From Methanoculleus sp. (GTDB taxonomy: Archaea > Halobacteriota > Methanomicrobia > Methanomicrobiales > Methanoculleaceae): a stretch of 64,000 nt of DNA. How positions within the stretch are numbered: position 1 is the stretch's first letter; each line of letters opens with the position of its first letter. The translations under genes and the position numbers were made by a program. Positions 1-64,000 of the stretch are shown here, piece by piece. The notes under the pieces were generated by a model. It did not search any database. It worked only from the letters and a program-made list of their open reading frames with translations, and was not told where the DNA came from. The stretch is taken from assembly GCF_020696975.1 (NCBI RefSeq), contig NZ_JAJGBK010000032.1, forward strand, positions 124,001-188,000, given 5' to 3'.

Positions 1-262
1 CGAAGTGATGCGGATGTTCATCTACGAGGCCCTCTTCCTCGGGGTTGCGGGCGCCCTCATCGGGGGGGTGCTCAGTTTCGGTGTCGGCTACGTGATGACG
101 GCGGTCCTCGTCGGGAACCCGGACTTCCTCTTCAACCCGGCAAGCCTCCTCTACATCGTCTTCGGGATGGGGTTCGGCGTCTTCACGAGCGTGGCCTCCG
201 GGCTCTACCCGGCGTGGAAGGCGGCACAGTTGAACCCGATCCAGGCGCTCCGCCACGAGTGA
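1..262 (+). CDS. FtsX/MacB-type ABC transporter permease, C-terminal fragment
   Basis: The gene enters from the left edge. Only its last 86 residues are visible, read from base 2 to the TGA at 260-262. Two hydrophobic segments (about residues 7-33 and 46-66) are followed by a short tail ending LNPIQALRHE. A final TM followed by P-x-x-A...NPIxALRxE is the standard end of the FtsX domain in MacB/LolC-type permeases, which move lipoproteins, peptides or drugs across the membrane with a cytoplasmic ATPase. The partner ATPase and the substrate cannot be seen here. The family call is firm; the substrate is unknown. Confidence 0.8.
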   Translation, partial: EVMRMFIYEALFLGVAGALIGGVLSFGVGYVMTAVLVGNPDFLFNPASLLYIVFGMGFGVFTSVASGLYPAWKAAQLNPIQALRHE

Positions 263-267
263 GGGCC

Positions 268-531
268 TTACCCCATACACTTCTCTTTCTGGCGCTCGAT
301 ATCCGCGTGGAGCGTCTTGACGGCTTTTCCGGTCCCGGGAGGCGCGCCCGGGAGGAGGGTGAGCCGCTCGTCCTCCCCCTCGGCGATGAGGAGGGCAACC
401 GGGGTCAGGCTGATGACGGCGGTCCCCCCGCCGTCGATGACGAACGTCCGGATGACGGGGATGATGCACCGGTCGCCGACCCTCCGCCCGCCGCCGACGA
501 CGAACTCGGTCCCGTCAGGCACCCGCAGCAC
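268..531 (-). CDS. Short GerW/YtfJ-like domain protein
   Basis: This 87-residue protein is the last gene of a three-gene minus-strand operon and overlaps the upstream DUF2953 gene by 17 bases. It has no signal peptide or membrane segment. Residues about 12-60 contain GRRVGDRCIIPVIR followed by a glycine patch and ISLTPVALLIAEG. That is the pattern of the GerW (YtfJ) fold, where VGDRVIIPV precedes a glycine-rich loop and a hydrophobic VTPVAFLV strand. It lacks the long C-terminal half of the GerW protein two genes upstream (1214-1669), so it may be a minimal relative. Function is unknown. Confidence 0.6.
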   Translation of the reverse strand: MLRVPDGTEFVVGGGRRVGDRCIIPVIRTFVIDGGGTAVISLTPVALLIAEGEDERLTLLPGAPPGTGKAVKTLHADIERQKEKCMG

Positions 532-1192
532 CTCTTCCCGAGACCCGGCGGAGCCGGTCCCTGACCGGTCTCTGCAGGAGAGCCTGCACGACCGGGACGA
601 GGATCAGGAGCGGGCGGCGGACCTGCAGTTTGAGCACGAACGTCCCCTCAAAGATCCTCCGGTCAAAGACGGGGGTCATCACGAAGTCGATCGCCTCCAC
701 CGGCCAGAGGGCGTAGCGGGCGGCGGTGCAGTAGCCGTAGACGATCCCGGTATCGGCGGGGCTCCCGAGGCCGAGGGTGATATCCCCCCGGAGCGTCTCA
801 AGGTAAAGGGACCGCAGGACGGCGTCGAGGATCCTCTCGATCTGGGGCCAGAGGTCGACCGCGGTGGCGAGGAGTTCCTGCGGCGAAGGGGCCGGCCCTC
901 TCTCCTCGACCCTCTCCTCCTCTACTTCCGGCTTTTCGGCCGCCATCCTGGCTATGTCCCGGGTCACGACCGGGCGGCCGGCGATGAGGACCTCGAGGAC
1001 CTGGACCCCGTCGGCGACCCGGACCCGCGCCCCCACGATGCCCCAGGCTACGACGGCCGTCCCCCGGGCGCTCTCCCGTCTGCAGTCAGCGACCGTCGAG
1101 AGGGTCACCGGAACCAGGTAGAGGGCAAGCAGGACGAGGATGAGGATGACGGCGACAACGAACAGGATCCAAAAGAGAAGCGTCGCTGCCAT
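515..1192 (-). CDS. DUF2953-type membrane protein
   Basis: The 225-residue protein has one strong N-terminal membrane helix (residues 4-30, LLFWILFVVAVILILVLLA), then a soluble region with a proline/glutamate-rich linker around 85-105 and a C-terminal region predicted to be alpha/beta. DUF2953 proteins are often encoded beside GerW/YtfJ proteins in bacteria and methanogens, and here the gene sits between two GerW-like genes. It starts 22 bases after the upstream gerW stop and runs 17 bases into the next gene, so translation is probably coupled. The biochemical role of the family is not known. The family call is from sequence character and context. Confidence 0.7.
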   Translation of the reverse strand: MAATLLFWILFVVAVILILVLLALYLVPVTLSTVADCRRESARGTAVVAWGIVGARVRVADGVQVLEVLIAGRPVVTRDIARMAAEKPEVEEERVEERGPAPSPQELLATAVDLWPQIERILDAVLRSLYLETLRGDITLGLGSPADTGIVYGYCTAARYALWPVEAIDFVMTPVFDRRIFEGTFVLKLQVRRPLLILVPVVQALLQRPVRDRLRRVSGRGAAGA

Positions 1193-1213
1193 GGAGAGGA
1201 AGGGAAGAGACCT

Positions 1214-1669
1214 TTACGCCTCTTCTTCCCCGCTGACCGGGATCTCCCTTCCTTCTTCCGATACCCAGGGCATCTTACCCTTGCGCTGCTGCATCATCTC
1301 CGAGCCTTTCTCGAGCACCTTCTCGACGTGCGGGCCGACGGTCTCGCCGATAGCCGTGACGACCTCGGCGATCTCGCTCTTCTTCTTCAAGGAGATCACC
1401 TGGATGCCCTCGGGGCCGGGAACACCTTTGGTGATGATGATCAGGGCAACGGCCGATATGCCGCCACCGCCACCGGTTCCGGCTCCGCCGTGCTGGCTGC
1501 CCTCCCTGAGTCCTCCTGACCCTTCGCCGGCGCCGAACCCCAACCCGAACTCGGCGACCGGTATGATCACCCGCTCACCGGCATCGACCGGGGCACCGAG
1601 GATTGCGCTCGCGCAGAGTGTTCTTGCCAGCTGATCGACGGTTATCTGGAGCATTGATTCGCCAGTCAC
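1214..1669 (-). CDS. GerW/YtfJ family protein
   Basis: About 151 residues. The core contains GERVIIPVAEFGLGFGAG, a glycine-rich loop (about 60-80) and a hydrophobic strand SAVALIIITKG, followed by a helical C-terminus. These are hallmarks of the GerW family, known from Bacillus spore proteins but widespread in methanogens, where its role is unclear. GTG at 1669 is preferred because GGTGA lies 4-5 bases upstream; ATG at 1654 and GTG at 1681 are alternatives. It is the first gene of the operon with DUF2953 (515-1192) and the short GerW-like gene (268-531). Confidence 0.75.
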   Translation of the reverse strand: MTGESMLQITVDQLARTLCASAILGAPVDAGERVIIPVAEFGLGFGAGEGSGGLREGSQHGGAGTGGGGGISAVALIIITKGVPGPEGIQVISLKKKSEIAEVVTAIGETVGPHVEKVLEKGSEMMQQRKGKMPWVSEEGREIPVSGEEEA

Positions 1670-1814
1670 ACTATTCACCACAGGTATTCCACTCTCCGGC
1701 CTCGTATATAAGGCTTGGGGTTTCCCGGCGCTCTGGAACGGATGGATGCCCGGCTACGCCCCCCGTGCGGCCGGCTGGCCGATAGGGGGTCGGTATCGTC
1801 CCGGATCGCCCGCC

Positions 1815-2399
1815 TCATAGCAGGATCCGCCCGCCCACGGCGAGTGCGCTGATGATGGCAAGACCAAGGATGGCCACAAGCAGCCGCCGGATCATGGGGT
1901 GGGGAACCCGGCCGAAGACGGCCCTGATCTCCCCCCGGTAGAGGTAGGCAAACAGCCCGGCGATCAGGAAGAAGAATAGCCATTCGCTCGGCTGGGCGAG
2001 CTCCTGCAGGAAGGCGTCCCAGAAGAAGTCTTCTGTGGGGTCGTGCCGGGGAAGCGATCCGAGGAATGGCCAGAGCCATCCGACGGGGTGAAGCCACATC
2101 CCGTCGAGGATCTGGTGGCTCAGCATACCGGCGGCCAGTGCCAGGAGCCCGATGGTGCGGCGGTGGTGGTAGACGAGGAGGCCGGCGATGGCGATGAGAG
2201 TGACGAGGGTGAGGCCGTGGAAGTAGATCCTGCCGTAGCCCACGGTCTCGGCGAGGATGATGTGCCCGAGCGGCTTGTCGATCAGGTCGGGGAGGACGCC
2301 GCCGAGTGCGCCGAGCGCGACAACCCTCCGGTCGTGGGCGATTGCCGCAAGGATGATCCCTACGAGTATGCCGGCCATGGCATGGGCGAGGAGGTACAT
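1815..2399 (-). CDS. Membrane-bound metal-dependent hydrolase-like protein (YdjM/DUF457 type)
   Basis: A polytopic protein of 194 residues. Early in the chain come [12 protein letters not shown], then [11 protein letters not shown] (about residues 33-43), then YFHGLTLVT (about 58-66) and [13 protein letters not shown] (about 90-102). This H...PDxxD...H-G...SHxxLD pattern of metal-binding residues is typical of the YdjM/DUF457 family of integral membrane hydrolases. The ATG at 2399 is chosen because the protein then starts MYLLAHAM like its relatives and GGGGAG precedes it; the reading frame is open further upstream. It is divergent from trpB2. The substrate is unknown. Confidence 0.78.
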
Positions 2400-2530
2400 C
2401 GCTCCCCAGTGGCAGGGTGACCATATACCCTTTTTCCCCGGAGAAGTCTCCGGCCTTCTTCCCGCCGGGGGGGGCAGGGAACCCGCGGCCCCCTGTCCGG
2501 AGATACTCTTCGTTGGATAATGATGATACA

Positions 2531-2547
2531 CAATGTATATATTTGTT
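2531..2547 (+). promoter_or_regulatory. Archaeal TATA box of trpB2
   Basis: The sequence GTATATATTT at 2535-2544 lies about 25-30 bases before the ATG at 2567. It sits in an AT-rich stretch between two divergent GC-rich genes. The distance implies transcription starting almost at the start codon, so the trpB2 mRNA may be leaderless or nearly so. Confidence 0.6.
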
Positions 2548-2566
2548 CAGTGTACACCAGGATGGT

Positions 2567-3925
2567 ATGCAGACGAAGATCCTCCTTGACGAGGGAGAGA
2601 TGCCGAAGCGGTGGTACAACATCCAGGCGGACCTCCCGGCACCCATGGACCCGCCTCTTCACCCGGCGACCGGGAAGCCGGCGGGCCCGGACGACCTGCG
2701 CCACATCTTCCCGATGGAACTGATCCGGCAGGAGATGAGCACGAAGCGCTACATCGATATCCCGACCGAGGTCCGCGACATCCTCACCCTCTGGAGGCCG
2801 AGCCCCCTCTACCGGGCACGCCGGCTCGAGGCAGCCTTAAAGACCCCGGCAAAGATCTACTACAAGTGGGAGGGTGTGAGCCCGCCGGGCTCCCATAAGC
2901 CGAACTCCGCCATCCCGCAGGCCTACTACAACCGCGAGGCGGGGATCGAGCGGCTGGCGACCGAGACCGGGGCGGGGCAGTGGGGGTCGTCGCTTGCGTT
3001 TGCAACGGGCCTCTTTGATATGGAGTGCACCGTCTACATGGTCCGGGCCTCCTACGAGCAGAAGCCCTACCGCAAAAGCATGATGCAGGTCTACGGGGCC
3101 GAATGCATCCCGAGCCCCTCGCCGCTGACCCGGTCCGGCCAGGCGGTCCTCGCCCACGACCCGGAGACCTCGGGCTCCCTCGGGATCGCGATCTCTGAGG
3201 CGGTCGAGGACGCCGCGAGCCACGATAACACCAACTACGCCCTCGGTTCCGTCCTGAACCACGTCTGCCTCCACCAGACGATCATCGGCCAGGAGGCGCG
3301 GGAGCAGCTCGCGACTGTGGAGACCTACCCCGACGTCGTGATCGGCTGCGTCGGCGGCGGCACCAACTTCGCCGGGCTCTCGTTCCCGTTCGCCGGCGAT
3401 AAACTGACCGGGAAGCACCCCGATACAGATATCATCGCGGTGGAGCCGGCCGCCTGCCCGACCCTGACGAAGGGGCTCTATGCCTACGACTTTGGCGACG
3501 TCGCGGGGCTGACCCCGATGCTGCGGATGTTCACCCTCGGCCACGACTTCGTCCCGCCGTCGATCCACGCCGGGGGCTTGCGCTACCACGGTATGTCGCC
3601 GCTCGTCTCCCGGCTCGCCCGGGACGGCGTCGTCCGGCCCGTCGCCTACCACCAGAACGAGGTCTTTGCCGCCGCGGTGCAGTTTGCCCGGACGGAGGGG
3701 ATCGTCGTCGCCCCCGAGGCGGCCCACGCGGTGAAGGCCGCGATCGACGAGGCCCTCAGGTGCCGGGAGACCGGCGAAGCAAAGACGATCCTCTTCAACA
3801 ACTCCGGGCACGGCAACTTCGACTTCTCGTCCTACGAGGCCTACTTTGCCGGGGGCCTCGCCGACTACGAGTACCCGGCGGAGCTGATCAAGGAGTCGCT
3901 CTCCCGTCTGCCGGTGACGGAGTGA
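2567..3925 (+). CDS. trpB2: Tryptophan synthase beta-like protein, TrpB2 type
   Basis: PLP-dependent enzyme of 452 residues that would join indole (or a related acceptor) to serine to give tryptophan. The PLP lysine is in [14 protein letters not shown] (K111), and the phosphate-binding glycine loop is [13 protein letters not shown] (about residue 260). The long N-terminus ([11 protein letters not shown]) and overall length match the TrpB2 subgroup, common in archaea and usually not paired with TrpA. Consistent with this, no trpA is adjacent. The start at 2567 follows AGGATGGT and lies at the proper distance from the TATA box. The stop overlaps the GTG of the next gene, so the two are probably cotranscribed. 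Confidence 0.93.
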
Positions 3926-5016
3926 GATCGGCCGTCGGCTTCCTCGTCAACCCCATCGCCGGGATGGGCGGGTCCGTGGGGCTCGCGGGGACGGACGGGC
4001 AGGTCGAGGAGGCTCTCCGCCGCGGGGCGGTCCCGCGTGCGCTCGACCGGGCGGTCCAGGCCCTCTCCCCCCTCCGCGGCGAGGATATCGCGTGGTACAC
4101 CTGTTCTGCGCCGATGGGCGAGGACGTCCTCGAGCGTGCGGGGATCGAGCGCTCCGCGATCGTCCACCGCCCCGCGGTCCCGACGACTTCCATCGACACC
4201 AGGACCGCGTGCCGGGCGTTCGTTGACGCCGGGGTCGATCTCATCCTCTTCTGCGGGGGGGACGGGACGGCCCGGGACGTCTTCGACGTTGTGGGGCGGG
4301 AGATCCCGGTTCTCGGCATCCCGGCCGGGGTGAAGATGTACTCAGCGGTCTTTGCGGTCAACCCGGCAGCGGCGGCCGACCTCATCCGCCGGGCGGGTGA
4401 TATCCCCTGCCGGGACTCCGAGGTGATGGACGTCGACGAGGAGGCCTACCGCTCGGGCCGTCTTGCCGCCCACCTCTATGGGTATGCCTGCGTCCCTTTC
4501 ATCCCCGAGCGGACGCAAGGCGGGAAGCAGGTCTTCGAGCAGCAGGACGAGGAGCGGGCGAAAGACGGCATCGCCGCGTTCATGGCGGAGATCATCCTCC
4601 CCGACACCCTCTATATCGTCGGCGCCGGGAGCACGACGGCACGGATCATGGAGCGGCTCGGGCTCGCCCCGACGCTCCTCGGGGTCGACGTCGTCCGAAA
4701 CGGCGAGGTCCTCGCCCGGAACGCCGACGAGAAGACGCTGCTCGCCCTTCTTGAACAATACCCGCGGGCGAAGATCGTCGTGAGCCCCATCGGCGCCCAG
4801 GGGTTCGTCCTCGGCCGCGGGAACCAGCAGGTAAGCCCCGCGGTCCTCCGGCGGGCGGGGTTATCGAACCTGATCGTGGTCGCGACCCCGGGAAAACTCA
4901 GAGCCACACCCCTCCTCTACGTCGACTCCGGGGATCCGGCCCTCGACCGCGAGGTCGGGGAGACGCTCCTGGTTGTCTCGGGCTACCGGATGGCGCAGAG
5001 GAAGCGGGTGGCGTGA
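3922..5016 (+). CDS. ATP-NAD kinase-like protein (AcoX type)
   Basis: The 364-residue protein starts with [16 protein letters not shown] and carries the diagnostic loop [14 protein letters not shown] (about residues 108-121), the GGDGT motif of the NAD kinase/diacylglycerol kinase fold. It is the long AcoX-like form, with extra C-terminal sequence containing [11 protein letters not shown] and [17 protein letters not shown]. True NAD kinase activity is not proven for this subgroup. GTG 3922 is chosen because it overlaps the trpB2 stop as GTGA and has GGTGA eight bases upstream. Confidence 0.85.
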
Positions 5017-5056
5017 CCCGGAGGTATATTGCCAGCTGCAGCCCAACCATTTCCTG

Positions 5057-5722
5057 ATGGCGGCCTTCGACCCCTCGGTCCTCGGGATCTTCGTCTTCGG
5101 CCTCGTCGCCGGAATCTGCCCATGCAACAGCGTCCTGTGCCTGGGCCTCATCGGGTATCTGACGAGCGGAAAGACAGATCTGTCGCTGGCGAGCATCCTC
5201 AAACTGACCATAGCGTTCTCGCTTGGCACCGTCCTCGTCCTCCTGCCGCTCGGGGTGGTCGCGGGTTACGTCGGCGAATACCTCCTGTTCCTGAGCGATA
5301 CCGTCGCGTGGGTCATCGGCGGGGTTCTGATGATCCTGATGGGGCTGCAGCTCCTCCACGTCTACAAGCCGCCGATACGGAGCATCTTCAACCGCTTCCG
5401 GGCCCCCATCTCCTACTCGGTCTCGGGGGCGTTCCTCCTCGGCCTCTCGTTCGGGGCGATCACCGTGGGGCGCGGGGCGCCGATGCTTCTCATCGTCCTG
5501 ACCTACATCGCGCTCTACCAGACGGCCCTCGAAGGGCTCTTCACGATCTTCGTGTATGCCGTGGGGCTCGCGATCCCCCTCATCGTGATCAGCTCGGTCG
5601 GCGGCGCGGTCGGGAAGAAGGTCAAGGAGAAGGCGAGGATGAGCGGGGAGGTCTTCGACCGGATCGTCGGCGTCGCGATCGTCCTGATCGGGGTCTACTT
5701 CCTGTATCTTGCGTTCATCTAA
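5057..5722 (+). CDS. CcdA/DsbD-like cytochrome c biogenesis transmembrane protein
   Basis: The 221-residue protein has about six membrane segments and the motif GLVAGICPCNSVLC near residues 14-27. Members of this family pass electrons across the membrane through paired cysteines in the first and fourth helices. Here the N-terminal cysteines are clear, but no cysteine is visible in the FGAITVGRGAP segment where the second would lie, so a thiol-disulfide shuttle may be modified or absent. TATATT at 5025-5030 is about 30 bases before the chosen ATG. It follows the AcoX-like gene by 40 bases. Confidence 0.82.
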   Translation: MAAFDPSVLGIFVFGLVAGICPCNSVLCLGLIGYLTSGKTDLSLASILKLTIAFSLGTVLVLLPLGVVAGYVGEYLLFLSDTVAWVIGGVLMILMGLQLLHVYKPPIRSIFNRFRAPISYSVSGAFLLGLSFGAITVGRGAPMLLIVLTYIALYQTALEGLFTIFVYAVGLAIPLIVISSVGGAVGKKVKEKARMSGEVFDRIVGVAIVLIGVYFLYLAFI

Positions 5723-5728
5723 TCCGTC

Positions 5729-6313
5729 TCATAGCGCTCGGGGGCTGCAACGCCAGGCGAGGACGAGGAGCAGGATGCCGAGGAATGGGAGATCGGCGTA
5801 GACGTAAGCCGCTCCGGCGAACTCGTAGAGCGACGGCGAGTCGATTATGATATTCTCCGGGAGCGGTGGGGCGAGGAAGAGGCCGTATGCCCAGACCATG
5901 CCGAAGAGACTGATGAACCCCGCCTCGATCGCCCCGAACCATGCCGTCGATCCCCTCTCAAGCGGGAGCGCTCCGAGCAGGATCAGGATCCCGGGAGCGA
6001 GGAGCACGGTCGCGAGCAGGCTCGCCCCGGAGGACTGGTGCGTCGGTCCGAAGACGGCGAGCGCAAGGAGGAGTGCTGCGAGGGGTATCGCGGCCCACCA
6101 TCTGCCCCCTTCCTCCTGCACGGCGATGGCGAAGAGCACCGCTCCTGCGAGTGAGACGATGCAGAAGAGGAGGAGCACCGGCGAGAGTCTTAAAGCCAGG
6201 TACGCGGACTGGCCGGGCGGGGCGGCGAACCGGGCGTACAGCCCGACCACGGCGACGGCGATGAAGTACGCCGCGGTGAGAGCGAGGGCGAGCGGGGTTC
6301 TCTCCGGGATCAT
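5729..6313 (-). CDS. Hypothetical polytopic membrane protein
   Basis: A 194-residue protein of about six hydrophobic helices (for example residues 9-27, 42-64, 73-88, 100-116, 126-146 and 175-189) with almost no polar domain. I recognise no family. It begins directly after the stop of the gene at 6315-6875, which is also a multi-pass membrane protein, so the two are almost certainly one transcript driven by the P-box at 6933-6978. They may form a membrane complex, but this is inference from the arrangement only. Confidence 0.7.
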   Translation of the reverse strand: MIPERTPLALALTAAYFIAVAVVGLYARFAAPPGQSAYLALRLSPVLLLFCIVSLAGAVLFAIAVQEEGGRWWAAIPLAALLLALAVFGPTHQSSGASLLATVLLAPGILILLGALPLERGSTAWFGAIEAGFISLFGMVWAYGLFLAPPLPENIIIDSPSLYEFAGAAYVYADLPFLGILLLVLAWRCSPRAL

Positions 6314-6314
6314 C

Positions 6315-6875
6315 CTACCCCTCCTCCTCGGCGTGCCCCTCTTCCCGGAACCCCGGTGCGGCGGTCAGGCGGAGAACGGCGTAGAGTATGGTTGCGACCA
6401 GCACGCACTCGAGGTAGAACCCGAAGACCTCAAAGGCGGAGAAGAGCAGGTTATACACGGGCGTATCCACGGCAAACGGGAGTGCGCCCATGATCCCGTC
6501 GAAGAGCCACCCGAAGACCGGTACCCTGTCCGCGATGAGCGGGAGGGCGTCGCCTCGTTCCCATTGGGCCGGGTTTATCACCAGGGCGGCGACGAACGGG
6601 ACGGTGGCTGCGACGGCAACGAGCATTGCCTGCCGCTCTCTCCGGACCGGGACGGTGCCCGAGATGAGCGGGAGCGGTGTCGCGGCTCCCGTGACGGCAA
6701 GGGTGACCATCACGAGAACGAAGACGGGGAGGACGGGCTGCAGCGCCGACCCTGGTGTCCCGGAGACGGTCAAGGCGATGCCTGCCCAAGCTGCGCATGC
6801 CGCGATCGCGACGAGCAGGGGGATGGCCGGCGAGAACCGGCTCCGGGGGAGAGAGGCGACGACCTTACCTGACAT
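6315..6875 (-). CDS. Hypothetical polytopic membrane protein under P-box control
   Basis: The 186-residue protein has about five membrane helices and a short acidic tail (EEGHAEEEG). No family is recognised. The ATG at 6875 is chosen because the sequence then starts with a basic, positive-inside N-terminus (MSGKVVASLPRSRF) just before the first helix; a longer in-frame start at 6962 would run through the promoter. It is the first gene after the P-box at 6933-6978, with about 60 bases of leader. The next gene starts one base after its stop. Confidence 0.7.
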   Translation of the reverse strand: MSGKVVASLPRSRFSPAIPLLVAIAACAAWAGIALTVSGTPGSALQPVLPVFVLVMVTLAVTGAATPLPLISGTVPVRRERQAMLVAVAATVPFVAALVINPAQWERGDALPLIADRVPVFGWLFDGIMGALPFAVDTPVYNLLFSAFEVFGFYLECVLVATILYAVLRLTAAPGFREEGHAEEEG

Positions 6876-6932
6876 ACTGCACCGTTCTCGACACGGTTCG
6901 GCTCCCGTGTTCTGTAACTCTGCGGGAGAGGT

Positions 6933-6978
6933 CAACGTTCTTGTATAAACGATTTCTGTCACAATCGTCTACACGTCG
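6933..6978 (-). promoter_or_regulatory. P-box promoter driving 6875-6315
   Basis: Read on the minus strand: CGACGT arm, GTAGACGATTGT, GACAGAA, TTTATAC (TATA) and ACGTTG arm. The arms are 40 bases apart. The upstream flank GGGAACGAAACGGATTGA resembles the flanks of the copies at 13133 and 15943. The TATA box lies about 65-70 bases before the ATG at 6875. Confidence 0.8.
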
Positions 6979-7057
6979 GGGCGCGTCAATCCGTTTCGTT
7001 CCCGGAGGAGCAGTAGAAGGGATATCTCGATGCGGATCTTCCTCCACGGCAGAACGG

Positions 7058-7258
7058 TCAGTCTGGCTGCTTTTTCTGGCACCGTTTGCTCACGATCTGC
7101 ACGATGAGGCTGCTAAACAGCAACACGGGAAACAGCCACCGGGTAAAGGCGTCAGGCCGGTCGTGCAGGATGATGTCCTGGTAGAAGTTGACCGCGAGGA
7201 CGACTACGGCAAGGGTGAGGAGCAGTTTCCACAGGAACGAGAGGTGGTTGCAGTTCAT
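7058..7258 (-). CDS. Small hypothetical membrane protein
   Basis: A 66-residue protein with two predicted membrane helices (about residues 9-27 and 42-58) and a lysine-rich end (KRCQKKQPD). No family is recognised. GGTGA lies five bases before the ATG at 7258; a GTG at 7267 is possible. It follows the stop of the Yip1-like gene (7274-7819) by 15 bases, so both belong to the transcript of the P-box at 7899-7944. Confidence 0.6.
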   Translation of the reverse strand: MNCNHLSFLWKLLLTLAVVVLAVNFYQDIILHDRPDAFTRWLFPVLLFSSLIVQIVSKRCQKKQPD

Positions 7259-7273
7259 GACCGTCACCGGTTA

Positions 7274-7819
7274 TCAGATTCCCACCGCGCGATGGAGATA
7301 GTACGCGAGGACCAAACTGGTTGCAAGAGCGACGAAGACGGCCCGGTCCTTCGACTTCTCGTGGAATATCCATACGCCGAAGTAGGTCGAGAGGCAGAAC
7401 CAGGCGAGGAGGAGCAGGCCGGCGAAGGGGACTTGCAGGAGGACCGCCCAGGAGAAGAGGATGAGCGGCGCGAGAGCGTAGACCGCCGACTTCATCGTCT
7501 GCTCGAACTCGCGGTGGACGTCGACGAAGAGCAGGAAGAAGTGCTCGACGAGGCTGACGGCGAGGAGGGTGACGGCCCCGGCTATCAGGCCCTGCACGAA
7601 GGTGATAAGGGTGCCTGCCGCGATGAACCAGAGCCGGTGCAGCCCGTCAATCTCCGGCTCCTTTCCCGTAAGGAGGGGTAACGCCATGAAGAGAACCGAT
7701 GCGACTGCGACGATCGCGAAATAGAATACGAGATCGTCGCGTAACGACTTTTCATTGAGGCGCTGAAAGACCCGGCGGGGGCCGGTGAAGGTGGTTTCTG
7801 AGGGCGTCTCTGTCGACAT
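7274..7819 (-). CDS. Hypothetical multi-pass membrane protein (Yip1-like topology)
   Basis: The 181-residue protein starts with a polar stretch of about 30 residues (ETTFTGPRRVFQRLNEKSLRDD) followed by five membrane helices. The topology, with a cytoplasmic N-terminus and five helices separated by LITFVQGLIAGAVTLL, resembles the Yip1 domain of small archaeal and bacterial membrane proteins. No catalytic motif is visible. AGAAGAGAAC precedes the ATG. It lies about 80 bases downstream of the P-box TATA at 7906-7912 and is followed by a small membrane protein in the same operon. Confidence 0.65.
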   Translation of the reverse strand: MSTETPSETTFTGPRRVFQRLNEKSLRDDLVFYFAIVAVASVLFMALPLLTGKEPEIDGLHRLWFIAAGTLITFVQGLIAGAVTLLAVSLVEHFFLLFVDVHREFEQTMKSAVYALAPLILFSWAVLLQVPFAGLLLLAWFCLSTYFGVWIFHEKSKDRAVFVALATSLVLAYYLHRAVGI

Positions 7820-7898
7820 GTTCTCTTCTCCCGGACGACGGTACTCACCCGCCCCGCCGTTTGCCGGGCCTGGGTTCCGGTATTAATCGATGAGTGGT

Positions 7899-7944
7899 CA
7901 ACGTCACCCTATAAATGTTCTCTGTCATGATTGTCTACACGTCG
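7899..7944 (-). promoter_or_regulatory. P-box promoter driving 7819-7058
   Basis: Minus strand: CGACGT arm, GTAGACAATCAT, GACAGAG, TTTATAG and ACGTTG arm, with the arms 40 bases apart. About 80 bases separate it from the ATG at 7819. It has no three-hairpin leader. Confidence 0.78.
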
Positions 7945-8092
7945 GGTCTCAGTCGGTTGAAGAGGAGCAGCCAGTGCCCGTTATCGCTCTGACACTATGT
8001 GGGGGCCGGGACACATAGTCCCACGGCCATCCGATTCGTCCCGACGGGCAAAGTTCGCTGTTTATCAATGGGTGGCCTGGAAGTCGCGGGTA

Positions 8093-8614
8093 TCAGCGGC
8101 CGAAGACCGCCGGGAGGTTCAGCTGCCTCTCGCGGATGGTCGTTGTGACCTCGAACCGCCCCTCTCCGGGTTCAAACGGAGTGCAATCTACGCTCAGCGT
8201 TTCGGAGCAGATCCCCCGGAATTCCCGGGTGGTGCTGTGGGGCACCCCTGCAGGGTTCCAGACCGTCAGGGTGAAGACGGCCGTCCGGGTCCTGCTGAGT
8301 TCATTTCCTCGGGCGTTGTCGCATGTGACAAGAAAGACGCTTCTTCCCGTCCCCGTCTCGATCGAAGGGGTCACGTTTGAGAACGTTGCGTTGCTTCCGA
8401 AATCAGCCCAGGCCCTGCCGAGGAGATAGACGCCGTGGGAGTCGTTATCCTGAAAGAGGATCTTGCCGCCGGAGGTGGTGGCGTTCACGACGATGTCCTC
8501 CGCGGCATACGATACGAGCCCGTACCCGAGGAGGATGGCAAGGCCCAGCGTCAGGATGATGCTGCACATTACTTTTTCGCTCAATCGGATCACCGTTTCA
8601 AAAAATAGGTGCAT
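8093..8614 (-). CDS. Hypothetical secreted/membrane-anchored protein
   Basis: About 173 residues with one hydrophobic N-terminal segment (about residues 16-34, SIILTLGLAILLGYGLV), then an exterior region rich in Ser/Thr and possible N-glycosylation sites (NAT, NVT). Four cysteines could form disulfides. No family is recognised. It follows the stop of the secreted protein at 8635-9141 by about 20 bases, and both have the same size and extracellular character, so they are probably one transcript from the P-box at 9319-9364. The start is uncertain (8614, GTG 8593 or ATG 8569). Confidence 0.6.
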   Translation of the reverse strand: MHLFFETVIRLSEKVMCSIILTLGLAILLGYGLVSYAAEDIVVNATTSGGKILFQDNDSHGVYLLGRAWADFGSNATFSNVTPSIETGTGRSVFLVTCDNARGNELSRTRTAVFTLTVWNPAGVPHSTTREFRGICSETLSVDCTPFEPGEGRFEVTTTIRERQLNLPAVFGR

Positions 8615-8634
8615 TCCTAGGGGATGCACCCCCT

Positions 8635-9141
8635 TCAGACATAGTCGAGGTCCCCGGTGCCTATGTCCGTTGCTTTCGTTGTGTCGAGCCAATCGTGCGT
8701 CTCGCACCAGAGTTCGTAGTAGGCATCACCAGTGCCCCGCGAATCAAAACTCACTTCGATTGTCCCGCTGGTCGCCCAGTCCACCTTTATTTGTTTAGTG
8801 TGCGCCATACCCTGAGCATCGTAGACCGTCAGACGGTAGAGTGCTCCCTGCCCGTCGTTGTCTTCGTCATTGGAGTTGTAGTACTTCGCTTTGAAGGTGT
8901 TGTACCCGGGCGGAACGGTTATGGGTCCGTACGTCGTCACGCTTGCCGTATCGGCGTCGCCGTCTGTATACATGACTCCCAGTTCTTCTACGGCCAGAAT
9001 TCCGATGTCGCCGGTATCCTCGGTTCCGACTTCAATGCTCTCCTGACTTTGAGCCTGGGCTGCGGAAACCGCACCGACGGAAGCCAGTACAACCAGTGCC
9101 AGTACCGCCCAGGCCGTGATAGATCCGTTTCTTGTTTTCAT
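8635..9141 (-). CDS. Hypothetical secreted protein with structured 5' leader
   Basis: A 168-residue protein with a clear signal peptide (MKTRNGS, then AWAVLALVVLASVGAVSA, likely cleaved near AAQA). The mature part is acidic and looks like a small beta-rich domain (ITVPPGYNTFKAKYYN; YRLTVYDAQG). I recognise no family. AAGGAGGAAGCAGAAG gives a strong ribosome site before the ATG. The gene is preceded by the P-box at 9319-9364 and the three-hairpin leader at 9142-9318. It heads an operon with 8093-8614. Confidence 0.72.
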   Translation of the reverse strand: MKTRNGSITAWAVLALVVLASVGAVSAAQAQSQESIEVGTEDTGDIGILAVEELGVMYTDGDADTASVTTYGPITVPPGYNTFKAKYYNSNDEDNDGQGALYRLTVYDAQGMAHTKQIKVDWATSGTIEVSFDSRGTGDAYYELWCETHDWLDTTKATDIGTGDLDYV

Positions 9142-9318
9142 CTTCTGCTTCCTCCTTGTTACGGTGCCGGAGGGGGAAAGGACGTACCTATAAGTAGAGG
9201 TAATAATAACCTTCTTTTCGCCTCCGGGCATGCGGGGTGCATCATCCTGTCGTGAACCGCGGATGTGTGGCCCCGCGACTTATGCGAATGCCTGATGCCG
9301 GCATCCGCACTGCTACCT
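9142..9318 (-). promoter_or_regulatory. Structured 5' leader RNA, copy 1
   Basis: Transcribed on the minus strand. Hairpin 1 pairs 9300-9309 with 9283-9292 (ten pairs, one G-U). Hairpin 2 has an outer stem 9271-9276 with 9232-9237 and an inner GGATG/CATCC stem (9261-9265 with 9243-9247). Hairpin 3 pairs GCCCGGAGGC (9220-9229) with CCTCCGGC (9166-9173) and contains an inner ACCT/AGGT hairpin (9186-9201). The same order is seen at 13179, 15989, 23456 and 35507. Confidence 0.7.
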
Positions 9319-9364
9319 CTACGTTGGAATATTTACCTTTTCTCTCACTTCTCTCTACATGTTC
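9319..9364 (-). promoter_or_regulatory. P-box promoter driving 9141-8093
   Basis: Minus strand: GAACAT arm, GTAGAGAGAAGT, GAGAGAA, GGTAAATATT (TATA-like) and ACGTAG arm at the usual 40-base distance. It belongs to the more divergent subtype with GAGAGAAAAGG shared with the copy at 10646. It leads into the structured leader. Confidence 0.65.
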
Positions 9365-9488
9365 GCTGTCTTCTTCGGAAAGCGGAAGGCTGGATACATC
9401 CTGCACGGCCCACGGAACCGGAGAGGGTCCCGGCTGGCACCGGGAGTGCCGGGGCTCCATACTCGGTCCCGCTCCCTCCCGGGCGTGG

Positions 9489-10457
9489 TCACCGGATGTC
9501 CATCCGCATGAACCGCGTGTACGCGACGGCGAAGAAGACGGTGGGGTAGAGGATCAGCGCCACCACGCTCGACCATATCTCGCCGAGCGTATCCTCAAGG
9601 GTCGCCCCCGATGACGGGGCGTTGCTGATCCCCTGGATGAGGGCGTTGGTCGCCATCTGCGGTGATGCGAGGTTTCCGATGCTCTGGATCAGGTCGAACT
9701 GACCGTAATACGCCGTGATCGCTGCCTGGAATTCTTCTGACGAGATATCCCCGCCGTATGCCGCCGGATCGGGCTCTTCCGTCATGAATGCCATCCCGAT
9801 ATGCGTGGTGGCGTAGGGGGCCAGGAAGACGAGGAGGATGAAGACGACCACCGAGAGGAGCAGGGCGCTGCCGCTCTCCCGGCAGAGGGTGGAGAGGGCG
9901 AGCGCGATGGAGAAGAACGTGACGAGGAAGAGGAGGATGACGCCCGCATAGGTCAGGATCATCCAGAGATCGCCGGGGGCGGGCACGATCGAGAAGACGA
10001 GGAGGAGCGCGGTGGATATGGCGAGGACGCTCCCGACGACGAGGACCAGCAGCGCGACGCCCCCGAGCGCCTTGCCGTTGATGACCTCGTCGCGGTAGAC
10101 CGGGTGGGAGAGCAGGCTTTTGAGCGACCGTGACTCCTTCTCCCCGGAGACCAGGCCGGACCCGACGGCGATGGCAAGGAGCCCCCCGTAGGAGATCAGC
10201 GTGAGGAACATTGAGGAGTAAACGCCCTCAACTGGCGGTTTTGCGGGCATCATCCCGGCCGGTCCGTCATTCTGGTTATCCATCGCGGCCAATTGCTCCG
10301 AGTATCTATCCAGTTCTCTCTCGTAGCTCACGACCCCGCTGTACGTCCCCACCAGGGCGATGGCGAGGAAGAGGGCGAGGATCACCAGAAACCGCCAGCC
10401 CGTTATCTGGTCAGTGAACTCTTTTTGGGCCACGGTGAAGACCCGTTCCGCCGTCAT
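9489..10457 (-). CDS. ABC-2 type transporter permease (NosY-like)
   Basis: A 322-residue permease. The N-terminus VFTVAQKEFTDQITGWRFLVIL is the usual ABC-2 start (xxxKEFxDxxxxRRF), and the motif SGEKESRSLKSLLSHPVYRDEVINGK (around residues 100-125) is the cytoplasmic coupling segment of ABC-2 permeases such as NosY. About six membrane helices are present, with a 50-residue external loop between the first and second. No ATPase gene is adjacent, so the partner must be elsewhere. The P-box at 10646-10691 lies about 190 bases upstream; a closer TATA-like GTATAAT near 10545 could also be used. Confidence 0.82.
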   Translation of the reverse strand: MTAERVFTVAQKEFTDQITGWRFLVILALFLAIALVGTYSGVVSYERELDRYSEQLAAMDNQNDGPAGMMPAKPPVEGVYSSMFLTLISYGGLLAIAVGSGLVSGEKESRSLKSLLSHPVYRDEVINGKALGGVALLVLVVGSVLAISTALLLVFSIVPAPGDLWMILTYAGVILLFLVTFFSIALALSTLCRESGSALLLSVVVFILLVFLAPYATTHIGMAFMTEEPDPAAYGGDISSEEFQAAITAYYGQFDLIQSIGNLASPQMATNALIQGISNAPSSGATLEDTLGEIWSSVVALILYPTVFFAVAYTRFMRMDIR

Positions 10458-10645
10458 GTGTTATCACCGGTCAGTGTATATGCTTCTATCTCCATGCTCG
10501 TTCTCCGTCCGTGGTCGCAAGAGTACCGCAGGCCCGCGATTATACACGGTATCGCCCCTTAAGTGACAACCGAGGTTTTTCCGCCGCCCGGAACAGGCAA
10601 GGGTTACTCAGATGCACTTCCACGGGTGTTGCCGTCTTGAGACTG

Positions 10646-10691
10646 GATCGTTACTCCATATACCTTTTCTCTCACATTCCTCTACACGTCG
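10646..10691 (-). promoter_or_regulatory. P-box promoter (divergent subtype) upstream of the ABC-2 permease
   Basis: Minus strand: CGACGT arm, GTAGAGGAATGT, GAGAGAA, GGTATATG (TATA), then a weak second arm ACGATC at 40 bases. The permease start is about 190 bases downstream. No CCGGAGGC hairpin is found in between, so the long leader differs from the five structured leaders. Confidence 0.55.
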
Positions 10692-10828
10692 GGGCGTGAG
10701 AGGAGTGAATTCGACCAGTGGCCGTGGTAAACCAACGATACTCCGGACCGGTCACTTTTCGGAAACTTCAAGCCCGGCCGGTCCCATACTGACTTTAACC
10801 ACGCCGGTTCCATCGGCCCGGAACTACC

Positions 10829-11521
10829 ATGAGACGACCGATCCTTGCCGTTATCGTCGGAGTAATAGCTGTCTACGCCTGCATGCACTTCTTCATCTTA
10901 CCGGAGGCCCCGGACGTCACCCGCATCGAGAATATCACCCATCTTGAGTCCCCGGCATACCATCCGGCCATCCTGGACCTCTGGGAGATCACCGTCGAAA
11001 GCACCGGCGTTGAGAACGAGTCGGCTGTGCTGCGGAAGCTGGAGGTCGATCTCGCCGGGGATGGCGCGGCTCGGGTGATATGGCTCTACTTCTACGGCGA
11101 TAAGGACGGCGAGCAGCACGCGTACGAGGCGTATGCGGGGCCGGGCGGAATCGTATCCGCCAAATCGCAGAAACTTGCCTACTCCGTGCAGGGGGTGCAC
11201 CCCCTCGCCCTCTTACGGGAGGTCGACGCCATCGCTCTGGAGGATATCCCCTTCCGGGAGCAGGGTATGACACTTCTTTTGAGCCCGAACGCGTACGGGG
11301 ATCACTACAATGAGACCCGGGGGAGGCTCTATGAGGTCTCGGATGGGGTATTCCGCCCGGTGAAAGAAGTGACGTTCGGCCCGGATGCACGTTGGTACAC
11401 CATCACGATCACTCCCCACCGGGACACGGAGTCCCCGGCGTCCGGGGCAGAACTTCCCGACTGCATGATTGTATTCACGCGGCAGGATATCGCGGCGGCT
11501 GAGTCTGTGGTCTATGGGTAG
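10829..11521 (+). CDS. Hypothetical membrane-anchored protein, A component of P-R-A module 1
   Basis: A 230-residue protein with one N-terminal membrane helix (residues 5-22) and an external domain. Residues such as GEQHAYEAYAG, GVHPLALLREVD, HYNETRGRLYEVS, ARWYTITI and FTRQDIAAAESVVYG align with the protein at 38270-38962 (GEQHFYETYP, GAHPLAVFREA, EYNETHGDLYILS, CWYTIEI, FTEQDIALADTVVYA). The two paralogs have the same length. No database family is recognised. It converges on the regulator gene at 11623-12357. TTTAAC around 10794 is a possible TATA box. Confidence 0.7.
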   Translation: MRRPILAVIVGVIAVYACMHFFILPEAPDVTRIENITHLESPAYHPAILDLWEITVESTGVENESAVLRKLEVDLAGDGAARVIWLYFYGDKDGEQHAYEAYAGPGGIVSAKSQKLAYSVQGVHPLALLREVDAIALEDIPFREQGMTLLLSPNAYGDHYNETRGRLYEVSDGVFRPVKEVTFGPDARWYTITITPHRDTESPASGAELPDCMIVFTRQDIAAAESVVYG

Positions 11522-11622
11522 GCAGGTCAGCTGGCGTCCAGAGTCGGCAAAGCTGGGACCCGCTCATCGTCTCCGGCAAAAACGTCCCCGGATCATTCAC
11601 CCCGCCCTGGGGTGACGAAGAC

Positions 11623-12357
11623 CTAGCCGGTTGCGCTCACGTCCCTATCCGCCAGGTATTGGAGAGTATCCTGCTGGGGGAAGTACCGCACTATCCTTCC
11701 GTCTTTCTCACTCCGTACAGCTCCTTCCCGGATGAGCAGGGCCATATGCCATGTCACCGATGCACCGGCGATACCGAGCGCGGATGCGACATCTTTTCGC
11801 GCTATCCCTGGATTCCGCGTGATGAGATCGAGGATCTCTCTCCGCGTCCCACTGAGAGAATAACTCTCTCCCTCATGCCCCCTCTTGCCGTTCGCATAAT
11901 ACCGCACCTGCCCGTGGTCGTGCTCCGCGAGAATCTTTCCCGTCTCGCAGAGGGTTGCGAGGTGGTACCGGAGGGTTCCTGCGTTAACGCCCAGCCTGCG
12001 GGAGAGGAAGGCGTAGTTGATCCCGGGGTTCTCCCGGATGCAGAGGTACGCCGCACGGCGGGTGTCGTGTTCGAGAACGTTCTTTCTGGAGATCCTCCTC
12101 TGGCCGAGAATGAGCCATACGGTTACCGATATGAGGAATTGGACCGGGAGGAAGAGCAGGGGGGCGGTCATGAAGACGAAGTCGAGCAGGATCAGTTTGA
12201 GCGGCACGTTCCAGATGTACTCAGGGACCGGATCGTCAGGTGCCAGTTCGGGAAACTCTCCCTCGCCGAGACCGGCGCCGACGGTGCTCCCCGGGATGAT
12301 TAAGAACAGGAGGACTAAGAGCAGCGCGGTCCTTGCGCAAGAGAGTTGATTTGACAT
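11623..12357 (-). CDS. Membrane-anchored regulator with two winged-helix domains, R component 1
   Basis: The 244-residue protein has a signal-anchor (about residues 8-28), a paired hydrophobic region (about 50-85, ending WLILGQRR), then two winged helix-turn-helix domains in the cytoplasm: the first around RRAAYLCIRENPG...LGVNAGTLRYHLATL, the second around RREILDLITRNPG...IAGASVTWHMALLIREG. Each resembles ArsR-type DNA-binding domains of archaeal membrane-bound regulators. It would sense something at the membrane and bind DNA. A paralog is at 37396-38178. TTTTTATACC (near 12385) is about 28 bases upstream, so the mRNA is probably leaderless and independent of the preceding gene's promoter. 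Confidence 0.8.
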   Translation of the reverse strand: MSNQLSCARTALLLVLLFLIIPGSTVGAGLGEGEFPELAPDDPVPEYIWNVPLKLILLDFVFMTAPLLFLPVQFLISVTVWLILGQRRISRKNVLEHDTRRAAYLCIRENPGINYAFLSRRLGVNAGTLRYHLATLCETGKILAEHDHGQVRYYANGKRGHEGESYSLSGTRREILDLITRNPGIARKDVASALGIAGASVTWHMALLIREGAVRSEKDGRIVRYFPQQDTLQYLADRDVSATG

Positions 12358-12397
12358 TAAGGAAATCAGGCACCCGGAGGTATAAAAATTATGTGAT

Positions 12398-12835
12398 TTA
12401 TCCCGCCGTAGCTTCAACGGTATAATCCTGCGTGCCCCGTACAATTTCTCCGTAGACCTGGAACTGCCACGTTCCGGCCTCTGGTGAGGGGATCCACGTG
12501 CGGATCTGTGCGTCTTTATCACCACCCAGATCGGTATCGTGATAGTAGGCGTACGTGCTTCCGTCCGGCGAGATGATCTTCAGCGTCAACGACTGCTGGG
12601 GGATAAACCAGTCCAGATTTACAAACAGCGTTGAGCTCCCGGGAGGTACGTACGTGTTGTGGTAGTGTGTCTCTTCCTGCTGTATGAGATAAATGGCACA
12701 GATCCCAGTGTCGCTTAGGGGTGTATCTTCTCCTGGAGTGGTGTTCACAGCACATTCGTTGCCGCCGGCAAAAGCCGGCGGCACCACCAGGACCAGTGCA
12801 AGCACCAGTGCGAAGATGCGGTTGTATGTCATCAT
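12398..12835 (-). CDS. Secreted PPC-like domain protein, P component 1
   Basis: A 145-residue protein with a signal peptide (residues 1-22, FALVLALVLVVPPAFA). The mature part contains TLFVNLDWFIPQQSLTLKIISPDGS, YYHDTD and GTWQFQVYGE, the pattern of bacterial/archaeal pre-peptidase C-terminal (PPC) domains in exported proteins. It is paralogous to 36928-37356 (LQVDLNWFTPDYSLKLDVYRPDGS, SYHDDDDG, GFWNFKVYGE). It lies upstream of the R gene on the same strand. The P-box at 12852-12897 has its TATA-like ACTTAAGT about 30 bases before the ATG. Confidence 0.72.
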   Translation of the reverse strand: MMTYNRIFALVLALVLVVPPAFAGGNECAVNTTPGEDTPLSDTGICAIYLIQQEETHYHNTYVPPGSSTLFVNLDWFIPQQSLTLKIISPDGSTYAYYHDTDLGGDKDAQIRTWIPSPEAGTWQFQVYGEIVRGTQDYTVEATAG

Positions 12836-12851
12836 ATTACAGGAGAACTTC

Positions 12852-12897
12852 TCAAATACCTTCACTTAAGTTTTCTGTCGATCCTCTCTACACGTTC
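12852..12897 (-). promoter_or_regulatory. P-box promoter upstream of the secreted PPC-like protein
   Basis: Minus strand: GAACGT arm, GTAGAGAGGATC, GACAGAA, ACTTAAGT in the TATA position. The second arm is poorly conserved (ATTTGA at 40 bases). The leftward half is nearly identical to the copy at 15943. Confidence 0.6.
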
Positions 12898-13132
12898 TCC
12901 GGTTGGGGCAGGCTGGCCGCCCGGGAAATCGGTGTCGAGCAATGGCGGAGGGGGCCTGTTGCTCGGGGTGGGCGCTGGTACCGGGCCCTTCTGCAAAATG
13001 GGTGGCTGTGACGGGGACACGATATCCGATATCGATTTTTCCTTTGCCGCGTGGGTTTATTGTCGGTCGACGCAGTGTGAGTTACCGGTCGACTGTGGGA
13101 TGTTTTCGGAAGCAAAATGGATCGAACAGCCT

Positions 13133-13178
13133 CAACGTGTAGAGAGGTTCGACAGAAATCGTTTATAGAGGAGCGTTG
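13133..13178 (+). promoter_or_regulatory. P-box promoter of the first zinc phospholipase C-like gene
   Basis: CAACGT (13133-13138), GTAGAGAGGTTC, GACAGAA, TTTATAG and GCGTTG (13173-13178), arms 40 bases apart. The upstream flank GGAAGCAAAATGGATCGA is shared with the copies at 15943 (one or two changes), 22302 and 6933. Confidence 0.82.
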
Positions 13179-13346
13179 ATTTCTCACATGTGGGTACCGG
13201 AACCCCGAAGCGCAGGGAGGTCCACCCGGCCAAGAGCGAATCGGATGGGTGAACATCCCGCATGCCCGGAGGCAAGAAGTTGTTTGTGCTTTACCTTTGT
13301 AAAGATGTGCTTCTTTTACCTTCGGAAAAGAGTCGAGGTAAGAGAC
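13179..13346 (+). promoter_or_regulatory. Structured 5' leader RNA, copy 2
   Basis: Hairpin 1 is weak here (GGGT 13192-13195 with ACCC 13202-13205). Hairpin 2 has GGGA/TCCC (13215-13218 with 13256-13259) around CACCC/GGGTG (13223-13227 with 13247-13251). Hairpin 3 starts GCCCGGAGGC (13264-13273) and pairs imperfectly with ACCTTCGG (13318-13325), enclosing CTTTAC/GTAAAG (13289-13294 with 13299-13304). The inner stem differs in sequence but not in pairing from copies 3 and 5. Confidence 0.68.
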
Positions 13347-14510
13347 ATGAAACTAAACATGGTCCTACCGATTGCGGTAATCATAATTGCAATCGTGGTT
13401 GGTGCAATTATCGCACCTGTATCAGCAACGGAATTAACAGAGACCGTTGAGATCTTAGATCCCGAGAGTGATATCGTTGGGTTTCAAACTGAAGACCTGA
13501 TCTCAATTGATGGGTCGATAAAGAATGCAACGCCATACTACGTGATGCTCGTCGGTACCGAAGATCAGAAGCAATCTCTCTGCGAGCTGATCGATGAGTC
13601 ATCTGCGAAAGAAAAAGAGAAGCAACTCATGAAAGAGTATCTGCAGGAAATCTGGGAAAAATATCCTGTAGTGTTTAGTAAAGAAGAGACGGCGTATGGG
13701 ACAATTACGTACATTTCGTTCGCTAATAGCATGGAGAATATCTCCCTAACGGAAGACGAAAATCATTCTTTGGGTGAGATAGATGCAACACTTGCGGATG
13801 CATCCAGCCGGCTCTACGGAAGCATCGGGCTGAGATGGTCTGGAACGGTTCATCAAGATATCATCAGTGTTGCCTGCCAGCGATGTGCGTTCCCTGATGC
13901 ACAGTATGCCGTAAGCGCGGCAGACGATCCTGACGGTTGGCCGGCCAGCATACCCTGGTTTGTGCCCCAGGAACTGCATACACCGATAAATGCAGTCTTC
14001 CATTCATGGCACCACTATTACAGCCCCTGGTATGGGTGGGGGGGCGCACCCGGCAACACGAAGAGCTATGTCGATGAAGCAAAAACCTATCATACTAATG
14101 GACAAACCGCTCTCGCAGCCCAATCTCTTGGCTGGTCCAGCCACTTCTTGACAGACGTGGGTAACCCGATGCATACAGGTAAAGAAATTGAGCAATATGC
14201 AGAATACCTGCTGGGCAACGATATCCATGGCGCATACGAAGCATATGTCACACGCAACTGGCCCTCTAAATTTAAACCCACAGTAACGTCTAATTATAAC
14301 TATTATACGTATGCAGATTGGGACTCCGGCTGTAAAAACCTCGCAATTTCATCTCATGCCGATCTTGATACCGTATACACTATAATGTATCACAACCGCG
14401 ATCCCTCCGTTCAGGACAGCCACTCGCAACTGGAGACGGTTACACGTAACAATATCCTCCAAACAGCGAAATATACGAACGGACTTGCCAGATATGCGAA
14501 AGGGCTCTAA
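13347..14510 (+). CDS. Secreted zinc-dependent phospholipase C / S1-P1 nuclease-like protein 1
   Basis: A 387-residue exported protein: signal peptide (residues 1-28, cleaved near VSA-TE), an N-terminal domain of about 120 residues with no recognised match, then a helical domain with VHQDI, HSWHHYY, LGWSSHFLTDVGNPMHT and HGAYEAYV. This series of His/Asp positions matches the metal ligands of zinc-dependent phospholipase C and S1/P1 nucleases, which hydrolyse phosphate esters outside the cell. A paralog is at 16163-17104. The P-box plus leader precede it, and AGGTAAGA is the ribosome site. Base composition is AT-richer than the core genes. Confidence 0.75.
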   Translation: MKLNMVLPIAVIIIAIVVGAIIAPVSATELTETVEILDPESDIVGFQTEDLISIDGSIKNATPYYVMLVGTEDQKQSLCELIDESSAKEKEKQLMKEYLQEIWEKYPVVFSKEETAYGTITYISFANSMENISLTEDENHSLGEIDATLADASSRLYGSIGLRWSGTVHQDIISVACQRCAFPDAQYAVSAADDPDGWPASIPWFVPQELHTPINAVFHSWHHYYSPWYGWGGAPGNTKSYVDEAKTYHTNGQTALAAQSLGWSSHFLTDVGNPMHTGKEIEQYAEYLLGNDIHGAYEAYVTRNWPSKFKPTVTSNYNYYTYADWDSGCKNLAISSHADLDTVYTIMYHNRDPSVQDSHSQLETVTRNNILQTAKYTNGLARYAKGL

Positions 14511-14546
14511 AATTCAAACTTTTTTTGAGCCTTGGAAGAGGTGATT

Positions 14547-15704
14547 ATGTCTAGAATCATGCATATGGCCCGGAATATGACGATCCCTCTTACTCTTCTA
14601 TCCCTTCTCATCCTTACTTCTGCGTCGGGATGCTTGTCAGGCGACTTCGTCAACGATCGCCACGACATCTCCGTCACCCGAATCGATGCTGGCGGTATCG
14701 AGATCTGGCACACCGTCTTTGATGAAGGAGGCGACGAATACGGCACCATTCTTTTGCTGGTTTCGGACAGTGGCCTGCTTGTCGGAGGATCGATCAAACA
14801 CTCTCCGGGAAGCGATGAGCAGGCCCTGCTGCTCAAGATCGCGGAGGGTGGTCGCATTGAGTGGAACCGGTCCTACCCGACACAGCGCGCGGTTCAGGCA
14901 GTCGTCTCCCACTCCGACGGTAGTTTCACCGCCGGGACGGGTGACGGGTTTTTATTCCGGGTTGCCGGCGATGGGACGCCAATCTGGAGCATTCGTGTTT
15001 CTGAGTCCGTGCTTGGAGTTTCCGGTCTTCCGGACGGAGGCGCCGTGGCTGCAGGGAGCAAGCACGGTGGTGATGCTTGGGTGGCGGTCGTGAACGATAC
15101 TGGGTCGCTACTCTGGGAACAGACCTACCCGGCTCTCGGCCGGGGACGTGCTCTGGGGGTCACTTCAGCATCAGACGGTGGATACATCGTTGCAGGGACG
15201 ACGGATATGCATCCGCTCTGGGTGGTGCGGCTCGATGGGGAGTGTGAGGTTATCTGGAACCGCACCTTCGAGGAAGAACCTGAGTTCACCGAAGTCACGC
15301 TATACCGGGTATATTCGCTACGGGAGAGATCGGATGGGGGTGTGGAGCTGCTCTATAAGGTCGGCAGAATCCTGGAAGGGGAGGTCGTCGGAAGATCGGT
15401 CACGGTCGATCGAATCCTTGGTCGGGATGGGACAGATATGAGCGTAACGGAACTGGATATACCCTGCCCCGTTGTCCGGACTTTCGACGGGGGTTATGCC
15501 AGTGCCTGCCTTGAGAGCCCCCAGAGCGGCGGTTACACCTTCGGGAACTACCTCGGATCGCCGATCCATATCGTGAAATTCGATGATCGTGGCGAGATTG
15601 CCCGGAACCAAACCGGCACGGGGGCGGAGGTGAATATCGTTGCGGATATCATGCAGACCTCAGATGGAGGATTTGCGGTGCTGGGCGTGTATACGAAGAC
15701 CTGA
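14547..15704 (+). CDS. Lipoprotein with beta-propeller-like repeats 1
   Basis: About 385 residues. The signal peptide ends in a lipobox (ILTSASGC), so the mature protein is probably lipid-anchored on the outside. The body has repeats of the type GGYIVAGTTDMHPLWVVRLDGE, with W-N-R-T-F strands and SDGG turns about every 45 residues, as in PQQ/delta-60-type propellers. It is paralogous to 47358-48455; both end TSDGGFAVLGVY or TADGGSAVLGMY. The start follows GAGGTGATT, 36 bases after the phospholipase-like gene, so it is probably cotranscribed with it from the P-box at 13133. Confidence 0.75.
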   Translation: MSRIMHMARNMTIPLTLLSLLILTSASGCLSGDFVNDRHDISVTRIDAGGIEIWHTVFDEGGDEYGTILLLVSDSGLLVGGSIKHSPGSDEQALLLKIAEGGRIEWNRSYPTQRAVQAVVSHSDGSFTAGTGDGFLFRVAGDGTPIWSIRVSESVLGVSGLPDGGAVAAGSKHGGDAWVAVVNDTGSLLWEQTYPALGRGRALGVTSASDGGYIVAGTTDMHPLWVVRLDGECEVIWNRTFEEEPEFTEVTLYRVYSLRERSDGGVELLYKVGRILEGEVVGRSVTVDRILGRDGTDMSVTELDIPCPVVRTFDGGYASACLESPQSGGYTFGNYLGSPIHIVKFDDRGEIARNQTGTGAEVNIVADIMQTSDGGFAVLGVYTKT

Positions 15705-15742
15705 ATCCGCAAAAATTCAGAGAGATATCATTTCTTCACCAG

Positions 15743-15768
15743 CCCGTATCGACCGGTATTGATACGGG
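15743..15768. terminator. Stem-loop after the 13.3-15.7 kb operon
   Basis: CCCGTATC (15743-15750) and GATACGGG (15761-15768) form a perfect eight-pair stem with a ten-base loop, about 40 bases past the stop of the lipoprotein gene. There is no long U-tract. It could mark the 3' end or protect the RNA. The rest of 15705-15942 holds nothing else I can name. Confidence 0.4.
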
Positions 15769-15942
15769 GCGCTTGCCCGGTGGGGTCCTCGTGCGCCAGG
15801 TGAGCCGGTTTTACGGATACTCTATCGGGACGAATGGATGCTCCATTCCTCTCTTGTTGGGAGGGCTCATCATTCAACGGCACAACGTGAGTCCTTGGTT
15901 AACTGCGGCATGCTTTCGGGAGCAAAACGGATCGAACGGCCT

Positions 15943-15988
15943 CAACGTGTAGAGAGGATCGACAGAAATCATTTATAACAAAACGTTG
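15943..15988 (+). promoter_or_regulatory. P-box promoter of the second zinc phospholipase C-like gene
   Basis: CAACGT (15943-15948), GTAGAGAGGATC, GACAGAA, TTTATAA and ACGTTG (15983-15988): a perfect inverted repeat of the arms with 40-base spacing. Upstream flank GGGAGCAAAACGGATCGA. Confidence 0.85.
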
Positions 15989-16162
15989 ATTTCTCATCCG
16001 TGGGTACCTGGGCCGGTATCCCGAAGCGCGGGGGTCCACCCGGCCAAGAGCGAATCGGATGGGTGAACGTCCCGCATGCCCGGAGGCAATGGGAGTGTGT
16101 GTTCTTTCTCTACTTGAAAGTATGCCCCTCCGGCCTCCGGGGAAAGAAATCGGAGGAAGAAC
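15989..16162 (+). promoter_or_regulatory. Structured 5' leader RNA, copy 3
   Basis: Hairpin 1: GGGTACC (16002-16008) with GGTATCC (16015-16021). Hairpin 2: GCGGG/CCCGC (16028-16032 with 16071-16075) around CACCC/GGGTG (16037-16041 with 16061-16065). Hairpin 3: GCCCGGAGGC (16078-16087) with GCCTCCGGGG (16133-16142), enclosing CTTTC/GAAAG (16104-16108 with 16116-16120). The GGAGGA ribosome site follows hairpin 3 directly. Confidence 0.72.
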
Positions 16163-17104
16163 ATGAATGGGAAAATTGGAATGCGGGCGTCACCCCTACT
16201 TCTGGCAGTAATGCTAGTGAGTGTAGCTGTGGTGCCGGCGGTGAGTGCAAGTGAATTGATGATTCTCCCTGAGCCGGAGAACGCGCTGACGCAACAGGCG
16301 ATCGACTGTATTTATGCTACTCTGATGGACGACGTCGAAGCAAGCGATATTGATGCAGATGTGAAAAAAGATCTTTTGCAGTCCTTAAAAGAGGTCAGGG
16401 ACAATACCCTTCCCGATGCAGAAAAGTCAGCCATCCTTACCGAAGTTGGAAAAATACTCCTCACCCAGGGTTCGGGTGGGGTTAGCCCCCAATGGTCGGG
16501 GTATATCGGAGGTGGGCCTGCCCCTCACAACGATATGGCAAGAATAGCCGGACAGAAAATGGGACTGAGTTCTGCAGCATGCACCATCCTTAATGAAACA
16601 GCAGCCGATCCTGATGATTGGGGAGATCTATCCTGGAATCATTATTTCATAACTGGCGCCCCTGATCAGGCTGAACAGTATGCAAACATTGCCAGAGATT
16701 ATCTTCATGATGATGACCCGTCAAATGACGATCTTGGCTATACAAATTTGGCTTACTCTCTGCATTTTATGACGGATATGTCACAGCCTTTCCATTATGC
16801 CCCCGTGTATCTTGCAAATCATCAGGCATATGAATCCTCCTATGTCCATAACAATTGGACAAGCGGTAAAGATTATCGTAGCGATGTCGAACTGAACTGG
16901 TATTATTACTATGTAACCGATGTCAGCGACAGCGCCGGTAATCTCGCCTCGGCATCGAATCAGTATATGGATTATATCCGTAGAACCATGGATCAGTACA
17001 GTAACTGGGGTGACAACCCAACTCTCATCCAGTATACACGGAATTGCTTTGTTGACGGTGCAAAGTACAACATGGGCCTTGTGGATTATGTTACCCGCTC
17101 ATAA
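16163..17104 (+). CDS. Secreted zinc-dependent phospholipase C / S1-P1 nuclease-like protein 2
   Basis: A 313-residue exported protein with a signal peptide (residues 1-29, ending VSAS). After an 80-residue helical segment come PAPHNDMARIAG, WNHYFI, LAYSLHFMTDMSQPFHYA and HQAYESSYVHNNW, again the His/Asp ligand series of zinc-dependent phospholipase C. It aligns with 13347-14510 in the metal-binding domain but has a different N-terminal region. GGAGGA lies six bases before the ATG. It is the first gene of an apparent operon with the three paralogs that follow. Composition is AT-rich compared with the core genome. Confidence 0.75.
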   Translation: MNGKIGMRASPLLLAVMLVSVAVVPAVSASELMILPEPENALTQQAIDCIYATLMDDVEASDIDADVKKDLLQSLKEVRDNTLPDAEKSAILTEVGKILLTQGSGGVSPQWSGYIGGGPAPHNDMARIAGQKMGLSSAACTILNETAADPDDWGDLSWNHYFITGAPDQAEQYANIARDYLHDDDPSNDDLGYTNLAYSLHFMTDMSQPFHYAPVYLANHQAYESSYVHNNWTSGKDYRSDVELNWYYYYVTDVSDSAGNLASASNQYMDYIRRTMDQYSNWGDNPTLIQYTRNCFVDGAKYNMGLVDYVTRS

Positions 17105-17127
17105 TTGCAGAGAGGAGCACAGGCGCG

Positions 17128-17844
17128 ATGGCATCCTTAACTAAACTCAAAATCCTATTTTTGGCGGCAGCAGTTACCGGCATTCTTATGATATCCCTTA
17201 CTCTGTTCGGGGTCGCCTGGATCAACTCAAACCCGGGCTATTATAGATATACAGTCACAATAGACGGCCTTTCCAACTATACTGGTGAGCCTGCGACCGA
17301 TATTATCGTGCCGATGCCTATGAGGGGCGGCAATCTGGTTTTTTCGGAAGAAGAGCTCCAGTACAAGCAATTCGGCAACTGGAAATCGGTGATTGTTGTA
17401 ACCCCCCATGGCAAAATGCTTGCGTTTCAATCGGTCGGTGCGAACCTTACCGATATCCACGCAGAGTTCTTCAAAGGCTTTGATCCGGGTGAATTAAGGC
17501 TGACAGACCTTCAGAATGAGTCTCTCTCCCCGCTCATGAGTGGGGGTCAGGATACCCCTGTAAGATGGAATTCCAGCACGCAGGTAGGATCCAACTGCAC
17601 ATCAGTGCTCTTCTTTCCAGAGGACCTCGTACCTTTGAATGTGAATGCAACAGATATTGGCGTTGACCTGGAACTAACTGTATCTGAAGGTATCCATCAT
17701 TCCATATCGGGAGATACATTCCGGATGAGTATTCTGGAGTATATTCCTCCTGACATTCGCGGAGCGATCCCGGTAAACGTTCATGTTGCGAGATACCAGA
17801 GTGGTGGAAATTGGGTTCCAGTGAACGAGGTTGATATCCGATAA
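17128..17844 (+). CDS. Hypothetical membrane-anchored protein, first of a tandem paralog trio
   Basis: A 238-residue protein with one N-terminal helix (residues 7-30), then an external domain. Features shared with the next two genes are YTVTIDGLSNYTGEP, IIVPMPMRGG, GKMLAFQSVGANLTDI and ILEYIPPDIRGAIPVNV. The protein has several NxT/NxS sites, in keeping with an outside location. No family is recognised. It starts 23 bases after the phospholipase-like gene with GAGAGGAG upstream. It is AT-rich like its upstream neighbour but unlike its two paralogs. Confidence 0.68.
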   Translation: MASLTKLKILFLAAAVTGILMISLTLFGVAWINSNPGYYRYTVTIDGLSNYTGEPATDIIVPMPMRGGNLVFSEEELQYKQFGNWKSVIVVTPHGKMLAFQSVGANLTDIHAEFFKGFDPGELRLTDLQNESLSPLMSGGQDTPVRWNSSTQVGSNCTSVLFFPEDLVPLNVNATDIGVDLELTVSEGIHHSISGDTFRMSILEYIPPDIRGAIPVNVHVARYQSGGNWVPVNEVDIR

Positions 17845-17859
17845 TGCTCCGGTGAGAAG

Positions 17860-18522
17860 ATGGACGAAAAACATACCAATACCAAAAAAACCCTGCTGAT
17901 AGTGGTCGCCATCCTCGCCGCGGTGATCTTCCTGCTCCTTCTTCTTCCCGCGTTCGTCGAGACGACCATGCCGAACGACTCCTACATGATCAAGATCACC
18001 GGTCTGTCCGATCTCGCCGTGAACGGCACCGCCACGGTCATGATCCCGGTTCCGGCGAATGCGGAGGGCGATCTGGTGATGTTCGAGTCGTCCAGCGTTC
18101 TCCAGCCCGCCGGGTGGCGGACGGCGATCCGGGAGACGCCGTACGGGAAGATGATCGCGTTCACGACGACGGAAGACTACGCGCAGGATATCTTCAGACC
18201 GACCGGCGAGTTCGAGACGAAAGAAGAGCCGCGGCTGCTCGTGCCGGTCCTCGGGACCCCCGAGAACGCGAGCGTCGCCGAGTTCACCCGGGGATCGGGC
18301 GGCACCTACACCACCGTCGTCTTCCTCGACGGCTTTGTCCCGCCGGAGAACGCCACATCGATCTCGTTTGACCTCGAGTACCGGGGCGGCGGGGGCATGA
18401 AATACCTGATAGAGGAGGATACCTGGACGGCGACGGTGAATACGGCCGTTTCGAGCACAGAGTCCGGCTTCGTCCCGGTCCCGGCCGAATACCACGTCAT
18501 TCCCGGGGGTATCCACCTTTGA
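17860..18522 (+). CDS. Hypothetical membrane-anchored protein, second of the trio
   Basis: A 220-residue protein: cytoplasmic lysine-rich start, one helix (about residues 11-33) and an external domain with YMIKITGLSDLAVNGT, VMIPVPANAEG, TPYGKMIAFTTTED and a C-terminal VPAEYHVIPGG. It is homologous to the first and third members along its length. GGTGAGAAG is the ribosome site. Its codon use is GC-rich, like the genomic core. Function is unknown. Confidence 0.68.
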   Translation: MDEKHTNTKKTLLIVVAILAAVIFLLLLLPAFVETTMPNDSYMIKITGLSDLAVNGTATVMIPVPANAEGDLVMFESSSVLQPAGWRTAIRETPYGKMIAFTTTEDYAQDIFRPTGEFETKEEPRLLVPVLGTPENASVAEFTRGSGGTYTTVVFLDGFVPPENATSISFDLEYRGGGGMKYLIEEDTWTATVNTAVSSTESGFVPVPAEYHVIPGGIHL

Positions 18523-18597
18523 TGGACGGTCCCGTGCGGAGAATCTCATGGTGGATCGTGAGCGCCGCAGTCCTGCGGATCAGGAAGTGAATGGAAG

Positions 18598-19290
18598 ATG
18601 GCTCCCTCGATAATTTCCTTTCTCGCCAAAGTCGTTGTTGTCTCGCTTCTCGCCATCGCGATTGTCGCCATCGGCGGAAACATTCTCGTCCACTATCATC
18701 AGACCCGGATGATGTCGGAGCATTCCTGGGATTACTCATACGCCGTCTCCGTTACCGGGCTGTCCGGCTACCGGGGAGATCCGATCACGGAGTTTGTCGT
18801 TCCCCTCCCTGCAGTCGGCGGTTCACCGGTCTTTTCCGGAGAGGACCTCCGGTGGATGACCTCTGACAACTGTACGACTCTCCCGGTTAGGACAGAGAAT
18901 GGGGAGATGCTTGGACTGCGTCTCCCCGGTGCGGATCTCACGGATGTCTCCGCCGCTCACTCAGGGGGTTTCTTAAGAGAGGTCTCGCGTGAGGAGATAG
19001 CGGCGAGCGGGTTTGTGCCGGGACTCTCACGCCTCTCGAAAGCGGGGAATGCCTCTCCATACATCATCGTCCCGGATTCGCTCCGCCCCGTATCGGACGA
19101 TCCTGAGCCCATCCTGGTCAGCATCAACTTCACCATATCCGGCGAGGGGAGGCCCGACTACCACATCTCGATCATGGAGCGGATCCCGCCGGGAAAGACC
19201 GGGATCATCCCCGTAGAACCAAGGATCTATCACCGAGACAGTTCTCGCGAACCCTTCCGCCCCCTGGAGGAGAAGAACTCCATCAACTGA
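18598..19290 (+). CDS. Hypothetical membrane-anchored protein, third of the trio
   Basis: A 230-residue protein: one helix (about residues 10-32), then YAVSVTGLSGYRGDPI, FVVPLPAVGG, GEMLGLRLPGADLTDV and IMERIPPGKTGIIPVEP, matching the first member most closely. Most of the conserved residues are in the predicted exterior domain. It starts 75 bases after the second gene. It is followed by the separate marR promoter at 19325. No family is recognised. Confidence 0.66.
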   Translation: MAPSIISFLAKVVVVSLLAIAIVAIGGNILVHYHQTRMMSEHSWDYSYAVSVTGLSGYRGDPITEFVVPLPAVGGSPVFSGEDLRWMTSDNCTTLPVRTENGEMLGLRLPGADLTDVSAAHSGGFLREVSREEIAASGFVPGLSRLSKAGNASPYIIVPDSLRPVSDDPEPILVSINFTISGEGRPDYHISIMERIPPGKTGIIPVEPRIYHRDSSREPFRPLEEKNSIN

Positions 19291-19323
19291 GACGTATACT
19301 CTGGAGTGCCCCCGCCCATCACA

Positions 19324-19352
19324 ACCTTTATCGTTAGGTCAAGCCAAACTAA
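19324..19352 (+). promoter_or_regulatory. TATA box and operator of the marR gene
   Basis: TTTATCG at 19327-19333 is followed at once by TTAGGTCAAGCCAAACTAA (19334-19352), a partly palindromic site with half-sites TTAGGT and AACTAA. The same site and arrangement occur before lon at 19804. The MarR protein encoded next is the obvious candidate to bind both, giving autoregulation. Confidence 0.65.
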
Positions 19353-19364
19353 TCTGCATCAACT

Positions 19365-19784
19365 ATGACGGCGAGAGTTGAGCATCTGTTCGAGGTCATT
19401 GATCGCCTGGTTGCCATCAAAAACGAATGCTCCCGCGAGATCGCCGCCGAATGCGGGCTCAACAATCTGACGGCAAAACAGATCGCCTACCTGAAAGTCA
19501 TCGACGAGCACCACGACCTGACGTTCAGCAGACTCGCCGAGATCACCAGCAACTCGAAACCTACCGTCACGGAGATGATCGACAGGTTCGTCCGGATGGA
19601 GTGCGCCTACCGGCAGAAGTGCCCCGGTGACGGGAGGATGGCCTACATCCGCCTGACCGAGAAGGGGCGGATGATGGCAAACGCCGAACGAGACGCGCTC
19701 TACCGGATGATCGAGAGGATGGTGCGGACGCTCGATGAGAGAGACGTGGATCTCCTGATTGAGATCCTCAGGAAGGTCAGGTAA
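19365..19784 (+). CDS. MarR-family transcriptional regulator
   Basis: A 139-residue winged-helix protein. The helix-turn-helix spans about residues 40-75 (LNNLTAKQIAYLKVIDEH...FSRLAEITSNSKPTVTEMIDRFVRMECAYR), and the wing GDGRMAYIRLTEKGRMMA follows, all typical of MarR. Length is usual for the family. The ligand is unknown. A near-identical palindromic site lies in its own promoter and in that of the adjacent lon gene, so it probably represses both itself and the protease. TATA-to-ATG spacing suggests a short leader. Confidence 0.88.
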   Translation: MTARVEHLFEVIDRLVAIKNECSREIAAECGLNNLTAKQIAYLKVIDEHHDLTFSRLAEITSNSKPTVTEMIDRFVRMECAYRQKCPGDGRMAYIRLTEKGRMMANAERDALYRMIERMVRTLDERDVDLLIEILRKVR

Positions 19785-19794
19785 TTTTTTGGCC

Positions 19795-19823
19795 GGCCAT
19801 AAAGTTAGGTAAATGCGAACTAA
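19795..19823 (+). promoter_or_regulatory. TATA box and operator of lon
   Basis: CATAAAG at 19798-19804 runs into TTAGGTAAATGCGAACTAA (19805-19823), which matches the marR operator at 12 or more of 19 positions with identical half-sites. Its place right after the TATA box fits repression by blocking initiation. Confidence 0.65.
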
Positions 19824-19838
19824 ATGATTGGAGTCACC

Positions 19839-22220
19839 ATGCACTCACCACACGCTGACAGCAACGAGACGATTGTCATACCGCTCTTCGAGACCGTGGT
19901 CTACCCGGAGACGCGGACGAAGTTCCAGGTCGATACGGCCCTGGGCGAGCTGCTGATCGCCGCCATGAAGAGCGACGGATCGGCCTCCGCCGTCGGCCTG
20001 ACCGTCAAGGGCGGCACCCCGCCTGCAGAGATCCCGGCCGAGGGGCTGTACACGACCGGCAACCTCCTCATGGTCACGCACGCCCAGCCTGCGGACGACG
20101 GCTACCTGGTCTTTGCCCGGGCGGTCCGCCGGGTGAAGGCCGTGGCCGTCTCGGAGAGGGACGGGCAGTTCTACGCCGCCTTCGAACCCCTCCCGGACAT
20201 CATGGATATCGACGAGGAGACCCGAGAAAAGATGCTCGCAGAGATCAAAGCAGCCGTCCACGACATCAGCGCCAACTTCCAGGGCTCCGAGCAGTTCACC
20301 CGGCCCGTCGACAGGATGGGGTCCGTCGACCAGATCATGGCGTTCGTCGTGCCCTTCATGCCGGTGGAGGTTGCCGCGAAGCAGTCGCTCCTTGAGACCG
20401 TCTCCGTCCGGGAGCGCTACGCCGCGTTCCTCGCCCTCCTCGTGAACCTCAACGAGAGCATCAGCCTCCGGATCGAGGTGGCCAAGAAGGCCAACGAGAA
20501 GGTCGGGAAGGCGAACCGCGAAGCGATGCTCCGCGAGCAGCTCCGGGTGATCCAGGAGGAGCTCAACGGATGCGACGGCTCGTCCGGCGAGGAAGGCTAC
20601 CGGGAGCGGATCGAGCGCTCGACGATGCCCGAGGAGGTCCGCAAGAAGGCTCTTGCCGAACTGAGGAAACTCGAGTCGGGCGGGAGCCAGCACCACGAGA
20701 GCCAGGGGATCCGGAACTACCTCGACCTCCTGCTCGATCTCCCCTGGACGGTCGAGAAGAAGAGCATCGATATCGATGAGGCCCGCCGGGCGCTGGAGAG
20801 CCACCACAACGGCCTTGAGAAGGTCAAGGAGCGGATCATCCAGCACCTCGCGGTCATGAAGCTCAAGGAGGAGAAGCAGGGCTCGATCCTCCTCCTCGCG
20901 GGCCCGCCCGGCACGGGGAAGACGAGCCTCGGGCGGAGCATCGCGGACGCGCTGGGGAGAGAGTACGTCCGGATCAGCCTCGGCGGCGTCAAGGACGAGG
21001 CGGAGATCCGGGGGCACCGGCGGACCTACGTCGGGTCGCTCCCCGGCCGGATCATCCAGGGGATGAAGCGGGCCGGGACGATGAACCCGGTCTTCGTCCT
21101 GGACGAGGTCGACAAACTCGCCGTCTCCTACTCCGGCGATCCGGCGAGCGCGCTCCTCGAGGTCCTCGACCCCGAGCAGAACAGCACGTTCTCGGACCAC
21201 TACCTGGAGGTCCCCTACGATCTCTCAGACGTGCTCTTCATCGCGACCGCAAACAGTCTCGCGACGATCCCGGCGCCGCTGCTCGACCGGATGGAGCTGA
21301 TCGAGATCTCGGGCTACACGAAGAACGAGAAGTTCGCGATCGCAAAAGATCACCTCCTCCCGGAGACGCTCGAGGAGCACGGCCTGACCGCGGACCACCT
21401 CCAGGTCGAGGACGAGGCCGTCTCGGCGATCATCGACCGCTACACCCGGGAAGCGGGCGTCCGGGCGCTCAAGAAGCAGCTTGCCCGGATCGCCCGGTAC
21501 GTCTCGGCGAAAGTGGTCTCGGGCGGCGTTGATCTCCCGGTCGTCGTGACGACAGCGATACTCCCCGAGATCCTCGGCCGCGAGACCGTCCGGCCGGACA
21601 TGGCGCGGAAGGAGAACCCGCCCGGCGTCGTGACGGGGCTTGCCTGGACGCCGGTCGGCGGGGATATCCTCTTCATCGAGGGGACGTTCATGCCCGGCAA
21701 GGGGCGCCTCACCCTGACGGGACAACTCGGCGACGTGATGAAGGAGTCGGCCCAGATATCGCTCAGCCTGATCCGTTCACGGATGGCAGCTACCGTAACC
21801 GGGTTCGACTTCTTCGCAAGCGACATCCACATCCACGTGCCGGCGGGAGCGACCCCGAAGGACGGGCCGTCGGCGGGCGTGACCCTCTTTACGGCCCTTG
21901 CCTCCCTCGTCACCGGGAAAGCGGTCGACCCGACGGTCGCGATGACCGGGGAGGTGACGCTCTCCGGCGCCGTGCTGCCGGTCGGCGGGATCAAGGAGAA
22001 GGTCCTTGCGGCCCACCGGGCCGGGATCAGGACGGTCATCCTCCCGCGGGAGAACGAGCGGGATCTCGAGGATGTGCCCGAAGATGCGCGAAACGAGCTT
22101 ACGTTCGTGCCCGTGGAGACGATCGAGGACGTCCTCCGGGAGGCGCTCGGGATTGAACTCCACGGCCTGGTCGTGCCGTATGCGGGGAAGAACCGGTGCG
22201 TCCCCGCGCACAACCTCTGA
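19839..22220 (+). CDS. lon: ATP-dependent Lon protease, bacterial LonA type
   Basis: A 793-residue soluble protease. Order of domains: N-terminal substrate-binding domain (1-190), coiled coil (about 195-260), AAA+ domain with Walker A GPPGTGKTS (about 353-361), Walker B VFVLDEVDK, and the C-terminal protease domain with catalytic serine in KDGPSAGVTLF and lysine in GGIKEKVLAA. No membrane segments interrupt the AAA+ domain, so this is the bacterial LonA form and not the membrane-bound archaeal LonB, which suggests ancient transfer from bacteria. GGAG is five bases before the ATG at 19839; the in-frame ATG at 19824 abuts the operator. Confidence 0.95.
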   Translation: MHSPHADSNETIVIPLFETVVYPETRTKFQVDTALGELLIAAMKSDGSASAVGLTVKGGTPPAEIPAEGLYTTGNLLMVTHAQPADDGYLVFARAVRRVKAVAVSERDGQFYAAFEPLPDIMDIDEETREKMLAEIKAAVHDISANFQGSEQFTRPVDRMGSVDQIMAFVVPFMPVEVAAKQSLLETVSVRERYAAFLALLVNLNESISLRIEVAKKANEKVGKANREAMLREQLRVIQEELNGCDGSSGEEGYRERIERSTMPEEVRKKALAELRKLESGGSQHHESQGIRNYLDLLLDLPWTVEKKSIDIDEARRALESHHNGLEKVKERIIQHLAVMKLKEEKQGSILLLAGPPGTGKTSLGRSIADALGREYVRISLGGVKDEAEIRGHRRTYVGSLPGRIIQGMKRAGTMNPVFVLDEVDKLAVSYSGDPASALLEVLDPEQNSTFSDHYLEVPYDLSDVLFIATANSLATIPAPLLDRMELIEISGYTKNEKFAIAKDHLLPETLEEHGLTADHLQVEDEAVSAIIDRYTREAGVRALKKQLARIARYVSAKVVSGGVDLPVVVTTAILPEILGRETVRPDMARKENPPGVVTGLAWTPVGGDILFIEGTFMPGKGRLTLTGQLGDVMKESAQISLSLIRSRMAATVTGFDFFASDIHIHVPAGATPKDGPSAGVTLFTALASLVTGKAVDPTVAMTGEVTLSGAVLPVGGIKEKVLAAHRAGIRTVILPRENERDLEDVPEDARNELTFVPVETIEDVLREALGIELHGLVVPYAGKNRCVPAHNL

Positions 22221-22301
22221 ACACCCCTCTTTTATCATCCCTTCATACCCTCGTTTCGCCCGCCGCGCCTTGCGCCGGGAGCAAACAGGCTTGAGGCGGC
22301 C

Positions 22302-22347
22302 CGACGTGTAGATGATCGTGACAGAAATCGTTTATAGAGGGACGTCG
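22302..22347 (+). promoter_or_regulatory. P-box promoter of the YEG-YY gene pair
   Basis: CGACGT (22302-22307), GTAGATGATCGT, GACAGAA, TTTATAG and ACGTCG (22342-22347): perfect inverted arms, 40 bases apart. Upstream flank GGGAGCAAACAGGCTTGA. A short leader of about 80 bases leads to the ATG at 22428 and lacks the three-hairpin structure. Confidence 0.85.
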
Positions 22348-22427
22348 AGCTCTCACCGATAGCTGCCGGAATCGGTGCCCCGATGTGCGGGATCTGTCCG
22401 GCCTGCGTCAATATGGGAGGAGATTGC

Positions 22428-22829
22428 ATGGAACCTGACAAAAAGCGCCTGATCATCATAGGAATCGTTGCGTTCATCGGCGTCGTCCTCCTCGTCGCGG
22501 CGGTCATGTTCGGAGTTACGACCTTCGTCACCCTGATCACGGGAGTCGACGGTCCGCCGCAAATGTTGGTTGTGGAGGTGGTCGGGGAAGAGGGTCTGCA
22601 GAATGCATCCGTCATCCGTCTGACCGACCGGGACCTGCAGCAGCACCCGGTTCTTGCCACCGCGATCCGGGAGGCCGGCAGCAACCCCAACGTGCCGGCA
22701 TCCACGCCGGTCCCGATGACGGGGGCCGAATGCCTCGCGCTCACCGAGTCGTTTGGTGTGTATACGGCGAATGCGCCGATCCTCGAGTACGACGGAGTAT
22801 ACTATGCTACCCGTGTTCTGATCCATTAG
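22428..22829 (+). CDS. Small membrane-anchored protein, YEG-YY family member 1
   Basis: A 133-residue protein: lysine-rich start (MEPDKKR), one helix (residues 8-36) and an external domain ending LEYDGVYYATRVLI. The stretch VIRLTDRDLQQHPVLATAIRE is also found in the next gene (PLTEQDFEQHPALDAVIRG) and at 46243-46674 (HLDEEMFRNLPVLDTFLRG). No public family is recognised; I use YEG-YY as a label for the shared ending. GGGAGGAG lies six bases before the ATG. It is the first gene after the P-box at 22302. Confidence 0.68.
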   Translation: MEPDKKRLIIIGIVAFIGVVLLVAAVMFGVTTFVTLITGVDGPPQMLVVEVVGEEGLQNASVIRLTDRDLQQHPVLATAIREAGSNPNVPASTPVPMTGAECLALTESFGVYTANAPILEYDGVYYATRVLIH

Positions 22830-22830
22830 G

Positions 22831-23291
22831 ATGCTTGAAGAGGTGCAGGAATTGAAGAAGGTCATAAACCCGGCAACCGGCTCAGAACGGCGGGGATAAT
22901 CGTCACCTGCGGTCTTGCCGGCATCGTCGCGGTCGCGCTCGGCCTCATGCTCGCCGGCGCCCTCACCCTCTACGCTCACGAGAGTTCTGGGGAACAGCCG
23001 ATGCTCTACGTCATGGAGCAGACGACACCAGGAGAGAACGTGGTCGTCCCCCTGACCGAGCAGGACTTCGAGCAGCATCCGGCGCTCGATGCGGTCATCC
23101 GTGGTAAGGAGCGCAACCCTTCGGCGTGGGAGTGGGGAGATCGGAGCCAGCGTGTCATCGGGGGAACCAACGTCTCCTACGCGGAGAGCAGGGCGCTCCA
23201 GGACGCCTACGGCCCCGGCCGGGAGACATGGGTCTACCCACACCTGGAGTACGAAGGGGCATACTACCTGGTTGTGACAGCGTGGCCGTGA
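22831..23291 (+). CDS. Small membrane-anchored protein, YEG-YY family member 2, with apparent frameshift near its start
   Basis: The coding part is clear from about 22896 to 23291: a membrane helix (IIVTCGLAGIVAVALGLMLAGAL), then PLTEQDFEQHPALDAVIRG and a C-terminal LEYEGAYYLVV, paralogous to the preceding gene. The frame has no ATG before 22947, which is inside the helix. An ATG at 22831, directly after the upstream stop, opens MLEEVQELKKVINPATGSERRG but meets a stop at 22895-22897. One extra G in the run at 22892-22895 would join both parts. This is either a real frameshift, a sequence error or an unusual start (ATT at 22851). Confidence 0.55.
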
Positions 23292-23409
23292 AGGAGTTCT
23301 ACCATGCGATGAGACCCCGGCGGCATGGCACTTGCCCCGGGTCACTCTGCGCGGCGTTGGTTCGCGGCTTGGTGTGGCGTTTTCCCAGTTAGATTCAATC
23401 CGGCAGGCC

Positions 23410-23455
23410 CGACGTGTAGATACGCGTCACAGAAATTGTTTATACAGGAGCGTTG
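23410..23455 (+). promoter_or_regulatory. P-box promoter upstream of 23631
   Basis: CGACGT (23410-23415), GTAGATACGCGT, CACAGAA, TTTATAC and GCGTTG (23450-23455), with the 40-base arm spacing kept. It leads into structured leader copy 4. Confidence 0.8.
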
Positions 23456-23630
23456 ACGTCTCCATCGTGGATACTGGAATTAGTATCCTGTGATGCGTGG
23501 GGTCCCCCCATCCACGGTTGACGCCCGGATGATAGAGCCCCACACGTCCGGATGATAGAGCCCCACACGCCCGGAGGCAAAGAGGATGTATGCTCCGTCT
23601 GCCTCCGGGTAATACGATGGAGGAAAGCAA
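23456..23630 (+). promoter_or_regulatory. Structured 5' leader RNA, copy 4 with internal duplication
   Basis: Hairpin 1: GGATACT (23469-23475) with AGTATCC (23482-23488), seven perfect pairs. Hairpin 2: GTGGGG/CCCCAC (23497-23502 with 23538-23543) around CATCC/GGATG (23510-23514 with 23527-23531). A 23-base unit at 23525-23547 is repeated at 23548-23570, duplicating the 3' half of hairpin 2. Hairpin 3: CCCGGAGGCA (23570-23579) with TGCCTCCGGG (23600-23609), ten pairs. The GGAGG ribosome site follows. Confidence 0.72.
23525..23570 (+). repeat. 23-base tandem duplication inside the leader
   Basis: CCGGATGATAGAGCCCCACA plus CGT occupies 23525-23547, and the copy at 23548-23570 differs only in its last base. 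The duplicated unit holds GGATG and CCCCAC, the 3' strands of hairpin 2, so the RNA has two alternative partners for one 5' strand. Confidence 0.85.
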
Positions 23631-23864
23631 ATGCACCGAAACATCAAAACGAGAGCATTCCCTGGTGGCCCTGATGCAATTCTCGGGCATGTGAGCATGC
23701 GAACCCGGACGGCAGGGTGTGAAAGAATTGGCAAGAGCAGGGGGCCTGACGCAGTTGATCGAGATATTCTTCGCGGTCGGGTCTCGTCGAGACGGCCGGA
23801 CCAAGATTTGCCGCAGTGTAGATGTAAGGGGATCGAAGACCCGGTTCTCCTGCGGAGGGACTGA
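23631..23864 (+). pseudogene. Probable decayed secreted-protein gene behind leader copy 4
   Basis: A good ribosome site and ATG follow the leader, but the 77-residue frame has no signal peptide and looks random after residue 10. One base earlier in frame, the sequence after MHRNIKTRAF reads LVALMQFSG, a plausible start of a signal sequence, then meets a TGA near 23687 and later reads on through TKICRSVDVRGSKTRFSCGG. This fits a gene broken by a one-base insertion near 23660 and an internal stop. It could instead be a short, genuine peptide. Confidence 0.35.
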
Positions 23865-23866
23865 CT

Positions 23867-24280
23867 ATGGCGGATCAACTCCTTGGTTCATGTGGTCCCG
23901 TCCAGACGTTCAAATATAACGCATCGGCAAAAATAATCTCCGCAAAATTGTATCAAAGGACGGACGGTGCGCGATACATTGCGGTGGAATGGTCTGCAAG
24001 CGGTTGCATCACGTTCCATGAGAGAGAGTGTTCCGGGCCGGGCTACAGTTGCGACCTGACGGTGATCGTGAAGGCCAGCTGGGACGGTCAGTTTAGACGA
24101 CATGAGTATCGTTATCCCGGCACCTCAATACAGGCGGGCTCGGCAAACCTGATCGTTTCATCTCTGTCTCCTCCCCTCTCCTACACAGTCGAGGTTACGA
24201 CCCAGGCCAAGTGCTACTGTGCCAGCGCTGTGCCGATACTGACCGAGGAGGCTACGTGTTCCTGTGTAACCACCCCCTGA
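23867..24280 (+). CDS. Hypothetical cysteine-rich protein
   Basis: A 137-residue protein without a signal peptide in this frame. The body is beta-rich with repeated cysteines (CGPVQTF, SGCITFHERECSGPGYSCDLT, KCYCASAVP, ATCSCVTTP), more usual for an exported, disulfide-bonded domain. GGAGG lies eight bases before the ATG, two bases after the stop of the decayed frame at 23631-23864. It may be the surviving mature domain of a protein whose signal sequence was upstream. No family is recognised. Confidence 0.5.
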   Translation: MADQLLGSCGPVQTFKYNASAKIISAKLYQRTDGARYIAVEWSASGCITFHERECSGPGYSCDLTVIVKASWDGQFRRHEYRYPGTSIQAGSANLIVSSLSPPLSYTVEVTTQAKCYCASAVPILTEEATCSCVTTP

Positions 24281-24291
24281 AGGCATAGAGC

Positions 24292-25494
24292 ATGAACTGC
24301 AAAAGGCTATGCATCATCCCGTTCACAATCTGCCTCCTCCTCTTCCCGGGAGCCGCAGCCGCGGCCGAGTTCCTCCGGCTCACCGATACCCCCGAGTTGG
24401 ACGGATTTCCCTTCTGGTCTCCCGACGGAGAGCGGATCGCGTACATCTCGTTCGACCCCGGCACCGGGGATATGACCATCCGCGTGATGGCCGCCGACGG
24501 GACCGCCGGGACGGACCTGACTCCGGGCGGGTCGCGGGACTTCTTCGTCACGAACCCCTGGTCCCCCGACGGAAAGGAGATCTTATTTATATCCGACAGA
24601 TCGGGCTCATACGACCTCTGGGTGATGAACGCCGATGGAACCGGTCCGGTGCAGGTGACCAACGGGACAAACGTCGTCCCCTGGCTGCATGGGCCGCGGG
24701 GCTACGAGGCGGAGTGGAGCCCGGACGGCAGGATGATCGCGTATACGTCGTGCCTCTTCGGAGGCGCGGATATCAGGGAGGCAACTGCCGATGAGCATGG
24801 CGGTCGCGCTTCGATGAATATCAATCTTTCAGAGATCCGTAGAGAGGCCGACATCTGGGTCGTGAACCCGGATGGCAGCGGAGGACGGGGGCTTACTTCC
24901 TCGGGCGATGCCCTGATGCCCCGATGGCATCCGGAGGGCGACAGGATCGCCTACCTCTCCCGGGCCTCCGGCACGGCCACGATCCGGGTGATGAACCTCG
25001 ATGGGTCGGGCGGGTTGCAGATAACTTCCGATGAGGAGGATGTCCTGCAGTTCTCCTGGTCTCCCGACGGACGCGAGATCCTCTATGCCGCGCTGACTCA
25101 CGGCCCCATCTCCGAGAACGTCTCGTTTGGGATCCGGGTCGTGAGCGCCGATGGAAGCAACATGCGCCGTCTGACCTCGGAAAACGTCGACAGCACACCG
25201 GTCTGGCACCCGGGCGGGGAGAAGATCGCGTTCTATTCGCAGTCCCGTCCCCCCTCTTCAGTCTGGGTGATGGACGACGAAGGCTCAGATCTGCAATCTC
25301 TTGCTCCGAGATACGACTTTCGGATGCACCAGTGGTCTCCCGACGGGCAGACGATTGCGGTGAGCGATGGAGATGATATTTATGTGGTGGTTCTGGACGA
25401 CCCGGCCGTTGCTGCGCCGGGTTTCGGGATACTCTCTGTTGTCGCGGCGCTTTCTATCTGTGCGCTTGCACTGCGGGCCGGGAGGCAGTCGTGA
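24292..25494 (+). CDS. Secreted TolB-like seven-bladed beta-propeller with PGF-CTERM anchor
   Basis: A 400-residue protein: signal peptide (residues 1-24, LLLFPGAAAAA), then seven repeats each carrying W-[SH]-P-x-G-[ERKQ]-x-I-[AL] (WSPDGERIAYIS, WSPDGKEILFIS, WSPDGRMIAYTS, WHPEGDRIAYLS, WSPDGREILYAA, WHPGGEKIAFYS, WSPDGQTIAVSD). This is a PD40/TolB propeller. The C-terminus APGFGILSVVAALSICALA plus RAGRQS is a PGF-CTERM signal: PGF, helix, basic tail. Archaeosortase A would remove it and attach the protein to lipid. The partner it binds is unknown. It follows the cysteine-rich gene by 11 bases. Confidence 0.85.
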   Translation: MNCKRLCIIPFTICLLLFPGAAAAAEFLRLTDTPELDGFPFWSPDGERIAYISFDPGTGDMTIRVMAADGTAGTDLTPGGSRDFFVTNPWSPDGKEILFISDRSGSYDLWVMNADGTGPVQVTNGTNVVPWLHGPRGYEAEWSPDGRMIAYTSCLFGGADIREATADEHGGRASMNINLSEIRREADIWVVNPDGSGGRGLTSSGDALMPRWHPEGDRIAYLSRASGTATIRVMNLDGSGGLQITSDEEDVLQFSWSPDGREILYAALTHGPISENVSFGIRVVSADGSNMRRLTSENVDSTPVWHPGGEKIAFYSQSRPPSSVWVMDDEGSDLQSLAPRYDFRMHQWSPDGQTIAVSDGDDIYVVVLDDPAVAAPGFGILSVVAALSICALALRAGRQS

Positions 25495-25728
25495 CTGTAT
25501 CAGAACGCCCCAGAGAGGCGGTGCTGAGGTCCGGCACCGGCAGGATAGTCGCGGTGGCCTCAATCGCGAAGAACTACAAGCGCGATCCCATCATCTCTTC
25601 TCCCGCACAGTCCACATCGACTACGCCCGGAGGTGAAGCCTGGAGTTGTTCGGGATCGGCGACGTGGTGCGCCCCCGGTTCCCGGCCCGAGGCGGCTTTG
25701 TCCGGGCTCAGAATCGATCGGAGAGGTC

Positions 25729-25774
25729 TGATGTGTAGACGATCGTGACAGAAAGCCCTTATAGAAGAACGTCG
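25729..25774 (+). promoter_or_regulatory. P-box promoter of the propeptide-like gene pair
   Basis: TGATGT (25729-25734), GTAGACGATCGT, GACAGAA, CTTATAG and ACGTCG (25769-25774), arms 40 bases apart. The leader to the ATG at 25835 is about 60 bases. The stretch 25495-25728 holds no gene; ACGCCCGGAGG near 25625 may be a remnant of a leader hairpin. Confidence 0.78.
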
Positions 25775-25834
25775 ACCTCTCCCGCGTGGGGACCGGGTTC
25801 GGCCGCCGGCGTCCCGCCACCGTGAGGAGACACC

Positions 25835-26440
25835 ATGAATCATACCCATATCGGAGGCATCGCCCTCCTGGTCTCTGTGATCGCCGTAGCGGCAATCGTG
25901 CTGGGTTCAGGCCCCCAGGGATCCGGGTCTCCGGCCGGGGACGAGAGCGGCCCGCCCCTGGTCGTCGGCGACGCGATGACCGTTATCGTCGCGGACGTCG
26001 CATCGCTCTCCGACCTTGCGGCCGCCGGGATCCCGGCCCCGGAGGAGCTGGATATCCCGAGGGGCATCACCCGCTACGATATCGTGACGTTCGACCACGC
26101 CGCCGTCAACGGCCGGGTGCGGGAGGGGGCACTTTCGCTCCGGATCCGCGGTGAGGACTACCGGGCCGGACTGGAGAGGATGACCTTCGATCAGATCGAC
26201 GACGGCATCGACTCCTACGAAGGGACGATTCCCGGCGCCGGGGGAAGCGACGTCCTCCTGACGACCTCGGAGAACACCCTCACCGGGAGCGTGACGCTCG
26301 GCGGGGAGACGTTCTGGATCAGGCCTGTCGAGCCGCGTATGCGTGCCGAAGGGTCGGCGTCCCCCCTGCACATGATATACAGTTCGCGGGATCTCGAGCA
26401 GCAGGTGCCTGTCCTGGTGGACCGGGGGCCGGGGCTATGA
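25835..26440 (+). CDS. Secreted protein resembling a metalloprotease propeptide, without a protease domain
   Basis: A 201-residue protein with an N-terminal helix (residues 6-25). The segment FDHAAVNGRVREGALSLRI...YEGTIPG, then SDVLLTTSENTLTGSVTLGGETFWIRPVEPR and LHMIYSSRDL resembles propeptides of reprolysin-like zinc proteases (V-x-L-x-x-x-x-G-x-x-G-x-V-x-x-x-G-x-x-Y-x-I-E-P, then HVLYR). A zinc-binding HExxH is absent and the gene ends after the propeptide, with its stop overlapping the next ATG. It could act as a free inhibitor or be a relic. The assignment is by motif and is tentative. Confidence 0.62.
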   Translation: MNHTHIGGIALLVSVIAVAAIVLGSGPQGSGSPAGDESGPPLVVGDAMTVIVADVASLSDLAAAGIPAPEELDIPRGITRYDIVTFDHAAVNGRVREGALSLRIRGEDYRAGLERMTFDQIDDGIDSYEGTIPGAGGSDVLLTTSENTLTGSVTLGGETFWIRPVEPRMRAEGSASPLHMIYSSRDLEQQVPVLVDRGPGL

Positions 26441-27309
26441 CGAGGGGCCTTCTGATCGGCGCACTTGCTCTTGCGGTCGGCTGCATACTGGTTCTCAACC
26501 CGTTGAACGCGGGTGCGGGGAGATTCTCTCTCACCGCAGAGTTCCCGGAGGTCCCGGACTCCTGCACGCTCTACCGGGTCGTCCCCGCCACCCTCACGGC
26601 CGGGGAGGTTGCGAACCGGCTCGGGCTCTCCGGGGAGGTGAGCGAGCGATCCGGTGAGTTTTATCTCATCGACACCACAAAGGACCCGGAGGAGCGGCTC
26701 ACGGTGTACGCAGACTCCGGCGCCGTGGCCTACCACATCCCCGACCGGGAACTGCCGGCCGAGATGACCCGGCAGCCGGACCTCCCGGCGGATGCGGAGG
26801 CGGAAGCAATCGCTCTTGCCTTCCTGGAGAAGACCGGCATGGCGTCGTCGGATGCCCGGGTCGTGGAGATCGCCGTCAACCAGAGGCACGAGGTCTGGAG
26901 TTCAGGCGGCGGTGAACCTGAGGTGTCGTATGATGTGACGCTCGCTGTCCGGTTCGGCCGGTCGCTCGATGGGCTGCCGGTCTACGGCGATGAGTTCGCG
27001 GTCATCCTGGGCGCCGGCGGCGATGTTGTCGGGCTCGTGAAGACCTGGCGGGAGGTGGAGCCGGCCGGAGACTTCGCTTTAAGGCCCCCGGAGGAGGCGT
27101 ATGCGGACCTCCTTGCATCACGGACCATCGGCCCTGCGGCCTACGACCGCGTCACGATCGAGAGTATCACCCTCGGCTACTGGATGGAGCCTCGCGGTGT
27201 CGTGCAGGATACGGTCCGGCCGGTCTACGCGTTCACCGGGACCGCGGTCCGGGACGGCGCTTTGGAGCCGTATGTTGGGTACGTCTCCGCCGCGAGGGAT
27301 GGGACATGA
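26437..27309 (+). CDS. Hypothetical secreted protein
   Basis: A 290-residue protein with a signal-anchor (residues 4-21). Its external part contains EAIALAFLEKTGM, VSYDVTLAVRFGRSLDGLPVYGDEFAVILGAGGDVVGLVKTW and a C-terminal VRPVYAFTG. The G-L-P-V-x-G-D-x-x-x-V-x-x-x-x-G-x-V element is seen in PepSY/YycI-like exterior domains, but I cannot assign a family with confidence. It starts on the ATGA overlap with the propeptide-like gene, so the two products are made together and may interact. Confidence 0.65.
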   Translation: MTRGLLIGALALAVGCILVLNPLNAGAGRFSLTAEFPEVPDSCTLYRVVPATLTAGEVANRLGLSGEVSERSGEFYLIDTTKDPEERLTVYADSGAVAYHIPDRELPAEMTRQPDLPADAEAEAIALAFLEKTGMASSDARVVEIAVNQRHEVWSSGGGEPEVSYDVTLAVRFGRSLDGLPVYGDEFAVILGAGGDVVGLVKTWREVEPAGDFALRPPEEAYADLLASRTIGPAAYDRVTIESITLGYWMEPRGVVQDTVRPVYAFTGTAVRDGALEPYVGYVSAARDGT

Positions 27310-27453
27310 CGCGGACGTTCCCTCTTCTCCTCGCGGCATCACGCAAAGGATAACACCCTTTTTGCAGGGATCAGATCTCGGGTGGGCTCCGGCCAGTCGG
27401 CGCCTCCCCCTGCAGCAATTCATTAATACCCCTCCGACAGAATACCAGTATCC

Positions 27454-27747
27454 ATGCAGTCCCGGGAAGAAGTCTTCGCGACTCTGCAACGGCTCAAAGG
27501 TGAGCTCTTTACGCGGTTCTCGGTCAGCCGGATCGGTATCAACGGAGCGGTCGCACGCGGCGAGCAGACCGAGGCAAGCGATATCGACATCCTTGTTGAG
27601 TTCTCCCGGCCGGTCGGTTTCTTCACCTTAATCGAACTCGAAGAATACCTCTCGCTTTGCCTCGGCGCCCCTGTCGACCTGGTTACGCCCGATGCTCTGA
27701 AACCGCTTGTCCGTGAGCAGGTAGCCGCCGAGGTCGCCTATGCCTGA
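27454..27747 (+). CDS. MNT-type minimal nucleotidyltransferase, MntA-like antitoxin
   Basis: A 97-residue protein of the pol-beta superfamily. In MntA/HepT pairs the nucleotidyltransferase AMPylates and silences a HEPN RNase toxin. The active-site block is GINGAVARGEQTEASDIDILVEF: the Asp pair D43xD45 is kept, but the usual G-S of the GSxxRGE loop is G-A (residues 31-32). The C-terminal KPLVREQVAAEVAYA is usual. ATTAATACC at 27423-27431 is about 28 bases before the ATG, implying a leaderless mRNA. The reading frame of the partner overlaps by eight bases. Confidence 0.85.
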   Translation: MQSREEVFATLQRLKGELFTRFSVSRIGINGAVARGEQTEASDIDILVEFSRPVGFFTLIELEEYLSLCLGAPVDLVTPDALKPLVREQVAAEVAYA

Positions 27748-27976
27748 ACGATCGGATATCCGCCTCCTCTGCAGCGACATAACCGAGGCCATCGAGCGCA
27801 TCCTCCTCCCGGTGACCGCCGCGAGAACCTTGTTCCTGCCGAAACTCACACAGGCGGCGAAAGAGGACGCCACCTTTGCCGTGGGGCTGACGGCGAGATC
27901 CGTGCCCCCCGGCTCCCCTAAACCCTCTTCGCTATCGTCTCGATCGCCTCGATCAGCGTCTGCTGCTGCGGCTTGA
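27740..27976 (+). pseudogene. Truncated HEPN (HepT-like) partner
   Basis: The start MPERSDIRLLCSDITEAIERIL matches the first helix of DUF86/HEPN toxins, which then continue for about 110 residues with an R-x4-6-H RNase motif. Here the similarity fades after residue 25. A fragment of the type FLPKLTQAAKEDATFAVGL is seen, then a low-complexity serine/proline tail runs into the antisense end of the regulator at 27918. No RxxxxH is present. The toxin is therefore almost surely inactive, while the antitoxin gene remains intact. Confidence 0.6.
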
Positions 27977-28403
27977 TGATAGCGACCGGGCAGTCGGCGA
28001 TCTTCTCCACGATCGGGGCAAGGATGGGTGCGCAGATGATCCCGAGCGCCCCCTCCTTGTCGGCCCGGACCGCGGCGATGATGCACTCTTCGAGCGAGTC
28101 GGCCGCGTAGCCCCGGATATGGTACTCCTTCTCGCCGATGGGGAGGTTGCGGTTGTCGATCTCGTCGAGGAGGAACCGGGCCGCGATCACCGCGATGAAA
28201 CTCTTCTCCCGGGGCTCGAGGACGTTCACGATCCGCCGGACGGTCGAGAGGCGCGGGTCCGCCCGGCCCGACGTGAGCTTGTAGAGGGTGGCGGCCGGGA
28301 TCCCAGCCCGGTCCGCGAGGTCCCGGATACTCATATCCTGCCGGGTGAGTTCCTCCTGGAGCGCCCCGGCAAAGTCGGTCTCGAAGATTCTTCTGGAGAG
28401 CAT
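27918..28403 (-). CDS. XRE-family regulator divergent from the coenzyme M operon
   Basis: A 161-residue protein. An XRE helix-turn-helix occupies residues 14-65 (LQEELTRQDMSIRDLADRAGIPAATLYKLTSGRADPRLSTVRRIVNVL), and a C-terminal domain follows (GYAADSLEECIIAAVRADKEGALGIICAPILAPIVEKI), which may bind a small ligand. It is read away from the operon at 28505-34250 and shares a 100-base AT-rich control region with it, so it probably controls coenzyme M genes. CATATATT around 28419-28426 is about 20-25 bases before the ATG, indicating a leaderless transcript. Confidence 0.82.
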   Translation of the reverse strand: MLSRRIFETDFAGALQEELTRQDMSIRDLADRAGIPAATLYKLTSGRADPRLSTVRRIVNVLEPREKSFIAVIAARFLLDEIDNRNLPIGEKEYHIRGYAADSLEECIIAAVRADKEGALGIICAPILAPIVEKIADCPVAIIKPQQQTLIEAIETIAKRV

Positions 28404-28504
28404 TGCTTTACTATTGTAGAATATATGAGATAAAATCTTCCTTTTATGGTTAAAAATAAACTGTAAAGAACAACTCTTATCTTACAGTGCGGCAACTGTT
28501 CTCC
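28404..28504. promoter_or_regulatory. Divergent control region between the XRE gene and the coenzyme M operon
   Basis: AT-rich intergenic segment. CTTTAC (28406-28411) and GTAAAG (28463-28468) form an inverted repeat flanking the minus-strand TATA (28419-28426), and CTTACAG recurs at 28481-28487. TTAAAAATAAAC at 28450-28461 is a likely TATA/BRE for the operon. The repeats are candidate binding sites of the XRE protein. Confidence 0.5.
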
Positions 28505-29284
28505 ATGGACCCTGCACCTATCCGCGAGATCACGATCCTCCCCGGCCGGAGCCGGCAGGGCGAACCGGAGCGGTTCGACGCGATCGTCATCCGACCCGGC
28601 GACACGATATCCATCGTCGGTCCCACCGGCTCGGGGAAGAGCGCTTTCATCAACGACATCGAGGTCTTCGCCCGGAACGACACCGCGACGGGCCGGACGG
28701 TCCTCGTCAACGGCGAATTCCCTCCCGAAGAGTTCGTCCGCGACCCGGCCCACAAACCCGTCGCCCTGATCACCCAGAACACCCGGTGCCTTGCGGACCT
28801 CACGGTCACGGAGTTCCTTTCGATGCACGTCCGGTCCCGGAGGATCGAGGACGACCGCATCATCGAGAGGACGATCGCCCTCGCAAACGAGTTCACAGGA
28901 GAGGCAATCCGGCCGGACGCCCGAATGACCGCGCTCTCCGGCGGGCAGACCCGGTCGCTCCTGGTGGCCGATGCGATCATGATCGCCGCGGCGCCGATCC
29001 TCCTCCTCGACGAGGTGGAGAACGCCGGGATCTTCAAGGAACGGGTGATCGAGGTTCTCCGGACCGGGGGGAAGGCAGTCGTCTTCGTCACGCACGACCC
29101 CCTGGTCTCCCTCCTCTCCGCCCGGCGGATCGTCATGCGGGACGGGGCCGTCGAGCGGGTTATCGAGCCCGGAAATCGCGAGGACGAGGCCCTCCGGGAG
29201 GCTCTCCGTCTCGACGGCATCCTCCACGGGATGCGGGAACGGATCCGGGCGGGCGACCTTATCACGGGGTCGGTCGGCTCATGA
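28505..29284 (+). CDS. Soluble ABC-type ATPase of the coenzyme M gene cluster
   Basis: A 259-residue ATPase: Walker A GPTGSGKS (residues 39-46), Q-loop LITQN, signature LSGGQTRSL, Walker B ILLLDEVENAG and switch histidine in VFVTHD. There are no membrane helices and no adjacent permease, so it is unlikely to be a classical transporter subunit; such lone ATPases often help assemble metal or sulfur centres. ATG 28505 is preferred; GTG 28487 would overlap a possible operator. It is the first gene of a six-gene operon, and its stop overlaps the next ATG. Confidence 0.8.
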   Translation: MDPAPIREITILPGRSRQGEPERFDAIVIRPGDTISIVGPTGSGKSAFINDIEVFARNDTATGRTVLVNGEFPPEEFVRDPAHKPVALITQNTRCLADLTVTEFLSMHVRSRRIEDDRIIERTIALANEFTGEAIRPDARMTALSGGQTRSLLVADAIMIAAAPILLLDEVENAGIFKERVIEVLRTGGKAVVFVTHDPLVSLLSARRIVMRDGAVERVIEPGNREDEALREALRLDGILHGMRERIRAGDLITGSVGS

Positions 29285-29988
29285 GGCTCGCCGTCATCGC
29301 CGGGCCGCCGTCCGCCGGAAAGACCGCCGTCGTGAGACAGACCGTCCGCACTCTCACGGACCGGCACCGGATCGCCTACCTCAAGATCGATGTCGTCAGG
29401 GCGTTCGAGGACGAGGAACTCGCGGCAGAGTTCGGGATACCGACACGAAAGGTCTGCTCCGGCGACCTCTGCCCGGACCACGCCGGGGTGATGGTGATGC
29501 GGGACGCCGTCGCCTGGGCCGAGGAGGAGGGCGCCGACCTCCTCCTGGTCGAGAGTGCCGGGCTCTGCCTCCGCTGTTCGCCCTACACGACGCAAGCGCT
29601 CGGGATCGTCGTCCTCTCCGCGGTCTCGGGCACGAACACGCCCCTGAAGATGGCCGCGATGCTCGCCCACGCCGACGTCGCGGTCGTGACCCGGATCGAC
29701 CTCGTCTCCCAGGCCGAGAAGGAGGTCTTCCGGGAACGTATCCGGGAGGTGAACCCCAACCTCGATATCGTCGAGACGAACGCCGTCCAGGGGACCGGTA
29801 TGCGCTACCTCCTCCGGGCTATCGAGGACCACCCGGCAATAGCCGACCCGGATACAGTCGTCCTCCGGGGTGCGCCGCCGCTTGGGGTCTGCACCGTCTG
29901 CATCGGGAAGACCGAGATCGGGTGGCAACACCACTTCGGGGTCGTCCGGAGACTCGAGGACGCCGACTACCTCTTCCGGGGGGACTGA
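29281..29988 (+). CDS. HypB/UreG-like P-loop GTPase
   Basis: A 235-residue protein: P-loop AGPPSAGKTAVV (residues 8-19), LKIDVVRAF, ESAGLCLRCSPYT and the base-recognition motif VTRIDLVSQ (in place of NKxD/TKxD). This is the HypB/UreG/CobW-type SIMIBI class, which loads metals or cofactors into enzymes. Cysteine pairs (VCSGDLC, LCLRC, VCTVC) could hold a metal or Fe-S centre. ATGA overlap with the ATPase shows coupling. In this operon it may mature the Fe-S proteins encoded downstream. Confidence 0.82.
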   Translation: MRLAVIAGPPSAGKTAVVRQTVRTLTDRHRIAYLKIDVVRAFEDEELAAEFGIPTRKVCSGDLCPDHAGVMVMRDAVAWAEEEGADLLLVESAGLCLRCSPYTTQALGIVVLSAVSGTNTPLKMAAMLAHADVAVVTRIDLVSQAEKEVFRERIREVNPNLDIVETNAVQGTGMRYLLRAIEDHPAIADPDTVVLRGAPPLGVCTVCIGKTEIGWQHHFGVVRRLEDADYLFRGD

Positions 29989-29991
29989 CCC

Positions 29992-30612
29992 GTGACGTGG
30001 AGGCCGCCCGGGAAGGACTGCGGGGCCTGTGGATCTCCAACCTGCGAGGCATTCATCGCCCTGGTCCGGCGGGGAGGAAAGAGCCTTCCCGACTGTGTCT
30101 TCTACCCCGCCGGGACCGCCGCCTCCACCGGGTCCGAAGGCGATGCCTGCTATACCGGCCGGGATGTCCTCGGCGGCGAGTACGACTTCATCCTCAACCC
30201 CCTCCCCGGCGAGGTCTCGGCCCGGAAGATCATCCTCCCCTTCCGGCCGGACCTCGTAGAGAAGTGGGAGATTGCTTCCGGGGATATCGTCGTCGGGAGG
30301 CCGGCCGGCGCGGGCTGCCCGGTCCAGCACGTCCTCGCTGTCCTCCAGGCAAATCCGGTGACCGGCCTTCTCACCTGCCTGGTCGTCGGGCCGCGTGCCT
30401 CCCGGGGCGGAGGGTTTAAGGAGATCGAGGCGTATCACATCGTTGGTTTCGAGGGGATTGCCCGGACGGTGCGGCGCGAACCTACCTTCGGGATGCGGCA
30501 ACGGTTCCTGCCCGGCCACTGCATGATGAACCTCACGCATACGGGCGTCGTGAATATGATTCTCGCACAGTCCTCGGGTCTCCGCGTGCGGGTGGAGGAT
30601 ATCAGGTTATGA
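29992..30612 (+). CDS. Fe-S cluster-binding domain protein
   Basis: A 206-residue protein. The N-terminus holds C10-x2-C13-x4-C18-x16-C35 (KDCGACGSPTCEAF...LPDCVFY), the classical four-cysteine 4Fe-4S motif seen in corrinoid/CO dehydrogenase proteins and RnfB. The remainder (VVGRPAGAGCPVQHVLAVL, TGLLTCLVVGPRA) has no family I can name. GTG 29992 is four bases after the GTPase stop. The last bases overlap the DUF39 gene as ATGA, so electron or sulfur transfer to that protein is plausible. Confidence 0.78.
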   Translation: MTWRPPGKDCGACGSPTCEAFIALVRRGGKSLPDCVFYPAGTAASTGSEGDACYTGRDVLGGEYDFILNPLPGEVSARKIILPFRPDLVEKWEIASGDIVVGRPAGAGCPVQHVLAVLQANPVTGLLTCLVVGPRASRGGGFKEIEAYHIVGFEGIARTVRREPTFGMRQRFLPGHCMMNLTHTGVVNMILAQSSGLRVRVEDIRL

Positions 30613-31850
30613 AGACGATGAGAGAGATCGACCAAAAGATCCGGAACGGTTCGGCGGTCGTCTACACCGCCGCGGAGTTCAAACAGCTCATCCGCGAGGG
30701 TGGGGAGGTCACGGCCGCAGACGTCGACGTGGTCACCACCGGGACGTGCGGGGTGATGTCGGGGACCGCAGCGATCCTCTCGGTTCCGGTCGCAGCGCCC
30801 GGGACATTCGAGCGTGCTGAACGGGCCTGGCTCAACGGGGTCCCCTGCATGCCCGGCCCCTGCCCGAACGAGCGCCTCGGGCTCGTCGACATGATCGTCT
30901 CCGGGACCGCCCACGCCGGCGCCGGCTACGGCGGCGGCCACCTCTTCCGCGATATCGTCGAGGGCCGGGAGATCGAGGTGGTGGTGGAGGCTGCCGATCG
31001 GTCGATCGAGGCGAAGGTGACCCTTGATGACTTCTCCTACGCCCGGCTCTTCACGACCCGGAGCGCTTACCGGAACTACACTGCCTACCTGAACACCCAG
31101 CCGACCCGGGTGACGACGATCTTCTCCGTCACCGGGCTCCAGGGGCCCTGCCGGGAGGCCTCGGTCAGCGGGTGCGGCGAGATCAACCCGCTCGAAAACG
31201 ACCCGCTCGGGCTTGCGATCCGGGCCGGGACGCCGGTCCTCCTGAACGGCTCGGCGGGGCTCGTGACCGGGGAGGGGACCCGGAGCACGCCTTCGCGGCC
31301 GAACCTCACAGCCATCGGTGATATGGCCGGGATGCAGCCCCGCTACATGGGAGGATTCAGGACATCTGCCGGGCCGGAGTGCATCACGAGCCTCGGGATC
31401 GCGATCCCGGTCCTGGACGACCGGCAGGTGGCGGGACTCCGCGTCCTCGACGAGGAGATCGCCCTCCCGATCGCCGATATCAACACCCGGACTGTCCTCG
31501 ACGAGGCGACCTACGCCGATGTCTGGCAGCGGCCTGAGAGGGAGGTGACTTACCGCCCGGAGTGGTGCGAGGAGTGCTCGACCTGCGCTGTTGCCGCGAT
31601 CTGCCCGACGGGCGCGTTTACCCGCGGGACCGGGATCGACCGCGACCGCTGCCTCGCCTGCACCGCCTGCCTTGGTGCCTGCCAAAACGACGCCCTCGAG
31701 GCCGGCGAGGGGTCGCTCCGGGTCCGGGGGCGGAAGGTGCCGGTCACGCTCCGCCAGTCCGGCCGGACGCTCGCGGAAGACCTCTGCCGGGACTTGAAAG
31801 AGCGGGTCCTCGATTCCCGGTTCACCTTCACCGGGGGCGGGTGGCGGTGA
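30609..31850 (+). CDS. DUF39 (HcyBio) sulfur-transfer protein fused to a ferredoxin domain
   Basis: A 413-residue protein. Residues 1-310 are a DUF39 domain (EIDQKIRNGSAVVYTAAEF, TGTCGVMSGTAAILSV, CMPGPCPNERLGLVD). Residues about 315-365 hold two 4Fe-4S motifs (CEECSTCAVAAICP and CLACTACLGAC). DUF39 proteins with a ferredoxin take part in reductive sulfur insertion, converting aspartate semialdehyde to homocysteine. Within a coenzyme M operon, a parallel role is turning sulfoacetaldehyde into coenzyme M, the last step, for which the thiol-forming enzyme is the least certain. This is inference from context. ATGA/GTGA overlaps bind it to both neighbours. Confidence 0.85.
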   Translation: MKTMREIDQKIRNGSAVVYTAAEFKQLIREGGEVTAADVDVVTTGTCGVMSGTAAILSVPVAAPGTFERAERAWLNGVPCMPGPCPNERLGLVDMIVSGTAHAGAGYGGGHLFRDIVEGREIEVVVEAADRSIEAKVTLDDFSYARLFTTRSAYRNYTAYLNTQPTRVTTIFSVTGLQGPCREASVSGCGEINPLENDPLGLAIRAGTPVLLNGSAGLVTGEGTRSTPSRPNLTAIGDMAGMQPRYMGGFRTSAGPECITSLGIAIPVLDDRQVAGLRVLDEEIALPIADINTRTVLDEATYADVWQRPEREVTYRPEWCEECSTCAVAAICPTGAFTRGTGIDRDRCLACTACLGACQNDALEAGEGSLRVRGRKVPVTLRQSGRTLAEDLCRDLKERVLDSRFTFTGGGWR

Positions 31851-33136
31851 GGGAGAAGTACCTCCTCCACTGCCCGGGATGCGGCCGGCCCTTCCCGGAC
31901 CGCTACACCCTCGACTGCCCGTCGGGGTGCGACGCTCTCCTCCGGACGGTCTACGCGGAGCGCCGGCTCGTCCTTCGTGACCTCCCCGGGATCTTCCGTT
32001 ACATCGAGTGGCTCCCGGTCGAGGGCCACCTCCGGATCGATGCCGGCCCGGTCTCCTACGGTAGCGTCGCCCTCGCCCGGGAACTCGGCCTCTCCCACCT
32101 CACTGTCACCTTCTCCGGCTACTGGCCCGAGCGGGGCGGGCGGATGGAGACCTGTTCGTTCAAGGAACTCGAGGCGCAACCGACGCTCCTCCGTCTCCGG
32201 GAGAAGGGGGCCGGGGTCATCCAGGTCTCGTCGGCGGGGAACACCGCCCGGGCGTTCTGCCAGGTCTCGGGCCTGACCGGGGCACCGGTCGTGGTGGTCG
32301 TCCCGGCCTCCGCCGCCGACCGGCTCTGGACGACGGTTCCGTCCCCGAACGTCTGCCTCATCACGGTGGACGGGGACTACTCGGACTCGATCGGCTTCGG
32401 GCGGGAGGTCTGCTCCATCCCTGGTGTCGTCCCGGAGGGCGGGGCAAAGAACGTCGCCCGCCGGGACGGGATGGGGACGGTGATGCTCGATGCGGCACTG
32501 TTTTCCGGCCGGCTCCCCGACTCCTACTTCCAGGCGGTCGGGAGCGGGACCGGGGCGATTGCCGCGTGGGAAGCGGCCGAGCGGCTCATCGCCGACGGCC
32601 GGTTCGGTTCCCGTCTCCCGGAACTCCACCTCTCCCAGAACCTCCCCTTCGTCCCGATGGTCCGGGCCTGGGAGGCGGGGAGGCGGGAGATCGTGGCCGA
32701 GGATATGCCCGACGCCGAGGTATCGATCGCCCGGGTTTCTGCCGGCGTCCTGACGAACCGCCACCCGCCCTGGGGGGTCCGGGACGGGGTCTACGATGCA
32801 CTCGTGGCTTCCGGCGGCCGGATGTATGCGGTCTCTAACGACGACGCCCGATCCGCCGGGAGGCTCTTTGCCGATACCGAGGAGATCGACCTCGACCCGG
32901 CGGCGGCCGTCGCGGTCGCCTCGCTCGTCCGTGCGGCGGAGGAAGGGTTGGTCAGCCCGGAGGAGCACATCCTCCTGAACGTGACCGGCGGCGGCTACGA
33001 GCGTGCGGCCGAGGACCTCGACCGCTACCCGGTCGAGCCCTATCTCCGGGTCCGGGCCGATGAGGCCTTCGAGGGGGATCTCCGGGATGCCGTCAGAGCC
33101 TGGATCGCGGAGCAGGGGGTAGCTATCCGTGCGTGA
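31847..33136 (+). CDS. Cysteate synthase
   Basis: A 429-residue PLP enzyme derived from threonine synthase. It makes cysteate from phosphoserine and sulfite, the first step of coenzyme M synthesis in Methanosarcinales and Methanomicrobiales. The N-terminal YLLHCPGCGRPFPDRYTLDCPSGC hairpin and the PLP lysine in TCSFKELEAQPT (about K106) match this group. ISVSSAGN-type phosphate loop appears as VIQVSSAGNTARAF. GTG 31847 overlaps the upstream stop. Threonine synthase itself is the main alternative, but the neighbouring sulfopyruvate decarboxylase argues for cysteate synthase. Confidence 0.88.
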   Translation: MREKYLLHCPGCGRPFPDRYTLDCPSGCDALLRTVYAERRLVLRDLPGIFRYIEWLPVEGHLRIDAGPVSYGSVALARELGLSHLTVTFSGYWPERGGRMETCSFKELEAQPTLLRLREKGAGVIQVSSAGNTARAFCQVSGLTGAPVVVVVPASAADRLWTTVPSPNVCLITVDGDYSDSIGFGREVCSIPGVVPEGGAKNVARRDGMGTVMLDAALFSGRLPDSYFQAVGSGTGAIAAWEAAERLIADGRFGSRLPELHLSQNLPFVPMVRAWEAGRREIVAEDMPDAEVSIARVSAGVLTNRHPPWGVRDGVYDALVASGGRMYAVSNDDARSAGRLFADTEEIDLDPAAAVAVASLVRAAEEGLVSPEEHILLNVTGGGYERAAEDLDRYPVEPYLRVRADEAFEGDLRDAVRAWIAEQGVAIRA

Positions 33137-34250
33137 AGGGTGTGTCCTCGACCGGCTCGCCGCCCTCGGGGTCGATACCGTGGCGTCGCTCCCCTGCGAC
33201 CGGACGCAGGAGTTCTGCGCCCTGATTCCCGAACGATTTCGTGCGGTCAACCTCACCCGGGAGGAGGACGGCGTCGGGATCTCGGCAGGACTCGTTATGG
33301 CCGGGAGGCGGCCGGTCCTTCACATGCAGAGTTCGGGGCTCGGCAACTCCTTGAACGCTATCATGTCCCTCACCGTCACCTTCGGCCTCCCCCTCCCCGT
33401 CCTCGCGAGCTGGCGGGGCGTCTACCGGGAGGCGATCCCGGCCCAGGTGCCGTTCAACCAGGCGGTCCCGGACGTTCTCGCGGCGCTCAACATCCCGTAT
33501 ACGATCATCCGCGACCCTTCGGATGAGGGATTGATCGATGAGGTCGTCCAGGACGCCTACGATTCCATGCGGCCGCACGTGGGGCTGATCCTCCCCTCGT
33601 TCTGGGAGGGAACGGAGGAGGCCTGCCCGGCGGAGCAGCCGCCCCCGCCCCGGGCCCGCGAGTCGGCGCTCGAGTACCGGCGAACCTTCCGGGAACCGGT
33701 GATGGCCCGGAACGACGCAATCCGGGTGATTGCGGGGGGTCTTGACGACGAGGCGGCCGTCGCAAACATCGGGGTCCCCGCAAAAGAGCTCTACGCGGCA
33801 AACGATCGGGACTTAAACTTCTACATGCTCGGGAGTTACACCCAGGCGACGCCGATCGGGCTCGGGCTCGCCATCGGGACCGACCGGGACGTCGTCGTCC
33901 TCGACGGCGACGGGAGCCTCCTTGGGACCGCGGTCCTCCCGGTGGTGGCGGCGGAGGTCCCGGAGAACCTCACGATCGTCTGCCTGGACAACGGGGCCTT
34001 CGGGAGCACAGGAAACCAGCCCACCCCGGCATCCGGCCTCGTGGACATGGAACTCCTCGCCCGTGCTGCCGGGATCCGGCGGACGTGCAAGGTGCAGGAC
34101 GAAGAAGAACTCGCGGAGGCATGGGAGAGCCGGGGCCGGGGGCCGAACTTTATTCATGTGGTGTTAAGACCCGGGAACGCGTCAGTCCCGAATATCCCGC
34201 TCGCCCCGGCCGAGATCCGGGAGCGGTTTGTGCGGGCGATTAGGGGGTGA
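33129..34250 (+). CDS. comDE: Sulfopyruvate decarboxylase, ComD-ComE fusion
   Basis: A 373-residue thiamine-diphosphate enzyme that converts sulfopyruvate to sulfoacetaldehyde. The N-terminal half (LTREEDGVGISAGLVMAGRRPVLHMQSSGLGNSLNA) is the ComD-like Pyr domain with the catalytic Glu in REEDGVGI. The C-terminal half has the TPP motif VVVLDGDGSLLGT...CLDNGAFGSTGNQ, the ComE-like PP domain. Methanococci encode the two halves separately. It overlaps the cysteate synthase gene by eight bases and ends the operon. An aminotransferase for cysteate to sulfopyruvate is not in the window, presumably supplied by a general aspartate aminotransferase. Confidence 0.92.
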   Translation: MREGCVLDRLAALGVDTVASLPCDRTQEFCALIPERFRAVNLTREEDGVGISAGLVMAGRRPVLHMQSSGLGNSLNAIMSLTVTFGLPLPVLASWRGVYREAIPAQVPFNQAVPDVLAALNIPYTIIRDPSDEGLIDEVVQDAYDSMRPHVGLILPSFWEGTEEACPAEQPPPPRARESALEYRRTFREPVMARNDAIRVIAGGLDDEAAVANIGVPAKELYAANDRDLNFYMLGSYTQATPIGLGLAIGTDRDVVVLDGDGSLLGTAVLPVVAAEVPENLTIVCLDNGAFGSTGNQPTPASGLVDMELLARAAGIRRTCKVQDEEELAEAWESRGRGPNFIHVVLRPGNASVPNIPLAPAEIRERFVRAIRG

Positions 34251-34388
34251 CCCCAACACCTTTTTCTCTCTCGTGTCGCGCGGCATCCGAGGCGTTCTCC
34301 GGATGGCTGGATCTTTCTCTGGATTACGGATATTCGGCGCTTTTTCCCCGATGACGCTTCTATTCCATTGGTTTTGGCAACCACTCTC

Positions 34389-34434
34389 AGACGTGTAAAG
34401 AGATGGGACAGAATGTATATATGAGCATACGTTT
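34389..34434 (+). promoter_or_regulatory. P-box promoter (AT-rich subtype) of 34462
   Basis: AGACGT (34389-34394), GTAAAGAGATGG, GACAGAA, TATATAT and ACGTTT (34429-34434), arms 40 bases apart. It shares GTAAAG and GGGACAGAA with copies 35461 and 36861. The ATG is 28 bases after the second arm. Confidence 0.75.
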
Positions 34435-34461
34435 AGATGGTTGTGTTGAGAGGAGTCACTT

Positions 34462-34683
34462 ATGGAAGAGAGCAGATCCTATCAACCCTTATGCTATCAA
34501 CTCTTGAGAGCCCTGTCGGTACCAGTTATTGCCCTAGCGTTTTTCCCCCTATGGATGGTTGTGTCTTCATTGAAAATATGGATTGAGCCTGATCCGCGGC
34601 TTTTGATTGAAGCGATTTATGCTTCGGCGTTGACATTGTCATTTATTTATTTTGGTCTTAAACTGCGAAGCATATGTGAGTGA
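34462..34683 (+). CDS. Small two-helix membrane protein
   Basis: A 73-residue protein with helices at about 14-34 (ALSVPVIALAFFPLWMVVSSL) and 45-65. The N-terminal half YQLLRALSVPV aligns with a decayed copy at 36487-36717 (YQFLRTLSLPI). GAGAGGAGTCACTT precedes the ATG. No family is recognised. It lies in an AT-rich accessory stretch immediately after the coenzyme M operon. Confidence 0.6.
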   Translation: MEESRSYQPLCYQLLRALSVPVIALAFFPLWMVVSSLKIWIEPDPRLLIEAIYASALTLSFIYFGLKLRSICE

Positions 34684-35460
34684 TCTTACCCAAGGGAACC
34701 TTGAATGTCTCCTGAAAGGGGATGTCTGGATGGCAATGGAGAATTTAACTGTTCCGGGAACAAGATCGTCTTTCCCCGAGTTCTATCGAACGCCGGGGTT
34801 ACTATAGGAATATCAAGTTCCAATAGGTGACCTCTAATAACACATTTTATGGCGGGCTGTAAGATTCGCTCATCCATGATGATACATTGGCGAGGTGTAA
34901 ATGGAGGCCGACTATATATAGAGGATATATGGGGTTCAGTTGCAGTTCCCGGTGATTGTATTTTGTCGTAGGTTTTCTCTTTGCGAACAGATTGTTTGCC
35001 GTTACCCCATCTTCAATGATTTCCTAACCTTGATCCCGCTGTGGAGTATGGGTGAGAGGAGCCTCTGTTCTACTCCCCTCATGAACATTCTCGGCCTTGC
35101 TCCTTCTCGGGGAAGCATGGGGATGAGGATGCAAAGCAGAGAGTAGTCATCATCGAGAAAGCGATCGATACCGTTTTTGTCGTTGCGATCTGCCAGATCT
35201 CTTTACGTGTCCCTTGTGTCTTCCGTCGACCAGATCTTCTGTTCTCTGTCCTTGTTGTCGTCGGCTTCTTCTTGGGCACGTATCATCTCCATCGAGGGCA
35301 GCGAGCGCGCATCCGCTTTGGACACCTGATTGTCTTTTTAGCGCATCCCATAATCTGCTTGCTGGATAGAAGTCGGAGTCCCTTCTGTGAGAATGAGTTG
35401 TCTCCAGTGCCTTCCTTCCTCACGGAGGGATCAATTTCTTCATTTTCGTGAAAATTCCTT
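34684..35460 (+). other. Gene-poor AT-rich stretch with probable gene remnants
   Basis: No intact gene is seen. A degenerate P-box lies at 34892-34937 and is followed by a start-like ATG at 34940 that opens MQFPVIVFCRRFSLCEQIV without further coding character. A second frame is open from 35116 to a TGA at 35449-35451 and reads like part of a membrane protein (LLFSVLVVVGFFLGTYHL) but has no start codon. Both look like decayed members of the small membrane-protein set in this region. Confidence 0.4.
34892..34937 (+). promoter_or_regulatory. Degenerate P-box
   Basis: CGAGGT, GTAAATGGAGGCC, GACTATATATAG: the GTAAA and TATA parts stand at the proper spacing, but GACAGAA and the second arm are lost. 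It precedes a non-coding remnant, consistent with decay after loss of its gene. Confidence 0.4.
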
Positions 35461-35506
35461 GGACGTGTAAATGAATGGGACAGAGTTTATAAATAAACTT
35501 ACGCCC
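35461..35506 (+). promoter_or_regulatory. P-box promoter (AT-rich subtype) of 35693
   Basis: GGACGT (35461-35466), GTAAATGAATGG, GACAGAG, TTTATAAAT and a partial arm ACGCCC (35501-35506) at 40 bases. It leads into structured leader copy 5. Confidence 0.72.
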
Positions 35507-35692
35507 AGGTCACTGTGTGGATACCCAAAGCGGCGTCCGCAAAAGTTCGTGGGGTCCCTCCATCCACGGTTGACGCCCGGATGAAGAATCCCACAAGCCC
35601 GGAGGCTATTGGGATATGTGCTCTTTCAGTACTTGAAAGTATGCCTCTCCTGCCTCTGGGTAACGATAAAAGCAGAAAGAGAGTGAAGAAAG
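35507..35692 (+). promoter_or_regulatory. Structured 5' leader RNA, copy 5
   Basis: Hairpin 2: GTGGGG (35549-35554) with CCCAC (35590-35594), enclosing CATCC/GGATG (35561-35565 with 35579-35583) and the same loop ACGGTTGACGCCC as copy 4. Hairpin 3: GCCCGGAGGC (35597-35606) with GCCTCTGGG (35652-35660; one change keeps a wobble pair), enclosing CTTTC/GAAAG (35623-35627 with 35635-35639). Hairpin 1 is weak in this copy. Confidence 0.72.
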
Positions 35693-36472
35693 ATGGATAT
35701 GTTTAGTTTCAGAAGAGTTTGCAGCCTCCTTGTGATAATGCTTGTTGCAAGCGCTGTACTCGTTGCATCTGCTAGTGCAGAAGTTGATGTGACAAATGAG
35801 CAAATGACGATCGTAGAAAAAGAACAAACAGTCCATTTATCTGTCAATGAGGCCACACCGTGGAATTCAAAGGCGGCGGCAACCATTGAAGAGCAGATTG
35901 ACAACATACTAGCGAATGCAATGGTTTTAACACGCAATGGCCTTTCGACATACAACGTTCAGTACGTTAGAGTTGATACACTTCAGACGCCAGGCGATGA
36001 ATATTCATCGGCATCAGGGTCATACAGGCTTTACAAAGTAAATGAACAGGATCCAAATTATGACTATTACATCCTCTGGATGAAAGCAACGGGACTGAAT
36101 AATGAAGATGGCTTGATACCTTCATATCTTCGGGAAGTAAAACCTGGTGTTTCGCTGAGCAGGTATAGCGATGTGATTACTGACTGGGAGCCTATAACAG
36201 ACACTGCAACGAGTTCTGGAGTTACGATCACGGCAAGCCTTGATGTTAGTCACGGAGGTGTGACTGCGGGAATATCCGAGACTTTCGATCTCCAGCAGGG
36301 TCATGTTGGACCTGATGAGCTTAGTACATCGGGTGGCGGCTATTTCAAGCCCCACTGGAATGGGAACTATCAGGGATCTCAGGGACTGATCGGAGGAGCG
36401 GAGTTCAGAGTTCCTCAAGGAACAGGTTATGACTACGATCTCAGCCTGAGCGTCACTGGAGCCGGATATTAA
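35693..36472 (+). CDS. Hypothetical secreted protein with structured 5' leader
   Basis: A 259-residue protein: signal peptide (residues 1-29, ending SASA), a domain containing TIVEKEQTVHLSVNEATPWNSKAAATIEEQIDNIL, then a beta-rich, glycine-rich C-terminal half (ITASLDVSHGGVTAGISETFDL, LSTSGGGYFKPHWNGNYQG). I recognise no family. The final third, low in charged residues, could be a surface-exposed beta structure. Composition is AT-rich. It is the only gene of its unit; the next frame at 36487 is a remnant. Confidence 0.68.
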   Translation: MDMFSFRRVCSLLVIMLVASAVLVASASAEVDVTNEQMTIVEKEQTVHLSVNEATPWNSKAAATIEEQIDNILANAMVLTRNGLSTYNVQYVRVDTLQTPGDEYSSASGSYRLYKVNEQDPNYDYYILWMKATGLNNEDGLIPSYLREVKPGVSLSRYSDVITDWEPITDTATSSGVTITASLDVSHGGVTAGISETFDLQQGHVGPDELSTSGGGYFKPHWNGNYQGSQGLIGGAEFRVPQGTGYDYDLSLSVTGAGY

Positions 36473-36486
36473 TCCGGTCCACCTTT

Positions 36487-36717
36487 TTGGAGGTGCCTAC
36501 ATACACGAAAATAAATCTTGAATATCAGTTTTTGAGAACCCTGTCACTACCGATTGTTATCATAACTTTTTCCTCTGTGGATAGAACATGTTCAACGGAT
36601 TTTACTCAAGAGCAATTTCTGCATCTTCTGTTATATAATCCTTCAGACTTGGGACGACAAGGCACAATCATCGATGTGTTCGTTGTTAATGCTATTGGCC
36701 CCACGCAGATTCCCTAA
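36487..36717 (+). pseudogene. Decayed copy of the small membrane protein at 34462
   Basis: The first 20 codons (EYQFLRTLSLPIVIITF) align at both DNA and protein level with 34462-34683 (CYQLLRALSVPVIALAF). After TTTTTCC a loss of about two bases shifts the frame, so the second helix is not encoded and the rest reads as random sequence. There is no ATG or P-box directly upstream. The following 36718-36860 holds nothing recognisable. Confidence 0.5.
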
Positions 36718-36860
36718 ATTCTTGCCGCGTTAATATGTAGTTTTCACTTTTTTCGGTGCAATCTCTGATAATGGGTGATTATCCGGAGATACATGTACCC
36801 TCGGAGTTGAGATCTGTGTATCATCTGCACCTGCTGGAATTGTCATGTTCTGAACATCCA

Positions 36861-36906
36861 AAATGCGTAAAGAAATGGGACAGAATCTTTATGCAGAGTT
36901 TCTTCG
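36861..36906 (+). promoter_or_regulatory. P-box promoter (AT-rich subtype) of P component 2
   Basis: AAATGC in the first-arm position, GTAAAGAAATGG, GACAGAA and CTTTATG (TATA). The arms are poorly kept, but GTAAAG and GACAGAA have the standard spacing of twelve bases. The ATG at 36928 lies about 40 bases after the TATA box. Confidence 0.65.
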
Positions 36907-36927
36907 AAGTCTTATCGGTGGATTTTG

Positions 36928-37356
36928 ATGAAGTTCAACCGCCTTATTGGGCTCCTGGCCATCTTTGTTCTTATCATACCGATGGTTTCGGCAGGCAGTA
37001 CCGGAAGTGAAAGAAATGAGGCCGTGTTAGGCCTCTCGCAAGCAGATGAGTTTACAACCCGTGGAGGATATATAATCACACAGGGGGAGACTCATTCTCA
37101 CACTTGCAGTGTATCAGCCGGTATATCTGTATTGCAGGTCGACTTGAATTGGTTTACTCCCGATTACTCCCTGAAACTAGATGTCTACAGGCCCGACGGG
37201 AGCCTGTACGGTTCTTACCACGATGACGATGACGGTTGTGAACCTGATGGGCAGATCCGTTTCGGGATATCCAATCCTGTGCCTGGGTTCTGGAACTTTA
37301 AGGTCTATGGAGAGCGTGTGACTGGGATTCAACTGTATGCATTAAACTATTTCTGA
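36928..37356 (+). CDS. Secreted PPC-like domain protein, P component 2
   Basis: A 142-residue protein with a signal peptide (residues 1-22, LLAIFVLIIPMVSA). The mature part SVLQVDLNWFTPDYSLKLDVYRPDGS, SYHDDDDG and GFWNFKVYGERV is a PPC-like beta domain, paralogous to 12398-12835. ATG 36928 follows TTG 36925; the ATG is preferred. It is followed after 39 bases by the R component on the same strand, the same order as in module 1. Confidence 0.72.
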   Translation: MKFNRLIGLLAIFVLIIPMVSAGSTGSERNEAVLGLSQADEFTTRGGYIITQGETHSHTCSVSAGISVLQVDLNWFTPDYSLKLDVYRPDGSLYGSYHDDDDGCEPDGQIRFGISNPVPGFWNFKVYGERVTGIQLYALNYF

Positions 37357-37395
37357 AACCAAACATTTTTATTGCCGTTAGTTTTATGCAATTCC

Positions 37396-38178
37396 ATGGC
37401 CTCAGAGTCACGGATTGCCAGGATCGTTCTGGTCGTCTTCTGCATCCTGCTACTACCGTCTGCCGTGTACGCCACCCCTATTCAGCCTGTTTATGGCGCA
37501 TATCCGGAGCAGCTCCCTTCGGATCTGACTCCTCTGTATGCCTGGAATGAACCCCTGAACATTCTTATCCTCGAACTCGTGTGCGTATCCGCTCCGGCGC
37601 TTTTCATCCCGGTGCAGTTACTTTTTTCATTGTTTGCGTGGCTGCACCTTGGTCATAAGAGGGTTTTGTGTCGGAATGTTCTGGAGAATGAGACTCGATA
37701 CGCGGTGTATACGTGTATTCTAGAGAACCCGGGGGTTCGCATGCGGTCTCTCTCCCGAACGCTGGGGGTGAATATCGGGACCCTCCGGTATCATGTGGGG
37801 GTACTGTGCCGGATGGGAAAGGTCGTTGCCGAGCAGAACAACGGAGGAATGAGGCACTACGTCGATGTGGGCACCTGCTCCGATCTGGGGAAGATATTGG
37901 CCGGATACCTTAACGAGCATCCGAAGATCCGAATGATAAACCTTATTCTGCAGCATCCGGGAATTGTGAGAAAAGGTATCGCGTCCCGGCTCATCATGTC
38001 GGGCCCGAACATCACCTGGCATATGAGATCGTTAACCCGGGAAGGCATCGTCAGAAGCGAGAGGGACGGGCGGAATGTGCGATACTACCTCTGCCCGGAT
38101 GTGGAGGAATATATAACGGCACACAGGCCATGGCATCTCGTGAATACCAGAAAAGGAGCTTCGGGTACCGGGACCTGA
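37396..38178 (+). CDS. Membrane-anchored regulator with two winged-helix domains, R component 2
   Basis: A 260-residue paralog of 11623-12357. It has a signal-anchor (about residues 7-25), a paired hydrophobic region (about 52-88, ending LHLGHKR), a first winged helix (TRYAVYTCILENPGVRMRSLSRTLGVNIGTLRYHVGVL) and a second (IRMINLILQHPGIVRKGIASRLIMSGPNITWHMRSLTREGIVRSERDGRNVRYYL). TTTTTATTG near 37366-37374 lies about 26 bases before the ATG, so the mRNA is probably leaderless, exactly as for the module 1 gene. It converges on the A component at 38270. Confidence 0.8.
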   Translation: MASESRIARIVLVVFCILLLPSAVYATPIQPVYGAYPEQLPSDLTPLYAWNEPLNILILELVCVSAPALFIPVQLLFSLFAWLHLGHKRVLCRNVLENETRYAVYTCILENPGVRMRSLSRTLGVNIGTLRYHVGVLCRMGKVVAEQNNGGMRHYVDVGTCSDLGKILAGYLNEHPKIRMINLILQHPGIVRKGIASRLIMSGPNITWHMRSLTREGIVRSERDGRNVRYYLCPDVEEYITAHRPWHLVNTRKGASGTGT

Positions 38179-38269
38179 TGCCGATCAAGACTCTGATTTC
38201 ATCCTCCGGCCTTTTTTTCGGTTCGTCCTGTGAACCCTATGGCATCTGCAATCAGGCAGTATCTCCGCA

Positions 38270-38962
38270 TCACGCATAGACGACAGTATCAGCCAGGGCA
38301 ATATCCTGTTCGGTGAAGAGGATGAGGCGATCCGGTATGTTCCCTGTGACCGAACTCCCTTCCGGCCGCGGAACCTCCGGGGCGATCTCGATCGTGTACC
38401 AGCAGGTGCCGCCCGGGAACGCCGCCTCCCTCAGGGGACGGAGCGAGCCTTGTGAGAGGATGTAAAGGTCGCCGTGGGTTTCGTTATACTCCTTCTCAAT
38501 CTCGTGTTTGAACGTTTTAAGCGTTATATTGCACTCTCCCCGGGTGAGGTCGGCGAAATCGATCAGGGTCGCTTCACGGAAGACGGCGAGGGGGTGCGCT
38601 CCCTCTAGGGGGAACTCGAGTATCTGGTCTTTGTAGAGCACGTTGCCGCTTGGGTAGGGGTATGTCTCGTAAAAGTGCTGCTCTCCGTCTACGCCCCCGG
38701 AATAACGCGCCAGGGTGCATTGTACCACCCCGTCCTTATCGACGAACTGGTTCAGCTGGATGAGTACGGCCGACTCGTTTGCGAACCCCTGTTCATGTAC
38801 CAGGGCGTCCCAGAGGTGCATGAGATCGGGCTGACGCTCCCCTGGGTCGAGGTCGATCACCATCGCTCCCGTAGCAATCTCGGGCACGTCAGGCGTGTAG
38901 AAGTAATGCACGAGGACGAGGCAGATGAGGATTATCCAGACGATGAGCGGGATCTTTTTCAT
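38270..38962 (-). CDS. Hypothetical membrane-anchored protein, A component of P-R-A module 2
   Basis: A 230-residue protein with an N-terminal helix (about residues 5-20) and an external domain homologous along its whole length to 10829-11521: GEQHFYETYPYPSG, GAHPLAVFREATL, EYNETHGDLYILS, CWYTIEI and ILFTEQDIALADTVVYA. The function is unknown. It is convergent with the R gene, a mirror image of module 1. ATG 38962 is chosen to match the paralog; the frame is open well upstream. Confidence 0.7.
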   Translation of the reverse strand: MKKIPLIVWIILICLVLVHYFYTPDVPEIATGAMVIDLDPGERQPDLMHLWDALVHEQGFANESAVLIQLNQFVDKDGVVQCTLARYSGGVDGEQHFYETYPYPSGNVLYKDQILEFPLEGAHPLAVFREATLIDFADLTRGECNITLKTFKHEIEKEYNETHGDLYILSQGSLRPLREAAFPGGTCWYTIEIAPEVPRPEGSSVTGNIPDRLILFTEQDIALADTVVYA

Positions 38963-39152
38963 TCTTGGGTTCCCGGACCAGGATGCGCAGTCTCGATGGT
39001 TGATGGTACCGTCGTCACTGATGATAGGACTTACGTAACTGTTTTCGGGTTGATTTGGCCACAAAAATCCTCTGCTACGGAAAATCGGGGAGATCCGCAC
39101 GGGTGTGACCATCGGAGTGCCGAACGACACGCTGTTTTTGGTACCAACCCCC

Positions 39153-39198
39153 GAACGCGTAAAGAGACATGACAGAAGACATATATCTCCGGCCGGCC
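39153..39198 (+). promoter_or_regulatory. P-box promoter of the 50-residue membrane protein
   Basis: GAACGC in the first-arm position, GTAAAGAGACAT, GACAGAA, then ATATAT as TATA box. The second arm is not conserved at the usual place. The ATG at 39209 is about 25-30 bases after the TATA box. Confidence 0.65.
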
Positions 39199-39208
39199 AC
39201 GTCGTTAC

Positions 39209-39361
39209 ATGGAACGCAAATACCTCGCCGTGTTGCTCGTCGGCATCGCGGCCGGCCTGTACGCAGCCCTCACCTACCAGTGGGTTCTGGGGTTCATCAT
39301 CGTCGCAGTGGTGGCGCTGATCCTGGTCGCGAGTGACGTCGCGGGGCGGACCGGGGCGTAG
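39209..39361 (+). CDS. Very small two-helix membrane protein
   Basis: A 50-residue protein, MERKYLAVLLVGIAAG at the start, with two helices (about residues 5-21 and 25-42) and a short polar tail ending GRTGA. It is too short for usual gene calling but has its own P-box with correct TATA spacing, codon use matching its GC-rich surroundings, and stands alone. Function unknown. Confidence 0.55.
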   Translation: MERKYLAVLLVGIAAGLYAALTYQWVLGFIIVAVVALILVASDVAGRTGA

Positions 39362-39425
39362 CCGGCGGTGACCGGGGCACGGCGATCCGGTCAACCTTTA
39401 TCCCCGCCGCCCCCCTCCCCCGCCC

Positions 39426-40178
39426 ATGCGCATCACCCGGCCGGCTCTCCTCCTTACCGCCCTCGCCCTCTTCCTCGCCGCCTACCTGGTGGTCCGGTTC
39501 GACGACCCGGCGGTCCCGCCCGCCGTCCCGATAATCTTCCTGGTCGGCCTCGCCCTCCCTTCCTACATCGCCCTCGTCCGCTGGCTCGGTCCCCTCCGCG
39601 GCATCGCGCTCCTCCTCCTTTTGAGCCTCCTCCCGCTCGCCGTCGAGGCCTACGCCGTCGCGACCGGCGTCCCGTATGGCGGGTTTACCTACTCGGCCGA
39701 CCTCGGCTACCGGGTCTTCGGCCTCGTCCCCTGGACGGTCGCCTTCGCCTACCTCCCGATGCTCCTTGGCGCCGTCACCCTCGCCGCAGCCGCCGCCGGG
39801 ACCGCGTGGGGCCGGCTGGTCCCGGCCGGGGTCCTCGTCCTCCTCCTCGTCGACCTCGTCATCGACCCGGCGGTCGTCCACGCCGGGCTCTGGGTCTGGC
39901 CCGACGGCGGGGCCTACTACGGCGTCCCGGCCTCGAACTTCGTGGGCTGGGTCCTGACCGGCACGGTCTATGTCGCCCTCTTCCGGTTCATCGCGGGCGA
40001 TCGAGCGATCCCGGGGACGGTGGCGGCAAGCCTCCTCCTCATCCTCGCGTTCTGGACCGGCTACCTCGCCCGGAACGATCTTGCCGTACCGGCACTCCTC
40101 GGGGCGGCGCTCGCCCTTGCAACCCTGCCGGTCGCCTTCGGTGGTGATAGCACAGCATCGCCGCCGGCTCTCCCGTGA
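39426..40178 (+). CDS. CruF-like carotenoid hydratase family membrane protein
   Basis: A 250-residue protein with about seven membrane helices. The motifs EAYAVATGVPYGGFTYS and DLVIDPAVVHAGLWVWPDGGAYYGVPASNFVGW are diagnostic of the DUF422/CruF family. In haloarchaea CruF hydrates bisanhydrobacterioruberin to bacterioruberin. Its place beside crtI, crtB and an elongase-like prenyltransferase supports a role in carotenoid synthesis. TATA of the next gene lies inside its last codons, but co-expression is likely. Confidence 0.85.
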   Translation: MRITRPALLLTALALFLAAYLVVRFDDPAVPPAVPIIFLVGLALPSYIALVRWLGPLRGIALLLLLSLLPLAVEAYAVATGVPYGGFTYSADLGYRVFGLVPWTVAFAYLPMLLGAVTLAAAAAGTAWGRLVPAGVLVLLLVDLVIDPAVVHAGLWVWPDGGAYYGVPASNFVGWVLTGTVYVALFRFIAGDRAIPGTVAASLLLILAFWTGYLARNDLAVPALLGAALALATLPVAFGGDSTASPPALP

Positions 40179-40189
40179 CGATCCCGGAC

Positions 40190-40206
40190 GCCAAAATATA
40201 TATGCC
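40190..40206 (+). promoter_or_regulatory. TATA box before crtI
   Basis: AAAATATATATG at 40193-40204 is the only AT-rich block between cruF and crtI. It lies about 50-55 bases before the ATG at 40253, so crtI, crtB and the elongase-like gene can be transcribed separately from cruF. Confidence 0.5.
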
Positions 40207-40252
40207 ACCTGTGTCTTCCTGCACCCGTTTTCCATTCAGGAAGGGGGGAATT

Positions 40253-41728
40253 ATGCGGGCTGTAATCGTTGGGGCCGGGTTCGGGGGGCTCTCCGTCGCG
40301 GCTCTTCTTGCGAAGGGCGGTTTCGACGTCACGGTGATCGAGAAGAACGAGCAGCCCGGGGGCCGGGCGAGCGTCCACCGCGATAGGGGGTTCACGTTCG
40401 ACATGGGGCCGTCGTGGTACCTGATGCCCGACGTCTACGACCGGTTCTTCGCGGAGTTCGGGAAAAGCCCGACGGACTACTTCCCGCTCGTCCGGCTCGA
40501 CCCGTCATACCGGGTCTTCTTCGGGAGCGAGCGGGTCGCGGACGTCTCGGCCGACCTCGGGAAGAACTACGATCTCTTCGAGTCGTTCGAACCCGGCGGG
40601 GCCGAAAAACTCCGGGGTTACCTCGCCGAGGCCGAGGAGACTTATGATATCACCATGAGCGACCTCCTCTACCGGGAATACCGGAGCATCTTCGACTTCT
40701 TCGACCGGCGTCTCCTTGCCGGGGGGAGGAAACTCAACCCGCTCGAGAACCTGGAGTCCTTCGTCAAGAAGCGATTCGCAAGCGACGAAGCCCGGAAGGT
40801 CGTGCAGTACTCCATCGGCTTCCTTGGCGGCTCGCCCCGGAACACCCCCTCGTTCTACCACATCATGACGCACATCGACATGAATATGGGCGTGTGGTAT
40901 CCGGAGGGGGGGATGCGGGCGGTGGTCGAGGCCCTCGTCGCGCTCGGCCGGGAGTTCGGGGTCGAGTACCGTTACAACGAGCCGGCGACGGCGATCGGGG
41001 TCGAAGGCGGGACCGCCCGCCGGGTCGTCACCCCGCTCGGGGCGCACGAGACCGACCTCATCGTCGTCAACGCCGACTACCCGTTCGCTGAACTCTCCCT
41101 CCTCCCCGACGGTTCGCGGTCCTACCCCGCCTCCTACTGGAGAAAGAAGGTCATCGCCCCTTCTGCCTTCGTCGCCTACCTCGGCGTCGACCGGGTCGTC
41201 GAGGGGCTCGCCCACCATAACGTCTTCCTCGAGCCCGACTGGGAGGAGGGGTTCGAGACGATCTTTGACCCCTACAAGGCAGCCTGGCCGGAGAACCCCT
41301 CCTTCTACGTCAACGTCCCCTCACGGACCGATCCGACCGCCGCTCCGGAGAGCTGCGACACCCTCTTTGTTCTCGCACCCCTCGCCCCCGGGATCGAGGA
41401 TACCCCGGCGCTCCGGGAGCGGTTCTACGACCGTCTCATGGGCCGGATGGAGGAGATCCTTGGCGAAAATATCCGCGACTCTGTCGTGACCCGGCGGGTC
41501 TTCGCGCTCTCGGACTTTACGAGCCGCTACAACGCCTACCGGGGGACAGCCCTCGGGCTCTCCCACACCCTCCGCCAGACGGCGCTCTGGCGCCCGGCGC
41601 ACCGGAGCCGCCGGGTTCCGAACCTCTACTACACCGGCCAGTACACCCACCCCGGGATCGGGGTGCCGATGACCCTGATCTCCTCCCAGATCGTCGCCCG
41701 CGAGTTGATCGACCGTTACCGGCGGTGA
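40253..41728 (+). CDS. crtI: Phytoene desaturase-family protein
   Basis: A 491-residue FAD enzyme that would convert phytoene to lycopene by successive desaturations. The dinucleotide fold is VIVGAGFGGLSVAALLAKGG (residues 4-23) with the following GGRASV, and the C-terminus has YYTGQYTHPGIGVPMTLISSQIVA, the CrtI signature. GGGGGGAATT precedes the ATG. It is a single desaturase; the second desaturase (CrtD) needed for full bacterioruberin is not in the window. The stop is followed within ten bases by crtB. Confidence 0.92.
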   Translation: MRAVIVGAGFGGLSVAALLAKGGFDVTVIEKNEQPGGRASVHRDRGFTFDMGPSWYLMPDVYDRFFAEFGKSPTDYFPLVRLDPSYRVFFGSERVADVSADLGKNYDLFESFEPGGAEKLRGYLAEAEETYDITMSDLLYREYRSIFDFFDRRLLAGGRKLNPLENLESFVKKRFASDEARKVVQYSIGFLGGSPRNTPSFYHIMTHIDMNMGVWYPEGGMRAVVEALVALGREFGVEYRYNEPATAIGVEGGTARRVVTPLGAHETDLIVVNADYPFAELSLLPDGSRSYPASYWRKKVIAPSAFVAYLGVDRVVEGLAHHNVFLEPDWEEGFETIFDPYKAAWPENPSFYVNVPSRTDPTAAPESCDTLFVLAPLAPGIEDTPALRERFYDRLMGRMEEILGENIRDSVVTRRVFALSDFTSRYNAYRGTALGLSHTLRQTALWRPAHRSRRVPNLYYTGQYTHPGIGVPMTLISSQIVARELIDRYRR

Positions 41729-41738
41729 GGTGCGCCCC

Positions 41739-42563
41739 GTGATAGACGAGACCATCTACAAAATCTTTCGGCGGGGGAGCAGGACCTACTTCTACTCGAC
41801 CCTCTTCTTCCCACCTCGGGTCCGAAAGGACGTCTTCTCCCTCTACAGTTTCGTCCGCACCGCCGACGATTACGTGGACGCGGTCCCACAGCAGACCGAT
41901 GAGTTCTACGCCTTCACCGACCGCTACGCCGCGGCCGTGTCCGGGGAGGCGACGGGGGACGTAGTGATCGAGTCGTTCGTCGAACTTTCCGGGCGGAAGG
42001 CCTTTGACCGGGCGTGGATAACGGCGTTCCTCTCCTCGATGGAGAGCGACATCACCGTCACCTCCTACCGGACGATCCGGGACCTCGAGGGCTACCTCTA
42101 CGGCTCATCCGAGGTGGTCGGGCTGATGATGGCCCGGGTCCTCGATCTTGCGCCCGCATCCTACCCCGCGGCCCGGGGCCTCGGGCGGGCGATGCAGTAC
42201 GTCAACTTCATCCGCGACATCGCCGAAGACCTCGCCCTCGGCCGGACCTACTTTCCGGCCGAAGAGATGGAGGCGTTCGGGCTCGACGACCTCTCGGCGG
42301 CCATTGCCTCGCGGCATCCCGACCGGTTCGCGGGGTTCGTCCGGTACCAGATCCGGCGCTACCAGGCGTGGCAGGAGGAGGCCGAGACCGGGTTTCGGTA
42401 CATTCCCCGGCGCTACCGGATCCCGATCCGGACGGCGTCGGATATGTACCGCTGGACGGCCCGGACGATCGAGCGCGACCCGGCCGTCGTCCACCGGCGG
42501 AAGGTGAAGCCCTCGGTGCTCCGGATCGTCTCCGGCGCCACCGCAAACACCCTGAAGGCGTGA
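41739..42563 (+). CDS. crtB: Phytoene synthase (squalene/phytoene synthase family)
   Basis: About 274 residues. It joins two geranylgeranyl diphosphates to phytoene. The first Asp motif is FVRTADDYVDAV (about residues 38-49) and the second is YVNFIRDIAEDLALGRTYFP, both normal. Start choice is between GTG 41739 (GGTG six bases upstream; chosen) and GTG 41730. It lies between crtI and the UbiA-type gene, with only one base before the latter. In combination the genes make lycopene and probably a C50 derivative. Confidence 0.92.
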   Translation: MIDETIYKIFRRGSRTYFYSTLFFPPRVRKDVFSLYSFVRTADDYVDAVPQQTDEFYAFTDRYAAAVSGEATGDVVIESFVELSGRKAFDRAWITAFLSSMESDITVTSYRTIRDLEGYLYGSSEVVGLMMARVLDLAPASYPAARGLGRAMQYVNFIRDIAEDLALGRTYFPAEEMEAFGLDDLSAAIASRHPDRFAGFVRYQIRRYQAWQEEAETGFRYIPRRYRIPIRTASDMYRWTARTIERDPAVVHRRKVKPSVLRIVSGATANTLKA

Positions 42564-42564
42564 C

Positions 42565-43416
42565 ATGCCTCCCCGGCTCCTCACCCTCGCCTGGCGGGTC
42601 TCGCGGTTCCGGTTCTGGATCTACACCGGCGGGACCTACGTGGTGGGCTACGCCCTCGGGATGGACGCCTGGACGGCCTTCTTCGACCCCGGCTACATCC
42701 TCTTCCTCTGCTACTTCTTCTTCCCGGCAAACATCTTCATCTACGGGGTGAACGACTGGTGGGACCAGGATACCGACCGGTTCAACCCCAAGAAGGATGT
42801 GAAAGAGTATCGGGTCCGCGAGGCGGACGGCCGGGCCCTCCTCCTCCTCCTCGCTCTTTTGGGGGCGGCGAGTCTCGCGCTCCTCTTCTGGCTCGATGCC
42901 GTCGGGAAGGCGCTCTTACTCTCCTTTCTCTTCCTCTCCTACTTCTACAGCGCCCCGCCGCTCCGGTTCAAGGAGGTCCCGGTCCTCGACTTCTCCTCGA
43001 ATATGCTCTACGTCGTCCCGGGGATCCTGGGGTATTACATCGCGAGCGGCGCCCTCCCGCCGGTTGCTCTCGTCGTCGCCGGCTACCTCCACATCGCCGC
43101 AATGCACCTCTTCTCCGCGATCCCGGATATCGGGTGGGACGCGGCCGCGGGGATGACGACGACGGCCGTCGTCCTCGGAAGGCGACGTTCGCTCCTCCTC
43201 TGCCTCGCCTTCTGGTCGGGGCTTGCCGCCCTTGTCATCTCTGCCGGCCTTACCCCCTTGAGCCTCCTCGTCCTGGTCTACCCGGCCGTCCCCCTCGTCC
43301 TCCTCCTCCGGGAAGGGATCTCGATCGACCGGGTCTACTGGTACCTGCCTTTCATCAACACCAGCCTCGGGGGGCTGGTCTTTCTTCTGGCGACCCTTCG
43401 GACGGTTGCGTGGTAG
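42565..43416 (+). CDS. UbiA-family prenyltransferase, lycopene elongase-like
   Basis: A 283-residue membrane protein with about nine helices. The first Asp-rich motif is NDWWDQDTDRFNPKK (about residues 67-81) and the second is SAIPDIGWDAAAGM. This matches the UbiA superfamily; placement after crtI-crtB and with a cruF-like gene points to the lycopene elongase subgroup (LyeJ/CrtEb), which adds C5 units at both ends of lycopene. Alternatives such as menaquinone or heme-type prenyltransferases are less likely in this context. Confidence 0.85.
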   Translation: MPPRLLTLAWRVSRFRFWIYTGGTYVVGYALGMDAWTAFFDPGYILFLCYFFFPANIFIYGVNDWWDQDTDRFNPKKDVKEYRVREADGRALLLLLALLGAASLALLFWLDAVGKALLLSFLFLSYFYSAPPLRFKEVPVLDFSSNMLYVVPGILGYYIASGALPPVALVVAGYLHIAAMHLFSAIPDIGWDAAAGMTTTAVVLGRRRSLLLCLAFWSGLAALVISAGLTPLSLLVLVYPAVPLVLLLREGISIDRVYWYLPFINTSLGGLVFLLATLRTVAW

Positions 43417-43419
43417 GGT

Positions 43420-44352
43420 CTAGAGCAGTAGCGTCGCGATCAGCGGGATGGTGACGAGCGACCCGATCGTCGAGACAAAGACGATCTGCGACGCGAGCCG
43501 GGAGTCGGCGCCGTACTGCTCGGCGAAGATGACGGTGTTCGCCGCGGCGGGCATCGCGGCCATCGTGATCATGATCCCGTTGATGTAGGGGTCGGCGAAG
43601 ACCGGGGCGAGGAGGTAGCAGTAGGCCGCCGGGATCCCGAGGAGGAGGATTGCGCTCGCCGCCCAGATCCGCCAGTTCCCGACCATCTCCCGGGCCGGGA
43701 AGGTCGCGAGCATCGCCCCGACGATGATCATCGCAAGCGGCGTCGTCACCCCCCCGAGGAGTTCGATCGAGTCGATGAAGGGGCTCGGGATCTCGACTGA
43801 GCCGAGGAAGAGGGCAAGCCCGAGAATGGAGGCCGCGATCCCGGGGTTTAAGAGCAGTTTTGGATCGAACCCCTTCCCCCTCCCCCCGGTCAGCATCGCG
43901 ATCCCGACCGAGAAGACGAGGATGTTAAAGAAGAGGTTGAAGATCGCGACGTAAAAGAGCGACTCCTCCCCAAAAAGTGTCAGGGCGACCGGGAACCCCA
44001 TGAACCCGACGTTCCCGAAGACGATCGCGAACTGGAGGACCCCCTCCTCCGCGGCCGGGACCCGCATGGCCTTCGAGACCGCCCAGGCGAGGGCGAACGA
44101 GAAGACGTAGAGCACCGCGGTCGCGAGGATCAGGGTCTCTGCGCCGACGAGACGTTCGGGGGTGAAGGGGACCTGCATCGAGGCGACGATCAGCGCCGGG
44201 ATGGTGATGTTGATGAGGAGCCCCGAGAGCCCCCGGGTGGCCCGGGGGTCGACGATCTTTGTCGCGACCGCGACGTAGCCGGCGGCGATCAGGAGGACCA
44301 GGATGAAGATCTGATCCGCAACTATCAGGAAATCCGTGACCGCACCGTTCAT
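43420..44352 (-). CDS. AEC-family transporter
   Basis: A 310-residue protein with about ten membrane helices. Features are LLIAAGYVAVATKIVDPRATRGLSGLLINITIPALI at the N-terminus, FGNVGFMGFPVA in helix four and MAAMPAAANTVIFAEQYG in the C-terminal half, which are hallmarks of the auxin efflux carrier family. These usually export or exchange small organic acids or amino acids. The substrate is unknown. It ends four bases from the carotenoid gene on the opposite strand and is probably transcribed alone. Confidence 0.88.
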   Translation of the reverse strand: MNGAVTDFLIVADQIFILVLLIAAGYVAVATKIVDPRATRGLSGLLINITIPALIVASMQVPFTPERLVGAETLILATAVLYVFSFALAWAVSKAMRVPAAEEGVLQFAIVFGNVGFMGFPVALTLFGEESLFYVAIFNLFFNILVFSVGIAMLTGGRGKGFDPKLLLNPGIAASILGLALFLGSVEIPSPFIDSIELLGGVTTPLAMIIVGAMLATFPAREMVGNWRIWAASAILLLGIPAAYCYLLAPVFADPYINGIMITMAAMPAAANTVIFAEQYGADSRLASQIVFVSTIGSLVTIPLIATLLL

Positions 44353-44479
44353 AAGGGCACCGCTCCGTCCGGTTCATCAAGGTGGGCGCCGGTACCCCTT
44401 TACGGTTCTGCTCGGGACGGGGCCGGTGGAGATGAGTCAGGAGGCGGTTTAGCGGGCTTGTGTGCGACCGGGGGAGAGA

Positions 44480-44953
44480 CTACGCCGATATAGAGGGGAT
44501 TCCCCGCCGGAACCGCACCGCAAGGTACCAGAGCACGAGCGTCACGCCGAGGAGCGCCTCGCCCGCGTAGAGGAGGAGGGGTTCCCGGACGACGCTCCCC
44601 CCCTGGATGGTGAAACCGCGGAAATACGATGTCACGCAGAGCAGTCCGGCTGTCATGGCAGCGAAGGACGCACCGAGGATGATGATGATCCGGTGATCCC
44701 TCCCAGGATGAAGGATCCGCCGCCCCTTCTCCGTCAGGGTGTAGTCCCGCCATTTCCGGACGTTCTCGTGCGTCACGAGCTCCGCATCGGCAAGAACACT
44801 GAGGTGCTCGTGAACGGTCGATCGGGCAAGACCAAGCCCGTCGGCGAGCTCGCTCATCGTCATGGGCCGGGAGTCAAGCGATTTGAGGATTGCGACCCGG
44901 ACGTCGGAGGAGAGAGCGGCGATATCGTCCCGGTCGAGCATGACGTCTTCCAT
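44480..44953 (-). CDS. Winged-helix regulator with two C-terminal membrane helices
   Basis: A 157-residue protein. The winged helix spans about residues 5-75 (SSDVRVAILKSLDSRPMTMSELADGLGLARSTVHEHLSVLADAELV...DYTLTEKGRRIL), an ArsR-like fold, and two helices follow (about 83-103 and 122-142). It is a membrane-tethered regulator like R1 and R2 but with the reverse order of domains. CCATATCGG near 44971-44979 is about 25 bases before ATG 44953, so the transcript is probably leaderless. Its target may be the adjacent genes; no operator is seen. Confidence 0.8.
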   Translation of the reverse strand: MEDVMLDRDDIAALSSDVRVAILKSLDSRPMTMSELADGLGLARSTVHEHLSVLADAELVTHENVRKWRDYTLTEKGRRILHPGRDHRIIIILGASFAAMTAGLLCVTSYFRGFTIQGGSVVREPLLLYAGEALLGVTLVLWYLAVRFRRGIPSISA

Positions 44954-45072
44954 GATTTGAAATCTCTCCGATATGGGTCTGGTCCGAAACAATCAGGTAC
45001 TCCCCTGCCGGGAGAGAAAAGCGTTCCGGAACTGTCCCGGTACTGCCGAAAAAGAGGATGCGCCGCTCTCCG

Positions 45073-45900
45073 TCATTCCGCCCGGAGGGTCGGGAAGGTC
45101 GGGGGCGGGACCGGTTCCGGTGCATCTCTCCCCATGACGATGAACGTCGCCGACGCCCGGGGGAGGCGGGCCCTGTTGTAGTCGGGGTCCGGGGTAGAGC
45201 CGGGGTCGGGTTCCTCTTTCCAGGAGGTGCCGGTACCCAATATGGTGACGGTCTCCCGCCGGAAGTCGAAAGTGACCGGCGTGCCGTTCGGAGTCGTGAG
45301 GGTGTATGGGGCGGCAAGATCGATCGTCAGGTAAAAGACCTCCTCCGGGCCGGGCCGCGGGAGGTCCGCCGTCACCCGCACCTCGCGCCATTCCCCGGCG
45401 GCGAGGTCGTCGATAGGCAGTGTGGTCACAGCGCCGGGGAGGATATCCCCTTCCGGGGATCCGGTGGTGGCGTTCAGGCGCTCAACCCCCGTCGTCACGG
45501 CAAGATCAGCCCGGGCACAGTCTTCGCCCGCGAGGTTCCGGGTGAAGAAATCGAGGCTGATCCTGTCGCTCTCGATTGCAATATCGGGAGCATACCGAAT
45601 ATCCTCCGGATGGGCTGGATCGAGGCTATAACGGTCACCGAGGAAAATGGTTCGGTCCCAGGCGGCTGCGTTTCGCAGGTGCCAGGTCTCGTCCACTCCG
45701 TCATAGACGATCACCGGGCTCTCATAGGGATCGCGGTACTCGAACCCCGGCCCGAACGGCAGTACCCAGTCCGCCCGCTTGAGCGGTTCCTGCACGTGCT
45801 GCTGTCCCGGGGGAAAGGCCGCAAGTATGGCAAGGTTTGCCGCAGCAAGGATGAGAACGGCGCCAAGGCCGACCCATATCCATATCTTTGGGTGCATCAT
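45073..45900 (-). CDS. Hypothetical membrane-anchored protein
   Basis: A 275-residue protein with an N-terminal helix (about residues 8-27) and a large external part with ETWHLRNAAAWDRTIFLGDRYSL, TDLPRPG-like turns and a proline-rich end (DAPEPVPPPTFPTLRAE). The two central regions read like beta-sandwich domains. No family is recognised. TTTATACG around 45953-45960 gives a leader of about 45 bases. It follows the regulator gene at 44480-44953 on the same strand but has its own promoter. Confidence 0.68.
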   Translation of the reverse strand: MMHPKIWIWVGLGAVLILAAANLAILAAFPPGQQHVQEPLKRADWVLPFGPGFEYRDPYESPVIVYDGVDETWHLRNAAAWDRTIFLGDRYSLDPAHPEDIRYAPDIAIESDRISLDFFTRNLAGEDCARADLAVTTGVERLNATTGSPEGDILPGAVTTLPIDDLAAGEWREVRVTADLPRPGPEEVFYLTIDLAAPYTLTTPNGTPVTFDFRRETVTILGTGTSWKEEPDPGSTPDPDYNRARLPRASATFIVMGRDAPEPVPPPTFPTLRAE

Positions 45901-46207
45901 GTCACGTCAGAGAGTTCGGAGCATCCGGAACCATATCAGGATCTGGGATGAAATCGTATAAAGCCCACTGCGGTCGTTCGGCCGCAACCGAATAAGACTT
46001 TAATATTGCGATTTGCTGTGTGGCGGCAGGGAGGTGGCAGTTTCCGGGACTGTCGACCAGATCCAAAGGTTTATGGTTAGTTCGGCTGGAATCGAACGAT
46101 GGCTGCCGGATTTATATGATCTGGAGACTCAGAATCGTGTTGGGTGCCGTATGTGGAGCCTGGTACATGTTATCCACCCAGGCGGATGAACACCAGGAGG
46201 AGAGTAG

Positions 46208-46246
46208 ATGGACGAAAATGCAACCTTTCTTGAGGAAAAGCGGTGA
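46208..46246 (+). CDS. Possible 12-residue leader peptide
   Basis: A strong ribosome site (CCAGGAGGAGAG) stands before an ATG that opens only MDENATFLEEKR and stops at 46244-46246. The stop overlaps the GTG start of the next gene as GTGA. The peptide may serve translational coupling, or the pair may be one gene with a frameshift. The interval 45901-46207 holds no other gene; a CGGTCGTTCGGCCG palindromic stretch is at 45971-45984. Confidence 0.35.
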   Translation: MDENATFLEEKR

Positions 46247-46674
46247 CTCCGTTGCACCATGAGAGGAACATCCGGCTGAAGCGATACCTCATCACAGTCG
46301 AGGTCGCCGGGTTCGTCCTGCTCGGCTGTTACGCCGCTGTCGCCTCTTACCTCGCCGCGACCATCCCGCCTGACGCACTCCTGCTCTACGAAGTCACGGA
46401 GGAGAGGGCCCGGGAGGGCATCCTCATCCACCTCGACGAGGAGATGTTCCGGAATCTGCCGGTTCTGGACACGTTCCTCCGGGGTGAGGGACATCATGCC
46501 GGAGAAGAGCCGTATACTTCCGGGCACATCCGGTTGGTGGGGAGCATGGAATACCCGGAGAAGATCCGCCAGGAAACGATCGACGTCTACATCTTCGATA
46601 ATGAGACCGGTGGGAGGAAGTATTTCGAGTACGAGGGCCGGTACTATCGGGTCGGGACGGTTTACCAGGACTGA
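46243..46674 (+). CDS. Small membrane-anchored protein, YEG-YY family member 3
   Basis: A 143-residue protein with one helix (about residues 18-42, VEVAGFVLLGCYAAVASYLAA), then LLYEVTEERAREGILIHLDEEMFRNLPVLDTFLRG and an ending YFEYEGRYYRVGTVY. These parts align with the genes at 22428 and 22831. The GTG start overlaps the stop of the 12-residue frame, with no good ribosome site of its own. It differs from its relatives in lacking a P-box. Function unknown. Confidence 0.62.
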   Translation: MTPLHHERNIRLKRYLITVEVAGFVLLGCYAAVASYLAATIPPDALLLYEVTEERAREGILIHLDEEMFRNLPVLDTFLRGEGHHAGEEPYTSGHIRLVGSMEYPEKIRQETIDVYIFDNETGGRKYFEYEGRYYRVGTVYQD

Positions 46675-46777
46675 ACGGCTGGAGGAAGAACGAGGGGACC
46701 TGTATACGGTCTACCAGGAAATCCTTGTTTCCGAGCCGTTGGGTTTAATTTTCGACCTGAAACCCATTCCGAAGCCC

Positions 46778-46823
46778 CGACGTGCAGACGCGCAGCACAG
46801 AAAAGGTTTATAGGAGAGCGTCG
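46778..46823 (+). promoter_or_regulatory. P-box promoter of 46883
   Basis: CGACGT (46778-46783), GCAGACGCGCAG, CACAGAA, TTTATAG and GCGTCG (46818-46823), arms 40 bases apart. A leader of about 60 bases holds GGGATCGGTGTCCCG, similar to hairpin 1 of the structured leaders, but no hairpin 2 or 3. Confidence 0.78.
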
Positions 46824-46882
46824 ATGTCTCCATCGTGAATATCGGGATCGGTGTCCCGGGACGCGCCGGCAGGTGAAGATCA

Positions 46883-47191
46883 ATGAAAGAAAGAAAAGCC
46901 ATGAGTAATACCGGCCGAAGAGGGCTGATCTGCATCGCCCTGCTACTCTTAATCCTGGCCGGCAGCGGTATAGCGTGCGCATCTCCGGGTGGAGAACCTC
47001 CGGCCGATGCGGGGGAGGGCCGGGAGGCTGTGCTTGCGGAACCCGCAGGTATGACGACGTATCAGGGACCCGATAGTGCGTTCAGCGTCTTCTACAACCC
47101 CGTGCTTCTCGGGTGTGGCCTGGGCGCCGTGATCGTGCTCGTGGTGGGCTATTACCTCATCCGGAGGTCCCGCGGGAAGGACGCACCGTGA
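46883..47191 (+). CDS. Small protein with two membrane helices
   Basis: A 102-residue protein: basic start (MKERKAMSNTGRRG), a helix that could be a signal peptide (about residues 14-33, ending IACAS), a 40-residue polar external segment and a second helix (about 73-92, GCGLGAVIVLVVGYYLI) with a basic tail (RRSRGKDAP). GGTGAAGATCA precedes the ATG. Its stop overlaps the GTG of the next small gene. No family is recognised. Confidence 0.62.
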   Translation: MKERKAMSNTGRRGLICIALLLLILAGSGIACASPGGEPPADAGEGREAVLAEPAGMTTYQGPDSAFSVFYNPVLLGCGLGAVIVLVVGYYLIRRSRGKDAP

Positions 47192-47334
47192 GTCTCCTCT
47201 TCTTTCCGGCCGTCGCCTTCGTCCTCGCGTGGCCGTTCGCCCTCATAACCCTGATCGGGAAGCTGGAACGGGAAAAGCAGCGCCCGCTGCGATCGGTACG
47301 ATTTGTGCAGGCTCCCTACCCCCCGCCAGGGTGA
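47188..47334 (+). CDS. Small membrane protein
   Basis: A 48-residue protein starting at GTG 47188, which overlaps the preceding stop as GTGA. One helix (about residues 4-22, LFFPAVAFVLAWPFALITLI) is followed by a basic tail (GKLEREKQRPLRSVR). The overlap and the continuing codon bias make it likely to be translated with its upstream neighbour. Function unknown. Confidence 0.5.
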   Translation: MSLLFFPAVAFVLAWPFALITLIGKLEREKQRPLRSVRFVQAPYPPPG

Positions 47335-47357
47335 AGGTGGAACAGGGAGATGAAACG

Positions 47358-48455
47358 ATGCCACAGACCAGAAGATTCTGGACCCTCGCGGCGGTTGCCA
47401 CGCTCATCCTGCTGACCGTCGCCGCCGGGTGCCTCGACCGGCCGCTGACCCCGGGCCATCGCACGCTGGAGGGGGATGTCTGGGTGCTGAAACTGGACGA
47501 TGTCGGGGACCGGGAGTGGTTCACCGTCATCGACAGCGGAAGGTTCGACGAAGCGTTCTCCATCACCGAGGCTCCCGGCGGCTACGCGATCGCTGGATCC
47601 GTCTCGGATACAGGCGAGTTCCACCCGACGCCACGGGTTATCCTCCTCGACCGGGCGGGGGTGGTGATGTGGGATATGACCTACCCGTCGTCGGACGATC
47701 GCCGCGGGACGGGAATTGCATCTGCAGGTCCGGGAGGGTTCGCCGTCGCGGCCTCCCACGGCCTCCTTATCCTGGCGGACACAGAAGGGAGCGAACGGCA
47801 CCACACGGACCTTGCTGCGGAAGGGGAGTACTGGGCGATCGCACCCTCGGACACCGGGGGCTGGATTGTGGCCGGGGGCGACCGGATTGCAAGGATCGAC
47901 GGTAACGGCACGGTCGCCTGGCAGGTACCGGCCGGGGGCGTGAGTCCGGGTTCACTCCCGATCATCGTCCCGGCACCGGCGGGAGGGTTCCTCGTCGCCG
48001 GAGAGGCTGCAGAGGCGCCCGGAGCCATCACAGCGGCGAAGTTCGACGACCGGGGCGCACCGGTCTGGAACATGACGGTCCAGGGCGATCCTGGAGAGCG
48101 GTACCTCCTCGCGGCGGCCCGGCAAGTTCCGGTTGGCGGTTACAGTCTGCTTGCCGGGGTCACGGGACCAGTGAGAGTCCTGGAGGTCTCGCTCGGCGAG
48201 GACGGGAGCATCCTCCGGCGGAGCACGATCAACGCCTCCGCTCCGGTGGCCTGGACCCCTGCCGGCGGGTACCTCGCGGCGACCCTTGTCGAGAATGACT
48301 ACGGCGGTGCCCTGCTCCGGGTGGAGGGGCTCGATGAGGATGGTGCCACACGGTGGGCGTCGACGCAGCGGCTGGACGAGTACAGCAGCATCGTGGCCCT
48401 CATCCCGACGGCCGATGGCGGGTCGGCTGTGCTCGGGATGTACATGAAGTATTGA
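47358..48455 (+). CDS. Lipoprotein with beta-propeller-like repeats 2
   Basis: A 365-residue protein with a lipobox (LLTVAAGC, cysteine near residue 22). The body is made of about seven repeats like GGYAIAGSVSDTG, GGFAVAASHGLL, GGWIVAGGDRIARIDGNGTVAW and GGFLVAGEAAEAPGAITAAKFDDRG. It is paralogous to 14547-15704 and is expected to sit on the outer face of the membrane. GGGAGATGAAACG is the ribosome site. It is the last gene of the unit started by the P-box at 46778. Confidence 0.76.
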   Translation: MPQTRRFWTLAAVATLILLTVAAGCLDRPLTPGHRTLEGDVWVLKLDDVGDREWFTVIDSGRFDEAFSITEAPGGYAIAGSVSDTGEFHPTPRVILLDRAGVVMWDMTYPSSDDRRGTGIASAGPGGFAVAASHGLLILADTEGSERHHTDLAAEGEYWAIAPSDTGGWIVAGGDRIARIDGNGTVAWQVPAGGVSPGSLPIIVPAPAGGFLVAGEAAEAPGAITAAKFDDRGAPVWNMTVQGDPGERYLLAAARQVPVGGYSLLAGVTGPVRVLEVSLGEDGSILRRSTINASAPVAWTPAGGYLAATLVENDYGGALLRVEGLDEDGATRWASTQRLDEYSSIVALIPTADGGSAVLGMYMKY

Positions 48456-48554
48456 TGCCGGGGGAAGAGGCCGGTTCCACCGGGTTCTGGGGGGAGCCGA
48501 CCCGCGCGCAGAACAACAACCCTTAAGAGCAACCCTACGAGAGATACTACTCAA

Positions 48555-49457
48555 ATGCTCGATCAGTTCAAAGGCTGCCTCCTCGGCGCCGCCATCGGCG
48601 ACGCGCTCGGCATGGCGCGGGAGAGCACGCCGCCCGACTTCCAGCGCCTCCAGGAGGGCTACCGCCGGGCGTGGCGGGGGCACCCGAACGCCGGGCTGAA
48701 ACCCGGGCAGTTCACCGACGACACCCAGACGATGCTCCTTGTTGCCGGGATGCTCGCCGACGGCACCTACTCGGAGAACGCCTACGCGGCCGCCCTTGCC
48801 CGGATGTACGCGGACGGGGAACTCCGGTTCCCCGACGGCGCCGTGGAGACCGCATGCCGCCACCTCCTCTCCGGCGGCAAATCGAGCGGCGTCCCCTCAA
48901 ACACCGCCGGTTGCATCAGTATCGCGGTCCCGTTCGGTCTCCTCTACGGCGAACCGGTCGACGTCACCGAGCGGGTGGTCCAGGCCTGCAGCGTCACCCA
49001 CACCCACCCGGCGGCCCACGCGGGGGCGATCACCGTCGCGATGCTCATCCACCACGCTGTCCGCGGCCACCCCGACGCTCTTGACCTCGCCGCGAAGCAC
49101 GCCGCCCTCGAGGACGTCACCCTCGGCAGCAAGGTCCGCGCCGCCGTCCACCTCGCAAACGAGGGGATCAGCCTCGAGAGTGCCCTCTCGGTGATAGGAA
49201 ACGACGTCACCGTCTACCAGACGGTCCCGCTCGCGTTCTTCCTGATGACCCGGATCCGCGACGTCACTGCCCTTCTCACGACCGCCGCACACGTCGGGGG
49301 GAACACCGATACCATCGCGCTCATATGCGGGGCCTACGCGGGCGCCCTCTACGGGAGATCCGCTCTCCCGCCGGACCTCCTCGACGGGCTCGAGGGAAGA
49401 GACGAGATCGAGTCCGTGGCCGCCCGGCTCTATGAGCGCTGCACCACAAAGCCTTAA
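48555..49457 (+). CDS. ADP-ribosylglycohydrolase family protein
   Basis: A 300-residue DraG-like enzyme that removes ADP-ribose from proteins or small molecules. Metal-binding motifs are [13 protein letters not shown] (about residues 11-23), [10 protein letters not shown] (about 54-63) and [20 protein letters not shown] (about 250-270), all intact. A standard length. It stands alone with TTAAGA as part of a weak TATA element upstream. Targets are unknown; in nitrogen-fixing organisms DraG acts on nitrogenase reductase, but no nif gene is in sight. Confidence 0.93.
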
Positions 49458-49483
49458 GATTCTATAAACGACACCTCTCTTTT

Positions 49484-50470
49484 ATGGAAATTGCGATTAT
49501 CGGTGCATCCGGTTACACCGGTGGCGAGTTAATGCGGCTCCTGCTGCACCACTCATCCGCGGAAGTCGTCGCGGCGACATCCCGGCAGCTGGACGGCACC
49601 CCCGTCGCCTCGGTCCACCCCCACCTCCGGGGGCTGACCGATCTTGTCTTCCGGAACACCGAGGCCGGCGATATCGACGCCGACTTCGTCTTCCTCGCCG
49701 TCCCCCACACGGCGGCGATGAAGGTGGCCGGGACGCTTGCAGAGCGGGGGATCAGGACTGTCGACCTCTCTGCCGACTACCGGCTCGCGAAGGATGTCTA
49801 CGAGGAGACCTACGGCGTGACCCATACAGCCTACTTCGAGGCGCCCTACGGCATCCCCGAGCTCCACCGCGACGAGATCCGGGGCGCCTCCTTCGTCGCG
49901 AACCCGGGCTGCTTCCCGACGGGGGCGACGCTTGCCGCGGCACCGCTCGCGAAATATGCTCATACCATCATCTACGACTCAAAGACCGGGGTCTCGGGAG
50001 CCGGGAACACCCCCTCCGCGACCACCCACTACGCGAACGTCGGCGACAACTTCAGCGCCTACAAGTGGACGACCCACCGTCACGTTGCCGAGATGAAGCA
50101 GGAGGTCGCCCGGCTCGGATCAGACGCCCGGTGCTACTTCACGCCGCACCTCCTCCCGGTGAACCGGGGCATCCTGACGACAGCCCACATCCTCCTCAAC
50201 GAGCCGATGGGGCAGGACGAGGTCGAGGCGCTCTACAAGAAGTTCTACGCAAACGAGTTCTTCGTCCGCTACCAGAAGCCGAGCCTTGCCGCTGTCCGCG
50301 GAACGAACTTCTGCGACGTGGCCGTCGAGAGCGAAGGCGACCGTATCGTCGCGGTCTCGGCGATCGACAACCTGGTCAAGGGCGCGAGCGGCCAGGCGAT
50401 CCAGAACATGAACCTGATGTGCGGGTTTGCGGAAGACGACGGTCTCCGCAACGCCGGGATGCTCCCCTGA
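49484..50470 (+). CDS. argC: N-acetyl-gamma-glutamyl-phosphate reductase
   Basis: A 328-residue NADPH enzyme of the acetylated arginine pathway. It reduces N-acetylglutamyl phosphate to the semialdehyde. The nucleotide-binding start is [18 protein letters not shown], and the catalytic cysteine is in [14 protein letters not shown] (about C144). Full length. It heads the cluster argC-CBS-argJ-argB. The start at 49484 follows TATAAACG at about 26 bases, consistent with a leaderless message. Confidence 0.95.
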
Positions 50471-50479
50471 GGTGATGAG

Positions 50480-50968
50480 ATGGCGCTGAAGGTCAGGGAG
50501 ATCATGACCCCGGACCCGGTGACCGTCCAGGTCGATTCGCCGGTGAGCGAGGCGGCAGGACTGCTCCGGAAGTACCATATCGGCGGGCTTCCCGTGATGG
50601 ACGGGGAGCGCGTGGCGGGCATCGTCACCGAGACCGATATCCTCTCGCTCCTCGATACCGGCGACCTCTCCAACGACCTCTGGCTTCCGTCGCCGCTTGA
50701 GGTGATCGAGGTCCCGGTCCGGGAATTCATCAACTGGGAGAAGACGAAACGGGCGCTCGCTGATATCGGGGGTATGGAGGTGCGGCGGGTGATGAGCAGC
50801 CCGGTCGTCGCCATCGACGAGGACGCCGATATCACCGAGGCGGCAAGCCAGATGCTCCACGAGGGGATTGCACGTCTCCCGGTCCTCCGCGACGGACGGC
50901 TGGTCGGGATCGTCACCCGGGCCGACATCATCCGGGGCATCGGGGCATCTTCGGAGGAAGAGTTATGA
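50480..50968 (+). CDS. CBS-domain pair protein in the arginine operon
   Basis: A 162-residue protein made of two CBS domains (about residues 8-60 and 90-155), with HIGGLPVMDGERVAGIVTETDIL and GIARLPVLRDGRLVGIVTRADIIRGIG. CBS pairs bind adenosine nucleotides or S-adenosylmethionine. The gene lies between argC and argJ, eight bases after argC and with a four-base overlap with argJ. A role as an energy sensor for arginine synthesis is possible but untested. Confidence 0.9.
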   Translation: MALKVREIMTPDPVTVQVDSPVSEAAGLLRKYHIGGLPVMDGERVAGIVTETDILSLLDTGDLSNDLWLPSPLEVIEVPVREFINWEKTKRALADIGGMEVRRVMSSPVVAIDEDADITEAASQMLHEGIARLPVLRDGRLVGIVTRADIIRGIGASSEEEL

Positions 50969-52104
50969 AGAGTGTATGCGGGGTTGAAGGCGTCAGTGCC
51001 TGGGGTATCAAGGAAGGAAAGTTCGGGCTCGCCCTGATCCGGGCGAGCGGGACCGCGGCCGGGGTCTTTACGTCGAATAAGATGCGGGCGGCCCCGGTCG
51101 AGGTGATGATGGAGCGGATAGAGAGGGGTGCCCTTGACGCCGTCGTCGTCAACAGCGGGTGCGCGAACGCCTACACCGGCGAGCGGGGCTACCGCGACGC
51201 GGTGGAGATGTGCGGCGTCGCGGCGGGAGCCCTCGGCCTTGCACCAGAGTCGGTCGGCGTCGCGAGCACCGGGGTGATCGGGCGCTATCTTGACCTCCCC
51301 CTCATCCGGGACCAGTGCGGGCGGGTGGCGCCCCTCCTTGCCCGGAGTGCTGACGCCGAGGATGCGGCGGCACGGGCGATCATGACGACCGACACGTTCC
51401 CAAAACACGCCCTCGTCAAGACGGAGTCGTTTGCCGTCGGCGGGATCACGAAGGGCAGCGGCATGATCGCCCCGAACATGGGGACGATGCTCGCGTTCAT
51501 CTACACCGATGCCGAGGTCGAGGCTCCCGTTCTGCAGGACATCCTCCGGCAGGCGACCCGGCGGTCGTTCAACCGGGTCGTCGTCGACGGGGACACGAGC
51601 ACGAACGACGTTGCCTTCTGCACCGCGACCGGCGCCGCAGGCCGGGTTGACCGGGCCGAGCTCGCGAGGGCCGTCGAGACCGTCTGCCGGGACCTCGCCG
51701 TTCAGATCGCCCGCGACGGCGAAGGGGCGACGAAACTCCTCGAGGTCACCGTCCGCGGCGCCCCCGACGAGGACGCCGCCGCCGCCGTGGCGCGGACGGT
51801 CGTCGCCTCCCCGCTCGTCAAGACTGCCATCTACGGCGAGGACCCGAACTGGGGCCGCGTGGTTGCCGCCGCCGGCCGGGCCGGGGTGGAGTTCGACCCC
51901 TACGCCGTCTCGCTCCGGGTCGGGGAGATACCGCTCGTCCGCCGCGGCGAGATCGTCGCCGATCTCGGGGCGGCAAAGGCCGCGATGCGCGGTGCGACCG
52001 TCACGTTCGACCTCGACCTTGCGGCAGGCGAGGGGAAGGCGACCGCGTGGGGGTGCGACCTCACCGAGAAGTACGTAGAGATCAACGGGAAGTACACGAC
52101 ATGA
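50965..52104 (+). CDS. argJ: Glutamate N-acetyltransferase / ornithine acetyltransferase
   Basis: A 379-residue enzyme that transfers the acetyl group from N-acetylornithine to glutamate, closing the acetyl cycle. The self-cleavage site, normally [14 protein letters not shown], reads [16 protein letters not shown] (about residues 158-173), so the nucleophilic threonine is kept but the residue before it is glycine instead of alanine. Other motifs are [13 protein letters not shown] and [17 protein letters not shown]. Overlaps the CBS gene and argB by four bases each. Confidence 0.95.
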
Positions 52105-52970
52105 AACGAGAAGACGTGCTGATGGAGGCACTCCCCTACATCCAGAAGTTTTACGGCAAGACGATCGTGATCAAACTCGGCGGCCACGCGATGGTCGACC
52201 AGAGCATCCTCGAGACGGTGATCCGGGACGCCGTCCTTCTCCGCTACGTCGGGATGAAGGTCGTCCTGGTCCATGGCGGGGGTCCCGAGATCACCGCGAA
52301 GATGCAGGCGATGGGCAAAGAGCCCAAGTTCGTCGGGGGGCTCCGGATCACCGATGCCGAGACGCTCGAGATCGCCCAGATGGTCCTCGTGGGCAAGATC
52401 AACGATGGCATAGTCTCCCTCATCGCGAACTGCGGCACCCGTGCGGTCGGGCTCTCCGGCAACGACGGCAACCTCCTCATCGCCCGGAAGATGGAGCCCC
52501 AGCGAGTGAAGGTGGGAGAGGTGATGCAGGAGGTGGACCTCGGCCAGGTCGGCGAGATCGAGGAGGTCGACCCCGAGGTGCTTCACTGTCTCCTCACCCA
52601 GAACTACATCCCGGTCGTGGCCCCGATCGCCATCGACCGGCAGGGCAGGAGCCTCAACATCAACGCCGATACGGCGGCCGCCGAGATCGCGATTGCTCTT
52701 CGGGCATTCAAACTGGTCAACCTGACAGACGTCGACGGGGTGATGGACGCCGACCGGACGATGGTCTACCACCGGCTCGCGCTCACCGAAGCGGAGGCGA
52801 TGATCGGTGAGGGGATCATCGCCGGGGGGATGATCCCGAAACTCGAAGGCTGCATGAAGGCGGTCCGGAACGGAGTCGCGAGCGCCCATGTCGTGAACGG
52901 CAACAAAGAGCACAACCTGCTCCTTGAGCTCTTCACCGACCAGGGTGTCGGGACGATGCTCACCCAATAA
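52101..52970 (+). CDS. argB: Acetylglutamate kinase
   Basis: A 289-residue amino-acid kinase that phosphorylates N-acetylglutamate. Motifs are [12 protein letters not shown] (about residues 20-31), [14 protein letters not shown] (about 55-68), [10 protein letters not shown] and [16 protein letters not shown] 52101 overlaps argJ as ATGA. Feedback inhibition by arginine would require an N-terminal helix, which is present ([18 protein letters not shown]). It ends the arginine cluster. Confidence 0.95.
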
Positions 52971-52978
52971 CCCTTTTT

Positions 52979-53263
52979 TTACGGCAGGTTGCCGTCCCCG
53001 CTGCACTCCCGCTGCCGCTCTTCGTTCATATCGATAAGGATCTCAAAGATCCCCCGTACGGCGACCGGGTCGATCCGGCTCTCGACGGCGTAGGTGAAGA
53101 CCCGGTCGAGGACAGCCTTGCGTTGCGGTTCGTCGTGGATGGGGAGATCGTTCTCCTGCTTGATCCGGGCGATTCTCGCCGCAAGTCTCTGCCGCTCTGC
53201 AACCAGGTTGATGATCTTCTCGTCAATCTCCCGGATCTCGTTTCTGACGGCATCAAGGGACAT
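52979..53263 (-). CDS. Chorismate mutase, AroQ type
   Basis: A 94-residue all-helical enzyme that turns chorismate into prephenate for phenylalanine and tyrosine synthesis. The fold signature is VRNEIREIDEKIINLVAERQRLAARIARIKQENDLPIHDEPQRKAVL (the R, K and E residues of the active site are present), ending IFEILIDMNEERQRE. A monofunctional, short archaeal form. It is convergent with argB. Confidence 0.93.
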   Translation of the reverse strand: MSLDAVRNEIREIDEKIINLVAERQRLAARIARIKQENDLPIHDEPQRKAVLDRVFTYAVESRIDPVAVRGIFEILIDMNEERQRECSGDGNLP

Positions 53264-53360
53264 ACTTCATAGTTGCCCCGGCAACGATTAAACCCGACGG
53301 GTCGTCCCGCTCCGGGAAGAGGCGAAGGATATTATCGTGCCGGGACAAACCTGGTACCTG

Positions 53361-53948
53361 ATGCTGCAACGTTTACCGCTGCGCGAGCGCCGGGACCTCC
53401 TGATCGCGTGGCTTGCCATATCGATCGCCTTCACCCTGATCTACATCCGCGGTGGAGTGGACTTCATCGGGCTCATCTTCTTCTTCGTGATGTCGCTCGT
53501 CACGGTGGGGGTTGCCTTCGTCCTGCACGAACTCGCGCACAAGTTCGCCGCCATGCGCTACGGTTACTGGGCGGAGTTCCAGAAGGACAACCAGATGCTC
53601 CTCGTCGCTGTCGTCATGGCGGCGCTCGTCGGTGTCGTCTTTGCGGCGCCGGGGGCAACCTACGTCTACGGGAACGCGACACGGAACGAGAACGGGTGGA
53701 TATCGGCGGCGGGACCGATCACGAACCTCCTCCTCTGCATACCCTTCGCGGCCCTCATGTTCTTTGGCGGCGGGGGCCTCCTTGGTATCGTGGGCCTCGT
53801 CGGGCTCCGGGTCAACGCGATGATCGCGACGTTCAACATGCTCCCGATCAGCGTCCTCGACGGCCGCAAGGTCCTCGCCTGGAACCCGGTCATCTTTGTC
53901 GTGCTCATCGCCGCCTCCGCCGGGCTCCTCTTCTGGTCGCTCCTGTGA
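53361..53948 (+). CDS. Site-2 protease-like M50 metallopeptidase
   Basis: A 195-residue membrane protease with about five helices. The zinc motif is FVLHELAHKFAAMRYG (HExxH, about residues 56-71), and the third ligand is in NMLPISVLDGRKVL (NxxPxxxLDG). The length matches small archaeal S2P proteases without a PDZ domain. GATATTAT around 53328-53335 is about 26 bases before ATG 53361; a GTG at 53337 would give eight more residues. Substrates, likely membrane regulators, are unknown. Confidence 0.88.
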   Translation: MLQRLPLRERRDLLIAWLAISIAFTLIYIRGGVDFIGLIFFFVMSLVTVGVAFVLHELAHKFAAMRYGYWAEFQKDNQMLLVAVVMAALVGVVFAAPGATYVYGNATRNENGWISAAGPITNLLLCIPFAALMFFGGGGLLGIVGLVGLRVNAMIATFNMLPISVLDGRKVLAWNPVIFVVLIAASAGLLFWSLL

Positions 53949-53970
53949 GGGATCGGCCCCCTCTGCTTTT

Positions 53971-56900
53971 TCAGGCCCGCTTCAGGGTGAACCGGAACGC
54001 GGCACCGCACTCCGGCCGGCCCGGTATGCGGTCGTCGACCCGGACCCTGCCGCCGTAGCGCTCGACAAGCATCCGCGTGATATAAAGGCCGAGGCCCTGA
54101 CCGCTTTTGCGGCTCCGGCTCTGCCCGAACCGCATGAAGACGGCCTCTTTCATCACGTCGGGAACCCCCGGCCCGGTGTCCTCGACAGAGACCCGGACCT
54201 CATCGCCGTGCTCCTCCACCCGGATCGTGACCTCGACCGCCGGCCCCCCGAACTTGATGGCGTTCCCGATCAGGTTCGTGAAGACCTCGGAGAGGAGTGC
54301 ATCGGCCGTGACCGTAAGATCCGTGCCGCCATAGCAGAAACGGATCTCCGGGAACATCCCGATCTCCTCACGGATCACTCTATCAAGGTCGACCGGCACG
54401 AGTACGGCCGACTCCTGGTGGATCCGCCGGATTGTCGAGACGTTTCTTAAGATCTCGATGCTCTTCCTGATGCTGGCCTGGAGTTTCCGGGCATATCCCT
54501 TCGCCTCCCCCTCGAGTGTCTCGAGGAGGAGGTCGGTGTAGAGGCCCGAGACGTTCTCGGCATTCCTGATGTCGTGGCCGAGGATATCGAGGTAGAGGTT
54601 CGCCTCACGCTCGGCCACCTCGAGCTGCCGGATCAGCATGGTGCGCTCGACGGATGTGCCGATCTCCCTCCCTATGGCAATAAGTAGGGAACGGTCGGGT
54701 TGGGTGAACCGGCTGCCGTTCCGGGGCACCACGTTCAGGGCGCCGACGACCTTCCCGTGCGCCATGATCGGGACGCTGGCATACGGGTGCGGCCTCCCGC
54801 CGCTCTCCCCCGGGTGGCGGAGATGCGGGTGATCGTCGAAGAACCGGGGCTTTCCTGCAACCAGCACGTCCGCGTAGGGTGGAGCGGTGATGTCCGGGAT
54901 GCACGACTGCACGGGGAATCCTTCCGGCAGCCCGTCCGCACAGACGAGCCGCGCTCTCAGCCTTCCCGGTTCGATCAGGTAGATTCCGCCGCCCGCAAGG
55001 TCGAGGAGGGCGAGGGTCGCCGCAAGTACGCTCTCCAGCATCTCATCGATATCCGTCGTGGATGCCGATACCCCGATGATCTGGTTTAAGACGGAGAGCG
55101 CCCGGTTATGGGCCTGGATCTCTCTTTCGGCCCGCTTGATGGAGGTGATATCGGTGAGCGAAGCCGCCCGGCCAATGGGAGCCCCGGTATCGTCCGTGAC
55201 GACGTTTCCTGAGAATATGGCACAGAACGTCGAACCGTCCCGCCTCTTCCCGATCCGCTCGCCGGTATACCTGCCAGAACTGGTGATGATCTGGCCGTCC
55301 TGCCAGAACTCCGTGATCGGCCTCCCGATCACCTCGGAGGGGGAGTCGTAACCCCAGAGAGAGAGGAACGCCTGGTTGACGTAGATATGCCGTCCATCGA
55401 GATCCGCGATGGTGAACGCGCTCGGCGAGGATGCTATCGCCATATCCTTGATCCGGAGATCCCGTTCGGCCTCCTTGCGCCTGGTGATATCGATCCCCGA
55501 CCCCATCCTGCAGAGCGGTTTCCCCGTCTCATCGGTGACGGAGGAGAGGGCGAGCTGCATGGGGAAGGTCGATCCGTCCCGCCGTCGCCCTTCAACCTCC
55601 CCGAGCCAGGTCCCGTCCCGGTGAAACGCCTCTACGACCCGCTCTGCCTCCTCCGGGTCGGCCCAGAGCACCGTGGCGGGCTGACCGAGAATCTCCTCCT
55701 CCCGCTCCCACCCGTGCATGGAAAGGAAAGCACGGTTGGCGTAGATGATCCTTCCGTCGAGATCCGTGAGACAGATGGCGTCGAGCGACGACGCTATCGC
55801 CATATCCTTGATCCGGAGTTCCTGTTCGGCCCGTTTCTGTGCGGTCACATCGCGGAGGGAGCAGAGCGTCCCGGTTATCCGCCCGGAATCATCGTTCAAG
55901 GTGCTGAGGGTCTCATCGACGAGGATGGTCTCCCCATCCCATCTTCGGTGGCGGACAATCCCCTGCCAGGTCCCGGAGGACTGAAGGGCGCTTTGCATCT
56001 CCTCCTCGTCTTCCGGCCGAAGCCACTCGCGGGTGAAGAGTTCCGATCCTGGTCGGCCGGAATCGCCGTCCGGGGGGGCGCCGTAAAGCCTTTCAGCGGC
56101 CCGGTTCGTGTAGGTGATCCGTCCCTCCGCGTCGACCGCGATCACGGCATCCTCCACCTGCGCGAGCACCTGCGCCTGGAACCGGAGTTGCTCTTCCGCT
56201 TCCTTCCTCCCTGTGATGTCGGAGTGCGTTCCCGCGATCCGGATCGGGATGCCGCTCTCATCGCGGCCGACCACCCGGAGCCGGTCGAGCACGTAGACCC
56301 ACGTCCCGGACGCGGAACGCATCCGAAACTCCATCTCGGCGTGATCACGCTCTCCGGTGGCGAGGTCGGCGAGCACCGCTTCCACGTGGCCACGGTCCTC
56401 CGGGTGGATGAGCGCGAGAATCGTGGGGATCGTGGGCACGAATGCACCCGGCTCGTAGCCGAGCATCGAGAAACTCCGCGGGCCGTAGACGATCGTGCCT
56501 GAACGGACGTCCCAGTCGACCAGTCCGTCGTTTGCCGCCGAGAGTGCGAGGTTCAGCCGCTCTTCGCTCTCCTGCAGCGCCTGCTCCGCACGCCTCCGTT
56601 CGGTCACGTCAAGGAGTGACATCACCGAGCGGGCCGTCCCCGGGATCAGGCCGATGGTGGTCTCGACGGTGTGGGTGGTGCCGGAACGGTCGATGAACGT
56701 GAAGGAGTAGTTCTGCGGCGCGGCCGCAGGATCCCTCCGGCGGAGGATGTGATATCCCATGATCCGTCGCCGGTCGTCCTCGGACGCGATGAAACTGCTA
56801 AGTTGCTTCTTCCCGATGATATCACTCCGAGCATACCCGGAGAGCCGTTCAAACTCCGTGTTCACCAACGAGATGGTGCCGTCGCCCTCGATCAGGATGG

Positions 56901-57270
56901 TCGCCGTCCCGGTGTACTCGACGATCGCCTCGTAATCCCTCTTCTCGTCCGCGACTTCCCGGAACCGGAACACCCAGTTCTCCCCGGGTGCGGGCCTCCG
57001 GCCCGAGCAGTGATACCGCCGCTCCCGTTCGTCCGGGCGGATAAACCGGCATTCGAACTCCTCGATCCTGTCTCCTGACGCCGAAGAAAGCCTCCCGTGA
57101 AGATCGGGAACGATCTCGGTTGCGTTTCCCGGTATCCGGCGGAAGGCCGGGTTCGCCCAGACAACGCTGGAATCCTCACCGACCACGAGAATCCCGTCAT
57201 CCATACCCTCGAATATCCGGTATTCCGGCGGCGTGCCGTAGAGGTGTTCCGGGGGCTTGCTGGGGGTCAC
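53971..57270 (-). CDS. Multi-PAS/GAF sensor histidine kinase
   Basis: A 1099-residue cytoplasmic signal-transducing kinase. Five or six PAS domains run from about residues 15 to 730 (starts such as IFEGMDDGILVVGED, AIVEYTGTATILIEGDG, AQVEDAVIAVDAEGR, MAIASSLDAICLTDLDGR and MAIASSPSAFTIADLDGR), then a GAF domain (about 740-880). The phospho-acceptor region is DILGHDIRNAENVSG (about 898) and the ATPase has LTNLIGNAIKFGG, VEDTGPGVPD and GQGLGLYITRMLVERYGG. No response regulator is adjacent. GTG start preceded by AAAGGA. No membrane helices are seen. Confidence 0.92.
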   Translation of the reverse strand: MTPSKPPEHLYGTPPEYRIFEGMDDGILVVGEDSSVVWANPAFRRIPGNATEIVPDLHGRLSSASGDRIEEFECRFIRPDERERRYHCSGRRPAPGENWVFRFREVADEKRDYEAIVEYTGTATILIEGDGTISLVNTEFERLSGYARSDIIGKKQLSSFIASEDDRRRIMGYHILRRRDPAAAPQNYSFTFIDRSGTTHTVETTIGLIPGTARSVMSLLDVTERRRAEQALQESEERLNLALSAANDGLVDWDVRSGTIVYGPRSFSMLGYEPGAFVPTIPTILALIHPEDRGHVEAVLADLATGERDHAEMEFRMRSASGTWVYVLDRLRVVGRDESGIPIRIAGTHSDITGRKEAEEQLRFQAQVLAQVEDAVIAVDAEGRITYTNRAAERLYGAPPDGDSGRPGSELFTREWLRPEDEEEMQSALQSSGTWQGIVRHRRWDGETILVDETLSTLNDDSGRITGTLCSLRDVTAQKRAEQELRIKDMAIASSLDAICLTDLDGRIIYANRAFLSMHGWEREEEILGQPATVLWADPEEAERVVEAFHRDGTWLGEVEGRRRDGSTFPMQLALSSVTDETGKPLCRMGSGIDITRRKEAERDLRIKDMAIASSPSAFTIADLDGRHIYVNQAFLSLWGYDSPSEVIGRPITEFWQDGQIITSSGRYTGERIGKRRDGSTFCAIFSGNVVTDDTGAPIGRAASLTDITSIKRAEREIQAHNRALSVLNQIIGVSASTTDIDEMLESVLAATLALLDLAGGGIYLIEPGRLRARLVCADGLPEGFPVQSCIPDITAPPYADVLVAGKPRFFDDHPHLRHPGESGGRPHPYASVPIMAHGKVVGALNVVPRNGSRFTQPDRSLLIAIGREIGTSVERTMLIRQLEVAEREANLYLDILGHDIRNAENVSGLYTDLLLETLEGEAKGYARKLQASIRKSIEILRNVSTIRRIHQESAVLVPVDLDRVIREEIGMFPEIRFCYGGTDLTVTADALLSEVFTNLIGNAIKFGGPAVEVTIRVEEHGDEVRVSVEDTGPGVPDVMKEAVFMRFGQSRSRKSGQGLGLYITRMLVERYGGRVRVDDRIPGRPECGAAFRFTLKRA

Positions 57271-57423
57271 ATCGGGTCCTTTGAGAGTTTAAGAGAAGTA
57301 ACTGCTGGGTTGATACAGAGGAGGGATTTTATCAAAGGTTTATTAAGGATTTCGGTTATGGGCTGACGAAAAAATAGTGTTTATTTGTGCCGCAGGGGCT
57401 CAAATGGGATCATATTCAGATAA

Positions 57424-58050
57424 TCAGGTTGTATCTTCTTCCGATTTCGGCATCTTCTGGATGAGGTCGACCACGCGCCGCCCCTTCTCCCGTGCCTCCG
57501 CGAGCGCGGTGGGGTGCCCTGCAATGCCCCCGTAACGGTCCATGTCGTTTGCTATAACATTGTCCCAGTACTCAAACCCGGTCGTATTGAAGAAGGCCGT
57601 CAGCGCCGGAAATGCCGCGTCAAAGACGTTATCCCAGCCGAGTCCCGCGGTCGATATGAATATCCCCTTGTGGCGGCGGATGTGCTCGTCGGTGAAGTAG
57701 AGGTTCTTTAAGATGAACTTGCGCGCCCAGAAGTACTGGGCGCGGTCGATCAGCCCCTTGAGTTCCGCCGTGATCCCCATCGAGTAGATGGGGGACGCGA
57801 CGACGAGGACGTCGGCGGCGATTATCTTCTCGAATACGATCGTGAGATCGTCTTTGATGACGCAGACCCCTGTCCTGTGGCAGGCGTTGCACCCCCGGCA
57901 CGAGCCGTAGTCAAGCTGCCGAAGGACGATCTTCTCCACATCGGCCCCCGCCTCGCGGGCGCCCTCGAGCACGGCGTCAAGGAGGGTCTCGGTGTTCCCG
58001 TGCCGCCGGGGGCTGCCGGAGATCCCGAGGACTTTTACGGTCTCGCTCAT
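57424..58050 (-). CDS. NADPH-dependent FMN reductase / iron-sulfur flavoprotein family
   Basis: A 208-residue flavodoxin-like protein: ILGISGSPRRHGNTETLLDAVLEGA (FMN phosphate loop), then GSCRGCNACHRTGVCVIKDD, a compact CxxCxxC-x5-C motif for a 4Fe-4S cluster, and ASPIYSMGITAELKGLIDRAQ. Iron-sulfur flavoproteins in methanogens pass electrons in oxidative stress or redox balance. It overlaps the upstream paralog by four bases (ATGA), so the two are made together. Confidence 0.88.
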   Translation of the reverse strand: MSETVKVLGISGSPRRHGNTETLLDAVLEGAREAGADVEKIVLRQLDYGSCRGCNACHRTGVCVIKDDLTIVFEKIIAADVLVVASPIYSMGITAELKGLIDRAQYFWARKFILKNLYFTDEHIRRHKGIFISTAGLGWDNVFDAAFPALTAFFNTTGFEYWDNVIANDMDRYGGIAGHPTALAEAREKGRRVVDLIQKMPKSEEDTT

Positions 58051-58658
58051 GCCGCGAGGACCTCCTTTAAGTGCGTGACGGCCTCCCGTGCCAGGGCTTC
58101 CGCGTCGGCCTTCGCGGTCGGGTGGCGGACGATCGCACCCTTCTCGTCGACATCGTTCACCATCAGGTACCTGATGTCTTTGTTCTGTATATCGACGACG
58201 TGAAAGAGGCATTTCACCGACGGGATCGCCGCATCAAAGACGTAATCCCAGTTTTGCCCCGCGGTCGATAGAAAGATGCCCATCCGCTTACCTTTACGCT
58301 CCGGCGGGACGACCGGGAGGCGGAGGACGTACTTCCGGGAGCGGAAGACCTGCGCCCGGTCGACCAGCGCCTTCGCCTGCGCGGCAAGCCCCATGCAGTA
58401 GATGGGCGAGGCGAGGATGATGCAGTCGGCAGCAATTATCCGGTCGTGGACGTAGTCCATGTAATCGTGCTGGACGCACCGGTTGAGCGTCTCACAGAGG
58501 TTGCACCCGCGGCAGGGCCTGATATCGACCTCGGAGACGACGATCTTCTCGACCGCGGCCCCTTCGGCCTCCATCGCGGCGAGCACCCAGTCGAGGAGGG
58601 TCTCGGAGTTGCCGTGGCGCCGGGGCGAGGCCGCGAACGCGAGGACGTCTATGGTCAT
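58047..58658 (-). CDS. NADPH-dependent FMN reductase / iron-sulfur flavoprotein family
   Basis: A 203-residue paralog of the following gene: LAFAASPRRHGNSETLLDWVLAAM, CRGCNLCETLNRCVQHD (again CxxCxxC-x5-C) and ASPIYCMGLAAQAKALVDRAQVF. FMN and one 4Fe-4S cluster are expected. CATATATGATG-type sequence just upstream may include a TATA box. The paralogs share about half their residues and may form mixed dimers. Confidence 0.88.
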   Translation of the reverse strand: MTIDVLAFAASPRRHGNSETLLDWVLAAMEAEGAAVEKIVVSEVDIRPCRGCNLCETLNRCVQHDYMDYVHDRIIAADCIILASPIYCMGLAAQAKALVDRAQVFRSRKYVLRLPVVPPERKGKRMGIFLSTAGQNWDYVFDAAIPSVKCLFHVVDIQNKDIRYLMVNDVDEKGAIVRHPTAKADAEALAREAVTHLKEVLAA

Positions 58659-58708
58659 ATATGATGTGTTGTCCCGGCGAAGGCAAAAAACGTGCCGGGA
58701 CTCCCCTC

Positions 58709-60205
58709 TCACTCCTGCACCTTCTCCTGCGACAGCCCGATTGCGAGCGTGCAGCAGAGGGCGATCATCACGAGCATGAACGGGAACGCCGCGGTGATCG
58801 CCATCACCTGGAGGGATGAGAGGCCCCCCGTGACGAGGAGGACGATCGCGACTGCGGAGATGGAGAATCCCCAGATGATCTTCTTGTAGTTCGGGACGAC
58901 CAGACCCCCTCCCGATGTAAGCGAACTGAGGACGACGGTTGCAGAGTCCGCCGACGTGATGAAGAAGACGATCAGGAGAACGATCGCGACGAGCGAGAGG
59001 AGTCCGGCGAGGGGGTAGTGTTCGAGGAACGCGAAGAGGGCGAGCGAGACGTCCTCTCCTGCGACGGCGGCGAGGTTCGCTCCCTCTTCGAGTTCGAGGT
59101 GCAGCGCCGATCCTCCAAAGACCGCGAACCAGACGAACGTGAAGAGGGTCGGGACGGTGAGAACGGTCAGGACGAACTCGCGGATCGTCCGCCCCCGGGA
59201 GATCCGGGCGATGAAGAGCCCCACAAACGGCGACCACGATATCCACCACGCCCAGTAAAAGACCGTCCAGTCCCTGCTCCACTCGAACCCCGCAAACGGG
59301 TAGGACTGGAGGCTCAGATCGATGATGTTGTTGATGTAGCCGCCGAGGGTGGAGACGAAGACGTTGAGGACGTAAGGAGCCGATCCGAGGCCGAGGATGA
59401 GGAGGAGAAGCACCGCCGCGAGGACGATGTTGAGCTTGGAGAGGACCTGGACGCCTTTCTCCACCCCGAGGATCGCGGATGCCATGAAGAGCGCCGTTGC
59501 GATGAGGATGATCCCGATGGTGACCGGGATCGCGGAGGAGATTCCATAGAGGTGGGTGAGCCCGCTGTGGATCTGGAGGGCGCCGAACCCAAGCGATGTC
59601 GCGGTCCCGAAGACCGTTGCAAAGACCGCGAGCACATCCACCATCTTCCCGGCTGCGCCGTAGATCCGCTCGCCGAGAATGGGATAAAAGCAGGAACTGA
59701 TGAGTGCGGGCATCCCGCGCCGGAAGGAGAAATACGCAATAGAAAGGCTGACGATCGTGTAGATCGCCCAGGGGTGGATCCCCCAGTGGAAGAACGCGTA
59801 GCGCATGGCGAACGCCGCGGCGTCGGGGGATGCGGCGTCGATGAAGGGGGGCGGCTGGAGGAGGTGGACGAGTGGTTCAGAGACTCCCCAGAAGAGGAGC
59901 CCGATCCCCATCCCGGCTGCAAAAAGCATCGCGACCCAGCCGAAGAAGCCGTATTGCGGGCGCTCTGCGTCGTAGCCGAGTTTGATCGTCCCGTAGCGGG
60001 AGAGCGCGATTGCGAGCGCGAAGACGAGGAAGAAGAAGACCGATATGAGGTAGAGCCAGCTGAAGTGGTCGAGGATCGCGGCGTGAGCCGCAGACGAGGC
60101 CGGACCAAGGAGGTCGGGCCTCGCGGCCCCGAACCCGATGAAGAAGAGGATGAGCCCGGCGGAGAGGAGGAAGACTGCCTCTCTCCTGATATACTCACGA
60201 AGCAT
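58709..60205 (-). CDS. BCCT-family transporter (betaine/choline/carnitine)
   Basis: A 498-residue protein with twelve membrane helices. The signature is FYWAWWISWSPFVGLFIARISRG (in helix eight, about residues 310-332); the glycine-rich GMGIGLLFWG in the substrate helix indicates a sodium-coupled betaine-type carrier. It lacks the long osmosensing C-terminal tail of BetP. Methanogens import glycine betaine as an osmolyte. It overlaps the end of the UspA gene by 11 bases, linking uptake to stress. Confidence 0.93.
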   Translation of the reverse strand: MLREYIRREAVFLLSAGLILFFIGFGAARPDLLGPASSAAHAAILDHFSWLYLISVFFFLVFALAIALSRYGTIKLGYDAERPQYGFFGWVAMLFAAGMGIGLLFWGVSEPLVHLLQPPPFIDAASPDAAAFAMRYAFFHWGIHPWAIYTIVSLSIAYFSFRRGMPALISSCFYPILGERIYGAAGKMVDVLAVFATVFGTATSLGFGALQIHSGLTHLYGISSAIPVTIGIILIATALFMASAILGVEKGVQVLSKLNIVLAAVLLLLILGLGSAPYVLNVFVSTLGGYINNIIDLSLQSYPFAGFEWSRDWTVFYWAWWISWSPFVGLFIARISRGRTIREFVLTVLTVPTLFTFVWFAVFGGSALHLELEEGANLAAVAGEDVSLALFAFLEHYPLAGLLSLVAIVLLIVFFITSADSATVVLSSLTSGGGLVVPNYKKIIWGFSISAVAIVLLVTGGLSSLQVMAITAAFPFMLVMIALCCTLAIGLSQEKVQE

Positions 60206-61025
60206 TCCGCCTCCCCGGCTGCGGCACGAGGAAGATCGAGGCGCTCGACCCGGTCACGATCCGCTCCGCCGTCTCCCCCATCGGGGCGGAGAGAAACGCC
60301 GGGCTCTTTCTCCCGAGGACGACGACGTCGGCCTCGATCCGGTCGGAGACGTGGAGCACCTGCGCGGCGGGGTCCCCGATCCGCTCTTCAACGGTGACCC
60401 GCCCGAAGTACGGGCGGAGTTCTTCGGCCACCGTGTGGAGTTCTCTCTCGACGGCCTCCCGCCGGGTCCGTTCCGCCAGCGGGTCGGCCATCCTCCCCCT
60501 GACATGGAGGACGTGGCACCAGGCTCCCGCGAACTCCATCACGTAGGGGAGCGGGCGGGCGGACGCCTCGTCAAGATCGGTCGCATAGAGGATGTTGAGA
60601 TCGCTCTGGTCGGGTTCCGTCCCGTCGTCAGGCAGGCGGGGCCGGACCTTGTGGACGAGTACGGGAACGTCGGCGAGCCGGAGGAGATCCCGCGAGACGC
60701 TTCCAAGGAGCATCGTCTCGATGTGCCACCGCCGCTTCGCCTTCATGTAGATGCCGTCGGCTCCCTCAAGGAGGGCCGCCTCCGCGATCGCCGAGGCGAT
60801 GTGGCCTTCCCCGGTCTTTACCTCCACGATGAGTCCCGCCTCTTCGAGCGCCTCTGATAGAAGCGTGAGCCATGAGAGGTCGGCTCCCCTGAAGAACGAG
60901 CCGGGTTCGTTCACGTGGTAGAGGCAGACGGAGTTCGCCCCGAGAGTTTTGAGCATCCTTCCGACCTTCCTCAACTCTTCAGGCCTTTCTTTGTAGGCGA
61001 CCGGAATCAGCGTCTTCTCTAACAT
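60195..61025 (-). CDS. Tandem universal stress protein
   Basis: A 276-residue protein with two Usp domains (about residues 1-130 and 140-276). The C-terminal domain ends with GRKSPAFLSAPMGETAERIVTGSSASIFLVP, which fits the G-2x-G-9x-G-S/T nucleotide-binding pattern in altered form; the N-terminal domain has LLGSVSRDLLRLADVPVLV. Such proteins often gate or sense for an adjacent transporter, and it is translationally linked to the BCCT gene. The start has CCTCAAG-rich upstream sequence and ATTAAT at 61100-61106. Confidence 0.88.
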   Translation of the reverse strand: MLEKTLIPVAYKERPEELRKVGRMLKTLGANSVCLYHVNEPGSFFRGADLSWLTLLSEALEEAGLIVEVKTGEGHIASAIAEAALLEGADGIYMKAKRRWHIETMLLGSVSRDLLRLADVPVLVHKVRPRLPDDGTEPDQSDLNILYATDLDEASARPLPYVMEFAGAWCHVLHVRGRMADPLAERTRREAVERELHTVAEELRPYFGRVTVEERIGDPAAQVLHVSDRIEADVVVLGRKSPAFLSAPMGETAERIVTGSSASIFLVPQPGRRNAS

Positions 61026-61225
61026 CCACTGGACACCTCAAGAATACCGGGTCGCCGCCCGGCAAACCCTGAATACGGGTTATGTCGGGGTTTCGGCACC
61101 ATTAATGCACCGAAGTCGATCCCGGCCCCGTCCGGCGGGGTCGGCTCACGACGTCTTCGGATATTCTGTATTTTGCCGCGTGCGAGAAGTTGGAGCGGTT
61201 GTTTTGCCGTCGGGAAAAAGAGGTT
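61026..61225. other. Intergenic region with GC-rich hairpin
   Basis: Between uspA and the peroxiredoxin gene, both read on the minus strand. CGGCCCCG (61122-61129) and CGGGGTCGG (61135-61143) can fold into a hairpin about 80 bases after the peroxiredoxin stop and may end that transcript. No coding region is seen. Confidence 0.35.
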
Positions 61226-61870
61226 TTAGATCTTCTTGAAGCAGAGGTACCAGTCCTTGCACTCGTAGCCTTCCTGCATCCGTTTCTCGATCTCTTCGGG
61301 GGTCTTTGGCGCCGGGACGATCACCTTCTCCCCGGGCTGCCAGTTCGCCGGCGTCGCGATGCCGTGCGCGTCCGAGGCCTGGAGGGCCTTCGTCAGCCGG
61401 AGGATCTCGGGCATCGAGCGACCGTTGGACATCGGGTAGTAGAGCATGGCTCGCATGATCCCTTTGTCGTCGATGAAGAAGACCGTCCTGATCGTGGAGG
61501 TGCTGCTCTGCCCGGGATGGATCATCCCGTAGCGGCGGGCGACCTTCATGTCGAGGTCGGCGATGATGGGGAACGGGATCTCGACGCCCATCTTCTCCTT
61601 GATGTTCCGGACCCAGGCAAGGTGCGAGTGGACGCTGTCGATCGAGAGGCCGACGAGCTGGACGTTCAGTTCCTTGAGTTCGTCGGCGATCGCGGCGAAG
61701 GCCATGAACTCCGTGGTGCAGACCGGCGTGAAGTCGGCCGGGTGGGAGAAGAGGATGACCCACTTCCCCTTGAGATCCGAGAGTTTCAGGCGTCCGTGGG
61801 TTGTCAGCACGTCGAATTCCGGCGCTTTCTCGCCGATAACCGGCATCTGAAGCAGTTCTTCGGGTTCCAT
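61226..61870 (-). CDS. Peroxiredoxin, archaeal Prx6 type
   Basis: A 214-residue thiol peroxidase that reduces hydrogen and organic peroxides. The peroxidatic cysteine is in HPADFTPVCTTEF (C51). Further motifs are LSIDSVHSHLAWV and the C-terminal ECKDWYLCFKK with two cysteines, as in thermophile and methanogen 1-Cys/2-Cys Prx6 enzymes that form decamers. It is the last gene of an operon with the carboxymuconolactone decarboxylase-like, desulforedoxin-like and zinc-ribbon proteins, a coherent peroxide defence unit. Confidence 0.95.
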   Translation of the reverse strand: MEPEELLQMPVIGEKAPEFDVLTTHGRLKLSDLKGKWVILFSHPADFTPVCTTEFMAFAAIADELKELNVQLVGLSIDSVHSHLAWVRNIKEKMGVEIPFPIIADLDMKVARRYGMIHPGQSSTSTIRTVFFIDDKGIMRAMLYYPMSNGRSMPEILRLTKALQASDAHGIATPANWQPGEKVIVPAPKTPEEIEKRMQEGYECKDWYLCFKKI

Positions 61871-61873
61871 GAT

Positions 61874-62224
61874 TCACTTCCTCGGGCGGTTGCCCAGGTA
61901 CTCCTCGAGGGCGGTCTTGCCGTGGACGTAGGCCGGCATCCCCGCGAGCAGGAACGCGACCCTGAGCCCTTCCTCGATCTCCTCCTTCGATACGCCGATG
62001 CTCCCGGCACCGGCCATCTGCGCCCGGACGGCGTGCCCGTCCCGGAGCGCGGCCGCAATCGCGATCGCGATGACCTTCTTCGTCTGCTTCGAGAGAGCGC
62101 CGTCGGCCCAGATCATCTGGTCGAGCCCCATGACGCTCGCGTAGAGGTCGGGGTCGGTCTCTTTGAGTTCCTTGAAGATTACGGGAATTTTGCCGATCTT
62201 CTCTTCGAGTCTCTTCTCTTCCAT
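61874..62224 (-). CDS. Carboxymuconolactone decarboxylase/AhpD-like protein without CxxC
   Basis: A 116-residue helical protein. KVIAIAIAAALRDGHAVRAQMAGAGSIGVSKEEIEEGLRVAFLLAGMPAYVHGKTALEEYL is the CMD domain, but the catalytic CxxC of AhpD is replaced by GHAVRAQ, so it is unlikely to be a peroxidase reductase itself. ATG 62224 is preferred; GTG 62233 overlaps the upstream stop. It lies between the desulforedoxin-like gene and the peroxiredoxin. Confidence 0.85.
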   Translation of the reverse strand: MEEKRLEEKIGKIPVIFKELKETDPDLYASVMGLDQMIWADGALSKQTKKVIAIAIAAALRDGHAVRAQMAGAGSIGVSKEEIEEGLRVAFLLAGMPAYVHGKTALEEYLGNRPRK

Positions 62225-62229
62225 ACCGA

Positions 62230-62355
62230 TCACTCCTCGAGCACCATCGCCTCGCCGCAGCAGACCAGTTCGCCGCCGCCGGCTTCCAGCACCTGGACAA
62301 CGTTTCCGCAGATCTCGCAGTGGTAGACCTGCCCTTTTGCCGATACGTTCACCAT
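62230..62355 (-). CDS. Desulforedoxin-like small iron protein
   Basis: A 41-residue protein, short but well supported. C13-x2-C16 and the adjacent pair C32-C33 ([10 protein letters not shown]...[12 protein letters not shown]) match desulforedoxin and the N-terminal domain of desulfoferrodoxin, which binds one iron by four cysteines. GGTGAGAAG precedes the ATG. The TGA overlaps the GTG/ATG start region of the CMD-like gene, so translation is coupled. It may pass electrons to the peroxiredoxin system. Confidence 0.82.
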
Positions 62356-62365
62356 TCTTCTCACC

Positions 62366-62608
62366 TCAACGGTTCTCCGGTTTCTTTCTCTCGGGAGGAT
62401 TCAGGACGTCTTCGGGCGTCTTGATGTCCGGCCTGATGTGCGTCATCGGGAGGCAGTTGTACATCTCGCAGGCGCAGGTCGGGCATTTGACGAGATCTTC
62501 ATCGCTGCTGTCGATCCGGACCTCCCGTCCACAGTCGATGCAGATGAACCGGCCCGGGCCCGGCTTCTCACCGGCTTTCGCTGTCTTGTTGGTCTCTGGT
62601 TCGGCCAT
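62366..62608 (-). CDS. Zinc-ribbon/rubredoxin-like protein
   Basis: An 80-residue soluble protein. Its core has [10 protein letters not shown] (CxxC) and [14 protein letters not shown] (CxxCxC-x3-C), likely binding zinc or iron. The N-terminus is lysine-rich and the C-terminus is polar ([10 protein letters not shown]). It is the first gene of the redox operon. AAATATC near 62641-62650 on the minus strand is a likely TATA box, about 35 bases upstream. Confidence 0.72.
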
Positions 62609-62707
62609 AGAAATTCACCAGAGCGGTAATTGCCTCACAAGATATTTAGCCGTTCCCCTCCGGGCATACCCGTATCCTATTAATAGAGTCATGCGCAACC
62701 CAGCACC

Positions 62708-63316
62708 ATGCAAAAGAAGGTTGTCGCGCTGCTCGGGAGCCCCGTTCTCGATGGGAACACCGCCCGTCTCCTCGACGAGGCTATCAGGGGTGCAGAGGAG
62801 GCCGGGTGCGAGGTCGAGAAGTTCGAGGTCGCACACATGGACGTTCTGCCCTGCATGGAGTTCTTCCAGTGCATGGAAAGCGATACCTGTCTTATCCAGG
62901 ACGAGATGGAGGAGATCTTTAAGAAGTTCCGGGAACTGGACGGCCTGATCATCGCCACCCCGGTGATGACGATGGGCATCCCCGGACGGCTCAAATCGTT
63001 CATGGACCGGTTCCAGGTCTTTTACATGGCAAAATACCACCGGGGGCGCTCGTTCATCACTCCCGAGAGGCGGAAGAAGCGAAAGATGCTCTTCATCTCG
63101 ATCGCCGGGATGAACATCCCGAACGTATTTCTCGGCGTGAAGATGACCGCCCGGGCGTTCGGGGAGATCATCGACTGCCCTTACTGGGACGAGGTGCTCC
63201 AAAACGACATGGACACGATCCGGGACATCCGGACGCGGCCGGAGGTGGTGGAGGCGGCCCACAAGAAGGGCTACGAACTCGGGCATCTCCTTGCCGGCGA
63301 GAATCCCTCACTGTGA
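62708..63316 (+). CDS. NADPH-dependent FMN reductase family protein
   Basis: A 202-residue flavodoxin-like protein: VVALLGSPVLDGNTARLLDEAI, ATPVMTMGIPGRLKSFMDRFQVF and a cysteine region VLPCMEFFQCMESDTCLI. The spacing CxxxxxCxxxxxC differs from the compact Fe-S motif of the genes at 57424 and 58047, so it may bind only FMN. TATTAATAG at 62677-62685 is about 27 bases before the ATG, a leaderless arrangement. It is divergent from the redox operon. Confidence 0.85.
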   Translation: MQKKVVALLGSPVLDGNTARLLDEAIRGAEEAGCEVEKFEVAHMDVLPCMEFFQCMESDTCLIQDEMEEIFKKFRELDGLIIATPVMTMGIPGRLKSFMDRFQVFYMAKYHRGRSFITPERRKKRKMLFISIAGMNIPNVFLGVKMTARAFGEIIDCPYWDEVLQNDMDTIRDIRTRPEVVEAAHKKGYELGHLLAGENPSL

Positions 63317-64000
63317 GCTGTCGGGCTCGATGTGGACGACGACATCGGCGAGCCCCGGCACCGCTTCCTTGAGCCGGCGTTCCACCTCGTCGGAGATATC
63401 GTGCGCCCGGGCGACCGGGAGTGCCGGATCGACGGTGATGTGGATGTCGGCAAGGATCTCGTCCGGTTTTCCCCGGCACCGGAAGTCGTGGTACCCGGTC
63501 ACCCCCGGAGTATCCATCACCACCGCTTCGATGAGCGCCGGGTCGCAGGGGAGTTTCATCGTGTCGGTGAGAACCCGGGCGGCGTCGTAGAGGACCCCGA
63601 CCCCCATCCTCGCGATGAGGAGACCGATGGCGAACGCGATGACCGGGTCGGCCTCTGGGAACCCGAGCCCGACGGCGAGAAATCCCGCGAGGACGGCGAT
63701 CGAGACGAAGACGTCGCTTTTTGTGTGCTGGGAGTCGGCGACCAGGATCTGGCTCCGGTACTCCTCGCCTTTTCGGCGTTCGTAGGTGGAGACGGCGAGA
63801 TTGATGAGGACAGTTCCGACCATGACCCCGACGGTGACCGCGGTGATCTCGGGGGCGACGGCTTCGACGAGCCGCTGATAGCCCTCGTAGAGGATCCCGG
63901 CGGCGGTCAGGAGGAGCATCGCCCCGATGACCAGGGTCCCGAGGGTCTCGATCTTGCCGTGGCCGTAGGGGTGCTCGGGGTCGGGGGGTTTTCCGGCAAA
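63308..64000 (-). CDS. Cation diffusion facilitator transporter, N-terminus cut by the window edge
   Basis: The last 230 residues are visible; the gene continues beyond base 64000. The first visible residues FAGKPPDPEHPYGHGKIETLGTLVIGAM contain HPYGHGK, a CDF hallmark. Helices follow, with ADSQHTKSDVFVSIAVL (H-x3-D metal site in helix five) and the cytoplasmic C-terminal domain (GYHDFRCRGKPDEILADIHITVDP). It exports zinc, iron or manganese with proton exchange. Its end overlaps the convergent FMN reductase gene by nine bases. Confidence 0.92.
   Translation of the reverse strand, partial: FAGKPPDPEHPYGHGKIETLGTLVIGAMLLLTAAGILYEGYQRLVEAVAPEITAVTVGVMVGTVLINLAVSTYERRKGEEYRSQILVADSQHTKSDVFVSIAVLAGFLAVGLGFPEADPVIAFAIGLLIARMGVGVLYDAARVLTDTMKLPCDPALIEAVVMDTPGVTGYHDFRCRGKPDEILADIHITVDPALPVARAHDISDEVERRLKEAVPGLADVVVHIEPDSSQ

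What the first reader, a model, noticed from the sequence alone, without database searches (positions are those of the whole stretch)
28505..34250. Six-gene coenzyme M operon with candidate enzymes for the last, sulfur-inserting step
Cysteate synthase and ComDE supply sulfoacetaldehyde. The four genes before them, joined by overlaps, encode a DUF39 protein fused to ferredoxin, an Fe-S protein, a HypB-like GTPase and a soluble ABC-type ATPase. DUF39-ferredoxin proteins are known for reductive thiol formation from an aldehyde (homocysteine synthesis). By analogy this one may convert sulfoacetaldehyde to coenzyme M, with the GTPase and ATPase serving cluster assembly or energy-dependent reduction.
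Basis: partly seen in the sequence, partly recalled or inferred. Interest (0 to 1): 0.65.

Follow-up and report, generated by a model that had tools for sequence, protein, structure and literature searches.

The report
Coenzyme M operon with known synthase

Summary
In detail: six tightly packed genes (28505-34250, +) encode a soluble ABC-type ATPase, a HypB-like GTPase, an Fe-S protein, a DUF39 (COG1900/HcyBio)-ferredoxin fusion, cysteate synthase and fused ComDE, with a divergent regulator upstream. The DUF39 protein is methanogenesis marker 16 (TIGR03287, 497 bits, cut-off 364). It is published as coenzyme M synthase, ComF: E. coli reconstitution (White 2019, cited in PMC12068725) and genetics in Methanosarcina acetivorans (PMC12068725). 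It lies outside the homocysteine-forming clade (bootstrap 100), and the genome has a separate CBS-domain homologue. So the core proposal is right but known. PMC12068725 also shows the three other genes near coenzyme M genes, role unknown. New here: they are a conserved block that tracks the sulfite-fixing enzyme, not ComF. They accompany cysteate synthase in 33 of 34 archaeal genomes with the block and persist in complete genomes without ComF. In Bacillota they accompany ComA in 16 of 17 genomes and sit directly beside it in three loci. In other bacteria they sit with a NifS cysteine desulfurase and an Rrf2 regulator, with neither enzyme. They are therefore unlikely to be dedicated ComF helpers. 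A role in sulfite or sulfur supply is a testable lead, not a result.

The parts
27918..28403 (-). divergent helix-turn-helix regulator (161 aa), probable regulator of the operon
   Evidence: PF01381 34 bits; homologues keep this divergent position in many Methanomicrobiales operons and in some operons that lack the three accessory genes
28404..28504 (.). intergenic control region between the regulator and the operon
   Evidence: aligned in 8 relatives: A+T-rich, with conserved blocks but no clear operator called; no Rfam match within 25000-37000
28505..29284 (+). soluble ABC-type ATPase (accessory gene 1); no membrane partner in the operon
   Evidence: PF00005 49 bits; Walker A GPTGSGKS, LSGGQ, Walker B DE followed by ENAGI, and VTHDP conserved in 33 homologues; the solved chains shown by phmmer are generic ABC transporter ATPases, with no SufC in the list
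29281..29988 (+). HypB/CobW-type GTPase (accessory gene 2) with a TRID/TKxD G4 motif
   Evidence: PF02492 55 bits; TIGR00073 hypB 73 bits, below its cut-off of 121; nearest solved relative HypB 2hf8, E 1e-8
29470..29481 (+). GTPase motif CPDH, part of a putative metal or Fe-S site
   Evidence: invariant in alignment A1; Cys, Asp and His at 99-100% in 148 homologues, as are the later C-x-R-C and CxxC
29566..29577 (+). GTPase motif CLRC
   Evidence: both Cys and Arg 100% conserved in 148 homologues
29890..29901 (+). GTPase C-terminal motif CTVC (CxxC)
   Evidence: both Cys 100% conserved in 148 homologues
29992..30612 (+). Fe-S protein (accessory gene 3; called COG2000 in PMC12068725): N-terminal 4-Cys Fe-S domain plus an unrecognised beta-rich C-terminal domain
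   Evidence: PF04060 39 bits; AlphaFold2 pLDDT 89.8, pTM 0.82; only the first ~32 residues match solved proteins (corrinoid Fe-S protein 4djd_C, 47% identity, 0.6 A); the rest has no match at E <= 0.001; C109, H113, C177, H183, R103, R138, R169, R200, E202 invariant in 45 sequences
30609..31850 (+). ComF / methanogenesis marker 16: COG1900 (HcyBio) domain fused to a two-cluster ferredoxin domain
   Evidence: TIGR03287 497 bits, cut-off 364; PF01837 324 bits; ComF clade bootstrap 100 against L-ASST; eight ferredoxin Cys conserved
31554..31688 (+). ferredoxin segment of ComF (residues ~316-360, eight Cys: C320, C323, C326, C332, C348, C351, C354, C358)
   Evidence: 98-100% conserved in the ComF set
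31847..33136 (+). cysteate synthase: O-phosphoserine + sulfite to cysteate
   Evidence: TIGR03844 660 bits, cut-off 325; GTG start overlapping the ComF stop
33129..34250 (+). sulfopyruvate decarboxylase, alpha and beta fused (ComDE): sulfopyruvate to sulfoacetaldehyde
   Evidence: TIGR03845 211 bits and TIGR03846 248 bits, both over cut-off

Best explanation
The unit is a 'type 2' coenzyme M operon. Cysteate synthase adds sulfite to O-phosphoserine; a general aminotransferase (not in the operon) makes sulfopyruvate; ComDE decarboxylates it to sulfoacetaldehyde; and the DUF39-ferredoxin protein (ComF, methanogenesis marker 16) replaces the aldehyde with a thiol, using sulfide-level sulfur and electrons from its own ferredoxin domain. 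That last step is published for orthologues and is inferred here by membership. The ATPase-GTPase-Fe-S trio is a separate, widely conserved three-protein module, recruited to the operon because of the sulfite-dependent entry step rather than because ComF needs it. My best guess (inference, about 0.3) is that it supplies or handles sulfite-level sulfur, or matures a metal centre needed for that, with the GTPase as metal or cluster chaperone and the ATPase and Fe-S protein as an energised redox or assembly unit. Confidence by part: ComF assignment about 0.95; trio linked to the sulfite-fixing step rather than to ComF about 0.65; specific sulfite-supply role about 0.3.
For: Operon anatomy. TIGR03287 membership at 497 bits. 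ComF clade of 66 sequences separated from 21 L-ASST sequences with bootstrap 100 and a 1.33 substitutions/site branch. ComF lacks the L-ASST essential Cys (Ser51 here) and carries the ComF-type C85 and C189. The genome has a distinct L-ASST with CBS domains next to a NIL-ferredoxin frame. Published genetics and E. coli reconstitution for orthologues. Trio: 33 of 34 trio genomes have cysteate synthase (Fisher p 1e-14); among ComF genomes the trio occurs only with cysteate synthase (31 of 58 against 0 of 11, p 7e-4); among cysteate synthase genomes it is independent of ComF (p 1.0). The gene order is reshuffled while the trio stays beside cysteate synthase in several families. One-contig genomes with trio, cysteate synthase and ComDE but no ComF. 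In Bacillota 16 of 17 trio genomes have ComA, the other sulfite-fixing enzyme, against 60 of 183 others (p 8e-7), and ComA sits directly upstream of the trio in L177 (with ComB), L180 and L239. The source of sulfite for coenzyme M is described as unclear in PMC6286981.
Against: Many genomes with cysteate synthase (29 of 62) lack the trio, so it is not essential for the sulfite step. In Omnitrophota, Chloroflexi, Acidobacteria and others the trio sits with a NifS cysteine desulfurase and an Rrf2 regulator, and the representatives tested have no ComA and no cysteate synthase CapA over cut-off, so the sulfite link is not universal. Genomes are not independent samples. A Methanosarcina species (L169) has the trio beside ComF with no cysteate synthase nearby. 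Sulfite-reductase-like genes are nearly universal among the methanogens sampled, so that test said nothing. No biochemical data exist for the trio.
Confidence: 0.85

Rival explanations
1. The trio is a general sulfur-mobilising or Fe-S (or metal) cluster assembly unit: the GTPase chaperones a metal, the Fe-S protein is scaffold or electron donor, the ABC ATPase drives transfer. Methanogens placed it in the coenzyme M operon to mature Fe-S or metal proteins there, including ComF, without a specific link to sulfite.
For: In many bacteria the block is Rrf2 regulator - ATPase - GTPase - NifS cysteine desulfurase - Fe-S protein, often with cysteine or methionine genes. All three proteins carry invariant Cys, His or nucleotide-binding motifs. 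The GTPase belongs to the metallochaperone superfamily.
Against: It tracks cysteate synthase and ComA, neither of which is known as an Fe-S enzyme, more closely than ComF, which is one. No SufB, SufD or NifU partner was recognised among the clustered neighbours, and the ATPase does not preferentially match SufC.
Confidence: 0.35
2. One reading: the trio is dedicated to ComF, inserting its metal centre or driving its low-potential reduction.
For: In Methanomicrobiales the trio is directly upstream of ComF with overlapping genes; some Methanosarcina have trio plus ComF with no cysteate synthase nearby.
Against: 38 of 69 ComF genomes have no trio; genomes without ComF keep it; 13 of 20 trio genomes tested outside the methanogens have no DUF39 protein. 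An archaeal ComF alone made coenzyme M in E. coli (White 2019, cited in PMC12068725). In several families the trio sits beside cysteate synthase and away from ComF.
Confidence: 0.13
3. The DUF39 protein is a second homocysteine-forming enzyme and the last coenzyme M step is uncatalysed or done by L-ASST.
For: L-ASST appears to compensate for loss of ComF at high sulfide (PMC12068725). Genomes without ComF that have cysteate synthase and ComDE suggest the last step can be done otherwise.
Against: Separate clade with bootstrap 100; different conserved Cys pattern; co-operonic with coenzyme M genes; the orthologue deletion is a coenzyme M auxotroph without sulfide.
Confidence: 0.03

Closest known systems
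ComF / methanogenesis marker 16 (TIGR03287, COG1900d), M. acetivorans MA3299 and M. jannaschii MJ1681
   Same: Domain order, family score, ferredoxin Cys, placement with cysteate synthase and ComDE
   Different: Here the trio lies directly upstream in one operon; the Methanosarcina-like genomes sampled (genus g60) have no trio near their coenzyme M genes
[quoted passage not shown] MA1821-22)
   Same: Same DUF39/HcyBio family and the same kind of chemistry (aldehyde to thiol)
   Different: L-ASST has CBS domains, a separate NIL-ferredoxin subunit and a Cys at the position that is Ser51 here; it is a separate gene in this genome
ATPase, Ni2+-binding GTPase and COG2000 genes drawn next to coenzyme M genes in PMC12068725 Fig 2B
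   Same: Apparently the same three genes, with role stated as unknown
   Different: Shown here to be a fixed block that tracks the sulfite-fixing enzyme and to be widespread in bacteria that have no ComF
HypB / UreG / CobW GTPases
   Same: G3E GTPase family and a Cys/His site in the G domain
   Different: Below the HypB cut-off; extra invariant C-x-R-C and C-terminal CxxC; TRID/TKxD in place of NKxD; partnered with an ABC ATPase and an Fe-S protein
Corrinoid Fe-S protein N-terminal Fe-S domain (PF04060)
   Same: First ~32 residues of the Fe-S protein superpose at 0.6 A
   Different: The C-terminal domain has no recognised solved relative and no corrinoid-binding domain

Membership tests
ComF (methanogenesis marker 16) | TIGR03287 score above curated cut-off | tested here: met
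   497 bits against 364
ComF (methanogenesis marker 16) | COG1900 domain fused to a ferredoxin domain with eight Cys | tested here: met
ComF (methanogenesis marker 16) | groups with ComF and not with L-ASST; ComF-type Cys pattern | tested here: met
   bootstrap 100; C85 and C189 present, L-ASST Cys position is Ser51
ComF (methanogenesis marker 16) | converts sulfoacetaldehyde to coenzyme M | not testable with these tools
   shown for orthologues only (PMC12068725)
L-ASST (homocysteine-forming DUF39 enzyme) | CBS domains, NIL-ferredoxin partner and essential Cys54 | tested here: not met
   no CBS hit in Pfam; Ser at the Cys54 column; the genome's other DUF39 gene has these features
Cysteate synthase | TIGR03844 above cut-off | tested here: met
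   660 bits against 325
HypB hydrogenase nickel GTPase | TIGR00073 above cut-off | tested here: not met
   73 bits against 121
HypB hydrogenase nickel GTPase | binds nickel or another metal | not testable with these tools
   conserved Cys/His motifs only
SUF/SMS Fe-S assembly | SufB (or SmsB) partner of the ABC ATPase | tested here: inconclusive
   no SufB recognised among the clustered trio neighbours, but neighbours were read, not searched with a SufB profile
ABC transporter | membrane permease in the operon | tested here: not met
   none of the six operon genes is a permease

The most novel reading that the evidence does not exclude
The ATPase-GTPase-Fe-S trio is an undescribed, widely distributed sulfur module that supplies or activates sulfite-level sulfur (from sulfide, or from NifS persulfide in bacteria) for sulfonate-forming enzymes, which would give a candidate for the unknown source of sulfite in coenzyme M synthesis.
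Probability: 0.2. Interest if true: 0.8.

Novelty: already known. Interest (0 to 1): 0.37.

Why it matters
Showing that they follow the sulfite-fixing enzyme in two domains of life, and not the coenzyme M synthase, redirects the search for their function. It makes an open gap, where methanogens get sulfite, testable in a defined operon. The ComF-less genomes that still have cysteate synthase and ComDE are natural tests of the proposed L-ASST backup route.

Tried and rejected
(1) DUF39 protein as homocysteine synthase: rejected by tree, Cys pattern and second gene. (2) Trio as ComF-dedicated helper: not supported by co-occurrence and neighbourhoods. (3) Trio as a DUF39-family helper in general: 13 of 20 trio genomes tested outside the methanogens have no DUF39 gene. 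(4) Fold search for the Fe-S protein's C-terminal domain and for ComF: no match at E <= 0.001; the short N-terminal Fe-S domain matched by probability and identity but not E-value. (5) Anti-correlation of trio with small sulfite reductases as alternative sulfite source: uninformative because NIR_SIR genes are in nearly all relevant genomes. (6) Bacterial CapA-type cysteate synthase in trio bacteria: none over cut-off. (7) RNA elements near the operon: none at Rfam gathering thresholds in 25000-37000. (8) Fe-S protein on plasmids: none. (10) Literature search for the trio found only the PMC12068725 figure legend among held papers.

Full report
OBSERVATION. Six genes lie on the + strand between 28505 and 34250, each overlapping or nearly touching the next. 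Their families are clear: ABC-type ATPase, HypB/CobW-type GTPase, PF04060 Fe-S protein, DUF39/HcyBio protein with ferredoxin domain, cysteate synthase, fused ComDE. The only details to correct are that the GTPase and Fe-S genes are separated by 3 bases rather than overlapping, and that cysteate synthase starts at the GTG at 31847. A divergent helix-turn-helix gene (27918-28403, -) lies upstream and is kept in that position in many relatives. The genome is Methanoculleus-like: the closest named GTPase relatives (87-95% identity) are mainly Methanoculleus.

WHAT THE DUF39 PROTEIN IS. It scores 497 bits against TIGR03287, methanogenesis marker 16 (cut-off 364). [quoted passage not shown] acetivorans: the deletion strain grows poorly without coenzyme M and is an auxotroph when sulfide is absent, and the authors cite a 2019 report that the M. 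jannaschii orthologue makes coenzyme M from sulfoacetaldehyde in E. coli. A maximum-likelihood tree of 66 ComF and 21 L-ASST sequences separates them with bootstrap 100 and a long branch, the window protein being inside ComF. The genome has two DUF39 genes; the other has CBS domains by sequence reading and a NIL-ferredoxin frame beside it, as in L-ASST. The essential L-ASST Cys is Ser51 here, while C85 and C189, the ComF-type cysteines, are present. An AlphaFold2 model of ComF is confident (pLDDT 92.6) but has no solved structural relative at E <= 0.001.

THE THREE OTHER GENES. PMC12068725 draws an ATPase, a GTPase and a COG2000 Fe-S gene next to coenzyme M genes and says their role is unknown. 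I asked which gene they follow. In 148 Halobacteriota genomes ComF (over cut-off) is in 69, cysteate synthase in 62 and the trio in 34. In the loci fetched the three genes form one block in the order ATPase-GTPase-Fe-S, with one partial locus at a contig edge. Of 34 trio genomes 33 have cysteate synthase; the exception is a 70% complete genome. Among ComF genomes the trio occurs only where cysteate synthase is present (31 of 58, against 0 of 11); among cysteate synthase genomes it is independent of ComF. Gene orders differ (trio-ComF-CS-ComDE, CS-trio-ComDE, CS-trio with ComF elsewhere), while the trio stays beside cysteate synthase in most of them; in some genomes it lies apart. The one-contig genomes G056 and Methanoregula sp. 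SKADARSKE-2 (L161) have trio, cysteate synthase and ComDE but only one DUF39 gene, which scores like L-ASST. These counts treat related genomes as independent, so the p-values are optimistic.

OUTSIDE METHANOGENS. Nearly all carry the ATPase and Fe-S genes beside it. In 17 of 45 such loci a NifS-type cysteine desulfurase lies in or beside the block, and in 12 an Rrf2 regulator is present. In one Bacteroidales locus the block is followed by APS kinase, CysD and CysN. In Peptococcaceae-type loci L177, L180 and L239 ComA, the enzyme that adds sulfite to phosphoenolpyruvate, is directly upstream, in L177 with ComB. In 200 Bacillota genomes 17 have the trio-type GTPase; 16 of these have ComA against 60 of the other 183. 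A second GTPase-ATPase subfamily lacks this link (2 of 12). Of 20 trio genomes tested outside the methanogens, 13 have no DUF39 protein and 9 have no ComA, so neither link is universal.

ANATOMY OF THE TRIO. The GTPase family has a CPDH, C-x-R-C and C-terminal CxxC conserved at 99-100% in 148 sequences and scores below the HypB cut-off. The Fe-S protein has an N-terminal 4-Cys domain like that of the corrinoid Fe-S protein, and a confident beta-rich C-terminal domain with invariant Cys, His and Arg and no solved relative. The ATPase has the ABC motifs but no permease in the operon.

MECHANISM. Shown for orthologues: cysteate synthase, ComDE and ComF act in coenzyme M synthesis. Shown here: the trio is a conserved block, tied to sulfite-fixing enzymes in two phyla and found with cysteine desulfurase in others, and not tied to ComF. 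Inferred: it works on the supply or activation of sulfur for those enzymes, or on maturing a metal centre they depend on. The source of sulfite for coenzyme M is described as unclear in PMC6286981, so sulfite supply is an attractive but unproven reading. A general cluster-assembly role is about as likely.

VERDICT. The finding is real and correctly interpreted in its main point, but that point is already known.

Noticed in passing
window 27918-28403 (-) and homologous positions in L120, L081, L073, L066: A divergent HTH gene is conserved next to coenzyme M operons, also where the trio is absent; a probable coenzyme M regulator.
   Followed up: partly
L161, L126 (G056), L153, L156: Methanoregula-type genomes carry trio, cysteate synthase and ComDE but no ComF gene beside them; two of the genomes are single contigs and have only an L-ASST-type DUF39 gene, so their last coenzyme M step must be done another way.
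   Followed up: partly
genome G003 (same genus, one contig): No ComF, cysteate synthase or trio-type GTPase over threshold: possibly a coenzyme M auxotroph or scavenger.
   Followed up: no
G000:C11:1707-2384 (L243): A second GTPase of the same superfamily in this genome belongs to a subfamily paired with an ABC ATPase but no Fe-S gene, often near an SBP_bac_6-type binding protein.
   Followed up: partly
L169 / G369 (Methanosarcina sp. 2.H.T.1A.6): Two ComF-type DUF39 genes in one genome, besides an L-ASST type; a trio lies beside a ComF with no cysteate synthase nearby.
   Followed up: no
L159, L163, L166: Records titled Nanohalarchaeota, Bacilli and Nitrospirae carry methanogen-like coenzyme M operons; most likely mis-binned contigs.
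   Followed up: no
window 39426-43416 (+): Four adjacent genes read like a carotenoid set (integral membrane protein, phytoene desaturase, phytoene synthase, UbiA-type prenyltransferase) in a methanogen; judged from the translations only.
   Followed up: no
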